Below are positions 1 to 51,075 of a stretch of 51,075 bases of DNA, piece by piece. A program made the translations under genes and the position numbers. The notes under the pieces are model-generated. The model worked only from the letters and a program-made list of their open reading frames with translations, searched no databases and was not told where the DNA came from. The first letter of the stretch is position 1; the number at the start of each line of letters is the position of its first letter. Source of the DNA: Caulobacteraceae bacterium (GTDB taxonomy: Bacteria; Pseudomonadota; Alphaproteobacteria; Caulobacterales; Caulobacteraceae); contig CANGCO010000010.1 of assembly GCA_947452365.1 (NCBI GenBank), positions 1-51,075 of the forward strand. Reading direction: 5' to 3'.

Positions 1-1599
1 ACCCCCTTGCTGATTTCGCAAATCCTTGGCTTTGCGGCGCGGGCGCATGGGGGGCGGGCGATTGTGTCGCGGCTGGTGGATGAGCCGGTCTGGGCCTATG
101 ATTATGCGCACCTTTCGGTGCGGGCGCAAAAGCTGGCGCGGGCCTTGGGCGCGCTGGGGGTTGGGCCGGGCGACCGGGTCACGAGCCTGGCCTGGAATAC
201 GCATCGGCATCTGGAGCTCTTCTATGCCGTGCCGGGCATGGGGGCTGTGCTGCACACGGCCAATCCGCGCCTGTTTGACGAGCAGATCATCTATACGATC
301 AATCACGCCCAGAGCCGGGTGCTGGCCTTTGACAGCAATTTTGCCGAGCTGGTGGCCCGCATTGCGCCGCAGCTAGAGAGCGTCACCACCTTTATCCAAC
401 TGTCGGACAGGGACCGGCATGTGCCCGGACCTGTGGCGGCCTTGTGCTATGAGGACCTGTTGTCTGCGCAAGAGGCGGGATTTGTCTGGCCGTCCTTTGA
501 TGAAAATGCCGGGGCGTTTTTGTGCTATACATCGGGCACGACCGGTGATCCCAAGGGTGTGCTCTATAGCCACCGGGCCGTGGTCTTGCATGCCATGGCG
601 GCGGGCCTGGCCAGTGCGTTTGGCTTTACCGCTTTTGATGTGGTGATGCCGTGCAGCTCGCTCTATCACGCTACGGCCTGGGGCCTGCCGTTTGCCGCGC
701 CTGTATGCGGGGCCGCCCTGGTCCTGCCCGGTGACAAGATGGATGGGGCCAGCCTGCATGAGCTGATTGTCGCCCATGGCGTGACCTTTACCGGCGGTGT
801 GCCAACCATCTGGACCAATTATCTGGCCTGGCTTAAGGCGCAGGATCAAAGCCCAAAGACCCTAAAGCGGGTGGTGATTGGCGGCTCGGCCGTGCCTCTG
901 GCCATGGCCCAGACCTTTCATGAGGCTTATGGAATTGAGGTCTTGCAGATCTGGGGCATGACCGAGACCTGCCCCTTGGGCGTGGTCGCAACCCCGACGC
1001 CGGAATTGGCGGCGCTGGGCGATGAGGCCATGCGCCAGGCGATCTGGACGCGGCAGGGGCGGCTGCAATTTGGCATAGAGATGAAGGTGGTCGATGAGGA
1101 TGGCCAGGATGCCCCCATGGATGGCCAGACCTCGGGCGCCTTGATGGTGCGCGGCCCCTGGACCTTGCAGCGCTATTTTCGCCAAGAGGCTGATGTGGTG
1201 GATGCAGACGGCTGGTTTGACACCGGCGATATCGCCACCCTCGATGCGTTTGGCTTTATGCGCATTACTGACCGCAAAAAGGATGTGATCAAGTCGGGCG
1301 GCGAATGGATCAGCTCGATCGATCTGGAGAATGTCGCGGCTGGGCATCCGGACGTCAAGATTGCTGCCGTGATCGGGGTGGCGCATCCCAAATGGGAAGA
1401 GCGGCCGCTGCTGATCCTAGAACTGCACGAGGGCGCAAGCCTTAGCCGCGAGACGGTGCTGGCCTATTTGATCGAGCGGGTGGTCAAGTGGTGGCTGCCC
1501 GATGATGTGATCTTTGCCGCCGTGCCCCTGACCGCCACGGGCAAGATCGACAAGAAGGTGCTGCGCGGCGCCTATCGGGGGCACTTATCAGACGCCTAG
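1..1599 (+). CDS. Long-chain fatty-acid--CoA ligase (AMP-dependent synthetase), 5' end outside window
   Basis: An ANL-superfamily enzyme that would activate a fatty or other carboxylic acid to its acyl-CoA through an acyl-adenylate. Visible motifs are the phosphate-binding loop [11 protein letters not shown] (nt 526-558), the WGMTET adenine motif (near nt 952), the GWFDTGD hinge motif (near nt 1210) and the C-terminal lysine region TATGKIDKK (near nt 1530). The reading frame is open to base 1. Family members usually carry about ten more residues before the LLISQIL segment seen here, so I treat the TTG at base 7 as internal and the gene as 5'-truncated by the window. The stop is TAG. The acyl chain preference cannot be read from the sequence; the overall style matches the medium/long-chain FadD-like group. 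No partner gene follows in the same transcription unit with any certainty. Confidence 0.9.
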
Positions 1600-1695
1600 C
1601 CTAGGCCAGGCCTGATTAGCCTTGGGCTTGACCATAGGGAATAGACGGCCTGTAATCTTTACGATATTTGGCTGCACCAGACGGTAGATCCACAA

Positions 1696-2043
1696 ATGTC
1701 TGACCTCTTGAGCCTTACCCATGACGATGTCCGCCGCCTAGCGCTTGGTCTGCCCAGCGCGGCCGAGCAGGCGCATTTTGGCAAGGCGGATTTTCGGGTG
1801 GGGGGCAAGGTGTTTGCCACCTTGTCAGCGCCCGATCATGCGGTCGTCAAGCTTGTCCCTGAGCAACAAGACATGCTGGTAAGCGCTGAGCCCGCCGTGT
1901 TTTCACCTGTGGCCGGGGCCTGGGGTCTAAAGGGCTGGACCAAGCTTAGGCTGGCCGATTGCGATATGGCCACCTTGGCCAGTGCGCTGAACATGGCTTG
2001 GCGCAATGTCGCGCCAAGGCGGCTATGGCGAGATCTGCCCTAG
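1696..2043 (+). CDS. MmcQ/YjbR-family protein
   Basis: A 115-residue protein of the MmcQ/YjbR family, a small cytoplasmic fold related to CyaY-like structures, sometimes described as DNA-binding and without a settled function. Family features seen are the N-terminal helix followed by the LPSAAEQAHFGKADFRV segment, the GKVFATL strand and the C-terminal WRNVAPRRL helix. Length is normal for the family. The gene starts at an ATG 96 bases after the acyl-CoA ligase and could be cotranscribed with it. Its TAG stop lies in the CTAG palindrome at 2040-2043, which also supplies the TAG of the convergent PepSY gene, so no terminator fits between the two genes. Confidence 0.85.
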   Translation: MSDLLSLTHDDVRRLALGLPSAAEQAHFGKADFRVGGKVFATLSAPDHAVVKLVPEQQDMLVSAEPAVFSPVAGAWGLKGWTKLRLADCDMATLASALNMAWRNVAPRRLWRDLP

Positions 2044-3401
2044 CCCGCTAGGCCTAAAAACCGTCTTGCGGGCCGTATGCGCCGCAGTATGAGCCATTCT
2101 ATGGCCGCGACAGCCAGGATGGACAGGCCCAGCACCGGCAAGAAGAGGCCAAGTCCAATAATCATGACGCCAAGGCCCCTGGACGGCACGCCTTGGCCCA
2201 GCGGCAGAGGCGCGCCCAATTGACCGCTCGGGCGTCTTTGCCACCACATGACCGCCGCACTGACCACCAGTGTGCAAAGGCCAAGCGCTGTCAGGACGCC
2301 GAGGACCTGATTGACCAGGCCAAACAATTGGCCTTCGTGCAGGGCGGTGCCATAGCCAATGACCTGATCGATCGGGTGGCGACTGTTAAAGCCCTGACGG
2401 GTCAAGACCTGGCCGGTGACGGGATCAAGGCTCAGGGTCACCCTTAATGGCCGGTTTTGGGCATCGGACTTGCCGCTCCAGCCAGGGTTCTTGGCCGAGG
2501 GCGGTGTGATCAGGACGGGCGGGGCGAGATTCAACGGCCGCACGGCAGCGGTCATGGCGGCGAAGGAGGGCTGGGCTGTGGCCCGCCGGGCCATGGCACC
2601 TTGACCAGCCCCGCCCATATCCATGCCGGCCATGGTATCGGCGACCTCGGCGGCGCGGCTGGTGGTCCAGTCTTGGTGTACAATATCGGTATGGGTCAGA
2701 CGCCGAGCCGCCTTGAACCCCTCGCCCCAGACCGTGGTCCAGGGCAGGCCGGTCAATAGGAGCACCAGCGCAAACCCCGAGACCCAGACGCCTGTGACCG
2801 CGTGCAGATCACGCCAGAACAGGGCCTTGCCGGACCTTAGGCGGGGATAGACCAGACCTGCTAGGCCCTTGGCCCCGCGCGGCCACCAAAGATAAAGCCC
2901 GGTCAGGATCATAACTATGGCCCAAGACGCGGCTAACTCGACCAAGAGCTTGCCGCGATCGCCAATTAGGAGCTCGCCATGAATGGCCTTGATTACGGCC
3001 ATAAACCGGTCCTTGGTCGGTACGATCTTGAGGATGGCTAGGCTGTGCGGATGGACATAGACCAGCTGGTCCTTGCCATGGGCCTTGACCGTGACCCGCA
3101 CCGCATCATGCGGGTCCTGGCGTACCTCTAGGGTTGTCAGCCTTGCGCCGGGCAACGCCTCTAGGGCCGCGCCAACTTGCGCATCAGCGCTGGCGGGCGG
3201 GCCGGCAAAGGCCAGGTGATCATAGGGCCGGTCCAGCCAGACCTCGATCTGGGGCTTGAACAAATAGGCCGAGCCGCTGATCGCTAGGATCAGGATGAAG
3301 GGCAGGCAAAACAGCCCGGCATAAAAGTGCCATCGCCATATGGCGCGGTGATCGATCAGACCCTGGGTCTGGGCCTTGGATTTGAGCGGGGTGACGGTCA
3401 T
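2040..3401 (-). CDS. PepSY-associated TM helix protein, partner of the adjacent TonB receptor
   Basis: A 453-residue inner-membrane protein of the PepSY-TM family. The first membrane helix is at about residues 27-47, a PepSY-like periplasmic stretch follows at about 70-150, then helices near 155-173 and 203-220, and a final pair near the C terminus. Between the fourth and fifth helices is a Met/Gly-rich patch (MAGMDMGG, about 258-264) that could bind a soft metal. I chose the ATG at 3401, four bases beyond the receptor stop, because homologous sequence (HRAIWRWHFYAGL) begins shortly after it; the longer open frame runs back into the receptor gene. Such proteins usually sit beside siderophore or metal receptors and may reduce or pass on the imported metal; that role here is inference. 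Its TAG stop shares CTAG with the YjbR gene. Confidence 0.85.
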   Translation of the reverse strand: MTVTPLKSKAQTQGLIDHRAIWRWHFYAGLFCLPFILILAISGSAYLFKPQIEVWLDRPYDHLAFAGPPASADAQVGAALEALPGARLTTLEVRQDPHDAVRVTVKAHGKDQLVYVHPHSLAILKIVPTKDRFMAVIKAIHGELLIGDRGKLLVELAASWAIVMILTGLYLWWPRGAKGLAGLVYPRLRSGKALFWRDLHAVTGVWVSGFALVLLLTGLPWTTVWGEGFKAARRLTHTDIVHQDWTTSRAAEVADTMAGMDMGGAGQGAMARRATAQPSFAAMTAAVRPLNLAPPVLITPPSAKNPGWSGKSDAQNRPLRVTLSLDPVTGQVLTRQGFNSRHPIDQVIGYGTALHEGQLFGLVNQVLGVLTALGLCTLVVSAAVMWWQRRPSGQLGAPLPLGQGVPSRGLGVMIIGLGLFLPVLGLSILAVAAIEWLILRRIRPARRFLGLAG

Positions 3402-3405
3402 GGCG

Positions 3406-5766
3406 CTAGAGTTTCCAATTGATCTGGGCAAAGACCGAGCGTTGCGGGAAGGGATGGAAGAGGAAGTATTTATCATTGCTAATATTGTCCATGCCAACCG
3501 AGACCTGGGCATGGTCATTGAGTTGATAAACGGCGCGGGCATCAAACACGGCATAGCGATAAAAGCCGCCATACGTGTTCCCAACCGTATCGTCATTGGC
3601 CAGATTGGCATAATTTCGGCTGGCAAATCGGGCCGCGGCCGTGAGGCTCAAGGCCTCGGTTGCATGCCAAGTGACTAAGGCCGTGCCCTTCCAGAGCGGT
3701 ACGCTGGGCAGACGTTTGCCCACCGAGGCAGGAAAGGCCCTGTTCTTGGCGGTGATTGCATCGGCATAGGTTAGGCTGGCGGACATATCGAGGCGGGGCA
3801 GGAGCGCCTGGCGACTGGCGACCAGTTCCATGCCCCTCGCCTCGGTGCGGTCGATATTCTGGACATAGGTCGTATTGGTGACCGTATTGATTTGCGAAAT
3901 CAGGGCGTCGCGGACGCGCTCGTTAAACACCGACAGCCGGATATCGCTATTGGCGGTTTGGTGTTCGAGCGCAAGCTCGATGGAGGTCGCCTGTTCTGGT
4001 CGTAGCCTTGGATTGGGATTGGCTAGGAGACTGCCCACGGTCATGGTCTGGTAAAGCTCGCCAACGGTTGGCGTGCGATAGGCCTTGCCCGCTGAAAGCT
4101 TGAGGCTAAGGCCCGGCTGAACCTGCCATGCCAGCGCCGCCTTGGGGCTGAAAAATTCATCCCTTCGATTGGGCTGAACAAGGCTTGTATTCAGCGTGGA
4201 TGACAGCGTGGTGTTGAGGCCGCTATGGGCCTGCCAGGCCTCATAACGGCCGCCAAGGTTTAGGCTAAGACTAGGGCTTAAGTGAACCTCATCCTGGGCC
4301 CAGACGGCCTTGGTCTCAGTCACCCCATGCGAGGCGGTGCGAAGTTGGCCTAGCGGGCCGTCGGGACCGCGCCAATTGGCTAGCATAAAGGTTCTGGCAT
4401 TGAGGGTTTCTTGGTCCAGATGCAGCCCGCCGTTGATCTGGTGCTGATCGTCTGGCCCAAGCCGCAAGCTCGCCTTGGCATCGAGCGTGTGCCAGCCGGT
4501 GCCGTCTTGTTTTTGGATTGTGCCTGCTCCGCCACCAATGGCCCCCGGTAGGTCATTGCGGGTACTGATAAAGCCGGTTGCGGGCATGGTGGCGCTGGTC
4601 GTATCGGGCGAGGGACCGGCCTGCCAATCGCGGCCATAGCGATAAAGCGTGCCGATCACCTGCCAATCCAGTTTAGGGCCGGTGCCATTAAGGCTGAGGG
4701 CCTGGCTAAAATGCTCGGCATCGCGCTGATAGAGGCCAGAATTAAAGCCGGTCGTGGTGCCATTGGCGGCGGTGCGATAGCTGGCAGCGCCGTCGGCATT
4801 GGTCAAATAGGTCTGGACTGTGCTTGCCGTGTCATCCCGCCAGACCGCGAGCATATAACGGGCCTGCAGGCTGGGATTGATATCGAGCGCGAGCTTAAGT
4901 CTGGCAGTGTCCTGCACATGGTGCTCGATCCCGCCTGCGCCAAGGACCCGGATGGCTTGGCCAAGCTTATTGCGGTCGCCATAGCCGCCAAATGTACCCG
5001 CTGGGTTGGCTTGGCCAGTGACGGTTGTAAAGCTGATCGGCTGGGATTGGGCATCCGTATGGGTCAGGCTGGCCAGCACGGCCAAGGGTCCAAACCGATT
5101 GCCGAGTGATCCTGAAAACTGCTGGGTACGCAGGGACTGCTTGGTGCCATAGAGCGCAAAATCGCTAAGATTGGTCAGGGCGCTGGCCCTCGCTTCCAAC
5201 TGGCTTGGCATGCGGGTGGTTATATTGACCGTCGCCCCGATCGAATTGCCAGAATAGGCGGCGGAAAACGGGCCATAGAGCACGTCGATGCGCTCAATTT
5301 CTTCAGGCGTGACCAGGGTCCAGCGTGGGCTGCCATTGCCGTTATTATTAGCGATCAGGGCGGATAATAGGGCGCCATCGGCATAGATCAGGCTGCGGGC
5401 CGAGGCTCCAAGGCCAGAGGTGCGGGTCGCGATCGGGGCAAAATTGTCGCCAATATGGCGTTTGCGAACCACCAAGCTGGGCAGGTATTTTAGGGTGTCT
5501 TCGACACTGGCGGCATTGATCGTCTTGGTGATGGCGTCGGCAGTGACGCTGACTTGGGTCGAGGGCGGGTTTTCAAGCGCGGTTTTTGTGCGCTTGCCGG
5601 TAATGATCACCGAATTGGTAGCAAGGTCTAGGGCGGCGGTTTGCGCCAGCGCGCTTGTACCGGCAACAAGCGATAGGCCAAGGGCGACCAGGGTGGTTTG
5701 GGCATTGAGGGGCATGACGAAGCTTTCGATTGCTCCGAACGCGCTGGCCGCGGCATGGGCTTGCAT
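3406..5766 (-). CDS. TonB-dependent outer-membrane receptor
   Basis: A 786-residue TonB-dependent receptor. A hydrophobic signal segment ends at a SALAQ-type cleavage site near residue 42. The plug domain follows (about 60-190) with the typical NITTR end, then a 22-strand-type barrel region ending in a C-terminal NWKL, as expected for outer-membrane insertion. The ATG at 5766 has a GAGG ribosome site 7-8 bases upstream; an internal ATG at 5715 would give a more compact signal peptide and cannot be excluded. Downstream, the PepSY protein begins 4 bases after the stop; upstream, a DUF2946 protein ends 75 bases before, so the three form one probable operon. DUF2946 plus PepSY suggests a metal, perhaps copper or a ferric chelate, as cargo, but the substrate is unproven. 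Confidence 0.9.
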   Translation of the reverse strand: MQAHAAASAFGAIESFVMPLNAQTTLVALGLSLVAGTSALAQTAALDLATNSVIITGKRTKTALENPPSTQVSVTADAITKTINAASVEDTLKYLPSLVVRKRHIGDNFAPIATRTSGLGASARSLIYADGALLSALIANNNGNGSPRWTLVTPEEIERIDVLYGPFSAAYSGNSIGATVNITTRMPSQLEARASALTNLSDFALYGTKQSLRTQQFSGSLGNRFGPLAVLASLTHTDAQSQPISFTTVTGQANPAGTFGGYGDRNKLGQAIRVLGAGGIEHHVQDTARLKLALDINPSLQARYMLAVWRDDTASTVQTYLTNADGAASYRTAANGTTTGFNSGLYQRDAEHFSQALSLNGTGPKLDWQVIGTLYRYGRDWQAGPSPDTTSATMPATGFISTRNDLPGAIGGGAGTIQKQDGTGWHTLDAKASLRLGPDDQHQINGGLHLDQETLNARTFMLANWRGPDGPLGQLRTASHGVTETKAVWAQDEVHLSPSLSLNLGGRYEAWQAHSGLNTTLSSTLNTSLVQPNRRDEFFSPKAALAWQVQPGLSLKLSAGKAYRTPTVGELYQTMTVGSLLANPNPRLRPEQATSIELALEHQTANSDIRLSVFNERVRDALISQINTVTNTTYVQNIDRTEARGMELVASRQALLPRLDMSASLTYADAITAKNRAFPASVGKRLPSVPLWKGTALVTWHATEALSLTAAARFASRNYANLANDDTVGNTYGGFYRYAVFDARAVYQLNDHAQVSVGMDNISNDKYFLFHPFPQRSVFAQINWKL

Positions 5767-5841
5767 AAACAAACCTCACGCAGCCTCGCGTATCGGGCGC
5801 TTAAATCAGTGAAATTGGCTGGCGCGTGGCCAGGCCAAGGT

Positions 5842-6267
5842 TCAGATCAATCGAAAATCGGTGGGTGGTCCTGTAGTCCAGGGCGGCGGCGCGGCCAGCC
5901 CAAGGCCTGGCCTTTGGTGGGCAAGTTGGGGAAGGTCTAGACTGCGCACGATCTGGACCGGGACGGCCGCCAGCGCTTGGCTGGGACCGACATGCGCTAT
6001 GCTGGCGGCAAAGGCGCAAGGATGGTCGGGGCGCTCGGGCTTATCTGGGGCCTTATTAGCCGGGGCCTTAACAAGCGTGCCATCTGGACCAAGACTGACC
6101 GTCAGGGCCCCTTGGCCAGTACAGATCACCATTTGCGGCACGGCACCGACCGAGGGTGCGGCCAGCATCACCCCGCCGGGCAGGATAAGGCGCAGGCCAA
6201 GCGCGAGCGCGGCGAGCAGCAGGCCATGACCTGAGCGTTTGCGCGAATTGTGGATGGGCCCCGACAT
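5842..6267 (-). CDS. DUF2946 family protein
   Basis: A 141-residue small secreted or membrane-anchored protein. After a basic N terminus (NSRKRSG) there is one hydrophobic segment (about 15-38), then the family pattern MVICTGQG, a Cys in HPCAFA about 40 residues later, and a Pro-rich tail with the common TGPP ending. DUF2946 proteins often lie next to outer-membrane copper or metal receptors; their biochemical role is not established. I chose the ATG at 6267, preceded by AAGGTG, rather than the longer open frame that begins at 6351, because the extra residues are Arg-rich and unlike the family. It is the first gene of the apparent operon with the TonB receptor and PepSY protein and is divergent from ribA across about 200 bases. 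Confidence 0.8.
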   Translation of the reverse strand: MSGPIHNSRKRSGHGLLLAALALGLRLILPGGVMLAAPSVGAVPQMVICTGQGALTVSLGPDGTLVKAPANKAPDKPERPDHPCAFAASIAHVGPSQALAAVPVQIVRSLDLPQLAHQRPGLGLAAPPPWTTGPPTDFRLI

Positions 6268-6467
6268 CACCTTAGCTCTAGACCGCCCATACTTGGCTGT
6301 CGAGCGGCATGATTGTCGCGGCGGCAACCGGTTTATCCGACGGCTGAGCACATCAAGACAGTTGCCCCCCTAGGGCCAGTCGTCCTAAACCCTATCTATA
6401 GGCCTGAGATCAGGCTGAGCGAGCGACACCGGCGTCAAAGGGCGGCCGTGTCTGGAAAGTCGAAGAC
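6268..6467. promoter_or_regulatory. Divergent intergenic region between DUF2946 and ribA
   Basis: This 200-base spacer must hold promoters for the DUF2946-receptor operon (minus) and ribA (plus). The only structure I see is a small dyad GCCTGA-GA-TCAGGC at 6402-6415, about 50 bases before ribA. I do not recognise an FMN riboswitch, a Fur box or a clear sigma-70 promoter. Whether the dyad is an operator is unknown. Confidence 0.3.
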
Positions 6468-7073
6468 ATGTCGGTTGGTGTTGAAATTTCAAACTGGTTG
6501 GGCGAGGGGGCAATTGATCTGCCCACCAGCTATGGTCAGTTTTCCATGCGGGTCATGACCGATCTGGGTGACGGGCGTGAGCATGTCGCCATTGGTACGC
6601 CGCGCGGGCCAGGCCCCGGCGAGGCGGTGCTTGTGCGGATTCACTCCGAATGCCTGACCGGTGATGTGTTTGGCTCGCATCTTTGCGATTGCGGCCCGCA
6701 ACTGCATGCAGCGCTCGAGCGGGTGGCGCAGGCCCCCGCAGGTCTTGTCCTGTATCTGCGCCAGGAGGGCCGGGGTATTGGGCTGGGTAATAAGCTGAAA
6801 GCCTATGCCCTGCAGGCCAAGGGCATGGATACGGTCGAGGCTAATCTTGCCCTAGGCTTTGCCCCGGATCTGCGCGAATTTGACATTGCCGCCCAGGCTT
6901 TGAAAAACCTTGGCATTAGCCGGGTGCGGCTCCTAACCAATAATCCAGACAAGGTCGCGGCCCTGCGCAGCGCCGGGATCGAGACCGAGCGCGTGGCGGC
7001 CTGGACGGCGGAGCGGCCGGAAAATCAGGCCTATTTAGCAGCCAAGCGGGCCAAGATGGGTCACATTCTTTAA
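6468..7073 (+). CDS. ribA: GTP cyclohydrolase II (RibA)
   Basis: A 201-residue stand-alone GTP cyclohydrolase II, the first committed enzyme of riboflavin synthesis, which opens GTP to a diaminopyrimidine with release of formate and pyrophosphate. Zinc ligands are Cys62, Cys73 and Cys75 in the motif SECLTGDVFGSHLCDCG. The catalytic YLRQEGRGIGL segment is at about 96-107, and the RLLTNNPDK substrate motif at 154-162. Length matches the monofunctional form; there is no fused RibB domain. It sits alone, with the isomerase gene following after 15 bases, so the two may be cotranscribed. No other riboflavin gene is in the window. Confidence 0.95.
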   Translation: MSVGVEISNWLGEGAIDLPTSYGQFSMRVMTDLGDGREHVAIGTPRGPGPGEAVLVRIHSECLTGDVFGSHLCDCGPQLHAALERVAQAPAGLVLYLRQEGRGIGLGNKLKAYALQAKGMDTVEANLALGFAPDLREFDIAAQALKNLGISRVRLLTNNPDKVAALRSAGIETERVAAWTAERPENQAYLAAKRAKMGHIL

Positions 7074-7088
7074 GAGCGACAGCGCGCC

Positions 7089-7694
7089 ATGATCCAGCCT
7101 GAATTCTTGTTCGATTTTGGTAGCCCCAATGCCTATCTGGTGCATCGGGTCCTGCCCGGCATTGAGGCGCGAACCGGCGTGAAATTTGCCTATAAGCCGG
7201 TCCTGCTCGGCGGCCTGTTCAAGCTGGCCAATAATCGCTCGCCCATGGAGGCGTTCGGCCATATCCCTAAAAAAATGGCCTATGAGCAGTTGGAGACCCA
7301 GCGCTTTGTCGAACGCCACGGTCTCACCCGCTACCAGTTCAATCCGCATTTTCCGGTCAATACCCTCAACCTGATGCGCGGCGCGTTTGCCGCCCAGAGC
7401 CTTGGCGTCTTGCCCGCCTATATTGAGGCCGTGATCTGCGCCATGTGGGAGGATCAAAAGCCCATGGCCGATCTCGGCGTCCTGGCGCAAGTGCTGGAGG
7501 CTGCGCGCCTCGATGCGCCGGCCCTGATGGCATTAAGCCAGACGCCAGAGATAAAGGCGGCCCTGATCGAGGCCACGCAACAGGCCTGTGATCGCGGGGC
7601 CTTTGGCATCCCCACCGTCTTTGTCGGCGATGAGATGTTTTTCGGCAAGGAGCGCCTTGGCCAGGTCGAGGACGAGATCCTCAAAACCGCCTAG
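7089..7694 (+). CDS. DsbA-family 2-hydroxychromene-2-carboxylate isomerase / kappa-class GST-like protein
   Basis: A 201-residue thioredoxin-fold protein of the DsbA/HCCA isomerase family. The N-terminal FLFDFGSPNAYL places Ser12 where the catalytic serine of kappa GSTs and HCCA isomerases lies, instead of a CXXC pair. The conserved cis-proline region GIPTVFVGDEMFFGKERL is near the C terminus. Family members isomerise aromatic degradation intermediates using glutathione, or act as general GSTs; no aromatic pathway genes flank it, so the real substrate is unknown. The start ATG at 7089 is 15 bases after ribA. Its TAG stop overlaps the kup stop in a shared CTAG (7691-7694). Confidence 0.85.
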   Translation: MIQPEFLFDFGSPNAYLVHRVLPGIEARTGVKFAYKPVLLGGLFKLANNRSPMEAFGHIPKKMAYEQLETQRFVERHGLTRYQFNPHFPVNTLNLMRGAFAAQSLGVLPAYIEAVICAMWEDQKPMADLGVLAQVLEAARLDAPALMALSQTPEIKAALIEATQQACDRGAFGIPTVFVGDEMFFGKERLGQVEDEILKTA

Positions 7695-9691
7695 ATCGAG
7701 ACCTGGCTACCCATCTCGACCACGCGCCCGGCGGGCAGGTTAAAGACATCGGTTGGATTGGCGGCGTTCTTTTTCAAGAAGATAAAGATGCGGTTTTGCC
7801 AAGACGGCATTTGCGAACTCGCCGCGGGCACCACGGTTCTGCGCCCCAAGAAATACGAGGTCGACATGATGTCGAACCGCGCCTCCGACTGCGGGCACTT
7901 GGCCAGAGATTTGGGCAGATTGGGGGTTTCCATAAAGCCATAGGTCAGCACGACCTGCAAAAAGTCAGGATTTAGCCGATGCCATTGCATGCGGTCCTTG
8001 GGCTCAACCCGCGGGGTTTCGGCCGTCAGCACAGTCAAGATCACATTGGTCTTGTGTAAGACCTTATTGTGTTTGAGATTGTGCAATAGGGCCATGGGCG
8101 CGCGGTCCAGTGTACTATTCAGATAGACGGCCGTGCCATCGACCCTAAACGGGCTGCGCTGCGATAACATGGCGGCAATATCAGCCATGGCGGGGGAGTC
8201 CTGCTCGACCTTGCGGGCGAGTATGTCCGAGCCCCTTGCCCAGGTAGCAATAATCACAAACAGGGCGCCGCCAATGGTTAGGGGCACCCAGCCGCCGGAC
8301 AGGATCTTCAGCGCATTGGCCCCTAGGAAAACCAGGTCCAGGGCCAGTAGGGGTGCGATCAGGGCCAGGCTAGTCCAGAGGCTCCATTTCCACAAACGCC
8401 GCACGACGATAAAGGCCAAGGATGTGGTCACCGCCATGGTCCCGGTCACGGCCAGGCCATAGGCATGGGACAGGTTGCTCGAGCTTTTAAAAACCGCAAT
8501 CAGCAAGAATACGCCCAACATGAGCAACATATTGATCCTTGGCAAAAAGATCTGGCCCGCATGGGTCTGTGAGGTGCGCTCTATGATCATGCGCGGCAAG
8601 AGGCCCAGCTGCATGGCCTGATTGGTCAAGGAAAACGCGCCTGTGATCACGGCCTGGCTGGCAATAATGGTTGCTAGGGTGGCCAGCACCACCAGGGGGA
8701 TGCGCAGAACCTCCGGGGCCATCAGGAAGAACCAGTCCAGATTCTGCACCGGGCGATGGGCGGCGGCGGCTGCACTGACCTCAGACAGGGCAAATGCGCC
8801 CTGGCCGAGATAATTGAGCATAAGGCAGGGCAGGACAAAATAGAGCCAAGCGGCCTGGATCGGCCAACGCCCGAAATGGCCCATATCGGCATAGAGGGCC
8901 TCTGCCCCGGTCACGGTCAAGAACACTGATCCGAGCACGAGCAAGCCAATCACCCCATGCTGGATCAAAAAGCTCACCGCATAGCCTGGACTAAAGGCTA
9001 GCAGGATTTGTGGGTGATGGATGGTATGCGCGATGCCCAGGCCGCCGATCAGAATGAACCAGACCAGACAGATTGGGCCAAACCAGGCGGCGACCTTTTC
9101 AGTGCCGCGCGACTGGACCATGAACAGGCCAAACAAGATGGCGAGGCTGATCCCGACCACCAGACCCGGCGTTACGATATGCGAAAGGGAGGGCACCGTG
9201 CGCAGGCCCTCAACCGCCGAAAGCACGGATATGGCCGGGGTGATAATGGCATCGCCGTAAAACAGGGCGGCGCCACAGGCCCCAAGCACAAACACGGTGC
9301 GCGTTCGTCCCCCCAGGGCTTGCTGGGCGAGGGCCATGAGCGACAAGACCCCGCCCTCACCGCGATTATCGGCGCGCATCAAGAACAGCACATATTTGAC
9401 CGTCACGACCAGGATCAGGGCCCAAAGCGCTAGGGACACGACCCCAATCACTTCGGATCGCTCCAGCCCATCCTTGGCGGCCTGTCCGAGCGCTTCACGA
9501 AACGCATAAAGCGGGCTGGTGCCAATATCCCCGAACACCACACCAATCGATCCGAGCGCCAGGGTCCAGAACCGGCCATGGCCATGGCTGGCTGAGGCGG
9601 AAGGCGTGTCGGTAAGGTTTGATGAGGTTTGATCTTTTGCCGCCTGGGCAGATGATCCTGTCGAGGACCCATCCTTGGATAGGTCGGTCAT
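7691..9691 (-). CDS. kup: Low-affinity potassium transport system protein Kup
   Basis: A 666-residue KUP/HAK/KT-family potassium:proton symporter of the inner membrane. The family signature GSIGVVFGDIGTSPLYAFREAL follows a hydrophilic, Ser/Thr-rich N-terminal tail of about 45 residues. About twelve hydrophobic helices run to near residue 455, and a cytoplasmic C-terminal domain of about 200 residues ends in the usual FNLPAGRVVEMG style. I use the ATG at 9691 because GGAG lies about 8 bases upstream; the longer frame to 9775 has no such site. The gene is on the same strand as the HupE operon, 130 bases downstream of it, and probably has its own promoter. Its stop shares the CTAG at 7691-7694 with the isomerase gene. 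Confidence 0.95.
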   Translation of the reverse strand: MTDLSKDGSSTGSSAQAAKDQTSSNLTDTPSASASHGHGRFWTLALGSIGVVFGDIGTSPLYAFREALGQAAKDGLERSEVIGVVSLALWALILVVTVKYVLFLMRADNRGEGGVLSLMALAQQALGGRTRTVFVLGACGAALFYGDAIITPAISVLSAVEGLRTVPSLSHIVTPGLVVGISLAILFGLFMVQSRGTEKVAAWFGPICLVWFILIGGLGIAHTIHHPQILLAFSPGYAVSFLIQHGVIGLLVLGSVFLTVTGAEALYADMGHFGRWPIQAAWLYFVLPCLMLNYLGQGAFALSEVSAAAAAHRPVQNLDWFFLMAPEVLRIPLVVLATLATIIASQAVITGAFSLTNQAMQLGLLPRMIIERTSQTHAGQIFLPRINMLLMLGVFLLIAVFKSSSNLSHAYGLAVTGTMAVTTSLAFIVVRRLWKWSLWTSLALIAPLLALDLVFLGANALKILSGGWVPLTIGGALFVIIATWARGSDILARKVEQDSPAMADIAAMLSQRSPFRVDGTAVYLNSTLDRAPMALLHNLKHNKVLHKTNVILTVLTAETPRVEPKDRMQWHRLNPDFLQVVLTYGFMETPNLPKSLAKCPQSEARFDIMSTSYFLGRRTVVPAASSQMPSWQNRIFIFLKKNAANPTDVFNLPAGRVVEMGSQVSI

Positions 9692-9821
9692 GTGTCTAGC
9701 TCCGGCGGTCACGGCCTTAGGCCGCATCAATCGCCGGGCGGGGGTGTAGTCCCGCGTCGATCGCCTCGCAAACACAATATCGCCAAAGTCCTGGACAAAA
9801 TGTCGCAGCGGTTGGTCGAGC

Positions 9822-11027
9822 CTAGTTCAGTCCCAAACTTCGGCTGACAAACCAATAAACGCCAAGCCCGCTCAAGACGGTTGTGGCGGCGATAAAGGCC
9901 CCTGAGCGGATCCGGGGGCTGGTGCGGGCAAGCAAAAGGCCAAAAAGGGCAAAGCCGGCTAGGGCCAATAATTGCGCCGCCTCAACCCCGATATTAAAGC
10001 CCAATATGGCGGGCAGGAGCCGGTTTTGCGGCAGGTCAAGCTCCAGCAAGGGACCGGCAAAGCCCGCGCCATGGATTAGGCCAAAGGCGGCGGCTAGGAC
10101 CGGGGCCATGCGCCTTGACCCCGACAGGCCAGAGCCCGGGGCGCAGGCTGCGAAAAGCGCCGCCCCAACAAAAACGGGCCAGGGGGGCGGGCCGAGCTTC
10201 AAGACCGTGGCGGTCAATGGAATCAGCAAGATCGCACCCGCCCCGATCAGGCTTAATCGCCGACTCGCCCCATAGCGCGCGGCCAAGGCCTCGCCCGCTG
10301 CGAACACGACGGTAAAGCCAATCAAGGCCTCAATGGCGGAATACGCGGGTTGCAGCGCCCCGATCGTAACCAGGGCTAGGGTGAGGCTATGGCCCAGGGT
10401 AAAGCCGGTGGCTGCACCAATCGCCAGCAGCGGGCGTCCGGCCAAAAGGGTTAGGGCCAACAAAAAGGCCAGATGGTCCGGGCCTGATAGGACATGGATC
10501 AGGCCCAGCCGCATAAAGTCAAACAGGCTAGACGGCTGTATCTTGGCCGGGCCACCGACCAAGACGGTGCGGTGACCTTGCGACAAAACGGTCTCACTGA
10601 CCTGGCCGTTGGGGGCTAGGACGCGGGCATAATGCACATGGCTAAACGACACCGCGCCAAACACGCCGATGGTCAGCGTGGCGGGCACCTGGGCCAGAGC
10701 CCTTGGGCAGGTCAGGATGATTTCGCTGCGCAATTGGCCAATGGCTGCGTTTAAGGGGCGCACCAGATCGCGGTGGCAGTCAAGCCTGCCCTGCTTGGCA
10801 CTGACCGTGGTCAGGACCTGTCCCGCCAATAGGCCTTGCAGGTCCTGAGTCTGGGCTGGGTCGGTGATCAGTTGGGTGGCGCGCAAGGCATCGACCTGAA
10901 CCACCCCGATCAGTTTTTGGTCCTGCACACGCCAACTGGAATAGGACTCGCTGCGCGAATGGGCATTGGCCAAGGCGGGCATGGCTAGGGCCAGCAACAG
11001 GGTCCAGAGCTTGACCCAGCCTGTCAT
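9822..11027 (-). CDS. HupE/UreJ_2-family membrane protein
   Basis: A 401-residue protein with a signal peptide (about 1-22, ALANAHS), a periplasmic beta-rich part (about 25-160) and a membrane part with some seven helices. The membrane part carries HupE/UreJ-type motifs: GLIHVLSGPDHLAFLLAL (175-192), FTLGHSLTLALV (209-220) and FGLIHGAGFAGPL (about 313). HupE and UreJ proteins are linked to nickel or cobalt uptake, and the His/Asp in these motifs are the presumed metal ligands. No hydrogenase or urease genes are present here. The start ATG overlaps the stop of the PpiC gene (ATGA at 11024-11027), so translation is probably coupled. The cargo is unknown; a metal cofactor for the DUF3604 protein of the same operon is a plausible inference. 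Confidence 0.85.
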   Translation of the reverse strand: MTGWVKLWTLLLALAMPALANAHSRSESYSSWRVQDQKLIGVVQVDALRATQLITDPAQTQDLQGLLAGQVLTTVSAKQGRLDCHRDLVRPLNAAIGQLRSEIILTCPRALAQVPATLTIGVFGAVSFSHVHYARVLAPNGQVSETVLSQGHRTVLVGGPAKIQPSSLFDFMRLGLIHVLSGPDHLAFLLALTLLAGRPLLAIGAATGFTLGHSLTLALVTIGALQPAYSAIEALIGFTVVFAAGEALAARYGASRRLSLIGAGAILLIPLTATVLKLGPPPWPVFVGAALFAACAPGSGLSGSRRMAPVLAAAFGLIHGAGFAGPLLELDLPQNRLLPAILGFNIGVEAAQLLALAGFALFGLLLARTSPRIRSGAFIAATTVLSGLGVYWFVSRSLGLN

Positions 11028-11914
11028 GGGGCGACGGGCCTTGGCGCATCTGCGGCCAGCTTGATCTTGGCCGTCTTGCGCAGATCGAGCAAATAGGTAT
11101 CCAGCGCCTTTGCTTGGTTATCGCGCCGCCATTCCTCGGCCACCGTATCGCGGACGCGATCAAAGTCTGGTCGCTCGCCCATCTGGCGCGCCATCAGATA
11201 GACAAACACCACATGGTCATCGGCCTTGAGCGGGCCAGCCACCTGACCGGGTTCTAGGCCAAGGGCGGCATCGCGCACTGTGGGGCCGGCATAGTCGGCC
11301 ACCTTGGCCACGGGTAAAAAGCCTTCGGGGATAATCATGCGGTCGGCATTGGCCGCTGTCATGGCCGCCTCATAACCGCCGCCTTGGCGAAGGGCCTGGC
11401 GCGCGGCATCAATTCGGGTCTGCGCATTGGCCGGAAGGGTTGCGGCGCGTAAGCTTAGGCGCGCTGTGCGGGTAAAGCGTTCGGGGCGCTGATCATAATA
11501 GGTGCGCAGTTGGGCAGCACTGGGTTCGCGGCCCGCAGCCTCGGCGGCGGCAAACTGGATCATGGCATCGACTAGGGCCTTGCGCACCGAGCCTTCAGAC
11601 TGGGCAAGCCCCAGCTCCTGACCGCGTTGTACCAGCAATTCCTCATCAATCAGGCGGCTCAAGGCCATGGCCTTATCGGCAGGCGTCAAGGGGTTGCGCT
11701 TGTCCGCGGTTAGGCCCTCGATCGCACTGTCAAAGGTCTGGCGGCTGATCAGCACCGTCCCAACCCGCGCCACGGCACCGGCTGGCAAGGGCCCGGTCTT
11801 GAGCGGCCCCAGCGCTGCAAAGGCCGCTAGCCCCAGACCCGCAACAACCCCACCAATATAAAGCCGCTTGGCCCAAACCCCGAGGGCTTGGGGCTTGGCA
11901 CTGAAATCCTCCAC
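11024..11914 (-). CDS. Membrane-anchored peptidyl-prolyl cis-trans isomerase (PpiC/SurA-like)
   Basis: A 296-residue parvulin-type protein: short cytoplasmic tail, one membrane helix (about 17-37), then a SurA-like N-terminal helical region (VARVGTVLISRQTFDSAI, about 48-65, and the SRLIDEELLVQRG helix near 86-98), and a rotamase region at about 140-250 (motif ALGLEPGQVAGPL). It would face the periplasm and help fold exported proteins. The start is GTG at 11914, three bases after the DUF3604 stop, with an AAAGG ribosome site that lies inside the end of that gene. Its TGA stop overlaps the next ATG. The tight packing implies a chaperone dedicated to one or both neighbours, but this is inference. 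Confidence 0.85.
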   Translation of the reverse strand: MEDFSAKPQALGVWAKRLYIGGVVAGLGLAAFAALGPLKTGPLPAGAVARVGTVLISRQTFDSAIEGLTADKRNPLTPADKAMALSRLIDEELLVQRGQELGLAQSEGSVRKALVDAMIQFAAAEAAGREPSAAQLRTYYDQRPERFTRTARLSLRAATLPANAQTRIDAARQALRQGGGYEAAMTAANADRMIIPEGFLPVAKVADYAGPTVRDAALGLEPGQVAGPLKADDHVVFVYLMARQMGERPDFDRVRDTVAEEWRRDNQAKALDTYLLDLRKTAKIKLAADAPRPVAP

Positions 11915-11917
11915 GCC

Positions 11918-14164
11918 CTAGCCTTTTGGGATGTCGAGATAGATGGGCGAAGACCAGGCGCGGGGCTCAGCGGGCTTGAGGCAATCGCTCTTGGCGCTGC
12001 GATAATCGCCATAGCACATATGCACCTTGAGGCACTGGCCCTTGGCATCACGCTCGCAATTGAGCTGGCCGCCATTGATCACGGGTTCTGGCTCCTGAAT
12101 TGCCCGGACATAATAAAGTGTGTCGCGGCGCAGGCGGGCAAATTCCGGATCGGAGAAGCGGAAGTTGCAACCATTAGCGTCGGGCTTGCAGTGATGCACG
12201 ATCAGGGAATCCTTGATCAGGCCGCCAACGGGCTCACCCGGACGCGCTTGTGGCTGGATGCGGATGACCTCGATGCGGGTGATCAGGCTGCGCGTATCAG
12301 ACGGATTGAAACATTCGCCCGAACACAGGGTCTTGAGCCGCTTGGCATCCATACCGGCACTGGAAAAGTTCGGGCAGCCGGGCTTTTGTTTCAGTGCGCC
12401 GACGGCTCGGACCTCAAAGGTCGGGGCCTTGTCCGTCTTTATGATTGAACCCATGGGCAGGCGCTGGCCCGTGGCGGTATCGATCTTGTCGAACCACAAC
12501 ATGATCCTTTGGCCAGACGTGGCATAGACTTCGCGGCGTTGCAGGGCCTGCCAGATGGCGTGGCGGTCACGCGATGGCGCATGCACAGCGGCCAGGCCGC
12601 CGGTCAAGAAGAAGGAGGTCTGACGCTCAAACTCGGTCAATTGGAAACCTGCCTGTTTGAACAGTTCGGACTGGGCCATTGGATGGGCCTCGGGGTCCTT
12701 TTCTTGCGGCTTGCCGATCAAGAGGCTGCGCCAGCGTTCGCTGATTGGGCCAGACGATTCTGTGTTTTTGTGACGGTCATTTTGCTTATAGCCGGTACCG
12801 GGCCGGGCATGGTGATTGTCAGACGAGCCGATAAAGCCCCAGCGGAACCGCGCTGGATTATTCGGGGTTTCATCAAACCGAGAGATGGCTAGGCCATATT
12901 GTACCGATGTTTGCGGACGGTGGTTAAAGGGTGGCAAGAAACAGTCATTGCACTGACCGGAATCGAGCCAATCTTCTTGGGTCTCGCCCTTGATTGCGAG
13001 GTGGCCGGCAACGCCCATATTGGCATAGGCATTGCGGGCAACGGCGGCGCGGCGATCGCATTCGGCCTTGCCAAGCCCCGCATTGGTACAGCGCTCTTGG
13101 ATGATCTGGCCGGCGCGCCAGCAACTGGGCAGATAGCCTTGGCTTGGCTCAGGGCAGGTGGCGGTCTTGCCGTCTGCATTGATCTTGATGTCGCGCCAAT
13201 CGCGATATTCTTCGGAATTGCCGTGGCCAGAATAGACCTCGATCAGGCTAAAGCGCGAAGGATCGTCCTTGGGATTGAGCGCCTTGTCCCAGCTGGTCCC
13301 AGGCGGGGTGTAAAAGCCCCAAGACGAGCCATGCGGAATGATCAGGGGATGGACATTTTGCTGATCGAGCCTGCGCACCAGTTCGCCCGGCGTCGAGGCC
13401 TCTTCAAAACAATCTGAGCTTAGCTTGTTTGACGGCGTGGCCGGGTCGCACGACCGTACCTGTTGGATTTCTTTGATAAAGTGGTTGAAATCCAGATAGG
13501 TTTGGGCGTGGTCGGCATCTTCCAGCACCACGCCGGGTGGCAGGCCGCGGGCCTTGGTGCGCAGGGCCTGGGTGGTGGCACCGCCAGAGGCGATCGGGCG
13601 CGCGGCTAGGCCCTCGTCAGCAAGGCCTTCAAAAATCACATTCTTGTGGCCGTAATGTTCGGCGGGCGTACGGCCAACCTGGGTCCATTCAAAGCCAATA
13701 AAGGACACCATGTCGGGATTGATATCGCCCCCGGCCACGGCCTGACACTGGCGCATGGCCTCCTTGGTCCGCTTCCAGCGCAGCGGCGTTGAGGCCTCGG
13801 CATGGTCGGTAATGGCCCAAAAATCGAGCGAGGAACAAAACCGCGCAAAATCGCAGGCATCCGCGACAGGGTGCGTGCCGGTGCCGCCATTGAGCGGCAG
13901 GCTGAACTGGAAGGCATCGGTGGAATAGGTGGTATGGACATGCAGGTCGCCAAACAGGATCTGTTTGGCTTGCGGACCGGCGGCTAGGGATTGTTGCTCG
14001 CTAGTGCGGGCCGCCAGCATCGCGTCCGGCAAACGCTTGCCATGGATGGTGCCTGCATCGCGCTCAATGCCGCCCCAGCCGTGGCTAACGCCATAAAAAG
14101 CCAAGGCCGCAAGCGCAAATACGCCCAAGAGACTGGCCAAAACAATCCCGGCAATCCGTTTCAT
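11918..14164 (-). CDS. DUF3604 domain protein (PHP-like predicted metal-dependent phosphoesterase)
   Basis: A 748-residue protein with an N-terminal signal/anchor helix (about 4-26) followed by one large DUF3604 domain. PHP-type metal-ligand motifs are visible: FGDLHVHTTYSTDAF (71-85, DLHVH at 73-77), ITDHAE (118-123), IPHGSSWGF (about 275-283) and GSSDNHHARPG (about 468-478). DUF3604 proteins are common in marine and freshwater bacteria and have no established substrate. Many Cys residues (for example CDFARFC, CNDCFLPP) suggest disulfides, fitting a periplasmic site. The ATG at 14164 has GAGG about 7 bases upstream. It leads a three-gene operon with the PpiC isomerase and HupE-like protein. 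Hydrolytic activity is a family-level guess from the PHP motifs. Confidence 0.85.
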   Translation of the reverse strand: MKRIAGIVLASLLGVFALAALAFYGVSHGWGGIERDAGTIHGKRLPDAMLAARTSEQQSLAAGPQAKQILFGDLHVHTTYSTDAFQFSLPLNGGTGTHPVADACDFARFCSSLDFWAITDHAEASTPLRWKRTKEAMRQCQAVAGGDINPDMVSFIGFEWTQVGRTPAEHYGHKNVIFEGLADEGLAARPIASGGATTQALRTKARGLPPGVVLEDADHAQTYLDFNHFIKEIQQVRSCDPATPSNKLSSDCFEEASTPGELVRRLDQQNVHPLIIPHGSSWGFYTPPGTSWDKALNPKDDPSRFSLIEVYSGHGNSEEYRDWRDIKINADGKTATCPEPSQGYLPSCWRAGQIIQERCTNAGLGKAECDRRAAVARNAYANMGVAGHLAIKGETQEDWLDSGQCNDCFLPPFNHRPQTSVQYGLAISRFDETPNNPARFRWGFIGSSDNHHARPGTGYKQNDRHKNTESSGPISERWRSLLIGKPQEKDPEAHPMAQSELFKQAGFQLTEFERQTSFFLTGGLAAVHAPSRDRHAIWQALQRREVYATSGQRIMLWFDKIDTATGQRLPMGSIIKTDKAPTFEVRAVGALKQKPGCPNFSSAGMDAKRLKTLCSGECFNPSDTRSLITRIEVIRIQPQARPGEPVGGLIKDSLIVHHCKPDANGCNFRFSDPEFARLRRDTLYYVRAIQEPEPVINGGQLNCERDAKGQCLKVHMCYGDYRSAKSDCLKPAEPRAWSSPIYLDIPKG

Positions 14165-14250
14165 AGTCCGCCCTCAAGTCCGTTTCCCTGTCGTCTTGTC
14201 TAGCTCAAGCGGCCGCAAGATCTGTCTAATGGCATGCTTCAGGACAAATC

Positions 14251-14282
14251 CCGCCTCGTCAAGCGGGCTGATGACGAGGCGG
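14251..14282 (-). terminator. Stem-loop after the sulfate-binding protein gene
   Basis: A perfect 10-base inverted repeat (CCGCCTCGTC at 14251-14260 and GACGAGGCGG at 14273-14282) with a 12-base loop. It lies 15 bases downstream of the minus-strand stop at 14297, and on that strand the stem is followed by GGATTTGTCC, a weak T-rich tail. It is best read as the intrinsic or structure-assisted terminator of the porin-sbp unit, and would also insulate the DUF3604 promoter beyond it. Confidence 0.7.
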
Positions 14283-14296
14283 TGAGGTTTGCCAGC

Positions 14297-15352
14297 CTAG
14301 CTGGGCCGGTAAATCCGGTCGAACAGGCCGCCATCGGCAAAATGGGTGGCCTGCGCCTTTTGCCAGCCACCAAAGGTCTCGGCGACCGTGACCAGCGGCA
14401 GCTTGGCGAACTTGTTGCCATATTTGGCCAGGGCTTCTGGGTTGCGCGGCCGATAATGGTTCTTGCCAATCAGGTCCTGGGCGCGGGGGCTGTAAAGAAA
14501 ATTCAGATAGCCCTCTGCAATCGTGCGGGTCTTGTGGCGATCCACGACCTTGTCGATCAGGGCAACCGGGGGCTCGGCCAGTATGGACAGGCTGGGCACA
14601 ACAATCTCAAACTGGCCGCGGCCAAGCTCGTCTAGGGCCAAAAAGGCCTCATTTTCCCAGGTGATCAAGACATCGCCAATGCCGCGTTGAACAAAGGTCG
14701 TAGTCGAGCCGCGCGCGCCAGTATCGAGCACGGGGACTTGTTTATAAAGCTTTTCCAAAAAGGCTTGGGCGGTTCCAGCATTGCCGCCGGGCTGCTTAAG
14801 CGCCCAGGCCCAGGCCGCTAGATAGTTCCAGCGTGCGCCGCCAGAGGTCTTGGGATTGGGGGTAATCACATCAATACCCGGACGCACCAGATCGCCCCAG
14901 TCGCGGATCTTCCAAGGATTGCCCTTGCGCACCAAGAACACGATGGTTGAGGTATAGGGGCAGGAATTATTGGGCAGGCGCGATTGCCAATTGGCGGGCA
15001 AGAGCTTGCCCTTTTGCGCGATCTCATCAATATCATAGGCAAGGGCTAGGGTCACGATATCGGCCTGCAGGCCGTCGATCACGGCCCGGGCCTGCTTGCC
15101 AGAGCCGCCATGGCTTTGATTGATCAAGAGGGCCTGACCAACCTTGTCCTTCCAATAGGCGGCAAAGGCGGCATTGATGTCCTTATAAAGCTCACGCGTC
15201 GGGTCATAACTGACATTGAGCAAGGTTACGGCCTTGGGCGCGGCGGCGGCGGCCGAGCTCGTAATCAGGGCCGGAGCGGCGAGGGCTGCGCCCACACCGG
15301 CCGCGCCGATCAGAAGGCTACGGCGGGAAGGGGCTTGGATGGATTTGGTCAT
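14297..15352 (-). CDS. sbp: Periplasmic sulfate-binding protein, orphan, with Tat-type signal
   Basis: A 351-residue sulfate/thiosulfate ABC-transporter solute-binding protein. The mature part opens with the family hallmark [17 protein letters not shown] and carries the [10 protein letters not shown] anion-binding loop. The signal peptide contains [11 protein letters not shown] with twin arginines at residues 10-11, so Tat export is likely. The ATG at 15352 has an AAGGGA site 9 bases upstream. No cysTWA permease or ATPase genes are in the window, so it either serves a transporter encoded elsewhere or has another job. It follows an OprP-type porin by 30 bases on the same strand, facing away from phoR, which hints at control by phosphate and a role in oxyanion capture; this last point is inference. 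Confidence 0.85.
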
Positions 15353-15382
15353 ACTGGCGTGTCCCTTAAGGTGAGTGTCTGA

Positions 15383-16966
15383 CTAGAAGGCAATCTGGGT
15401 GCGAAGGGCAGTTGCCTGAAATTTTTGGCCGATCTGACGTCCAGCGGCGGGCGTGAGGGCACCGGCGCCAAAGGCTGTACCCCCTGGCGACAAACGGTCC
15501 ACATCCACGTCTTGATACTGGAGCATGATGCGCGTTACGGGATTAAGATACCAATTGACCCCCGCCGTCCAGATGGTCTGCTCACCGCCGCGGACACTAT
15601 CGCTTGGTCCCGCCAAGCCGGCGCTGCCGGCGTGCCAGTTTAGATCGACGGTCGAATAGCGCGCACCCAGTTCCCATGCGCCCCATTGGTTCTTGTTGGG
15701 ATCAAACGGCTTGTCGATCTTGGGCCCGTCAAAGCCAGCGGTTTGCGCATTGTAACGCCTAGCCTCGCCGGTCAGGACCCAACTGCCTTGAACATACCAG
15801 CCGGAAAACTCAGGATTGGACAGGGCCGATAGGCGCCGATCTAGGCGGATGGTCTCATATTCACCTTGAATATAGAGGTTCTTGCTTTGCGCCGCCAATT
15901 CCAGCCCATAGGTGGTCAGGCCATCGGCATCAATATTGCCTGTATCAATCAGTCGTGTGCCATCGACCCTAAGTTCGGGCCGGTCCCGCAGGCGCAGGCC
16001 ATAGCGGGCACTGGTCGCGTCGGGGCCGTTATCGGCTGGCGTCAGGACCACAGTCGAATTGACCCCAATATGCACCAGCCAGTCATAGCCATGTAGTGGC
16101 GTGGCCGCGAGGCGGCCGACAAAGGCCAGTTGTTCGTCAAAGGGATTGGTTGTGCTTAGATTGCCGACGGTCTGGCCGGTAATCGCGCCCGAGGCAAACC
16201 AGTGGTCGCCATTGGCATAGACCGCTGCCGCGGACCGTCCGTCACCACCGCCAATGGCGCGGACGATTTCTGCAGCAGAGCCGCGCTCTAGAAACAGTGA
16301 GCTATTGGTCGAGCCAGCGTCCTCAAGGCCGGTTGGCGGCGCGAATGCACCGACGCGGAACCGAAACGGCTTGATACCGGAATATTGCACCCAAAGGTCC
16401 TGGACGCGGCCGCCATCTTCGCTGCCAGAGCCGCCAAATTCATAGATCAGACTATAGTCAAAGTCCTTAAAGGCCTTGCCCTCAACGCCAATCCGCGCGC
16501 GGCGAAAATTGGTGCCGCTGTTCAGATCGCGCGCGCGTCCAGCCTCGGTTGCGTCGGCGAATGAGCCGCGGCGAAAATCATTGGCGAGAGGTCCTGCAGG
16601 GTCTTGGGCAATATTAGCCGCATCAAAATGAACGACGCCGCGCAGCGAGGCCGAAAACTGACCATCCGCCGTGGTTAGAGTCGGGCGCGCATTGATCAGG
16701 GTGACCTTGGTCTCGTCTTGGGCGGTGCGGACATCGCGCAGTCCCTTTGTCGTCGAGCTCTTAAGGTCCTGGATCTGAGCCGCGAGTTGGGCGACCTGGG
16801 CCTCGAGTTGGGCGATGCGGTCACTGGCCTCGGCCTGTGGTCCGGCCGGATCGGTTTGGGCCAGCGCATGCGCGCTGACGCCGCTGAGCAAGACGGCGAG
16901 CATCATGGCCCAGGCACGGCCTGATGATAGCGGGCCTTGCGCTTGATGGGGTGGGTTACGGTTCAT
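15383..16966 (-). CDS. OprP/OprO-type phosphate-selective porin
   Basis: A 527-residue outer-membrane porin. A signal peptide (about 15-37, ending SAHALAQ) is followed by a short coiled coil (RIAQLEAQVAQLAAQIQDLK, about 49-68) typical of trimeric OprP-like porins. Then comes a 16-strand-type beta barrel with segments such as NFRRARIGVEGKAFKDFDYS, and a final aromatic residue (TQIAF). The ATG at 16966 is preceded by GAGGA at good spacing; the longer open frame back to 17014 lacks family similarity. It leads the unit with the sulfate-binding protein and is divergent from phoR. OprP homologues take up phosphate or pyrophosphate under phosphate limitation, which fits its neighbours. Confidence 0.88.
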   Translation of the reverse strand: MNRNPPHQAQGPLSSGRAWAMMLAVLLSGVSAHALAQTDPAGPQAEASDRIAQLEAQVAQLAAQIQDLKSSTTKGLRDVRTAQDETKVTLINARPTLTTADGQFSASLRGVVHFDAANIAQDPAGPLANDFRRGSFADATEAGRARDLNSGTNFRRARIGVEGKAFKDFDYSLIYEFGGSGSEDGGRVQDLWVQYSGIKPFRFRVGAFAPPTGLEDAGSTNSSLFLERGSAAEIVRAIGGGDGRSAAAVYANGDHWFASGAITGQTVGNLSTTNPFDEQLAFVGRLAATPLHGYDWLVHIGVNSTVVLTPADNGPDATSARYGLRLRDRPELRVDGTRLIDTGNIDADGLTTYGLELAAQSKNLYIQGEYETIRLDRRLSALSNPEFSGWYVQGSWVLTGEARRYNAQTAGFDGPKIDKPFDPNKNQWGAWELGARYSTVDLNWHAGSAGLAGPSDSVRGGEQTIWTAGVNWYLNPVTRIMLQYQDVDVDRLSPGGTAFGAGALTPAAGRQIGQKFQATALRTQIAF

Positions 16967-17023
16967 GGTGTCCTCGACGGGTCTGGAATAGCCTTGCCAT
17001 TTTATTTCATACAATCCCTACCG

Positions 17024-17029
17024 ATTATA
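17024..17029 (-). promoter_or_regulatory. Candidate -10 element for the porin-sbp unit
   Basis: On the minus strand this reads TATAAT, a perfect sigma-70 -10 hexamer, inside the only AT-rich stretch of the spacer (about 16998-17046). No convincing -35 hexamer sits 16-18 bases upstream, as is common for promoters that depend on an activator such as PhoB. It would give a leader of about 50 bases before the porin ATG. Position only; activity is not shown. Confidence 0.45.
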
Positions 17030-17093
17030 TATGGTATTAAATTGAAGGGTCGATAGGTTTTCTAAAGCTCGGCATTTTGCCGCCTTCACGGCT

Positions 17094-17111
17094 TCGTCAC
17101 ATGTCTGTGGT
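17094..17111 (+). promoter_or_regulatory. Possible PhoB box before phoR
   Basis: TCGTCAC-ATGT-CTGTGGT resembles the Pho-box layout of two CTGTCAT-like heptamers separated by four bases, matching at four and five of seven positions. It lies about 50 bases before the phoR start. The match is modest and could be chance; autoregulation of phoR by PhoB is known in other bacteria. Confidence 0.3.
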
Positions 17112-17163
17112 CTGATAGAATTGATTCGGTCGCCGTCTGGCCGCACCGCTGAAAGTTCCAACC

Positions 17164-18540
17164 ATGGCTATGCCCGCACCTCCATCGCCCTTGCAGCGGC
17201 TAAGCTTGCGGCTATTGGGGCTTGGCTGTGTGGGTGTGTTGGCCTTGCTGATCTTGGCCCTAACCGGCCAGGCCGCGCTTGGGCCAGTCCTGGTAATGTC
17301 GGCCCTGGTCGGCGGCTTGACCGTATGGCTGGCCTTGCCGCCCCGGTCCGGCGCGATCGGGCAGGTAAGCGAAGCCAATAGCGCTTCGGCACGGCCTTCG
17401 CAGCCCATTTCACCACCTTTTGAGACCATTTTACGCAGCTTGCCGGAGCCGGTCATGGTGATTGCTGCGCAAGAAATCGATGATCTTGCCGGGCAAAGAA
17501 TTCATTTTGCGAATGCGGCGGCCAAGGATTTTTTCAAAATCCAGGATGATGGGGCCTTATTGATTACCGCCATCCGCAATCCTGATGTGCTGGAAGTGGT
17601 TGACGAGGCCCTGTTTGGCAACCTCGCGGGCGAGGTGGCCTATGAGTTGGGTGGCGCTCAGGATCGATACTTGCGTGCCTTTGTCCGACCCTTGGGTGCG
17701 GCCCTAGATGGGCGGCGCCTGGCCTTGTTGATGATGCGCGACGAGACCAATGCCCGGCGCAATGAGCGGATGCGCGCCGATTTTCTGGCCAATGCCAGTC
17801 ATGAATTGCGCACGCCCCTGGCCTCATTATCTGGCTTTATCGATACGCTGCGGGGGCATGCGCGCGATGATGCCGCCGCGCGAGACCGGTTCTTGCAGAT
17901 CATGGCCACCCAGGCCGAGCGCATGTCGCGCCTGATTGACGACCTCTTATCGCTCAGCCGCATCGAGCTGAACGAGCATATTGCGCCGGAAGGCAGTGTT
18001 GATCTGTCCCAGGTGGTTGCCGATGTCGTGGATTCTATTGGTCCCCTGCTGGCGGAATCGCAAGTGCAATTGGTCTTGGATGTACCAAGGCCGGGGCTCG
18101 CCATGGCCGTGGGTGACCGCGACCAGATGGTGCAGGTGGCACAAAACCTGATTGATAATGCGGTTAAGTATTCTAGAGGCCGCGGGCCGGTACGGGTGGA
18201 ATGCCTAACCAATCTGACCGGCGAGGCGGCGATCGCCCTGCGCGAGCCAAGGGCCGCACGGTTGGCGTTGCTGACCCCCGATGATGTCAATGACGGGCGC
18301 TATGTGTGTCTAAGGGTGACCGATTCAGGCCCGGGCATTGCGCGTCAATACCTGCCCAGGCTGGCCGAGCGGTTTTATCGCGTTGAGGGTCAAAAAAGCG
18401 GCGAGCGATCGGGCACCGGGCTTGGTCTGGCGATCGTTAAGCACATTATAAATCGGCACCGCGGCGGCTTTGGGGTGGAAAGCCTGGCCGGATCTGGGGC
18501 ATCGTTTGTTGCCTATTTCCCGGTGCAACCCGAGGCCTAG
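17164..18540 (+). CDS. phoR: Phosphate-regulon sensor histidine kinase PhoR
   Basis: A 458-residue membrane histidine kinase. Two hydrophobic helices lie at about 16-58, then a PAS-like region (about 85-200, SLPEPVMVIAA ... HFANAAAKDFF). The dimerisation/phosphoacceptor motif NASHELRTPLA has its His near residue 213, and the ATPase domain carries the N-box NLIDNAVKYS (about 327), the D-box DSGPGIAR (about 386) and a GTGLGLAIV G-box. It phosphorylates PhoB when phosphate is low and is held in check by the PstCAB-PhoU complex encoded just downstream. The start ATG is at 17164; an ATG at 17170 would remove two residues. A likely separate Pho-controlled promoter precedes pstC in the 166-base gap. 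Confidence 0.95.
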   Translation: MAMPAPPSPLQRLSLRLLGLGCVGVLALLILALTGQAALGPVLVMSALVGGLTVWLALPPRSGAIGQVSEANSASARPSQPISPPFETILRSLPEPVMVIAAQEIDDLAGQRIHFANAAAKDFFKIQDDGALLITAIRNPDVLEVVDEALFGNLAGEVAYELGGAQDRYLRAFVRPLGAALDGRRLALLMMRDETNARRNERMRADFLANASHELRTPLASLSGFIDTLRGHARDDAAARDRFLQIMATQAERMSRLIDDLLSLSRIELNEHIAPEGSVDLSQVVADVVDSIGPLLAESQVQLVLDVPRPGLAMAVGDRDQMVQVAQNLIDNAVKYSRGRGPVRVECLTNLTGEAAIALREPRAARLALLTPDDVNDGRYVCLRVTDSGPGIARQYLPRLAERFYRVEGQKSGERSGTGLGLAIVKHIINRHRGGFGVESLAGSGASFVAYFPVQPEA

Positions 18541-18563
18541 GCGGCGTTTCACGCCAAGCGGCC

Positions 18564-18608
18564 GGTGACAAATGCGTCGCCGTAAAAAAACTGTCACCAA
18601 AACGTCTT
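18564..18608 (+). promoter_or_regulatory. Probable PhoB-binding region before pstC
   Basis: CTGTCAC at 18591-18597 is a near-perfect Pho-box half-site, followed after four bases by ACGTCTT (4 of 7). In addition GGTGACA at 18564-18570 is the exact reverse complement of TGTCACC at 18592-18598, making a 7-base inverted repeat with 21 bases between. The A-tract AAAAAAA lies between them. This sits about 100 bases upstream of the pstC start and after the phoR stop, so pstCAB-phoU-phoB probably has its own phosphate-starvation promoter. Confidence 0.5.
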
Positions 18609-18706
18609 AAGCTCATTGCAGTTGCGGTCGATAAGGGCGTGACTCTTATGCTGCGGGGGCGAGTACGCCCCTCGTGCCCTTCAATCCGGACGGACGCCAA
18701 GCTGAC

Positions 18707-20149
18707 ATGTTGATCTGGATCGTATTTTTTGCCCTAGCGGCATTTTCGGGCCTGACCTATTGGCTTGGCCGCCGCAAGGCCTTGGCCTCAGCGGGTGGGT
18801 CTGCTGCCGGTCTGCATTCCTTGCCGAACTATTACGGGACCTATGTTGCCCTTTGGGTGGCTGTGCCAGCGGCCCTACTCTTGTTCTTGTCGGTCTCATT
18901 TGGTGGCCGGTTCGAGCATGCCTTATTGGTCGCCAAGGCGCCTGTGGCCATAACGGGCATGTCGGTTGAGCAAAAGCAACTCTTCTACCGCGACGCCGAG
19001 GCCATGGCCGAGGGCAAACAGGCCAGTGAGGTCATTTATGAAGGCCCGGTCAAGGCGGCGCTAACGCAAAAGTCACTTGAAGCCAAAGGCTATCGCGACA
19101 AGATTCGTATGGGCACATTTGCCCTGATGGGCGTTCTGGCCTTGGCGGGCCTATTGCTCACCTATCCAAGGATCAATGCCAAGTTCTGGGCCCGCAACCG
19201 GGTTGAAAGCTGGATCAGTAATGTCTTGATGATTTGCTCGATTGTGGCTGTGGTCACGACCCTGGGCATTATCTTGTCGCTGGTCTGGGAGAGTGCGCGC
19301 TTTTTTCAGACGGTCTCTCCGGGAGAGTTCCTGCTGGGCACGCATTGGAGCCCGCAAATTGGTATGCGCGATGATCAGGTCGGATCATCCGGCGGCTTTG
19401 GTGCCCTGCCCCTGTTTGCCGGAACCTTTTTGGTCATGTTGATTGCCATGTTGGTGGCGGGCCCGGTTGGCCTGTTCTCGGCGATTTATCTGGCGGAATA
19501 TGCCGGTCCCACCGCGCGCGCGGTCTGTAAGCCCTTGCTCGAGGTTTTGGCTGGGGTGCCGACCGTGGTTTACGGGTTTTTTGCGGCCCTCACGGTTGGG
19601 CCGCTGTTTCGCGAAGGCTTTAACGCCCTTGGCCTGATGTTGATAAATGGCCAGTTTCACGATTTGGGGCTTTATCTCTCTCAGGTGCAAAACCAGATGG
19701 CCTTGGTCGCCGGTGCGGTGATGGGCATTATGCTGATCCCATTTGTGTCCTCCTTGTCCGATGACATTATCAATTCTGTGCCTCAGGCCCTGCGCGATGG
19801 CAGCTATGCCATGGGCGCGACCAAGTCTGAGACGGTCAAGAATGTGGTCCTGCCCGCAGCCCTGCCAGGTATTGCCGGGGCCTTCTTGCTGGCCATCAGT
19901 CGGGCGGTTGGTGAGACCATGATTGTGACCATGGCGGCCGGCCTTCAGGCCAAACTGACCCTTAATCCGCTCGAAACCGTTACGACCGTGACGGTCCAGA
20001 TCGTGACCCTTTTGACCGGCGATCAGGAATTTGACAGCCCCAAGACCTTGTCGGCCTTTGCCCTGGGTTTGACCCTGTTTGTCGTGACGCTCTTATTGAA
20101 CATTATCGCCCTGCGCATCGTTCAGAAGTATCGGGAACAATATGACTGA
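18707..20149 (+). CDS. pstC: Phosphate ABC transporter permease PstC
   Basis: A 480-residue inner-membrane permease of the high-affinity phosphate transporter. Two N-terminal helices (about 2-18 and 46-65) frame a soluble loop, a periplasmic-side stretch follows, and the transporter core has the EAA-type motif SVPQALRDGSYAMGATKSETV. It is longer than the roughly 320-residue enterobacterial PstC because of the extra N-terminal part, as is usual in Caulobacter-like species. I place the start at ATG 18707 (MLIWIVFF) since related proteins begin that way; a GTG at 18674 would add 11 polar residues. Its TGA stop overlaps the pstA start by 8 bases. No pstS gene is nearby. Confidence 0.92.
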   Translation: MLIWIVFFALAAFSGLTYWLGRRKALASAGGSAAGLHSLPNYYGTYVALWVAVPAALLLFLSVSFGGRFEHALLVAKAPVAITGMSVEQKQLFYRDAEAMAEGKQASEVIYEGPVKAALTQKSLEAKGYRDKIRMGTFALMGVLALAGLLLTYPRINAKFWARNRVESWISNVLMICSIVAVVTTLGIILSLVWESARFFQTVSPGEFLLGTHWSPQIGMRDDQVGSSGGFGALPLFAGTFLVMLIAMLVAGPVGLFSAIYLAEYAGPTARAVCKPLLEVLAGVPTVVYGFFAALTVGPLFREGFNALGLMLINGQFHDLGLYLSQVQNQMALVAGAVMGIMLIPFVSSLSDDIINSVPQALRDGSYAMGATKSETVKNVVLPAALPGIAGAFLLAISRAVGETMIVTMAAGLQAKLTLNPLETVTTVTVQIVTLLTGDQEFDSPKTLSAFALGLTLFVVTLLLNIIALRIVQKYREQYD

Positions 20150-21440
20150 GGCCGCCATCCCCGTTTCGGCCGATAAGGCCAAGGCGCAATCTGCCTTCGA
20201 AAAACGCCTCAAGGCGCGCCATGCGACCGAGCAGAGGTTCCGCTTTTATGGCTTGATGGCCATTGTCATTGCCTTGAGCTTTTTGGCCATATTGCTGACG
20301 CGTATTGTCACCCAGGGCGTGTCGACCTTTACCGTGCATTCGGTGGCGATCGAGGTGCCACTCGATCCTGCCCGGATTGATCGTACCAATCTGGAAGGTA
20401 CCAATTTCGATATTATGGTCGCCGATGCGGTCCTCGCCAAGTTGGGCGAGAAGGATGACGATTTCGGCACCAAGTCGGAAAAGGTTAAGGACCTGATCTC
20501 GCCGGATTTTGGCTTCCAATTGCTCAATATGATCAAGGCAAACCCGGCCATTATCGGCAAGACGGTCAGTGTTTCAGGACCCTTGCGGGCCAATGCTGAC
20601 CTTTATTTTAAGGGCGAGATTAAACGCTCTACGCCTGAAGAAGAGCGCAAGCTGGACAATCAGCAGATCGATTGGCTGACCAAACTGAATGCCTCGGGCG
20701 CGGTCAAGACCGGCTTTAATGTCGCCTTCTTTACCAAGTCCGACTCCACTGAGCCCGAACAGGCCGGCGTCTTGGGCGCGGTGGTCGGCTCGGCCATGAT
20801 GCTGATGGTCACCGCCCTTTTGGCTGTGCCGATTGGGGTGATGGCGGCGGTCTATCTGGAAGAGTTTGCGCCCAAGGGCCGCTGGACCGATATTATCGAG
20901 GTCAATATCAATAATTTGGCGGCGGTGCCGTCGATTGTTTATGGCCTGCTTGGACTTGGCTTGTTTATCAATGCGCTGGGTGTGCCGCGGTCCTCGCCCC
21001 TGCTTGGCGGGCTAGTGCTGGCCCTAATGGCCCTGCCCACCGTGATTATTGCGACCCGCTCTTCGCTCAAGGCCGTGCCGCCCTCGATTCGGGAGGCCGC
21101 CCTCGGGGTTGGGGCCTCGCGCAGTCAGGCGGTCTTTCACCATGTCTTGCCGCTAGCCATGCCCGGCGTCATGACCGGCTCGATCCTAGCCCTGGCCCAT
21201 GCCCTGGGCGAGACCGCGCCGCTCTTGATGATTGGCATGGTGTCGTTTGTGCCGGGTGTACCCGCGGCCTTTACCGAGGCCGCAACCGTCCTGCCCGTGC
21301 AGGTCTTTATCTGGGAAAACGCGTCTGAGCGCGCCTTCCACGAACGCACAGCCGCCGCCATCATGGTGCTGCTGGTCTTTATGATCTTGATGAATGCGGT
21401 GGCGATTATTCTGCGCCGCCGGTTTGAGCGCCGGTGGTAG
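20142..21440 (+). CDS. pstA: Phosphate ABC transporter permease PstA with large periplasmic insertion
   Basis: A 432-residue permease, about 130 residues longer than E. coli PstA. The first helix (about 36-57) is followed by a hydrophilic segment of roughly 150 residues (about 60-205, rich in Asp and Lys) before the remaining five helices. The EAA-type loop [28 protein letters not shown] lies in the C-terminal half. The insertion is predicted to be periplasmic, where it could touch PstS; its function is unknown. Translation overlaps pstC by 8 bases. The TAG stop lies 4 bases before the chosen pstB start. Confidence 0.93.
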
Positions 21441-21444
21441 ACCC

Positions 21445-22293
21445 ATGACCACCTACCGTCCCTCCTTGGCAAATTCAGGCAATTCCATGACCTCATCCAT
21501 TCTAGGCCACGCCCATCTTAGCGCCGACAAGGCCGGATCGACCAAGATCCATGCCGATAAGGTCAATGTTTTCTACGGCGAAAAGCAGGCCTTGTTCGAT
21601 GTGTCCTTGGACATTAGCCAAAAGGCTGTGACCTCGTTTATCGGCCCATCGGGCTGTGGCAAATCGACCTTTTTGCGCTGCATCAACCGGATGAATGACA
21701 CCATCCCGATCTGTAAGGTTGAGGGCACGATCGAGATTGATGGCCAAGACATCAATACGCGCAGTATTGACCCGGTGGTCCTGCGCGCCCGGGTTGGCAT
21801 GGTCTTCCAAAAGCCTAATCCTTTCCCAAAATCGATTTATGAAAACGTCGCCTATGGGCCGCGGATCCATGGCTTGGCCACGGGCAAGGATGAGCTCGAT
21901 GCAATTGTAGAATCCTCCCTGCGCCGCGCTGGCCTATGGGACGAGGTCGCCGACCGGCTATTGCAGCCCGGCACCGGCCTTTCGGGTGGTCAGCAGCAGC
22001 GTCTGGTGATCGCCAGGGCGATTGCGGTTGGCCCTGAAGTGATCTTGATGGATGAGCCCTGCTCAGCCCTCGACCCGATCGCGACGGCCAAGATTGAGGA
22101 ATTGATTGACGAGTTGCGCGAACAGTTCTGCATCGTCATTGTCACCCACTCCATGGCCCAAGCCGCGCGGGTTTCACAGCGGACGGCCTTCTTCCATATG
22201 GGCCGTCTGGTCGAGAGTGGGCCAACCGATGAGATCTTCACCAATCCCAAGGATACCCGGACTCAGGACTATATTACGGGCCGGTTTGGCTAG
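21445..22293 (+). CDS. pstB: Phosphate import ATP-binding protein PstB
   Basis: A 282-residue ABC ATPase that powers the PstCA permease. Walker [10 protein letters not shown], the Q-loop [12 protein letters not shown], the signature LSGGQQQR and Walker [14 protein letters not shown] are all intact. The frame is open further upstream into pstA. I take the ATG at 21445, right after the pstA stop; an ATG at 21487 giving 268 residues is also possible and closer to the usual family length. It belongs to the pstCAB-phoU-phoB unit and contributes to phosphate sensing by PhoR through PhoU. Confidence 0.95.
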
Positions 22294-22341
22294 GCCCTGG
22301 GTGGATTTCCCCCTCATTTGTATAGCGAAGGCTGAACGGCG

Positions 22342-23028
22342 ATGACCGAACATACTGTTAAAGCCTATGGCGATGAACTGAACCATCTGACCGCCGAGGT
22401 GGCGCGGATGGGCGGTCTAGTCGAGGCCCAGGTTGCCGATTCCATCGAATGCATCACGCGCCGTGATGTGCCGCTGGCCCAGGGCATTATTGTGCGCGAC
22501 GACAAGCTTGATGTGCTGCAGGCCGAGATTGAGCGCAAATCGATCAAGTTGATCGCCCTGCGCCAGCCTGTGGCCCAGGACCTGCGCCGCACCGTCGCGG
22601 CCATGAAGATTTCGCTCAATCTCGAGCGCTGCGGCGATCTGGCCAAAAACATCGCCAAGCGGGCCTTGGTGATCTCTGAGGCCGAGGCCCTGACCGCTCT
22701 GACCCGCTCGATTGAGCGCATGGGCAATCTCGTCACCGCGCGCCTAAAGGATGTACTCGACGCCTATACCTCATCGAATGTGAACCGCGCCGTTGGCGTC
22801 TGGTGGCGCGATGAAGAGGTGGATGAGCATTATAATAGCCTGTTTCGCGAGCTCTTGACCTATATGATGGGCGATCCGCGTATGATTACCTCCTGCGCCC
22901 ATATGCTGTTTGTCGCCAAAAATCTTGAGCGCATTGGTGACCATGCCACCAATATTGCCGAGATTATCCACTTTGAAATTACAGGCGAAGACATGATCAG
23001 TGAGCGGCCGAAAAATACCGCCCTCTAA
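22342..23028 (+). CDS. phoU: Phosphate-signalling accessory protein PhoU
   Basis: A 228-residue helical protein made of two PhoU repeats. Visible hallmarks are the MGGLVEAQVADSIECI helix, the metal-binding-type DDKLDVLQAEIERK and ERCGDLAKNIAKR segments in repeat one, and the ERIGDHATNIAEI segment in repeat two. PhoU links the Pst transporter to PhoR and suppresses phosphate uptake and Pho-regulon activity when phosphate is plentiful. It lies 48 bases after pstB and 25 bases before the chosen phoB start. Length is normal for the family. Confidence 0.95.
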   Translation: MTEHTVKAYGDELNHLTAEVARMGGLVEAQVADSIECITRRDVPLAQGIIVRDDKLDVLQAEIERKSIKLIALRQPVAQDLRRTVAAMKISLNLERCGDLAKNIAKRALVISEAEALTALTRSIERMGNLVTARLKDVLDAYTSSNVNRAVGVWWRDEEVDEHYNSLFRELLTYMMGDPRMITSCAHMLFVAKNLERIGDHATNIAEIIHFEITGEDMISERPKNTAL

Positions 23029-23053
23029 TCTCGCGCCCGCTCGGAGCCAAGCC

Positions 23054-23743
23054 TTGATCCCTTATGTTCTTGTTGTCGAAGACGAAGATGCCCTAGCCAC
23101 CTTGCTTCAGTATAATCTGGACAAGGAGGGCTATAGCGTGTCGGTGGCAAGCGACGGCGAAGAGGCCCTGATCCAGATCAATGAGAAGCTGCCCGACCTC
23201 ATCGTGCTTGACTGGATGTTGCCCAAGGTGTCGGGCATAGAGGTCTGCCGCCGCCTGCGCAGCCGAGCCGATACGCGCAATGTGCCGATTGTTATGTTGA
23301 CCGCACGCGGGGAAGAAACAGACCGTATTCGCGGCCTCGATACCGGCGCGGATGACTATGTTGTCAAGCCGTTTTCCATGACCGAATTGACCGCCCGCAT
23401 TCGCGCCGTGCTACGCCGCATCCGCCCGGGCCTGGCTGAGGACCGGACTCATCAAGGCGACCTAATCATAGATCGGGTCGCCCACCGGGTTAAACGCGAT
23501 GGGCGCGAAATCCATCTTGGTCCGACCGAGTTTCGCTTGTTGGACTATTTTATGCAGCATCCAGGTCGGGTGTTTAGCCGCGAGCAATTGCTTGATGCGG
23601 TCTGGGGGTCGGATGTGTATGTCGAGGCCCGGACGGTCGATGTGCATGTCGGCCGCCTGCGCAAGGCCCTGAATCTCGAGACCAAGGCCGACCCGATCCG
23701 CACTGTGCGCTCAGCCGGCTATGCGCTGGACATGGATGCCTAG
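23054..23743 (+). CDS. phoB: Phosphate-regulon response regulator PhoB (TTG start)
   Basis: A 229-residue OmpR/PhoB-class response regulator. The receiver domain shows the acidic pair VVEDED (8-12), phosphoacceptor Asp53, Thr83 and Lys105; the winged-helix domain holds PTEFRLLDYFMQHPGRVFSR and the RTVDVHVGRLRKAL recognition region. The open frame begins at GTG 23000 inside phoU, but I choose TTG 23054. It has GGAG seven bases upstream, gives IPYVLVVEDED directly as in related PhoB proteins, and yields the canonical 229-residue length. The TAG stop is built into the stem of the downstream terminator. Confidence 0.93.
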   Translation: MIPYVLVVEDEDALATLLQYNLDKEGYSVSVASDGEEALIQINEKLPDLIVLDWMLPKVSGIEVCRRLRSRADTRNVPIVMLTARGEETDRIRGLDTGADDYVVKPFSMTELTARIRAVLRRIRPGLAEDRTHQGDLIIDRVAHRVKRDGREIHLGPTEFRLLDYFMQHPGRVFSREQLLDAVWGSDVYVEARTVDVHVGRLRKALNLETKADPIRTVRSAGYALDMDA

Positions 23744-23763
23744 GCTGGCGCCTGCCAGCCTAG
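23740..23763 (+). terminator. Terminator hairpin containing the phoB stop codon
   Basis: A perfect 10-base inverted repeat (CTAGGCTGGC and GCCAGCCTAG) with a GCCT loop. The first arm includes the phoB TAG stop. There is no run of T on the plus strand, but the stem is strong and lies between convergent genes, so it probably works for the pst-phoB unit and perhaps for cysNC from the other side. Confidence 0.65.
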
Positions 23764-23792
23764 ATTGCCCGTCTAGATTGCCCGTCTAGATT
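23761..23792. repeat. 13-bp tandem repeat, two and a half copies
   Basis: TAGATTGCCCGTC occurs at 23761-23773 and again exactly at 23774-23786, followed by a partial third copy TAGATTT. The array starts inside the right arm of the phoB hairpin and runs into the minus-strand cysNC stop codon (23786-23788). It fills the entire gap between the two convergent genes. Confidence 0.8.
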
Positions 23793-25711
23793 TCCGGCCC
23801 CTGCCAACCATCCCGAATCAGGCCGCGATCGCGCAGTTTTTGAATGATCAGGTCGGCGGCCTGTTCTGGCGTGGTCTTGGTGGTGTCGATATGGATTTCG
23901 GCGGCATCGGGCGCTTCATACGGGCTGTCAATGCCGGTAAAATTCTTCAAATCGCCGCTGCGGGCCTTTTTGTAGAGCCCCTTCACGTCCCGCGCCTCGG
24001 CGACCGCCAAGGGGGTGTCGATAAAGACTTCTAGGAATTCGGCGCCCTCGACCAGGTCGCGGGCCATTTGCCGCTCGGATCGGAACGGCGAGATGAAGGA
24101 AACGAGGCAGATCAGGCCCGCCTCGACCATAAGCTTTGAGACCTCGGCGACGCGGCGGATGTTTTCCACCCGGTCGGCATCGGTAAAGCCCAGATCGCGG
24201 TTCAGGCCGTGGCGAACATTGTCGCCGTCCAGGGTCGTGGTGTGCCGCCCCATGCCGTAGAGCTGTTTTTCCACCAGATTGGCTATGGTCGACTTGCCAG
24301 AACCCGACAGGCCGGTGAACCACAATATGGCTGGCTTTTGACCCTTAAGGTCGGCGCGGCTGGTCTTGTTTACGTCCAGGGCCTGCCAATGAATATTCTG
24401 CGAGCGGCGCAGGGCAAAATGGATCAGGCCAATGCCAACGGTTGCATTGGTCATGCGGTCGATCAGGATGAAACCGCCGGTATCGACATTGTCCTTATAG
24501 GGATCAAAAGCGATCTGTTGATCAAGACTGATATTGCAAACCCCGATTTCATTCAGGGTCAGGGCCTTGGCCGCCAGATGCTCCAGCGTGTTCACATTGA
24601 CCTTGTATTTCGGCTCAGTGACGGTGGCGGAGACCAGCTTGGCCCCGATTTTCAGCCAATAGGCCCGGCCGGGCAGCAAGGGCTCTTCGGCCATCCAGAT
24701 GATTGTGGTCTCGAACTGGTCGGCGACTTCAGGCGGATTGCCAGAGGCGATTATATCGCCGCGCGAGCAGTCAATCTCGTCTTCTAGGGTCAGGGTGACT
24801 GATTGTCCGGCCACGGCCAGATCAAGGTCGCCATCATAGGTGACAATGCGCGCCACCTTACTTTGCTTGCCCGAGGGCAGAACCCGGATCGTGTCGCCCG
24901 GCCGGACGCTGCCGCTGGCAATCTGGCCTGCAAAGCCGCGGAAATCCAGGTCCGGGCGATTGACCCATTGGACCGGCAGACGCAAGGGCCCCTGTTGGCG
25001 GATCTCCTCGTCCAGCGGCACATTTTCCAAATGCTCAATCAGGACCGGACCATCAAACCATGGGGTCTGATCACTGCGCGAGGCAATATTGTCGCCGCGA
25101 AGGCCAGAGATTGGAATGGCGGTGACATCGTCCAGCCCAACCTGGGCGGCAAAGGCGCGATAGTCGCGCACAATCGTGTCAAATACGGTCTGGTCAAACC
25201 CGACCAGGTCCATCTTATTGACGGCTAGGACCACCTTTTTGATCCCGATCAGGGATACCAGATAGGAGTGGCGGCGGGTCTGGGTGAGTATGCCCTTGCG
25301 CGCATCGACCAGGATAATCGCCAGATCCGCGGTTGAGGCACCTGTGACCATATTGCGGGTATATTGCTCGTGGCCCGGCGTATCGGCGACGATGAATTTG
25401 CGCTTTTCGGTGGAAAAGAACCGATAGGCGACATCAATCGTAATGCCCTGCTCGCGCTCTGCGGCCAGGCCATCGACCAAAAGCGCAAAATCGATTTCGC
25501 CGCCCTGGGTGCCAATGCGCTTGGAATCGGCTTCAAGGGCTGCCATCTGATCTTCAAAGATCATTTTGGAATCATAGAGCAGCCGCCCGATCAAGGTGGA
25601 CTTGCCATCGTCAACACTGCCGCAGGTGATGAAGCGCAGCAGACTCTTGTGCTGATGTTGCAGCAGATAGGCGTCAATATCGCTTTCGATCAGGTCTGAA
25701 ATATGGGCCAT
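23786..25711 (-). CDS. cysNC: Bifunctional sulfate adenylyltransferase subunit 1 / adenylylsulfate kinase (CysN/CysC)
   Basis: A 641-residue fusion of the GTPase subunit of ATP sulfurylase (about 1-440) with APS kinase (about 455-641). GTPase motifs are G1 GSVDDGKS (31-38), G3 DTPGH (110-114) and G4 NKMD (165-168); the kinase has its own P-loop GLSGSGKST near 467. Together with CysD it makes adenylylsulfate from sulfate and ATP, driven by GTP, and then phosphorylates it to PAPS for assimilation or sulfation. The ATG overlaps the cysD stop by one base (TAATG at 25709-25713), indicating coupled translation. Fused CysNC (NodQ-type) is common in alphaproteobacteria. Confidence 0.95.
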
Positions 25712-26625
25712 TAGAAATAGCCTTCCTGTTTCTTCTTTTCCATCGAGGCGGCCTGGTCGTGATCGATCACACGGCCCTGACGCTCGGACGTGGTGGTCAG
25801 GAGCATTTCCTGAATAATCTCGGGCAAGGTTGCGGCCGTGCTTTCCACCGCCCCGGTCAAGGGGTAGCAGCCAAGGGTACGAAACCGTACCGACTTCATT
25901 TGTGGGGTCTCGCCGGGCCTTAATGGCATGCGGTCATCATCGACCATGATCAAGGTGCCGTCCCGCTCGACCACGGGGCGCTTATCCGCAAAATAGAGCG
26001 GCACCAGGGGTATGTTTTCCAGATGGATATATTGCCAAATATCCAGCTCGGTCCAGTTGGATAGGGGAAAGACGCGGATGCTCTCGCCCTTGTGTTTGCG
26101 GGCATTATAGGTCCGCCACAGCTCTGGACGCTGTTGTTTGGGGTCCCAGCGGTGTTGTTCCGAGCGGAAGGAAAAAATCCGCTCCTTGGCCCGAGATTTT
26201 TCCTCATCGCGCCGCGCCCCGCCAAAAGCAACGTCAAACCCGTATTGATCCAGGGCCTGTTTGAGGCCTTGGGTCTTCATCACATCGGTATGAACAGCCG
26301 AGCCATGGGTGAAGGGGCCAATGCCTTGGGCTAGGCCGTCTGGATTGGTGTGAACCAAAAGGTCTAGGCCTAGGCGCTTGGCCAAGGCATCGCGAAAAGT
26401 GATCATTTCCCTGAACTTCCAGCGCGTATCCACATGCAGTAGCGGAAACGGCAGCTTGGCCGGGAAGAAGGCCTTGATCGCCAGATGCAGCATGACGGCC
26501 GAATCCTTGCCGATCGAATACAGCATGACGGGATTATCGCTCTCGGCGACCACCTCGCGCATGATGTGGATGCTCTCGGCTTCCAGCCTTTGCAGATGGG
26601 TCAGGGCAATAGGAGTGTCGGACAC
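25711..26625 (-). CDS. cysD: Sulfate adenylyltransferase subunit 2 (CysD)
   Basis: A 304-residue catalytic subunit of ATP sulfurylase, a PP-loop ATP pyrophosphatase with the motif SIGKDSAVM (37-45) and the family segments [15 protein letters not shown] and [15 protein letters not shown]. It couples ATP and sulfate to adenylylsulfate in a complex with CysN. The start is a GTG at 26625 with GGAAAG about eight bases upstream. A 101-base gap separates it from cysQ upstream, so it may carry its own promoter. Only the activation step is encoded here; the reductases (cysH, cysI) are elsewhere. Confidence 0.95.
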
Positions 26626-26726
26626 GGCAAACTTTCCGGTGGCTCAGTTTTGTCTTGATAGCGCTTAATAACCGTCTTGGCGCATAAGCTTTTCTGCAAT
26701 GGCCTCTAGTAAAGCGCAATCGGACG

Positions 26727-27557
26727 TTATTTCTCAACGGCGATGAGGTCTATGGGCCCGCCAGCCAAAAATCCGGGATTGAAAAAGTCTTTTTTGCCAT
26801 AGAGCAAGGGACTGCCATCGAGGGCCAAGACCTTGCCGCCTGCTGCTCGCAAGACCGCATGGCCAGCGCCCGTATCCCATTCGCAGGTCGGTGCAAGGCG
26901 CGGATAAAGATCCGCCTCGCCCGCCGCTACAAGGCAAAACTTAAGTGATGATCCAACCGAGACCCGCTCACCGATCGGATAGAGCGCCAGATAGGCGTCC
27001 GTCTCTGGCGTATTGTGCGACTTGGACGCCACCGCAATTAGGTCTTGTTTTGGCGGTGTGCGCACAGCCAAGGGGCTGCGGTCGCTAGCCTCGCTCAAGG
27101 CTTGGTCGGGCGTGACCGTCTGGGTCCAGGCGGTTTTCAAGGTTACGTCACCGGCAAACATCCGATCCTTGGCCGGGGCATAGACAATACCAAGGCTGGG
27201 TTGGCCGTCCTCAATCAAGGCAATATTGACGGTGAAATCACCGCGCCTTTGCACAAATTCCTTAGTGCCATCGAGCGGATCAACCACGAAGAACTGGCGT
27301 CCGACCGCGGGTATGCGCCCGGCCGCGACCTCTTCCTCAGCCACGACCGGAATGCCGGGGGCTAGGCGCGCCAGATCGGCCAAGATGATCGCCTCGGCGG
27401 CGGTGTCGGCCAGGGTCACAGGCGAGGCATCGGCCTTGACCGCCACCTCAAATCCCGCCTGATAAATGTCCCAGATCGCCTTGCCAGCCGCATGGGCGCT
27501 GATGACCAGACCCTCAAGCAGGGCGGTGCGGTCAAGGGCGGGCAGGGGATGGGTCAT
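26727..27557 (-). CDS. cysQ: 3'(2'),5'-bisphosphate nucleotidase CysQ
   Basis: A 276-residue inositol-monophosphatase-superfamily enzyme that removes the 3'-phosphate of PAP, the by-product of PAPS use. Metal-binding motifs are the acidic pair in VVAEEE (71-76), VDPLDGTKEF (92-101) and the C-terminal WDTGAGHAV (about 224-232). I chose the ATG at 27557 because AAGGA lies 8 bases upstream; the longer frame to 27611 has no site and unlike residues. It sits on the same strand just upstream of cysD-cysNC, so the three genes form a sulfate-activation and PAP-recycling group. It is divergent from the TPR gene. Confidence 0.93.
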   Translation of the reverse strand: MTHPLPALDRTALLEGLVISAHAAGKAIWDIYQAGFEVAVKADASPVTLADTAAEAIILADLARLAPGIPVVAEEEVAAGRIPAVGRQFFVVDPLDGTKEFVQRRGDFTVNIALIEDGQPSLGIVYAPAKDRMFAGDVTLKTAWTQTVTPDQALSEASDRSPLAVRTPPKQDLIAVASKSHNTPETDAYLALYPIGERVSVGSSLKFCLVAAGEADLYPRLAPTCEWDTGAGHAVLRAAGGKVLALDGSPLLYGKKDFFNPGFLAGGPIDLIAVEK

Positions 27558-27679
27558 AATCGTATCCTTTATCAATTCTGCGTTCCTAGGGCTTTTTGCC
27601 AAGGGCTTCAAATTGACTCTCTTGGAATTGGGCAGAAGATGGGGCTTGTCCTTGGGAAATTTTAATCTGGAGGTGTGGA

Positions 27680-28252
27680 ATGGCGTCTTTTATGCCGCGT
27701 GCCTTGCTTATGTCTGCGGTTTTGGCGGCAACAGCCTTGGCCAGCCAGGCCCAGGCCTCGGTATTTGTCATAGGCGGGGGTTTGGCGACAGAGTGTTCGA
27801 TGGCCGCGCTTAAGGGCCTGTCGGATGATCGCAGCCTCGCCTTGTGCGACACGGCGCTGGATACGGAAAACCTAGACCGCGACGCCTTGGCGGGAACTCT
27901 GGTCAATCGCGGCGTCATCTATATGCGCCGCCAGAATTTTGCGGCTGCGCGGCGCGATCTGGACCGCGCAGTTGTGGTTGGCCCAACCCTGGGCGAGGCC
28001 TTTGTTAATCGCGGCGCGGCCATGATCGGCCAGCGCGATTATGCCCAGGCCTTAAGCAATATTGACCAGGGCCTTGGCCTTGACCCGCAAGAGCCGGAAA
28101 AAGCCTATTTCAACCGCGCGCTTGCCTATGAGGGCCTGGGCGATATGAAGCGGGCCTATTTTGATTATCTAAAAGCCTCAGAGCTTAAGCCCGATTGGGA
28201 AGCCCCCAAGACCCAGCTGGTGCGCTTTACGGTAACGCGGCCGGGGTCTTAA
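27680..28252 (+). CDS. Secreted tetratricopeptide-repeat protein
   Basis: A 190-residue protein with a Sec signal peptide (about 6-27, ALASQAQAS) and two to three TPR motifs between about residues 70 and 175 (AGTLVNRGVIYMRRQNFAAA, GEAFVNRGAAMIGQRDYAQA, EKAYFNRALAYEGLGDMKRA). A strong ribosome site GGAGG precedes the ATG at 27680. TPRs mediate protein-protein contacts; the partner is unknown. Similar small periplasmic TPR proteins are frequent in Caulobacterales. It is transcribed toward imuA but the LexA-controlled promoter in between makes that cassette independent. Confidence 0.8.
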   Translation: MASFMPRALLMSAVLAATALASQAQASVFVIGGGLATECSMAALKGLSDDRSLALCDTALDTENLDRDALAGTLVNRGVIYMRRQNFAAARRDLDRAVVVGPTLGEAFVNRGAAMIGQRDYAQALSNIDQGLGLDPQEPEKAYFNRALAYEGLGDMKRAYFDYLKASELKPDWEAPKTQLVRFTVTRPGS

Positions 28253-28292
28253 AAGTCGCAAAAGACTCTCATTGACTCTCAGGCTAGTTCTG

Positions 28293-28307
28293 GAACAAAA
28301 TAGGAAC
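28293..28307. promoter_or_regulatory. LexA (SOS) operator before imuA
   Basis: GAAC-N7-GAAC is an exact match to the alphaproteobacterial LexA box (GTTC-N7-GTTC read on the other strand). It ends 16 bases before the imuA ATG. Extra GTTC words at 28287-28290 and 28314-28317 flank it. A TTGACT at 28272-28277 with CAAAAT about 18 bases further would place the operator over the -10 region, as expected for repression. Confidence 0.88.
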
Positions 28308-28323
28308 ACAAAGGTTCCTATCC

Positions 28324-29037
28324 ATGTCCGAAACACACGCCTTGTCTGCCTTAAAATGCCCCTTGCCCGCTTCTGAGCCGGTCTTGGAGGAGGTGGCGGC
28401 CTGCCATCCGCAAGACCTCGGCGCAGCGCTTGGCTTTGCCCTGATGCGGGTGGGGGGGGATGGCCAGCCCGATCCGCGCCCCTGCGTTCTTGTTGCGCCC
28501 AAGGTCTGGCTGCGCGAGCGCGGGCGGCCCTTTGCGCCGGGCTGGAGCCAAAAGGGGGGCACCCTGATCTTGGTTGAAACCATGGATGAGCACCAGGCGC
28601 TTTGGGCCCTGGAAGAAGCGCTAAAATCAGGGGCGGTAAGCGGCGCAATCGGGGCCTTGGCCGCGCCGGATTTTGTCGCCACCCGGCGCCTGGATTTTGC
28701 CGCAAGGGCCGGGCGGGCCAGGGCTGTGGTCTTGCGGGTTGGCCAGACCGGGGGCCTCAGCACAGCCAGGCGGCGCTGGCAGATCGCGGCCCTGGCCTCG
28801 GGGGCCCATGCCCTTGATGCCCGCGCGCCCGGGCCAGAGCGATTGCGGGCCAGTCTGATCCGGCGGCGCGATGGTGCGCCCGGCTTTTGGGAATTGGAGT
28901 GGGATAATGAGCGGCGAGCATGGCTTGGGTCAGGGGCAAGGGCGAAGGACCATGGCCAGACGCATAGCCTGCCTGTGGCTGCCCGATTGGCCAATCACGG
29001 TCTGGCGACGGGCAAACCCCGCCCCGCCGCCGCCTGA
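28324..29037 (+). CDS. imuA: Mutagenesis-cassette protein ImuA
   Basis: A 237-residue RecA/SulA-like protein of the ImuA family, first gene of the SOS-induced imuA-imuB-dnaE2 cassette that carries out error-prone translesion synthesis in bacteria lacking DinB/UmuC-type systems. Family features are the QDLGAALGFALMRVG helix, the GGTLILVETMDEHQALWALEEALKSG core and WQIAALASGAHALDARAPGPERLRASLIRRRDG near the end. There is no clear Walker motif, as usual for ImuA. The LexA box lies just upstream. Its last 86 bases overlap the imuB start in another frame, a longer overlap than the few bases often seen, and the ImuA tail after about residue 200 is low-complexity. Confidence 0.85.
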   Translation: MSETHALSALKCPLPASEPVLEEVAACHPQDLGAALGFALMRVGGDGQPDPRPCVLVAPKVWLRERGRPFAPGWSQKGGTLILVETMDEHQALWALEEALKSGAVSGAIGALAAPDFVATRRLDFAARAGRARAVVLRVGQTGGLSTARRRWQIAALASGAHALDARAPGPERLRASLIRRRDGAPGFWELEWDNERRAWLGSGARAKDHGQTHSLPVAARLANHGLATGKPRPAAA

Positions 29038-30538
29038 AACCGCCTTTGCCCTCATCGAGCGGGTTGGGGGCGGTCTGTGCCTGCGCGCCGTGAATGCCGC
29101 AGGCCGCGCGCTTGGGCTTTATCGCGGCCAGACCCAGGCCGATGCCCGCGCCCGGGTGCCGGACCTGATCACCGCTCCGGCCGATCCGGCGGCAGAAGTG
29201 GCGGCCCTGACCCAATTGGCCCTGTGGTCAGAGCGGTTCTCCCCGGCCGTGGCCATGGAAACCGGCCCGCCGGGTCTAGAGGGCTTGGCCTTGGACATGA
29301 CTGGGGCCGCGCACCTGTTTGGCGGTGAGGCGGCCCTCATCCAGACCCTGGAGGCCAGGCTGGCCAAGGCAGGCATCCCCGCCCGCGCGGCCCTAGCTGA
29401 TACGCTGGGCGCGGCCTGGGCCCTGGCCCGGTTTGGCCAGGGTCAGCGCCTGGCCCCAGAAGGCGGCGCGCGTCTGGCCCTGGCCGATTTGCCGACCGAG
29501 GCCCTGCGCCTAGCGCCCGAGGCGGTGGTGCTGCTGCGCCGGTTTGGGCTGAATGCGATTGGCGATCTTTATGCCCTGCCGCGCGCGGGCCTGGCCAGGC
29601 GCTTTGCGGCCGGAAAGCTGGCGGCGGGCGGGTTGGGGCTTAGGGTAGTCGAGCGGCTGGATCAGGCCCTAGGCTTTCGCTCAGAACCCTTGGTGCCGGT
29701 CCGTGCGCCCCCCGCCTATCGCGCCTTTCAGGTCTTTGCCGAGCCGGTCGGCGATATGGCCGGGCTGGCCCATTGCCTGGATGGGCTGGTGCAGGCCCTG
29801 GTCGATCAACTGGCGCGCGATGGGCGCGGGGCAAGGCGGCTGGTCCTGACCGGGTTTCGCGTCGATGGCGGCACGACCCAGATTGAGGCGGGGCTAAGCG
29901 CGCCCCTCGCCCAGTCCGCGCATTTTCTGCGCCTGTTAAAAAACAAGGGGCTGGAGCATCTGGATCTGGGCTTTGGCATTGATGCCCTAATGCTGGCAGC
30001 GCCCGTGGCCGAGGCGATTGTGCTGGTCCAGGTGGGGCTGGAGGACAAGGCTGCTATCGCTGATCAAGGCGCGCTGGCCGGTCTGATCGATCGATTGCAG
30101 GCCAGACTGGGCGAGGGCGCGGTGCGCATGGCCAAGGCCTCGGGCCGTTGGTTGCCTGAGCATAGCCAAGACTGGGGCCCGCCCGTCTTGGGCCGCGCGC
30201 CAGAGGCTTTTGCCTCTGAAGACCGCCCCCGGCCCATCCTGCTCTTTCATCCGCCCGAGCCGGTTGAGGCCATGGCCGAACTGCCCGATGCCGCCCCGGT
30301 GCGGTTTATCTGGCGGCGTGTGGCCAGGCGTGTGGTGCGGGCCGAGGGGCCAGAACGTCTGGGACCCGAATGGTGGCGTCAGACGGCGGACAATCATCGC
30401 CCCGCCCCGCGCACGCGTGATTATTACCGTATCGAGGACGAGGCCGGGCACCGCTATTGGCTGTTTCGCGAGGGGCTTTATGAGCGCGAAGACATGGGCC
30501 GCCTGCCCAACTGGTGGCTGCACGGGGTGTTTGCATGA
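28952..30538 (+). CDS. imuB: Inactive Y-family polymerase ImuB
   Basis: A 528-residue Y-family-like protein that acts as the scaffold between DnaE2, the beta clamp and ImuA. The opening RRIACLWLPDWPI and the palm-like LALDMTGAAHLFGGE are typical of ImuB; the acidic catalytic residues of true DinB polymerases are missing there, so it is not expected to polymerise. The helix-hairpin-helix-type region AVVLLRRFGLNAIGDLYALPRAGLARRF is at about 190-220, and the C-terminal WRRVARRVVRAEGPERLGPEWW and RDYYRIEDEAGHRYWLFREG segments are family hallmarks. I use the ATG at 28952 (AAGGA just upstream), not the longer open frame from 28871. Its TGA overlaps the dnaE2 ATG. Confidence 0.92.
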   Translation: MARRIACLWLPDWPITVWRRANPAPPPPETAFALIERVGGGLCLRAVNAAGRALGLYRGQTQADARARVPDLITAPADPAAEVAALTQLALWSERFSPAVAMETGPPGLEGLALDMTGAAHLFGGEAALIQTLEARLAKAGIPARAALADTLGAAWALARFGQGQRLAPEGGARLALADLPTEALRLAPEAVVLLRRFGLNAIGDLYALPRAGLARRFAAGKLAAGGLGLRVVERLDQALGFRSEPLVPVRAPPAYRAFQVFAEPVGDMAGLAHCLDGLVQALVDQLARDGRGARRLVLTGFRVDGGTTQIEAGLSAPLAQSAHFLRLLKNKGLEHLDLGFGIDALMLAAPVAEAIVLVQVGLEDKAAIADQGALAGLIDRLQARLGEGAVRMAKASGRWLPEHSQDWGPPVLGRAPEAFASEDRPRPILLFHPPEPVEAMAELPDAAPVRFIWRRVARRVVRAEGPERLGPEWWRQTADNHRPAPRTRDYYRIEDEAGHRYWLFREGLYEREDMGRLPNWWLHGVFA

Positions 30539-33500
30539 CCGCGCCCGCCTATGCCGAGCTGGATATGCGCAGCAATTTTTCGTTTCTCGAAGGCGCGTCC
30601 CATGCCGATGAATTGGTCCTGACCGCTAAGGCCTTAGGGCTGGCGGCTATTGGCATTGCCGATCGCAATAGTTTAGCCGGGGTGGTGCGGGCCCATGTCG
30701 CGGCCAAGGCGCAAGGCCTTTCGCTTCTGATCGGCTGCCGCCTGGTCTTTACCGACGAGACCGAATTGATCGTCTATCCGCGTGACCGCGCCGCCTATGG
30801 CCGCCTGTGCCGCCTCTTATCCTTAGGCAAGATGGGGTCTGAGGATGAGCCGCGCATCGCCAAGGGCGATTGCCAGCTGAGTTTTGATCAGGCCGTCAGT
30901 CTGGGTAAGGGTCTGATCGGTCTTGTTCCGGCCCCAGAGCGTTTGGGGCCAGGCTTTGAAACGCGGCTAGCGGCCTGGGCTAGGGCCTGGCCCGATCAGC
31001 TTTATCTCGCTGCCAGCCCACTTTACCGGGGCGATGATCGAGCGCGGCTGAACCGGCTGGCGCACCTGGCGCATAAGCACCAGACCCCGATGCTGGCGAC
31101 CAATCGCATCCTCTATCATGATCCAGGCCGCCGTCCCTTGCAGGACGTCATGGCCTGCATCCGGCTGGGCACGCGTCTAGATAAGGCGGGCCGCCAGCTA
31201 GAGGCCCATGCCGAGCGGCATCTAAAGCCGCCTGCCGAAATGGCGCGCCTGTTTGCCGGGCATGAGGCGGCCCTGACGCGCAGTCTTGATCTGGTCAAGG
31301 CTGCGCGCTTTAGCCTGGATGAGCTGCAATACGAGTATCCTGACGAGCCTGTGCCGGTGGGCAAGAGCGCCGATGCGCATCTGGCGGACCTGACCTGGGC
31401 CGGTGCTGATAGCCGCTATCCGGACGGTGTGCCTTCGGGCGTGCGGGCTAGCCTCATTAAGGAACTGACCTTGATCGCCAAGGTTCAGTACGCGCCCTAT
31501 TTTCTGACCGTTTATGACATTGTCGCCTTTGCGCGCAGCCAGGGCATATTATGCCAGGGCCGTGGCTCGGCCGCTAATTCGGCGGTCTGTTATTGCCTTG
31601 GCATTACTGCCGTTGATCCGGCCCAGATTGACCTCTTGTTTGAGCGCTTTATTTCTGAGGCTAGGGCCGAGCCGCCTGATATTGATGTCGATTTTGAGCA
31701 TGAGCGGCGCGAAGAGGTCATCCAGTATATTTATCGCCGCTATGGTCGCCACCGCGCCGCCATTGCTGCCACCGTGATCTGTTATCGTCCGCGTTCGGCT
31801 ATTCGCGATGTCGGCAAGGCACTGGGCCTCAGCGAAGACGTCACGTCTGCCCTGGCCGGGACGGTTTGGGGCAGTTATGGCGGGCGCGGCGATGACGGCG
31901 TTCCCGATGACCGGGTCCGGGCCATTGGCCTTGATCCCGATGCGCCGCGCCTTCATTTGGCGCTTCACCTGGCGCGCGAGCTTTTGGGCACGCCGCGGCA
32001 CCTGTCGCAGCATGTTGGCGGCTTTGTCCTGACCCGCAATGATCTGGTCGAGACCGTGCCGGTCGGCAATGGCGCCATGCTGGGCCGTACCTTTATCGAA
32101 TGGGACAAGGACGATATCGAGGCCCTAAAGATCATGAAGGTCGATGTCCTGGCGCTTGGCATGTTGACCGCCATTCGCCGGGGCTTTGACCTGATCGCCG
32201 GCGCCTATGGCCGCGATCTGGACCTGGCCAGCGTGCCGCGCGAGGATCCGGCGGTCTATGCCATGTTACAAAATGCCGATTCCGTTGGCGTGTTTCAGGT
32301 CGAAAGCCGGGCCCAGATGGCCATGTTGCCAAGGCTGAAGCCCGCCAAGTTTTATGACCTGGTCATTCAGGTGGCGATTGTCCGGCCAGGCCCGATCCAG
32401 GGCGACATGGTCCATCCTTATCTGAACCGCCGGGCCGGGCGCGAGGGGGTGAGTTTTCCCTCGCCGCATCCGGACCATGGCCCGGCCGATGAGCTGGAGC
32501 GGGTGCTCGGCAAGACGCTGGGCGTGCCGCTGTTTCAAGAACAGGCCATGCGTATTGCCATGGAGGCGGCGCGGTTTACCGGTGATGAGGCCAATGGCCT
32601 GCGCAAGGCCATGGCCGCCTTTCGCCGCACTGGAACCATTGCCAATTATGAGACCATGATGGTCGAGCGCATGGTGGCGCGTGGCTATGCGCTTGATTTT
32701 GCCCAGCGCTGTTTCAACCAGATCAAGGGCTTTGGCGATTATGGCTTTCCCGAAAGTCATGCCGCCTCGTTTGCGCATCTGGTCTATGTCTCGGCCTGGC
32801 TCAAGCGCTGGTTTCCAGAGGTTTTTGCCGCGGCCCTGATCAATAGCCAGCCCATGGGTTTTTATGCCCCGGCCCAGCTGGTGTCCGATGCCAAGGCCCA
32901 TGGCGTGGTGGTGCGCCCGCCGGATGTCAATTTCAGCGGGTTTGATTGTGGGCTGGAGCCTAAGGATGATGCGGTCTCGGTCAGTGGCCGTCCGCGCCGC
33001 TGCGCCTTGCGCCTGGGCCTGCGCCAGATCGAAGGGTTTCGCCGCGACTGGGCCAGCGCCATTATCCAGGCCCGCGACCGTCCGTTTACGGATCTTGAGG
33101 ATCTGCGCCGCCGAACGGGCCTTGGCGGCCTGGCCCTCGATGCCCTGGCCGCCGCCGATGCGCTCGGCTCCTTGGCCCTGACCCGGCGCACGGGGCTTTG
33201 GGCGGCAAGGGGCCTGCCACGGGCAGAGCCTGCGCCCCTGTTTGCCGCCATGGGCCTGGAAGAAGCTGATGGCCCCGCGCCCCTGCCGCTTGCGGCCCTG
33301 TCGCAAGAAGTGGTGCAGGATTATGAAACCTTGCGCCTCTCGCTCAAGGCCCATCCGGTCAGTTTTCTGCGACCCGAATACGCCCGGATTGGGGCCATAC
33401 CCGCCAAGGCCGTGGCAGCATTGGGCGATGGTCGCCGCGCGGTCCTGGTCGGGGTGGTTCTGGTGCGGCAAAAGCCTGGCTCGGCCAAGGGTGTATGCTT

Positions 33501-33798
33501 TATGACGCTGGAGGATGAGACCGGCGTGGTCAATGCCGTGATCTGGCCCAAGATTTTTAAAGCCCACCGGCCGCTCATTATGGGCGCGCGTTTGATCCTG
33601 ATCCGGGGCCGGGTGCAAAGGGCCGATGGGGTTGTGCATCTGATCGCCGAAAGCTTGGAAGATCGAACGCGCGACCTGTTAGGTCTGTCGCAAAACCCCG
33701 CGGGCGCGGCAGTATCCAGCCTTGCCTTGAACCAGCAGTCCAGCCGCCATCATCCGCGCGATGTGCGGGTCATGCCAAGGTCTAGGGATTTTCACTAG
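30535..33798 (+). CDS. dnaE2: Error-prone DNA polymerase DnaE2 (ImuC)
   Basis: A 1087-residue C-family polymerase. The N-terminal PHP domain starts at once (YAELDMRSNFSFLEGASHADELV), the catalytic palm carries PPDIDVDFEHERR near residue 380 with the metal-binding aspartates, RPGPIQGDMVHPY is near 615, and a C-terminal OB-fold (RRAVLVGVVLVRQKPGSAKG) is near 965. It makes mutagenic lesion bypass together with ImuA and ImuB under SOS control. The ATG overlaps the imuB stop (ATGA), so expression is coupled. Length is normal. The last 17 bases overlap the convergent VOC gene. Confidence 0.96.
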   Translation: MTAPAYAELDMRSNFSFLEGASHADELVLTAKALGLAAIGIADRNSLAGVVRAHVAAKAQGLSLLIGCRLVFTDETELIVYPRDRAAYGRLCRLLSLGKMGSEDEPRIAKGDCQLSFDQAVSLGKGLIGLVPAPERLGPGFETRLAAWARAWPDQLYLAASPLYRGDDRARLNRLAHLAHKHQTPMLATNRILYHDPGRRPLQDVMACIRLGTRLDKAGRQLEAHAERHLKPPAEMARLFAGHEAALTRSLDLVKAARFSLDELQYEYPDEPVPVGKSADAHLADLTWAGADSRYPDGVPSGVRASLIKELTLIAKVQYAPYFLTVYDIVAFARSQGILCQGRGSAANSAVCYCLGITAVDPAQIDLLFERFISEARAEPPDIDVDFEHERREEVIQYIYRRYGRHRAAIAATVICYRPRSAIRDVGKALGLSEDVTSALAGTVWGSYGGRGDDGVPDDRVRAIGLDPDAPRLHLALHLARELLGTPRHLSQHVGGFVLTRNDLVETVPVGNGAMLGRTFIEWDKDDIEALKIMKVDVLALGMLTAIRRGFDLIAGAYGRDLDLASVPREDPAVYAMLQNADSVGVFQVESRAQMAMLPRLKPAKFYDLVIQVAIVRPGPIQGDMVHPYLNRRAGREGVSFPSPHPDHGPADELERVLGKTLGVPLFQEQAMRIAMEAARFTGDEANGLRKAMAAFRRTGTIANYETMMVERMVARGYALDFAQRCFNQIKGFGDYGFPESHAASFAHLVYVSAWLKRWFPEVFAAALINSQPMGFYAPAQLVSDAKAHGVVVRPPDVNFSGFDCGLEPKDDAVSVSGRPRRCALRLGLRQIEGFRRDWASAIIQARDRPFTDLEDLRRRTGLGGLALDALAAADALGSLALTRRTGLWAARGLPRAEPAPLFAAMGLEEADGPAPLPLAALSQEVVQDYETLRLSLKAHPVSFLRPEYARIGAIPAKAVAALGDGRRAVLVGVVLVRQKPGSAKGVCFMTLEDETGVVNAVIWPKIFKAHRPLIMGARLILIRGRVQRADGVVHLIAESLEDRTRDLLGLSQNPAGAAVSSLALNQQSSRHHPRDVRVMPRSRDFH

Positions 33799-34189
33799 GG
33801 CCGGAAGGCTCGATCAGGTCCCAAAGATTGCCGAACTTGTCGCGAAACACAGCTACGGTGCCATAGGGCTCGGCGCGCGGGTTTTCCATAAACTCAAGCC
33901 CAGCCTTTTGAAACGCTGCATGGTCGCGGGCGAAATCGTCCGTATAGAGAAAAAACGAAACCCGCCCACCGGTCTGGTGGCCAATCGCCGCGCTCTGCTC
34001 CGGGCTTGAGGCCTTGGCCAGTAAGATGCGGGTCTGGGCCGAGGGGCTAGGCCTAACCACCACCCAGCGCTTGCCTTCCGAAAGGGGCGTATCCTCGACC
34101 CGTTCAAAGCCTAGATCACCGCAATAATGGGCGAGGGCCAGATCATAATCTGGCACGACCAAGGCAATAAGACCAAGATGGCCGGACAT
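33782..34189 (-). CDS. VOC (glyoxalase/bleomycin-resistance) family protein
   Basis: A 135-residue vicinal-oxygen-chelate protein with two beta-alpha-beta-beta-beta modules: LIALVVPDYDLALAHYCGDLGF at the start, FFLYTDDFARDHAAFQKAGL in the middle and GTVAVFRDKFGNLWDLIEP at the end. Metal-binding positions of glyoxalase I are only partly kept, so it is best called a generic VOC protein of unknown substrate. Its 3' end overlaps dnaE2 by 17 bases on the opposite strand. It starts just before the thiC leader and is divergent from it. Confidence 0.85.
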   Translation of the reverse strand: MSGHLGLIALVVPDYDLALAHYCGDLGFERVEDTPLSEGKRWVVVRPSPSAQTRILLAKASSPEQSAAIGHQTGGRVSFFLYTDDFARDHAAFQKAGLEFMENPRAEPYGTVAVFRDKFGNLWDLIEPSGPSENP

Positions 34190-34295
34190 GGGTGCGGGCT
34201 TTCAAAACGGCAGGCCTATCGTCGCTATGGCCAATGCCCGGCCCGGTCAAGTCCAGTGCTTGACGCAGCGATCCATGCGCGTACAGTCGCGCCAA

Positions 34296-36300
<2,005 letters not shown>

Positions 36301-36321
36301 GCGACTTTCAATTTACCTGTC

Positions 36322-36364
36322 TGGATGGGCATTAGGGCTTGACCAAAGCCGCAAGGCCCATCCA
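36322..36364 (+). terminator. Branched stem-loop between thiC and the FATP-type gene
   Basis: A perfect 9-base outer stem (TGGATGGGC at 36322-36330 with GCCCATCCA at 36356-36364) encloses an inner stem GGCTT/AAGCC (36336-36340 and 36346-36350) with a five-base loop. It begins 22 bases after the thiC stop. There is no T tract. It may stop transcription from the thiC unit or stabilise its 3' end. Confidence 0.55.
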
Positions 36365-36395
36365 ATAGGCACGCGCAGTGCAAAAATGGCAGGTC

Positions 36396-38186
36396 ATGGG
36401 TCTGGTTCAGAATATTTTGCGGGAGTTACGCTTTGGCCAAGGCCTGGTGCGCACCTGGTCGCGCATAACGGGCATTGGTCCGGACTCGCCAAACCTGATC
36501 TGTGATGATTTTGAACGGGCGGTAAACCGGTATCGTAATCGCCAGGCCATGACGTTTGAAGGTCAGGCCCTGACCTATGGCGAGCTGGATGATCTGGCCA
36601 ACCGTTTTGCCCATTGGGCCCAGGCCCAGCATCTGGTGCGCGGCGATTGTGTCGCCCTGTTTATGCCCAATCGTATGGAGTATTTGGCGATCTGGATGGG
36701 TCTGGCCAAGGTTGGCGTGGTCACCGCCCTGATCAATAACAATTTGACGGGGCCAGCCCTTGCCCATTGCCTAAACCTAAGCGGTGCGCGGCATGTGATC
36801 GCCGATAGCGAAACCATTGTGGCCTATTTAGAGGTCGAGGACAGCCTAACCAAAAAGACCATCCAGTGGCAGATGGAGGGCAGCGCGCGCGGCCATACGG
36901 ACCTCGTGCGGATATTAAAAACCTGCAGTTCCTTGCGCCCCGATCGGAAGGCCTTACGCGAAGGCCTGAAGGCCAAGGACCTAGCCCTCTATATTTTTAC
37001 CTCGGGTACAACCGGCATGCCAAAGGCTGCCAAGATTTCCCATGCCCGCGTCCAGTTCTATATGCGCGGCTTTGCCGGGGCGACGGGCGCGCGGGCCTCG
37101 GACCGGGTCTATGTGACCTTGCCGCTCTATCATGCCACGGGCGGGCTTTGCGCGACGGGAGCAACCTTGCTCAATGGTGGCTGTGTGGTCCTGCGCCGCC
37201 GGTTTTCCTTGAGCCAGTTTTGGGACGAAGTGCGGTCCGAGCGCTGTACCATGTTTGTCTATATTGGCGAACTTTGCCGCTATCTGGTCAATCAAGACCC
37301 GGTGCCGGGCGAGCGCGGGCACAATTTACGCATGGCGTTTGGTAATGGGCTTAGGCCCGATGTCTGGGACAAGATGACCCAGCGCTTTGCCATTCCGGAG
37401 ATTTTGGAGTTTTACGGCTCGACCGAAGGCAATGTGTCCATGTTTAATTTTGACGGCAAGGCCGGGGCGATTGGCCGGGTGCCGGCCTATCTGGAAAGCC
37501 GTTTCAATTTCAAACTGGTGCAATTTGATGTCGAGACCGAGCAACCCGTGCGCGGACCCGATGGGCGCTGTATTCCCTGTCGGCCCGGCGAGGTCGGGGA
37601 ATGTATTGGCGAGATCAGCAAGGATGCCCGCACCGAGTTTTCCGGCTATGCCGACAAGGCCGCCAGCGCGCAAAAAATCCTCACCGATGTGATGGCGGCA
37701 GGCGACCGCTGGTTTCGCACCGGTGACCTGATGCGGGTCGATCATGAGGGTTATTTCTATTTTGTCGACCGGATCGGCGAGACGTTTCGCTGGAAGGGCG
37801 AGAATGTCTCGACGACCGAGGTGGCCCAACAGATTGCCGGCTTTAGCGGCGTGCATGAGGCGATTGTCTATGGCGTCCCCGTGCCCGGTTCAGACGGCCG
37901 CGCGGGCATGACATCCTTGGTGGTCGGCGAAGAATTTGATCTAGATGGCCTGACCGGCTATTTGGAATCGCGCCTGCCGAGCTTTGCCCAGCCGCTCTTT
38001 ATCCGCCTGCAGCCGCAGATGGAGATTACCGGAACCTTCAAATATCGCAAAATCGATCTGGTCCAGCAGGGCTTTGATCCGGCCGTGATCGACCAGCCGC
38101 TATTTTTCAAACAGCCCGGCGCGGGCTATGTGCCCCTAACGCCTGATGTGTTTGCCAAGATTGGCGCCGGGGCGTTTAAGCTCTAG
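36396..38186 (+). CDS. Very-long-chain acyl-CoA synthetase (FATP family)
   Basis: A 596-residue AMP-forming ligase of the FATP/very-long-chain type. Motifs are IFTSGTTGMPKAAKISHAR (AMP-binding), FYGSTEGNVSMFN and the FATP-specific hinge WFRTGDLMRVDHEGYFYFVDRIGETFRWKGENVSTTEV. The N-terminal region before about residue 45 is amphipathic and could attach to the membrane. I use ATG 36396 (MGLVQNILRELRF) since relatives begin this way; GTG 36378 would add six residues. It lies 95 bases after thiC behind a stem-loop and so is likely a separate unit. The stop shares CTAG 38183-38186 with the convergent GST gene. Confidence 0.9.
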   Translation: MGLVQNILRELRFGQGLVRTWSRITGIGPDSPNLICDDFERAVNRYRNRQAMTFEGQALTYGELDDLANRFAHWAQAQHLVRGDCVALFMPNRMEYLAIWMGLAKVGVVTALINNNLTGPALAHCLNLSGARHVIADSETIVAYLEVEDSLTKKTIQWQMEGSARGHTDLVRILKTCSSLRPDRKALREGLKAKDLALYIFTSGTTGMPKAAKISHARVQFYMRGFAGATGARASDRVYVTLPLYHATGGLCATGATLLNGGCVVLRRRFSLSQFWDEVRSERCTMFVYIGELCRYLVNQDPVPGERGHNLRMAFGNGLRPDVWDKMTQRFAIPEILEFYGSTEGNVSMFNFDGKAGAIGRVPAYLESRFNFKLVQFDVETEQPVRGPDGRCIPCRPGEVGECIGEISKDARTEFSGYADKAASAQKILTDVMAAGDRWFRTGDLMRVDHEGYFYFVDRIGETFRWKGENVSTTEVAQQIAGFSGVHEAIVYGVPVPGSDGRAGMTSLVVGEEFDLDGLTGYLESRLPSFAQPLFIRLQPQMEITGTFKYRKIDLVQQGFDPAVIDQPLFFKQPGAGYVPLTPDVFAKIGAGAFKL

Positions 38187-39112
38187 GCCTTGAACGCCAG
38201 ATAGCCGGTGCGTGGGAAGTGAACATGCACGGTCCCGACCGCCGGGTCAGTGCGTTCAATCACCACCCGCTCGCGATTGGCCGCCACCAGAATGCCATCG
38301 ACCCGGTCGCGGCCATAATCATCGGCCATGACAAAGACGCTGTCGCCGGGACCTGCGCCCAGCGGGTCCTTGGGGTCATGCACCTCTGTCCCGATCGGCG
38401 TGGCAGCCTTGGCCACAGCCAGGGCCTCTGCGCCTGTCATTTCGGTCGGGGTGCCGTGGCCAAAAGCCTCAATCATGGCACGCCAAGGGCCGATATGCGG
38501 CATGTCTTCAGTCAGTTCGGTGACAAAGGGCTCTAGATTGCAGGCTAGGAACCAGAGATTCATATAGGCGGCGGCATCGGCTAGGCTGGGCTTTTTGCCA
38601 ACCAGCCAGCCCGATTTCGAAGCGGCCAGCTGGGTCTCCAGCCAAGCCATCTGGGCGCGCCATTGCTGTTTGAGCGGCGGCACGGCGGCCTTCATGGCGG
38701 CGATATCAAACGGGCGGCCCGACATGGCCTCGCGGTCTTTCAAAAACGCCTCGGGTGTATGCTCGCCAATTGTGCCAAAAATGATTGGGACGGTGGTTTG
38801 GAAAAACAGGCGGTCCGCCCACCAATTGATCGGCCAGATCAGGCCGGACAGGTCCTCTGGGATCATGGCAGGCGAGGGCGCGCGGCGCTCAATCTCGGCC
38901 TGCATGACTTGGGTATCGCAATAAATATCGGCGCCAATTTGAAGCGCAGGGGTGCGCCTATAGCCGCCGGTTAGGGGCAGATAGTCCGGCTTTGGCAGCA
39001 TGTTTGGGATGTGCACTGAGGCCCAGGCCAGGCCCTTAAAACCAAACAAGACCCGAATCTTTTCCGAAAACGGCGAGGTGTCGAAATGGTGCAGGATCAG
39101 GGTGGCGGACAT
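38183..39112 (-). CDS. Glutathione S-transferase family protein with C-terminal extension
   Basis: A 309-residue protein. The N-terminal thioredoxin-like GST domain (about 5-80) has LHHFDTSPFSEKIRVLFGFKG with a Ser-Pro-Phe active-site-like triplet. The helical domain (about 85-215) includes KKPSLADAAAYMNLWFLACN, a normal GST folding motif. The remaining 90 or so residues form an extra domain with alternating short strands (DSVFVMADDYGRDRVDGILVAANRERVVIERTD) that most GSTs lack. GAGGAAAC precedes the ATG at 39112. The substrate is unknown; the added domain may bind nucleotide or another protein. The TAG stop lies in the CTAG shared with the FATP gene. Confidence 0.85.
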   Translation of the reverse strand: MSATLILHHFDTSPFSEKIRVLFGFKGLAWASVHIPNMLPKPDYLPLTGGYRRTPALQIGADIYCDTQVMQAEIERRAPSPAMIPEDLSGLIWPINWWADRLFFQTTVPIIFGTIGEHTPEAFLKDREAMSGRPFDIAAMKAAVPPLKQQWRAQMAWLETQLAASKSGWLVGKKPSLADAAAYMNLWFLACNLEPFVTELTEDMPHIGPWRAMIEAFGHGTPTEMTGAEALAVAKAATPIGTEVHDPKDPLGAGPGDSVFVMADDYGRDRVDGILVAANRERVVIERTDPAVGTVHVHFPRTGYLAFKA

Positions 39113-39242
39113 GGGGGTTTCCTCGAAATCGTGTTTTGTTGGTTATGACACGGCGCAAACAGCTTGAAACCCTGAAAATCATATCGGCCAGACCGAGCAC
39201 ACGCCCCGCGCATATTTGCAGAATCTGTCCTATATCAGAGAC

Positions 39243-41105
39243 ATGAGCACTGAGGCTTCCCCCATCCCAACCGGCATGGACCTGATCAAGGACGAGGCCT
39301 CGCGCCTGCCCGATACGCCCGGCGTCTATCGCATGATTGGCGAGGACGGCGAGGTGCTCTATGTTGGTAAGGCCAAGAGCTTGAAAAAGCGGGTCACCCA
39401 GTATGCGCAGGGGCGGTTTCATACCCAGCGCATCGCCCATATGGTCCACCAGACCCGGTCTATGGAATTTGTCTCGACCAAGACCGAGACCGAGGCCCTG
39501 CTGCTCGAGATTAACTTCATCAAGTCGCTCAAGCCGCGCTTTAATGTGCTGTTGCGCGATGACAAGTCCTTCCCCGAAATCTTAATCCGCCGCGACCATG
39601 CCTCGCCCCAGATTCGTAAGCATCGCGGCGCGCATACGATTAAGGGGGATTATTTTGGCCCGTTTGCCTCGGCCTGGGCGGTTAATCGCACGGTCAATAG
39701 CCTGCAAAAGGCCTTCCTTTTGCGCTCCTGTACCGACAGCGTGTTTGAGAGCCGCACGCGTCCTTGTATGTTGCACCAGATCAAGCGCTGCGCCGCGCCT
39801 TGCGTCGATCTGATCGCGCCTGCCGACTATAGCGCCCTGGTCGACCAGGCCCATGACTTCCTGTCCGGCAAGAGCCGCATGGTGCAGCGCAACCTGTCCG
39901 AAGAGATGACGGAGGCTGCCGAAGACCTGGATTTTGAGCGCGCGGCCCGATTGCGCGACCGTATCCGCGCCCTGTCGACAGTTAGCCAAGACCAGTCAAT
40001 CAATCCGCAATCGGTCGAGGAAGCCGACGTGTTTTCGCTGTTTTCCGAGGGCGGCCAGGCCTGTGTCCAGGTGTTCTTTTTTCGCGCCGGGCAGAACTGG
40101 GGCAATAAGGCCTATTTTCCGCGTGTGGATCGTCAGGACTCGGACGAAGATATACTCGATGCGTTTTTGGGCCAGTTCTACGACTCCCAGCCTTTGCCGC
40201 GCCTGATCCTTCTGTCGCATGAGCCGCCAAACCGCGCCCTCTTGGCCGAGGCCTTTGCCCTGAAATCGGGCCGCAAGGTCGAGATCGCTAGGCCCCAGCG
40301 CGGCGAAAAACTGGACCTGGTGCAACATGCCCTGACCAATGCGCGCGAAACCCTTGGCCGCAAAATGGCTGAGGGCTCGGCCCAAGGTAAACTTCTAGCG
40401 GCCGTGGCCGAGGTGTTTGGTCTGGACGCGCCGCCGGAACGCATCGAGGTCTATGACAATTCCCACATTATGGGCACGAATGCCGTCGGCGGTATGATTG
40501 TGGCGGGACCCGAAGGCTTCCAAAAAAGCCAGTATCGCAAGTTTAATATCAAGGACACTGAGCTCACGCCTGGCGATGATTATGGCATGATGCGCGAGGT
40601 CCTGCGCCGCCGGTTTGCCCGCATGGTCAAGGACGAGGAGGCGGGCGAGCCAAGCCCAAGGCCAGACCTGGTTTTGGTCGATGGCGGGGCTGGGCAATTG
40701 GCCGAGGCCATGGCCGTGCTGGCTGATCTTGGCATTGATGATGTCGCGCTTGTTGGGGTGGCCAAGGGGCCGGACCGCGATGCGGGGCTGGAGCGGTTCT
40801 TTCTGCCGGGCCAGGCGCCGCGCATGCTCGAGCCCAAGAGCCCAGTGCTTTACTATCTGCAACGCTTGCGGGACGAGGCGCACCGCTTTGCCATTGGCAC
40901 TCATAGGGCCAAGCGCGCCGCTGAAATGATCAAGAACCCGCTGGACGAGATTGACGGCGTGGGGCCTGGGCGCAAGCGCGCGCTCCTTCATGCCTTTGGC
41001 TCGGCCAAGGGGGTGTCGCGTGCGGCGGTTACCGATCTGGAAAAGGTCGAGGGCGTCAGTGCGGCCCTGGCCCAGCGCATATTCGACTATTTCCGCCGCG
41101 CTTAA
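39243..41105 (+). CDS. uvrC: Excinuclease ABC subunit C (UvrC)
   Basis: A 620-residue nucleotide-excision-repair nuclease. The GIY-YIG domain for the 3' cut is at about 20-100 (TPGVYRMI ... [13 protein letters not shown]), the UVR helix pair near 225, the RNase-H-like domain for the 5' cut holds VYDNSHIMG and [11 protein letters not shown], and the C-terminal helix-hairpin-helix pair is [25 protein letters not shown]. The frame opens with a TTG at 39216, but ATG 39243 fits the family start better. It acts with UvrAB on bulky lesions. I see no LexA box before it. ubiA follows after 57 bases. Confidence 0.96.
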
Positions 41106-41162
41106 GGCTGGCGGCCCCAGCAAGGCCTCGACCAAGCGGCCCGGCTCGACTAGATCAAGATC

Positions 41163-42101
41163 ATGACCAAGGCCTTGCCAAACCCCGCGCTCTTGCCCGA
41201 TGCCGCCCCCGATAATTGGGTGGACCGGTTTGCGCCTATGACCTTGCGGCCATGGCTCAAGCTTGGCCGATTTGATCGCCCGGCGGGGATTTGGCTCTTG
41301 TTATTGCCGGGTTGGCAGGGGCTGGCCCTAGCGGGGGCTATGGACCATAATCTTCCGGACGTCTGGCTGATGGTCTTGTTTGCGGCCGGATCGGCCCTGA
41401 TGCGGGCCGCAGGCTGTGCCTATAATGACATTGTCGACCGCGATTTTGACGCCAAGGTGGCGCGCACGGCGGCCCGGCCCATCCCGTCTGGCCAGATCAG
41501 TGTCAAACAGGCCTGGGGCTTTGTTCTGGCCTGTCTGCTGATCAGCTTCCTGATCCTGATCAGCCTGCCGCCCTTAGCGATTGGGCTTGGGATTGGCTCG
41601 CTGGTTCTGGTCGCGGCCTATCCCTTTATGAAGCGCATCACATGGTGGCCCCAGGCCTGGCTTGGCCTGACCTTTAACTGGGGCGCCTTGATGGGGTTTG
41701 CGGCGGCGATCGGCGGCCTTCAGGTCCCGGCCCTGCTTCTTTATGCCAGCGGCGTGTTCTGGACTCTGGGCTATGACACCATTTATGCGGTGCAGGACCT
41801 CGAGGACGATGCCCTAGCCGGGGTCAAGTCCTCGGCCCGGCGTCTGGGCAAGGCGGCCCCAAAAGCCGTTTTGGCCTTTTACCTGATTGCATTTGCCCTG
41901 GCCGTCGCTTGTGCGGTGGTGGCAGGGCTGGGGCCCTTGTGCCTTGTGCCGCTTGGCCTTTTTGGTCTGCATCTGGTCTGGCAGGCGCGGGCGCTGACCT
42001 TGGAGGACCCGGCCTTGGCCCTGCGCCTATTTCGCGCCAATCGCGAGGCGGGCCTATTGCTTTTCGCGGCGCTTAGTCTTGGGCTCTGGCACCCGGGCTA
42101 G
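41163..42101 (+). CDS. ubiA: 4-hydroxybenzoate polyprenyltransferase (UbiA)
   Basis: A 312-residue integral membrane prenyltransferase that attaches the polyprenyl tail to 4-hydroxybenzoate in ubiquinone synthesis. The two aspartate-rich motifs are present: NDIVDRDFDAKVART (about 94-108) and YDTIYAVQDLEDD (about 204-216), with about eight or nine helices around them. The start ATG is 57 bases after uvrC. Its TAG stop is formed by the CTAG at 42098-42101 shared with the convergent TetR gene. Confidence 0.95.
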   Translation: MTKALPNPALLPDAAPDNWVDRFAPMTLRPWLKLGRFDRPAGIWLLLLPGWQGLALAGAMDHNLPDVWLMVLFAAGSALMRAAGCAYNDIVDRDFDAKVARTAARPIPSGQISVKQAWGFVLACLLISFLILISLPPLAIGLGIGSLVLVAAYPFMKRITWWPQAWLGLTFNWGALMGFAAAIGGLQVPALLLYASGVFWTLGYDTIYAVQDLEDDALAGVKSSARRLGKAAPKAVLAFYLIAFALAVACAVVAGLGPLCLVPLGLFGLHLVWQARALTLEDPALALRLFRANREAGLLLFAALSLGLWHPG

Positions 42102-42712
42102 ACCGCCGCGAGCGCGGTTTCAAAGGCCTGGGCAATAGCCTCGCTGGCCTGCAAAATCGGTTCGGTGCTGGCCTTGGCGCGGGCAAGGATCAAGGCCCCT
42201 TCAATACTGGTCACGGCCAGCAAGGCCAGGCCCGCCGCGCGCTCCGGGCCTAGACCCTTACCTTCCAGCGCATTGGCAAAGGTAAGGCGCCAATCGTCAA
42301 AGGCTTGGGCAGCGGCGGCGGCAATCGCCCCGTCCTGCGGGGCCATTTCCAGCACGATAGTGGCTATTGGGCAGCCGTCGCGAAATCCCGACAAGTTCAT
42401 CCAGTCGGCCATGCGTGCGCCATACAGTCTTGCGGCCTCGGCGGGGTCGGCCTGCGCGCCCAATAGGCCATTTAAGGTCTTGCTGGCCACCCTGCCGCCC
42501 AGTTCGACGGCCGCTAGGCCGATCTGAGCCTTGCCGCGGGGAAAATAGTGATAGACCGACCCCTTGGGCGCGCCCGAGGCCTCGACAATCTCATTCATGC
42601 CTACACCGGCATAGCCGCGCCTGCGAAACAGTCGGGCGGCGGCGCTGATAATGGCAAGGCGCGGGCCCTTGACCTCGGTCTGTCGGTCTGTGGTCGGCAT
42701 GGTCATGGTCAT
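42098..42712 (-). CDS. TetR/AcrR-family transcriptional regulator
   Basis: A 204-residue repressor. The N-terminal helix-turn-helix domain is clear (IISAAARLFRRRGYAGVGMNEIVEASGAPKGSVYHYFPRGK, about 15-55), and the C-terminal ligand domain resembles the LmrA/YxaF-like group (GCPIATIVLEMAP). Three in-frame ATG codons spaced by ACC occur at the start (42712, 42706, 42700); I give the first. A palindromic site lies 28 bases upstream, in the spacer shared with the divergent methyltransferase gene, and is the likely operator. The regulated target may be itself and that neighbour. Its stop shares CTAG with ubiA. Confidence 0.88.
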   Translation of the reverse strand: MTMTMPTTDRQTEVKGPRLAIISAAARLFRRRGYAGVGMNEIVEASGAPKGSVYHYFPRGKAQIGLAAVELGGRVASKTLNGLLGAQADPAEAARLYGARMADWMNLSGFRDGCPIATIVLEMAPQDGAIAAAAAQAFDDWRLTFANALEGKGLGPERAAGLALLAVTSIEGALILARAKASTEPILQASEAIAQAFETALAAV

Positions 42713-42739
42713 GGTCTCGCGCGGGACATGAGGGTCTAT

Positions 42740-42753
42740 ATAGATCGGTCTAT
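42740..42753. promoter_or_regulatory. Palindromic operator for the TetR regulator
   Basis: ATAGA-TCGG-TCTAT forms a 14-base dyad with perfect five-base arms, close to the TAGACC/GGTCTA style sites bound by several TetR proteins. A second GGTCTAT just upstream (42733-42739) makes a direct repeat with the right half. It lies between the regulator ATG at 42712 and the divergent gene at 42853, where a repressor would act. Confidence 0.6.
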
Positions 42754-42852
42754 TTAACAAAGCCTTTTACCAATTGCCGCCAAACCGCGCAAAGCCGTGC
42801 TAGACTATTGCCAACTTCACCGCCTGTACCAAGCCTAGAGCGTGGCAAAATC

Positions 42853-43509
42853 ATGATCACCGACCGCCGCGCCTTTATTCTCGAAAACACTCGGCTGCAG
42901 GCCCCGCCGCATGCGCCGGAACTGAGCCTGTATCTGGCCGATGAGATCACCCCCATATGGCGCATGACCGAAGAAGCTCTGGGTGAGATGGGGCTAGCCC
43001 CGCCGTTTTGGGCCTTTGCCTGGGCCGGGGGGCAGGCCATAGCCCGCTATGTTCTGGACCAGCCGTCCGAAGTGGCGGGGCGCAGCGTGCTCGATTTTGC
43101 CAGTGGTTCAGGTCTGTGTGCGATTGCCGCCCTGCGCGCTGGGGCCAAACACGCTCTTGCCGCCGATATTGACCCGTTTTGCGGCGCGGCGCTTAGCCTC
43201 AATGCCCAGGCCAATGGCGTCGAGGCCCAGTTTACCGACCAAAACCTACTGGACGCCGACCCGCCCCTGGTCGATGTGATCTTGGCTGGGGATATTTGCT
43301 ACGAAAAACCGCTGGCCGAGCGGGTCCTGGCCTGGCTGCAAACGGCGCATGACCGGGGCACGCGGGTCCTGATCGGCGATCCTGGCCGCAGCTATTTTCC
43401 GCGTCAGGGGCTCGAGCGCCTCGCCGACTATCAGGTCGCCACCACCCGTGAATTAGAGGACCAGGAGGTCAAACGCACCGGGGTCTGGACGTTTCCGGCG
43501 CTTGGCTAG
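42853..43509 (+). CDS. Class I SAM-dependent methyltransferase, EtfB lysine methyltransferase-like
   Basis: A 218-residue Nnt1/METTL-type methyltransferase. Motif I is VLDFASGSGLCAIAALRAGA, the acidic loop AADIDPFCGAAL follows, and the post-I region has ILAGDICYEKPLAERV, with GDPGRSYFPRQGLE near the end. This pattern matches the bacterial and mitochondrial enzymes that trimethylate lysines of the electron-transfer-flavoprotein beta subunit, though annotation pipelines often call it L11 or protein methyltransferase. I take ATG 42853 (ITDRRAFILENT) over the upstream frame from 42808. Divergent from the TetR gene; its stop shares CTAG 43506-43509 with the SDR gene. Confidence 0.85.
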   Translation: MITDRRAFILENTRLQAPPHAPELSLYLADEITPIWRMTEEALGEMGLAPPFWAFAWAGGQAIARYVLDQPSEVAGRSVLDFASGSGLCAIAALRAGAKHALAADIDPFCGAALSLNAQANGVEAQFTDQNLLDADPPLVDVILAGDICYEKPLAERVLAWLQTAHDRGTRVLIGDPGRSYFPRQGLERLADYQVATTRELEDQEVKRTGVWTFPALG

Positions 43510-44345
43510 TCAGGACTAAACTGCGGCGCAAAGGCCCTGGGCTGCCAGTCCAGATCGGTCTTGGCGGCGGAGGCGTCAAACACCAGATTCTCGGCCATGC
43601 GCGCGCCCATGGCCCCCGTCGCGCCGGGCAAGACGGGCGAGGCCAGCATCAGGCCCGCCTGCCAAAGGCCAAGCGGGACACTGATAATCCTTGGCCGCCG
43701 CCCCATACCGACAAACACTCTTTCGACCATGGCGCGATAGGTCAAGGTCTCGCCACCGGGCAGGTCATAGGCCTTATTGTTGGCGGTATCGGCTTGACTG
43801 GCGCGAACGGCGATTGCAGCCAGATCGGCGGCATGGACGGGCTGCCTTTGTCCAAGCCCCGCCCCGGCAATGGGTGCAAGACCGATCCGTTTAATCAGGC
43901 CCGCCAGACGGCTAATATTCTGGTCCAGGCCCTCGGCATAGATCAGGGTCGGGCGCAAAATGGTCCAATAAATGCCGCGGGCTTGGCAAAACGCGATCAC
44001 GGCGTCTTCGGCCCTTGCCAGTTTCTCCGCCACAGCGCGCTCTGCCGCATGGGGGGAGGCGGCCTTGGTAAAGCGGCTGGTCGAGGAAAACGCAATCAGG
44101 CGGCTAAGGCCCTTGGCAGCTAGGGCCTCTAGCGCACCCGGTACGAGCCAGATCGAGCAACAGGCATAGACCAGGTCCGCCCTCGGCAGGTGGTCGGCCA
44201 GGTCTGAGGCCGTCAAGTCAGCCCGCAGGCTGGCAGGGTCGCTGGCCGAACGGCCAAGACTGATGACCTCCTGTTCCGCTTCCCTTGCCAGGGGCACCAA
44301 AAAGCGCCCGACCAGGCTGCTGGCCCCAAGCACCAGGGCCGTCAC
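43506..44345 (-). CDS. NAD(P)-dependent epimerase/dehydratase-like SDR
   Basis: A 279-residue atypical short-chain dehydrogenase. The N-terminal nucleotide motif is LVLGASSLVGRF (GxSxxxG), followed by IAFSSTSRF and the ILRPTLIYAEGLDQNISRLAGLIK stretch of NAD-dependent epimerases; the usual YxxxK pair is not obvious, so it may be an NAD(P)-binding protein without epimerase chemistry. Similar proteins include complex-I assembly-type SDRs. The start is GTG at 44345, overlapping the PPK2 stop (GTGA), so it is translated together with PPK2. The ribosome site is poor, and a small hairpin lies immediately upstream. Confidence 0.8.
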   Translation of the reverse strand: MTALVLGASSLVGRFLVPLAREAEQEVISLGRSASDPASLRADLTASDLADHLPRADLVYACCSIWLVPGALEALAAKGLSRLIAFSSTSRFTKAASPHAAERAVAEKLARAEDAVIAFCQARGIYWTILRPTLIYAEGLDQNISRLAGLIKRIGLAPIAGAGLGQRQPVHAADLAAIAVRASQADTANNKAYDLPGGETLTYRAMVERVFVGMGRRPRIISVPLGLWQAGLMLASPVLPGATGAMGARMAENLVFDASAAKTDLDWQPRAFAPQFSPD

Positions 44346-45130
44346 GGGTGAAGACGTCCGTCTTCGACGGCTGCCGGATCAAAACGAAACACGATCTTGG
44401 GGTCTGGCCTTTCGGTTTCGGGACTAAGGCCCGGCTGGGCAATCGTGTGTAGGATGTGGCGGATAATGTTCAGACGCGCCTGCTTCTTGTCATCGGCCCG
44501 AACACAGGTCCAGGGCGCCAGCGGCGTATGGGTGCGGGTCAGCATATCATTGCGGGCCTTGGAATAGTCCTTCCATTTGGCATGGGCGACGGCGTCCATA
44601 TCGCTGACCTTGAGCTGTTTAAGCGGGTTCTTGTGCCGATCTTCAAGGCGCCTAGCCTGTTCGTCCTTGGAAATATCCAGCCAGATCTTGAGCAGTATAA
44701 TATCAGCCTCGATCAGCATCCGCTCGAAATTGGGGGCATCATTGAGAAAGTCCTCATGCTCCTGCTGTGTGCAAAAGCCCATGACGCGCTCGACACCGGC
44801 GCGATTATACCAGGAGCGGTTAAAGATCACGATCTCGCCGGCTGCGGGCAGGAAGTGCACATAGCGTTGAAACCACCAAAGACTCTTTTCCCGGTCCGAT
44901 GGCTTGGGCAGGGCAATAATGCGGGTGGCGCGCACAGCGAGAAACTCAACAATCCGCTTGATTGCCCCATCCTTGCCTGCAGCGTCGCGACCCTCAAACA
45001 GGATGACAATCTTCTTGCCCTTGGCCATGGCCCAGGCCTGGGTGCGCACCAGCTCGATCTGCAGGGCCTCGAGCCTGTTCTCATAACCATCAGCATGGTC
45101 GTTTGCGGGCTTGTTATCGGAATGGGACAT
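44342..45130 (-). CDS. ppk2: Polyphosphate kinase 2 (PPK2 family)
   Basis: A 262-residue class I PPK2, a P-loop kinase that moves phosphate between polyphosphate and nucleoside diphosphates. Walker A is EGRDAAGKDGA (46-56), the Walker-B-like motif FNRSWYNRAGVERVMGF lies at 103-119, and the lid segment SDREKSLWWFQRYVHFLP at 78-95 is typical. Single-domain length matches the short, one-domain class. ATG 45130 has AAGGA upstream. It is head of a two-gene unit with the SDR gene and divergent from rsmE across 58 bases. A link to the Pho regulon through polyphosphate metabolism is reasonable but unproven. Confidence 0.92.
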   Translation of the reverse strand: MSHSDNKPANDHADGYENRLEALQIELVRTQAWAMAKGKKIVILFEGRDAAGKDGAIKRIVEFLAVRATRIIALPKPSDREKSLWWFQRYVHFLPAAGEIVIFNRSWYNRAGVERVMGFCTQQEHEDFLNDAPNFERMLIEADIILLKIWLDISKDEQARRLEDRHKNPLKQLKVSDMDAVAHAKWKDYSKARNDMLTRTHTPLAPWTCVRADDKKQARLNIIRHILHTIAQPGLSPETERPDPKIVFRFDPAAVEDGRLHP

Positions 45131-45188
45131 GAAGATTCCTTTTGCGCTAATCTAGCCGAAATGCCCTTGAAGGTGCAAAACCTCGTCC

Positions 45189-45920
45189 ATGATCCGATTA
45201 TTTGTCTCCGATGCCTTGAGGGCGGATGCTGAAATCATCCCTGATGCCGACCAGGCCCGCTATCTGACCCAGGTCATGCGGCTAGGCGTGGGCGATGGCG
45301 TGGCCGTCTTTAACGGCCAAGATGGTGAATGGCAGGCAAGCCTTAGTCAGGTGACCAAGCGCGGCTGCGTCTTGCGGCTAGAGGCCTGTTTGCGCCCGCA
45401 AACCCCTGGACCTGATCTGGACTTGGTGCTTGCCCTGATCAAGCGCGCGCCGCTGGAAACCATTATCGAAAAAGCAACGGAACTGGGCGCACGGCGGATT
45501 TGTCTGGTCACAACCCGGCGCACCAATGCCGGTCATGCCAATCTGGCAAGGCTGCAAGCCATTGCCACCGAGGCGGCCGAGCAGTGTGGACGCCTCGATA
45601 TACCCCAGGTCTTAGCGCCTGAGGGCCTAGACGCCCTAATGGCGCGCTGGGACGATCGCCGCCTGATGTTTTGTGACGAGGCGGGCGACGCCAAGCCCGT
45701 GCTTGAAGCGCTTTTGGGCCAGCCAAGCGGGCCTTGGGCGGTCTTGATCGGGCCAGAGGGCGGGTTTGATCCGCAAGAGCGCAAGGCCCTGCGCGCCTTG
45801 CCCCAGACTGTGCCGGTCAGTTTGGGCGCGCGGATCTTGCGCGCCGACACGGCCGCGATTTGCGCCCTATGTTTGTGGCAATCTGTGCTGGGCGACGGAC
45901 GACATACAGAAATGTCATAG
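45189..45920 (+). CDS. rsmE: 16S rRNA (uracil(1498)-N3)-methyltransferase RsmE
   Basis: A 243-residue SPOUT methyltransferase. The N-terminal PUA-like part starts IRLFVSDAL; the knotted catalytic domain carries the motifs LIKRAPLETIIEKATELGA, VLIGPEGGF (about 183-191) and LGARILRADTA (about 216-226). It methylates U1498 in the small-subunit rRNA with SAM. gshA follows after 125 bases, a gene pairing also common in Caulobacter relatives. The ATG at 45189 is directly read from the frame start. Confidence 0.94.
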   Translation: MIRLFVSDALRADAEIIPDADQARYLTQVMRLGVGDGVAVFNGQDGEWQASLSQVTKRGCVLRLEACLRPQTPGPDLDLVLALIKRAPLETIIEKATELGARRICLVTTRRTNAGHANLARLQAIATEAAEQCGRLDIPQVLAPEGLDALMARWDDRRLMFCDEAGDAKPVLEALLGQPSGPWAVLIGPEGGFDPQERKALRALPQTVPVSLGARILRADTAAICALCLWQSVLGDGRHTEMS

Positions 45921-46045
45921 GCTCGGAATAGACTTCTCACGACCTATTGAGTGGCAAGTGCTTGGCACCGCGCTATTGAACAGCGTAAAGATCGACCAAA
46001 TTGCGTTCCCGCAGGGGTGCGCCAACACGATTAAGGGAGCGCAGC

Positions 46046-47416
46046 ATGGCGCACACCACACTCGATGACCGGCCCCTTACGCTTGAGGCCATGGCCGCGC
46101 ACTTGGCTGAGGGCTGCAAGCCTGCGGCCCAATGGCGCGTGGGCGCCGAGCACGAAAAGTTCAGTTTCCGCCTCGATAGCCATGCCCCAATCGCTTATCA
46201 ACCCGATGCGGATGGTCGCGGCGGCGTTCTGGCCTTGCTGACCGGCCTGATGCGGTTTGGCTGGGCGGGAATTTATGAGGGTGAGACCCTGATTGGCCTG
46301 TCGCGCAATGGGGCCAGTGTCAGCCTTGAGCCCGGCGGCCAATTTGAGCTATCGGGCGCGCCCCTGGCCGATATGCATGAAATCTGTGCCGAGACTGGCC
46401 AGCACCTCGAAGAGGTCAAGGCCGTGGCCGATGAGATCGGGGTCGGGTTTTTGGGCCTAGGCTTTACGCCCAACTGGAGCCGGGCCGACGTGCCGGTCAT
46501 GCCCAAGGGCCGCTATAAGATCATGCGCGAATACATGCCCAAGGTCGGCACTATGGGCCTGGATATGATGTTCCGCACCTGTACGGTTCAGGCCAATCTC
46601 GACTTTTCGTCTGAGGCCGACATGGTCGCCAAGTTCCGCATGAGCCTGGCCCTGCAACCCATCGCAACGGCCCTATTTGCCAATTCTCCGTTTACGGAAG
46701 GCAAGCCCAATGGCTTTGTCTCGGCTAGGGCCAATGTTTGGACGGATGTCGATGCCGACCGCACCGGTATGCTGGATTTTGTGTTCGAGGACGGGTTCGG
46801 CTTTGAGACCTATGCCAATTATGCCGCCGACGTGCCGATGTATTTCACCAAGGATGGTGAGCGCTATATCGATTTGGCGGGCAAGTCGTTCCGCAGCTTT
46901 ATGGCCGGGGATCTGGCCGAGGTGCCGGGCCGCCGTGCGACCATGAAGGACTGGGCCGATCATCTAACCACCCTGTTCCCAGAAGTGCGGCTTAAGCAGT
47001 ATCTGGAAATGCGCGGGGCCGATTCTGGGCCTTGGAGCCGGATTTGTGCCCTGCAGGCGCTTTGGACCGGCGTTTTCTATGACAGCGCCGCCTTGGCTGC
47101 GGCCTGGGATCTTTGCAAGCACTGGACCAGTGCCGACCGTGCCGCTCTGCGCCTCGATGCGGCGCGCACCGGCCTTAAGGGCACGATTGCAGGCCGACCG
47201 ATCAAGGATGTCGCCGCCGACTTTATCGCCATCTCCCGCGAAGGCCTCAAGCGCCGCGCCCGCTTCCATGCCGGTATGGTCGATGAGACGGGCTATTTGT
47301 CCGAACTGGAACAGATTGCCGATTCCGGCCTGACGCCCGCCGACCGCCTGCTCGAGCTCTATCACGGCCCCTGGCAGGGCGATGTGACCCGGGTGTTTGC
47401 CGATTTTGCGTACTGA
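46046..47416 (+). CDS. gshA: Glutamate--cysteine ligase (GshA, alphaproteobacterial type)
   Basis: A 456-residue ligase making gamma-glutamylcysteine, the first step of glutathione synthesis, of the GCS2/plant-like class found in alphaproteobacteria. Family segments are GAEHEKFSFRLD near 33-44, LEPGGQFELSGAPL, YMPKVGTMGLDMMFRTCTVQANLDF and FPEVRLKQYLEMRGAD. The ATG at 46046 has AAGGGAG seven bases upstream, which favours it over the longer frame from 46001. Glutathione made here could serve the GST-like enzymes at 7089 and 38183. A structured repeat follows its stop and may help end transcription. Confidence 0.95.
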   Translation: MAHTTLDDRPLTLEAMAAHLAEGCKPAAQWRVGAEHEKFSFRLDSHAPIAYQPDADGRGGVLALLTGLMRFGWAGIYEGETLIGLSRNGASVSLEPGGQFELSGAPLADMHEICAETGQHLEEVKAVADEIGVGFLGLGFTPNWSRADVPVMPKGRYKIMREYMPKVGTMGLDMMFRTCTVQANLDFSSEADMVAKFRMSLALQPIATALFANSPFTEGKPNGFVSARANVWTDVDADRTGMLDFVFEDGFGFETYANYAADVPMYFTKDGERYIDLAGKSFRSFMAGDLAEVPGRRATMKDWADHLTTLFPEVRLKQYLEMRGADSGPWSRICALQALWTGVFYDSAALAAAWDLCKHWTSADRAALRLDAARTGLKGTIAGRPIKDVAADFIAISREGLKRRARFHAGMVDETGYLSELEQIADSGLTPADRLLELYHGPWQGDVTRVFADFAY

Positions 47417-47420
47417 GCTA

Positions 47421-47530
47421 ACCCCCTCCACCGCTTCGCGGTCCCCCTCCCCCAGATGGGGGAGGATTTAGCTGAGGCAAATCTTCCCCCAGTGGGGGAA
47501 GTACCGGCGAAGCCGGGTAAGGGGGCGGGC
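47421..47530. repeat. Inverted pair of palindromic intergenic repeat elements
   Basis: Two copies of a GC-rich element of about 50 bases lie tail to tail around GCTGAGGC (47471-47478). Each copy carries a small hairpin (CCGC-TTC-GCGG at 47431-47441; CCGGC-GAA-GCCGG at 47504-47516) and a large one (CTCCCCC-AGAT-GGGGGAG at 47447-47464; CTTCCCCC-AGT-GGGGGAAG at 47483-47501). An outer stem CCCCCT/AGGGGG (47422-47427 with 47520-47525) closes the set. Its CCCTCC...CTTCGG...CTCCCCCA style matches the abundant non-coding repeats of Caulobacterales and sphingomonads. It fills the gap between gshA and the transporter. Confidence 0.8.
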
Positions 47531-47624
47531 CCTTGTCTAAAGGCCAAACCCGTGATCATTTGCCGCCTAGAAAAAAGCGTGGCGCTGGCGGGTCGTCCCG
47601 GCGTCAGGGCGGGGAGCTAATCAT

Positions 47625-49385
47625 ATGAATCTGGTCGAGATCGTTGGCATCATTATTGTTTTGGTGACCTGTATCCCGGTGTTTTTGCAGCTTCGCTCGC
47701 ACCCACGCGGTCTGTTTGTGTTGTTTTTTGCCGAGATGTGGGAGCGGTTTTCCTATTACGGCATGCGCGGGCTTTTGATCTTTTACCTGACCCAACATTT
47801 CTTGTTCGATGACAAGGAGGCTCAGGGCCAATATGCGGCCTATACCTCCTTGGTTTACCTGCTGCCCCTGATTGGTGGCCTGATCGCAGACCGGTTCCTC
47901 GGCATGCGCAAGGCCATCGCCTTTGGCGCGCTTTTGCTGGTCGCAGGTCACGGAGCCATGGCAATTGAGGGAGCACCCGCAACCCAGGTCTTGAATTATC
48001 AGGGCGCCAAGTATGAATTTGTCGTCCACGGCCGTGCCGCAGACCGCGAGGTCAAGCTCAAGGTCGCCGATGCCGAATATGCGTTTGGGGCCAATGAGGC
48101 CGGTGATCTTCAGATTAAGGGCCTGCCTGCGACCGCGCCGATCCCCGCGACCCTGACCAAGGGTAGTTATGAATTATCGGTGGTTAAGGGACCAAAGATT
48201 TATCAGGACATCATGTTCCTGGCCCTGTCCCTGATCATTATGGGGGTTGGCTTTTTGAAGCCCAATATATCCTCGATCGTCGGCCAGCTTTATCCGGAAA
48301 ATGATCCGCGCCGCGATGCCGGTTTCACCCTCTATTATTACGGCATTAATCTGGGCGCCTTTGTTGCCGCTATTGTTTGCGGGCGACTGGGTCAAGAAAT
48401 TGGCTGGTGGGCCGGGTTTGGCCTGGCCGGGATTGGCATGGCCGCAGGCTGGGTGGTCTTTATGCTGGGCAAGCCCATGCTTGAGGGCAAGGGCGAACCG
48501 CCAGAGCCGGTAAAGCTTGCCAAACCCGTTCTTGGCCCGATCAATACCGAATGGCTGATCTATTTGCTCGGCGTGCTTGGCGTTGGCCTGGTCTGGCTTT
48601 TGGTGCAGAAAAACGCCTCGGTGGGTTATATGTTGGGCGCAGGCTCGGTGATTATTCTAGGCTATTTGGCCTGGTTTATGGCGACAAAATGCACGCCGGT
48701 TGAGCGCTCGCGTATGATCTTGGCCTTGGTGCTCATTGGCGCATCGGTGGTGTTCTGGACCCTGTTTGAACAGGCCGGTTCCTCGCTCAACCAATTTGCC
48801 GATCGCAATACCCAGTTGGCCTTGCCGGGCGGCTCATCCATGACGGCGTCCCAGGCCCAGTCGTTTAATTCGGGCTTTATCCTGCTGTTTGCCCCGGCCT
48901 TTGCGGCGCTGTGGGCATTTTTGGGGCGGCGCAATCTGGACCCGTCCTCGCCAATGAAGTTTTCGCTGGCCCTGGTTCAGGTCGGGATCGGATTCTTGAT
49001 CCTGGTGGCGGGCGTTAAGTTCGCTGACGGGGCCTATAAGGTGCCGCTGATCTTCTTGGCCCTGGCCTATATGTTCCACACCACGGGCGAGCTTTTCCTA
49101 AGCCCGGTTGGCCTGTCGCAAATGACCAAGCTGTCTGCGCCCGCCGTGGTCTCGACCATTATGGCGGTCTGGTTCCTGGCCAGTTCTTGGGCCCAGTATC
49201 TGGGCGGGTTTGTTGCCAATCTGACTGCGACCGAGACCGTGGCCGGACAGGTGCTCGACCCCAAGGGCGCGCTGGCCAATTATAGCGCCGTCTTCCAGAC
49301 CATAGGCCTATGGGCTATTGGCCTTGGCATTGTGATGGCGATAGCCAGCCCTTGGCTGAAAAAGCTGGCGCATGGGGTAAAGTAG
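47625..49385 (+). CDS. POT-family proton-coupled peptide transporter with extracytoplasmic insertion
   Basis: A 586-residue MFS transporter of the POT/PTR2 family, importing di- and tripeptides with protons. The signature ExxERFSYYG is at residues 37-46, and the TM4 motif GFLKPNISSIVGQLY follows the usual pattern. Between the third and fourth helices there is an insertion of about 70 residues (roughly 113-188) with alternating beta-like segments (YEFVVHGRAADREVKLKVAD), absent from classic POTs. GGGGAG precedes the ATG at 47625. The C-terminal GELFLSPVGLSQMTKLSAP and later helices are intact. Substrate range is not readable from the sequence. Confidence 0.9.
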   Translation: MNLVEIVGIIIVLVTCIPVFLQLRSHPRGLFVLFFAEMWERFSYYGMRGLLIFYLTQHFLFDDKEAQGQYAAYTSLVYLLPLIGGLIADRFLGMRKAIAFGALLLVAGHGAMAIEGAPATQVLNYQGAKYEFVVHGRAADREVKLKVADAEYAFGANEAGDLQIKGLPATAPIPATLTKGSYELSVVKGPKIYQDIMFLALSLIIMGVGFLKPNISSIVGQLYPENDPRRDAGFTLYYYGINLGAFVAAIVCGRLGQEIGWWAGFGLAGIGMAAGWVVFMLGKPMLEGKGEPPEPVKLAKPVLGPINTEWLIYLLGVLGVGLVWLLVQKNASVGYMLGAGSVIILGYLAWFMATKCTPVERSRMILALVLIGASVVFWTLFEQAGSSLNQFADRNTQLALPGGSSMTASQAQSFNSGFILLFAPAFAALWAFLGRRNLDPSSPMKFSLALVQVGIGFLILVAGVKFADGAYKVPLIFLALAYMFHTTGELFLSPVGLSQMTKLSAPAVVSTIMAVWFLASSWAQYLGGFVANLTATETVAGQVLDPKGALANYSAVFQTIGLWAIGLGIVMAIASPWLKKLAHGVK

Positions 49386-49386
49386 G

Positions 49387-49404
49387 TTAGGGGGCGGGCC
49401 CTAA
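49387..49404. terminator. Short hairpin between convergent transporter and tldD
   Basis: TTAGGG (49387-49392) and CCCTAA (49399-49404) pair around GGCGGG, forming a six-base stem that begins 2 bases after the transporter stop and covers the tldD stop codon. No T run follows. It is the only structure in the 15-base gap and may act weakly in both directions. Confidence 0.35.
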
Positions 49405-50831
49405 AGGCTGGTCCCGCCCACGGTCAGGCCCCTGATCTTGAGCGAGGGCTGGCCGACCCCAACGGGCACGCTCTGGCCGCCCTTGCCGCAGACCCCAACG
49501 CCCGGATCAAAGTCGAAATCATCGCCGATCATCTCGACCCGGGTCAGGGCGCTGGGGCCGTCACCGATCAGGGTTGCGCCCTTGACCGGGGCCGTGATCT
49601 TGCCGTCCTCGACCAGATAGGCCTCGGTGCACTGAAACACGAACTTGCCGTTGGTAATATCGACCTGGCCGCCGCCGAAATTGGCGCAATAGAGGCCGCG
49701 CTTCATTGAGGCGATCATTTCGGCCTGAGGCACAGTGCCATTCATCATGCCGGTATTGGTCATGCGCGGCATGGGCATATGGGCATAGGACTGACGACGT
49801 CCATTGCCGGTGGCGGTAAGGCCCATTAGCCGCGCGCTCATGCGATCATGCATATAACCCACCAATATGCCGTCCTCGATCAGGACGGTGCGCTCGGTCG
49901 GCGTGCCCTCATCGTCAATGGTTAAGGACCCGCGCCGTCCGGCGATGGAGCCGTCGTCAAACACGGTAACGCCCTTGGCCGCTACTCGCTCGCCCATGCG
50001 ATCGGAAAAGGCTGAAATACCCTTGCGGTTAAAATCACCCTCCAGACCGTGGCCGACCGCCTCGTGCAGCAGGACCCCGTTCCAGCCGGGGCCAAGCACC
50101 ACATCCATCTCGCCCGCAGGCGCTGCTATAGCATCGAGATTGACCAGGGCCTGGCGCAGGGCCTCATCGACCTGATCTTGCCACTTGTCCGGTGAAATCC
50201 AGGCCTCATAGCCCGCGCGGCCACCGGCGCCCGATGAGCCAGACTCGCGCCGCCCATCGCGCTCGACCGTGATCTGGACATTGAGCCGCACCAGGGGGCG
50301 AACATCGCGCAGCAGGCGGCCATCGGCGCGCAAGATCTCGACCGTGCGCCGCTCACCAGCAACCGAGGCCATGACCTGAACCACGCGCGGATCGCGGGCG
50401 CGGGCAAAGGCGTCGATTTCCTGGAGGAGTTCGATCTTGCCGCTAAAGCTGGGCTGGGCCAGGGGGTCGGCATCGGAATAGAGGCGTTCATTGGTCTGGC
50501 GCGGGGCCAGATCGGCACTGCCACTATAGCCGCGCCGAGCCAGGCTGGCCGATTGCCCGGCTCGGCCAATTGCGGCCTCGGTAATCTCGCTGGCATGGGC
50601 ATAGCCTGCGGTCTCGCCCGCCACCACGCGCAGGCCAAAACCTTCGCCCGAATCATAGGCGGCCGATTTCAGACGGCCATCATCAAACACGAAGGATTCG
50701 CTTTCAGACCGCTCCATATAAAGCTCGCCATCATCGGCCCCATGCAGGGCATCGGCAAGAATCGTGCGGGCGCGCTCGGGATCAACCCCATTGGATTCGA
50801 GCAGGGGCGGGGTCGCAGCGGGAAGGGTCAT
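49401..50831 (-). CDS. tldD: Metalloprotease TldD
   Basis: A 476-residue TldD/PmbA-family protease subunit. The zinc site HEAVGH (256-261) is intact in VLLHEAVGHGLEGDFNRKG, and a conserved Cys lies in GVGVCGKGGQ near 452. With PmbA (TldE) it degrades unfolded peptides and trims modified peptides such as microcins. PmbA is not in this window. The start ATG at 50831 is read directly. It is divergent from the sequence at the right edge; in Caulobacter relatives a cytochrome oxidase subunit II gene often stands there. Confidence 0.94.
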   Translation of the reverse strand: MTLPAATPPLLESNGVDPERARTILADALHGADDGELYMERSESESFVFDDGRLKSAAYDSGEGFGLRVVAGETAGYAHASEITEAAIGRAGQSASLARRGYSGSADLAPRQTNERLYSDADPLAQPSFSGKIELLQEIDAFARARDPRVVQVMASVAGERRTVEILRADGRLLRDVRPLVRLNVQITVERDGRRESGSSGAGGRAGYEAWISPDKWQDQVDEALRQALVNLDAIAAPAGEMDVVLGPGWNGVLLHEAVGHGLEGDFNRKGISAFSDRMGERVAAKGVTVFDDGSIAGRRGSLTIDDEGTPTERTVLIEDGILVGYMHDRMSARLMGLTATGNGRRQSYAHMPMPRMTNTGMMNGTVPQAEMIASMKRGLYCANFGGGQVDITNGKFVFQCTEAYLVEDGKITAPVKGATLIGDGPSALTRVEMIGDDFDFDPGVGVCGKGGQSVPVGVGQPSLKIRGLTVGGTSL

Positions 50832-50935
50832 GAGCTTGGGTCCGAAAAAAGACGACTATATGGCCAACATAGGCGCGCCGTCGCCAACTTGAAACCATTC
50901 TTGAGCATGCTGGCGTCTTGGCAAGAGGCGGAACA

Positions 50936-51075
50936 ATGCGTATGCAAGCCAAGTTATTCGAGCAATGCGGCAGGCTTGCGGCCAAGGTGCGACAATTGGG
51001 CCCTATGTTAGGGCTCTGGCCACGGGCGTCTGTCGGGTTATGTCACTCGGTATGGGGAACCTTTTTGGGGGTCCG
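50936..51075 (+). CDS. Possible start of a gene running off the right edge
   Basis: From ATG 50936 the frame stays open to the end of the window (46 codons), with AAGAGG about eight bases upstream. The product begins MRMQAKLFEQCGRL and then becomes more hydrophobic (LGPMLGLWPRASVG), which could be the start of a signal peptide. Divergent position next to tldD recalls the coxB (ctaC) gene of related bacteria, but nothing in these residues proves it. The 104 bases between it and tldD must hold both promoters. Confidence 0.35.
   Translation, partial: MRMQAKLFEQCGRLAAKVRQLGPMLGLWPRASVGLCHSVWGTFLGV

Follow-up and report, generated by a model that had tools for sequence, protein, structure and literature searches.

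Three genes on the minus strand of the window (the whole analysed stretch of Caulobacteraceae DNA, 51,075 nucleotides) fill positions 9822-14164 and encode a DUF3604 protein, a SurA/parvulin-like protein and a HupE_UreJ_2 protein. The DUF3604 gene (11918-14164, ATG start, 748 amino acids) comes first, and only 3 bases separate its stop codon from the GTG start of the PpiC/SurA-like gene (11024-11914, 296 amino acids). The latter is coupled to the HupE_UreJ_2 gene (9822-11027, ATG start, 401 amino acids) by an ATGA overlap at 11024-11027. The original prediction had described this layout, with its gap and overlap, and all of it was found at these positions. A four-base overlap of the ATGA type also occurs in 33 of 50 PpiC-HupE pairs of the window's own type and in 13 of 19 pairs of the canonical type. 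Upstream, after a sulfate-binding-protein gene, there is a hairpin with a terminator-like stem (14236-14296, minus strand, z = -3.46), and its presence suggests a separate transcript beginning with the trio. The hairpin stands between this gene and the trio, and a joint role of the two was set aside. The remaining neighbours in the window are kup downstream and a porin gene beyond the trio on the upstream side. A joint role with kup, the sulfate-binding protein and the porin was likewise rejected, since tblastn placed none of them in the 6-20 kb that surround the trios of nine relatives. A defence system was discarded with no PADLOC match, and a phage origin with no match of a canonical DUF3604 protein in the phage collection; nothing in the plasmid collection matched the window-type DUF3604 protein.

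The first protein belongs to the DUF3604 family (PF12228), scoring 92.1 bits against a gathering cut-off of 20.4. It carries 20 cysteines and, by hydropathy, one N-terminal membrane segment at about residues 4-22. The candidate metal ligands are H75, H77, D120, H121, E159, H173, H278, H314, D449 and H451; the HVH and DH motifs that had been predicted are indeed present. All 82 aligned relatives retain HVH (H75, H77) and DH (D120, H121), and the same 82 hold HxH, DH, E, H and DxH in this order, with the HxH site being part of the pattern by which the relatives were searched. We take these to be the motifs of the PHP/CehA-McbA enzymes; hhalign matched GDLHxHT, ITDH, E and GHxN in the window type, and DxH in the canonical type. 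Against a PHP/CehA profile built from 11 sequences, the window type reached an hhalign probability of 93.7% (E 1.9e-7, over motifs I-II), and the canonical type one of 93.1% (E 3.2e-7); a two-sequence CehA profile had been too thin (6.2% and 80%) and was replaced. At the level of motifs and profile, the comparison with PHP proteins that the original prediction had called for supports a metal-dependent hydrolase. Nevertheless, the CehA/McbA model NF038032 scores only 20.9 bits (E 2e-4) against a curated cut-off of 80, and the DUF3604 protein differs from CehA/McbA in its larger inserts, its cysteines and its HupE and PpiC partners. It therefore resembles a PHP/CehA-McbA metallohydrolase in its likely mode of action and is not filed as a member of that family. 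Window-type and canonical DUF3604 align over nearly their whole length (hhalign 99.9%, E 1.9e-35, 27% identity) and have the same partners. The window type, however, is membrane-anchored and cysteine-rich, whereas the 20 canonical proteins examined have signal-peptide or lipobox-like starts and 0-4 cysteines after the first motif. Searches by sequence and profile returned no useful solved structure, and the structure model was set aside at a mean pLDDT of 48. No substrate assigned to DUF3604 was found in the literature searched.

The second protein combines a Rotamase_2 domain (51.4 bits, cut-off 27) with a SurA_N_3 region (29.7 bits, cut-off 27.2) behind one N-terminal membrane segment seen by hydropathy. 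Its profile matches the PEB4-like 3rfw (1.8e-7), HP0175, PrsA and SurA. The SurA-N-like region and parvulin domain are those of the SurA/PrsA/PEB4 chaperones, but the catalytic histidine positions are mostly lost in this lineage. Two histidines, one in strand 1 and one in a C-terminal GxH, are presumably the catalytic residues of parvulins. The strand-1 histidine is absent from the eight commonest residues at its position among 51 window-type sequences, and the GxH histidine is present in 11 of the 51. The loss of the former makes the label "isomerase" doubtful. Of the predicted periplasm-facing parvulin on a single helix, the parvulin domain and the one membrane segment are there, but an active proline isomerase is not supported. 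Judged by eye, the C-terminal histidine may still be present in the protein of the window.

The third protein scores 109.8 bits against a cut-off of 24.5 and is a member of HupE_UreJ_2 (PF13795). Its membrane domain holds the predicted His/Asp motifs (H178, D184, H185, H213), and the H/DH/H residues are kept in nearly all HupE sequences of the three groups compared. What the original prediction had missed is a periplasmic domain of the metal-binding, Ang-1/ZrgA-like type in front of it. The domain starts at His23, the predicted first residue of the mature protein after a signal peptide whose cleavage site, between ANA and HSRS, was placed by eye. A histidine occupies this position in 57 of 57 window-type sequences that have a residue there, while 6 of 37 canonical proteins carry aspartate instead. 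The domain matches the copper-binding 9GCE with E 2.7e-4 in Foldseek and, in VIA-align, with Z 9.2 (122 residues aligned at rmsd 3.2 and 12% identity). ZrgA ranks above 9GCE (Z 12.7), and PA4063 was also matched. His23 falls on His1, chain residue 1, of 9GCE, in a stretch of the model with pLDDT under 50. The whole architecture of signal peptide, mature N-terminal histidine, beta-sandwich and HupE_UreJ_2 membrane domain is that of the anglerase Ang-1 (9GCE), as given in the available text of PMC12537917. In contrast to Ang-1, with which the window domain shares only this 12% identity, the window protein adds an HxH (H130, H132), which is present in 57 of 57 window-lineage sequences with residues at these positions and is not conserved in the other groups. 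The Ang-1 neighbours named in the available text of that paper are DUF4198, indigoidine A-like and PfkB proteins, together with unnamed proteins of unknown function, and the words "DUF3604" and "isomerase" are absent from its main text. A search by sequence for solved structures of the HupE protein gave none that was useful.

Published HupE relatives take up nickel. The membrane domain is shared with the nickel permeases of the HupE/UreJ type that hydrogenase and urease clusters encode, but the window protein has the extra N-terminal domain, and its source genome (97.75% complete) has no match to NiFe hydrogenase and, for urease alpha, one 40-residue match below the cut-off and nothing above it. 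The lack of hydrogenase and urease genes remarked on in the original prediction holds for this genome assembly, and a role as their accessory protein was rejected.

In the order, class and phylum samples, and likewise in named genomes and plasmids, the three genes co-occur and remain neighbours much more often than chance would give. This was one of the tests on which the original prediction had been staked beforehand, and the conservation of the trio across the samples rejects a chance cluster. In the order sample, HupE_UreJ_2 lies at most 6 kb from DUF3604 in 42 of 43 DUF3604 genomes, a count that leaves out two sub-cut-off HupE rows and merges split rows by hand. In the class sample of 289 genomes, window-type DUF3604 is found in 14 and window-type HupE in 13, all 13 shared, with a HupE cut at E <= 1e-50 that was set after a gap from 5.9e-55 to 1.3e-33 had been seen. 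The two genes lie on different contigs in four of these 13 (G167, G247, G367, G396); in G247, a contig end may hide their adjacency. In this placement count, a hit filed as weak (G385:C136) is a piece of the window-type gene, which leaves 23 genomes in the weak set. The genome profile searches scored the best few first-pass candidates (6, 3 or at most 4, depending on the search). A PpiC-like gene adjoins HupE in 38 of 38 distinct DUF3604-linked loci (19/19 and 20/20, with one locus of G001 in both, hence 39 entries), taken from two sets of 20 loci, one of them L269-L288, that were chosen for the presence of DUF3604. By comparison, in 42 genomes that lack DUF3604, it was beside HupE at 0 of the 45 loci examined. 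The controls comprised 60 loci with 61 HupE genes, hand-picked from 76 HupE rows away from PF12228 matches, with weak and window-type rows mostly omitted; weak, distant PHP-like matches were not scored as DUF3604. The PpiC profile was made from trio members, so dissimilar PpiC genes in the controls could escape it, and the Fisher tests on the linkage counts treat related genomes as independent.

In the midpoint-rooted HupE tree, each of two DUF3604 lineages is paired with a HupE lineage of its own; the window-type clade has a support of 0.885, and a single PpiC-linked tip belongs to neither clade (support 0.354). The order DUF3604-PpiC-HupE alternates with PpiC-HupE-DUF3604 and with convergent and divergent arrangements; the PpiC-HupE pair remains together, whereas the position and strand of DUF3604 vary. 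Sequence comparison shows the linkage, order and co-occurrence of the genes, the pairing of their lineages, the motifs, and the fold of the HupE N-terminal domain. DUF3604 copies often outnumber the HupE-PpiC pairs, and G158 and G291 have four full copies with one HupE each, which fits a shared maturation factor. The genome-contig scan kept 80 of 546 confirmed loci; among 80 named window-type loci, DUF3604 stands by itself in 28, of which 22 have over 1.5 kb of sequence downstream, while 2 have DUF3604 and PpiC only and 4 are arranged otherwise. The pair is absent from 2 of 13 plasmid regions examined, DUF3604 occurs without HupE in G144 and G540, and G201 has both DUF3604 types with no HupE match. 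DUF3604 can thus persist without its partners. At three loci, no PpiC-like gene is visible: L123, with HupE beside DUF3604 on a 4-kb contig; L267, the window-type HupE of G367; and L248, a control locus found to hold a DUF3604-like ORF. In L123 and L248, the locus starts where a contig ends.

The conserved trio suggests that the PpiC-like and HupE proteins may make or load the hydrolase. The reading that we favour, with somewhat less than even confidence, is a self-contained module in which these two would mature one or several extracytoplasmic DUF3604 metallohydrolases. DUF3604 would be the enzyme, a hydrolase of the PHP/CehA-like kind kept outside the cytoplasmic membrane. The PpiC-like protein would act as a membrane-anchored holdase of the SurA/PrsA type that aids its folding, and proline isomerisation is probably unneeded in this lineage. 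HupE would hold a transition metal at its periplasmic N-terminal histidine domain, move it or hand it over, and so load the hydrolase; one PpiC-HupE pair could serve several DUF3604 paralogues of a genome. Folding and metal delivery as the purpose of the trio are what we infer, as are the way in which metal would move, the identity of the metal and the substrate. Since the published HupE relatives import nickel, supplying a periplasmic enzyme would require transport in another direction or a hand-over. That the operon builds an exported metal-dependent hydrolase with its own chaperone and metal supply, as originally predicted, is partly supported: the PHP/CehA motifs and profile point to the hydrolase and the fold with its N-terminal histidine to a metal-binding HupE, while an active proline isomerase finds no support. 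In a broader version, which we hold more tentatively, the two proteins would form an assembly line outside the cytoplasm, dedicated to an entire family of PHP-type hydrolases: a membrane-tethered, non-isomerising holdase with the parvulin fold, and an N-terminal-His metal carrier that would load the enzyme there, with one pair attending several paralogues.

The main rival, which we regard as rather unlikely, is metal or nutrient acquisition: DUF3604 would cleave an extracytoplasmic ligand or ester, the HupE domain would capture the freed metal, HupE would import it and the PpiC-like protein would support envelope parts. ZrgA and PA4063, which have the nearest folds, bind zinc and are encoded in ABC-importer operons; one Rhizobium trio is followed by a CobW-family gene, and one Ruegeria trio is preceded by TonB/ExbBD genes. 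However, metal genes, including regulators and receptors, showed neither enrichment nor recurrence in the window-type and canonical flanks, which were surveyed at 30 of 46 strict trio loci and 19 canonical loci (101 of 106 and 98 of 107 flank references analysed, proteins over 900 amino acids skipped). The absence of the PpiC-like gene from the 45 HupE loci examined in genomes without DUF3604 is more easily explained by a client-specific helper than by general uptake, and the excess of DUF3604 over HupE copies also speaks against acquisition. No pathway assignment emerged from the flank families. Canonical flanks do contain MFS transporters (5/98), TonB receptors (3/98) and esterase-type families, window-type flanks contain acyl-CoA dehydrogenases (8/101), and CehA relatives cleave carbamates according to the part of the literature available. 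These agree with a catabolic module in which DUF3604 would cleave an extracytoplasmic organic compound and HupE would move a non-metal product, but the counts are low and in part probably lineage synteny, and the near-universal H/DH/H residues of HupE are those expected of a metal permease, which makes this reading improbable. Trios are present on plasmids, one beside conjugation genes, as might be seen if the genes were adjacent merely through shared ancestry or because they move as a cassette, with no joint function. Against this, linkage survives changes of order and strand, presence matches even with the genes on different contigs, and PpiC tracks DUF3604; adjacency without a joint function is very improbable.

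No description of the trio was found in the literature searched. The association of DUF3604 with HupE_UreJ_2 outside nickel-enzyme clusters leads to one question, namely whether the PpiC-HupE pair puts metal into an extracytoplasmic PHP hydrolase. If the maturation reading is true, a parvulin-fold protein would have been retained for one client after the loss of its catalytic residues. Records that show this gene partnership are alpha- and gammaproteobacterial, with further titles naming Candidatus Binatia, Bacteriovoracales and Deltaproteobacteria. Named, culturable carriers of the trio include Maricaulis maris DSM 4734 (L104), and Rhizobium and Sinorhizobium carry it on plasmids.

The three minus-strand genes of the original prediction at 9822-14164 were borne out, together with their 3-base gap and ATGA overlap. 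They encode a DUF3604 protein of 748 aa (11918..14164; Pfam DUF3604, 92.1 bits), a PpiC-like protein of 296 aa (11024..11914; Rotamase_2 and SurA_N_3) and a HupE protein of 401 aa (9822..11027; HupE_UreJ_2). Hydropathy indicated a single N-terminal membrane segment in each of the first two proteins and placed five membrane segments within the HupE protein's C-terminal half; the signal peptide of this third protein was called by eye. The trio probably has its own transcript start, since a hairpin (z = -3.46) separates it from the upstream sulfate-binding-protein gene. The next gene after the trio, on the same strand, is kup.

The predicted co-occurrence of the families was confirmed in the order sample (150 genomes), where 42 of the 43 genomes with DUF3604 have HupE_UreJ_2 no more than 6 kb away, usually 1.2-1.6 kb downstream and on the same strand. 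The window encodes a diverged form of DUF3604, sharing 51-61% identity with seven relatives, and this window-type lineage, as distinct from the canonical one, was found in ten genomes of this sample, the window's own counted in. In the remaining nine, PpiC-like and HupE matches lie downstream in identical order, with G148 frame-broken and G067 cut by the contig end. In the class sample (289 genomes), window-type DUF3604 occurs in 14 genomes and window-type HupE in 13, all of them shared; G201 is the sole genome with the former and without the latter. The two genes are on separate contigs in G167, G247, G367 and G396, and in G247 the HupE contig starts within the PpiC gene, where adjacency cannot be scored. 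Canonical DUF3604 was present in 28 class-sample genomes, with HupE within 8 kb in 23, and weak, distant PHP-like matches were present in 23 genomes (a misfiled row removed), never near HupE. The phylum sample (165 genomes; the three samples overlap in genomes) contained DUF3604 at E <= 1e-8 in 11 genomes, with HupE nearby in 10 as read by eye; G540 has DUF3604 without HupE, and two of the ten, G458 and G577, hold DUF3604 only as remnants. In G458, a single ORF (L289 2540-3538, G458:C2) matches the start of DUF3604 and the end of HupE and is apparently a remnant left by an in-operon deletion.

Among 80 named loci retained from the genome_contigs scan (of 546 confirmed), 46 have the strict order DUF3604-PpiC-HupE, 2 have DUF3604-PpiC, 4 are differently arranged and 28 have DUF3604 alone (6 of them at a contig end). 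The strict trios include records titled Maricaulis maris, Hyphobacterium, Rhizobiaceae, Woeseiaceae, Candidatus Binatia, Bacteriovoracales and Deltaproteobacteria, and a Caulobacteraceae MAG (L089) carries a copy at 95% identity. DUF3604 stands alone at loci titled SAR86 (L143, L145) and Myxococcota or Myxococcales (L130, L142). Common neighbours, by cluster count, were seen in the DUF3604-alone lineages L105, L110, L117, L124, L126, L128 and L134, one of them resembling by eye a CaiB-type CoA-transferase. A canonical DUF3604 protein has matches in 77 plasmid records, and the trio was found in 11 of 13 plasmid regions inspected, all chosen from annotated rows. Nine of these trios run DUF3604-PpiC-HupE, one with an extra gene between DUF3604 and PpiC, and two run PpiC-HupE-DUF3604. 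On pMl5 of Sinorhizobium medicae, four-base overlaps occur at both junctions, and conjugation genes adjoin. Two or three DUF3604 genes lie in tandem or near each other at L275, L276, L278, L284 and L307, the last with two and neither PpiC nor HupE annotated. Near the rhizobial and Roseibium trios (L300, L302, L303, L308, L312), DUF1254/DUF1214, DUF2092 and AraC-type regulator genes recur, as an incomplete set at some of these loci.

The PpiC-like gene adjoins HupE in 19/19 canonical loci with HupE and in 20/20 further loci, together 38 distinct loci, all selected for the presence of DUF3604. It was found in only 3 of 60 HupE loci chosen as not near DUF3604 (L243, L253, L268), each in a genome that has DUF3604 at another site, and in none of 45 HupE loci from 42 genomes without DUF3604. 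The contrast of 38/38 with 0/45 indicates that the PpiC-like gene tracks DUF3604 and not HupE. In G167 and G396, whose window-type HupE genes are not linked to DUF3604 and lie outside the 60, it also accompanies HupE. Exceptions are L123 and L248, both at a contig start, where HupE lies beside DUF3604 without visible PpiC, and L267 of G367, where HupE lacks visible PpiC and DUF3604 is elsewhere. In a tree of 161 HupE sequences, one clade of 41 (support 1.0) has PpiC in all and window-type DUF3604 in none; in the second (62 sequences, support 0.885), 60 have PpiC, and wherever DUF3604 was found at the loci of this clade it was window-type. One additional PpiC-linked tip sits among unlinked tips (support 0.354). 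The PpiC-HupE pairing is constant despite changes in the order or strand of DUF3604, which is convergent in G171, G158 and G291, divergent in G389 and last in G493 (PpiC-HupE-DUF3604). DUF3604 is often present in more copies than the pair, as in G158 and G291, each with a single HupE row and four full DUF3604 copies.

Twelve DUF3604 residues are invariant in 82 relatives (D73, H75, H77, D120, H121, E159, H170, H173, H278, H314, D449, H451), the first three falling inside the search pattern used to find these loci, and 18 Cys columns are kept at >=97%. An 11-sequence profile of CehA/McbA type, a PHP-type metallohydrolase family, matched motifs I-II of the window type (probability 93.7%, E 1.9e-7) and the last motif of canonical DUF3604 (93.1%, E 3.2e-7). 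The window protein scores below the curated cut-off, so that by its motifs it is a predicted PHP/CehA-like hydrolase and not a filed member. Another contig of the window's own genome encodes a CehA/McbA metallohydrolase above that cut-off (L200, G000:C7:11149-12162, 260 bits). The PpiC-like profile matched PEB4-like 3rfw (1.8e-7), HP0175, PrsA and the SurA N-terminal region. Its strand-1 His position holds His in 11 and Gln in 8 of 19 canonical sequences, and His is absent from the eight commonest residues there in 51 window-lineage sequences; the C-terminal His is retained in 19/19 and 11/51, respectively. The HupE model (mean pLDDT 80.4) best matched the zinc-binding proteins ZrgA and PA4063 and Ang-1 (9GCE), the N-terminal domain of the "anglerase" protein, for which PMC12537917 gives a Kd of 74 nM for Cu and 220 nM for Ni. 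His23 superposes on residue 1 of the 9GCE chain (Z 9.2, rmsd 3.2, 122 aligned), with model residues 19-23 at pLDDT <50. The aligned position is His in 57/57 window-type sequences with a residue there, 31/37 canonical (6 Asp) and 49/49 unlinked ones. The HxH pair H130 and H132 is kept in 57/57 window-type proteins and shows no conservation in the other two groups, and the membrane-domain His and Asp are retained in nearly all HupE sequences compared.

DUF3604 may be viewed as a client and the PpiC-like and HupE proteins as its dedicated pair, which would mature it through holdase action and metal loading. In the class sample, window-type HupE was never seen in a genome without window-type DUF3604, while the client sometimes occurs without the pair or in several copies per pair. 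This one-way dependence fits maturation somewhat better than metal uptake, a possible alternative in which DUF3604 would free a metal that HupE then imports. Against maturation stand the 28/80 loci with DUF3604 alone, the missing partners in G201, G144, G540 and two plasmids, the loci L123, L248 and L267, and a structure prediction that gave no usable DUF3604 fold. The trio flanks (101 window-type and 98 canonical proteins) showed no recurrent metal genes; acyl-CoA dehydrogenases made up 8/101 of the former, and MFS and TonB receptors 5/98 and 3/98 of the latter. Single cases were a CobW-family gene by a Rhizobium indicum trio and a TonB/ExbBD set by a Ruegeria trio. On the Rhizobium indicum plasmid, a metallo-beta-lactamase-fold gene and this CobW-family GTPase gene follow the PpiC-HupE-DUF3604 trio (L312 5888-8505).

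The component families are already known, and the partnership is visible in plasmid records annotated 'DUF3604 domain-containing protein', 'peptidylprolyl isomerase' and 'HupE/UreJ family protein'. Of the papers searched, one mentions DUF3604, in a table where it marks a transposon insertion; the word is absent from the main text of PMC12537917, and no description of the trio was found in the papers searched (subscription journals, supplements and STRING-type databases lay outside the scope). We regard the PpiC-like and HupE proteins as a probable accessory pair dedicated to one extracytoplasmic metalloenzyme family.

Elsewhere in the window, at 14297-26625, sulfate-binding protein (491 bits, NF008022) and Porin_O_P genes are divergent from histidine kinase and PstC-like permease genes, with further ORFs having PhoU-like and PhoB-like starts by eye; no sulfate permease was seen by eye next to the sulfate-binding protein gene. 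In a mutagenesis-type cassette at 28324-33795, one ORF occupies the position of ImuA (by eye), another is of the IMS family (ImuB-like), and a further one, of DNA polymerase III alpha type (DnaE2-like), carries a PHP domain of its own.
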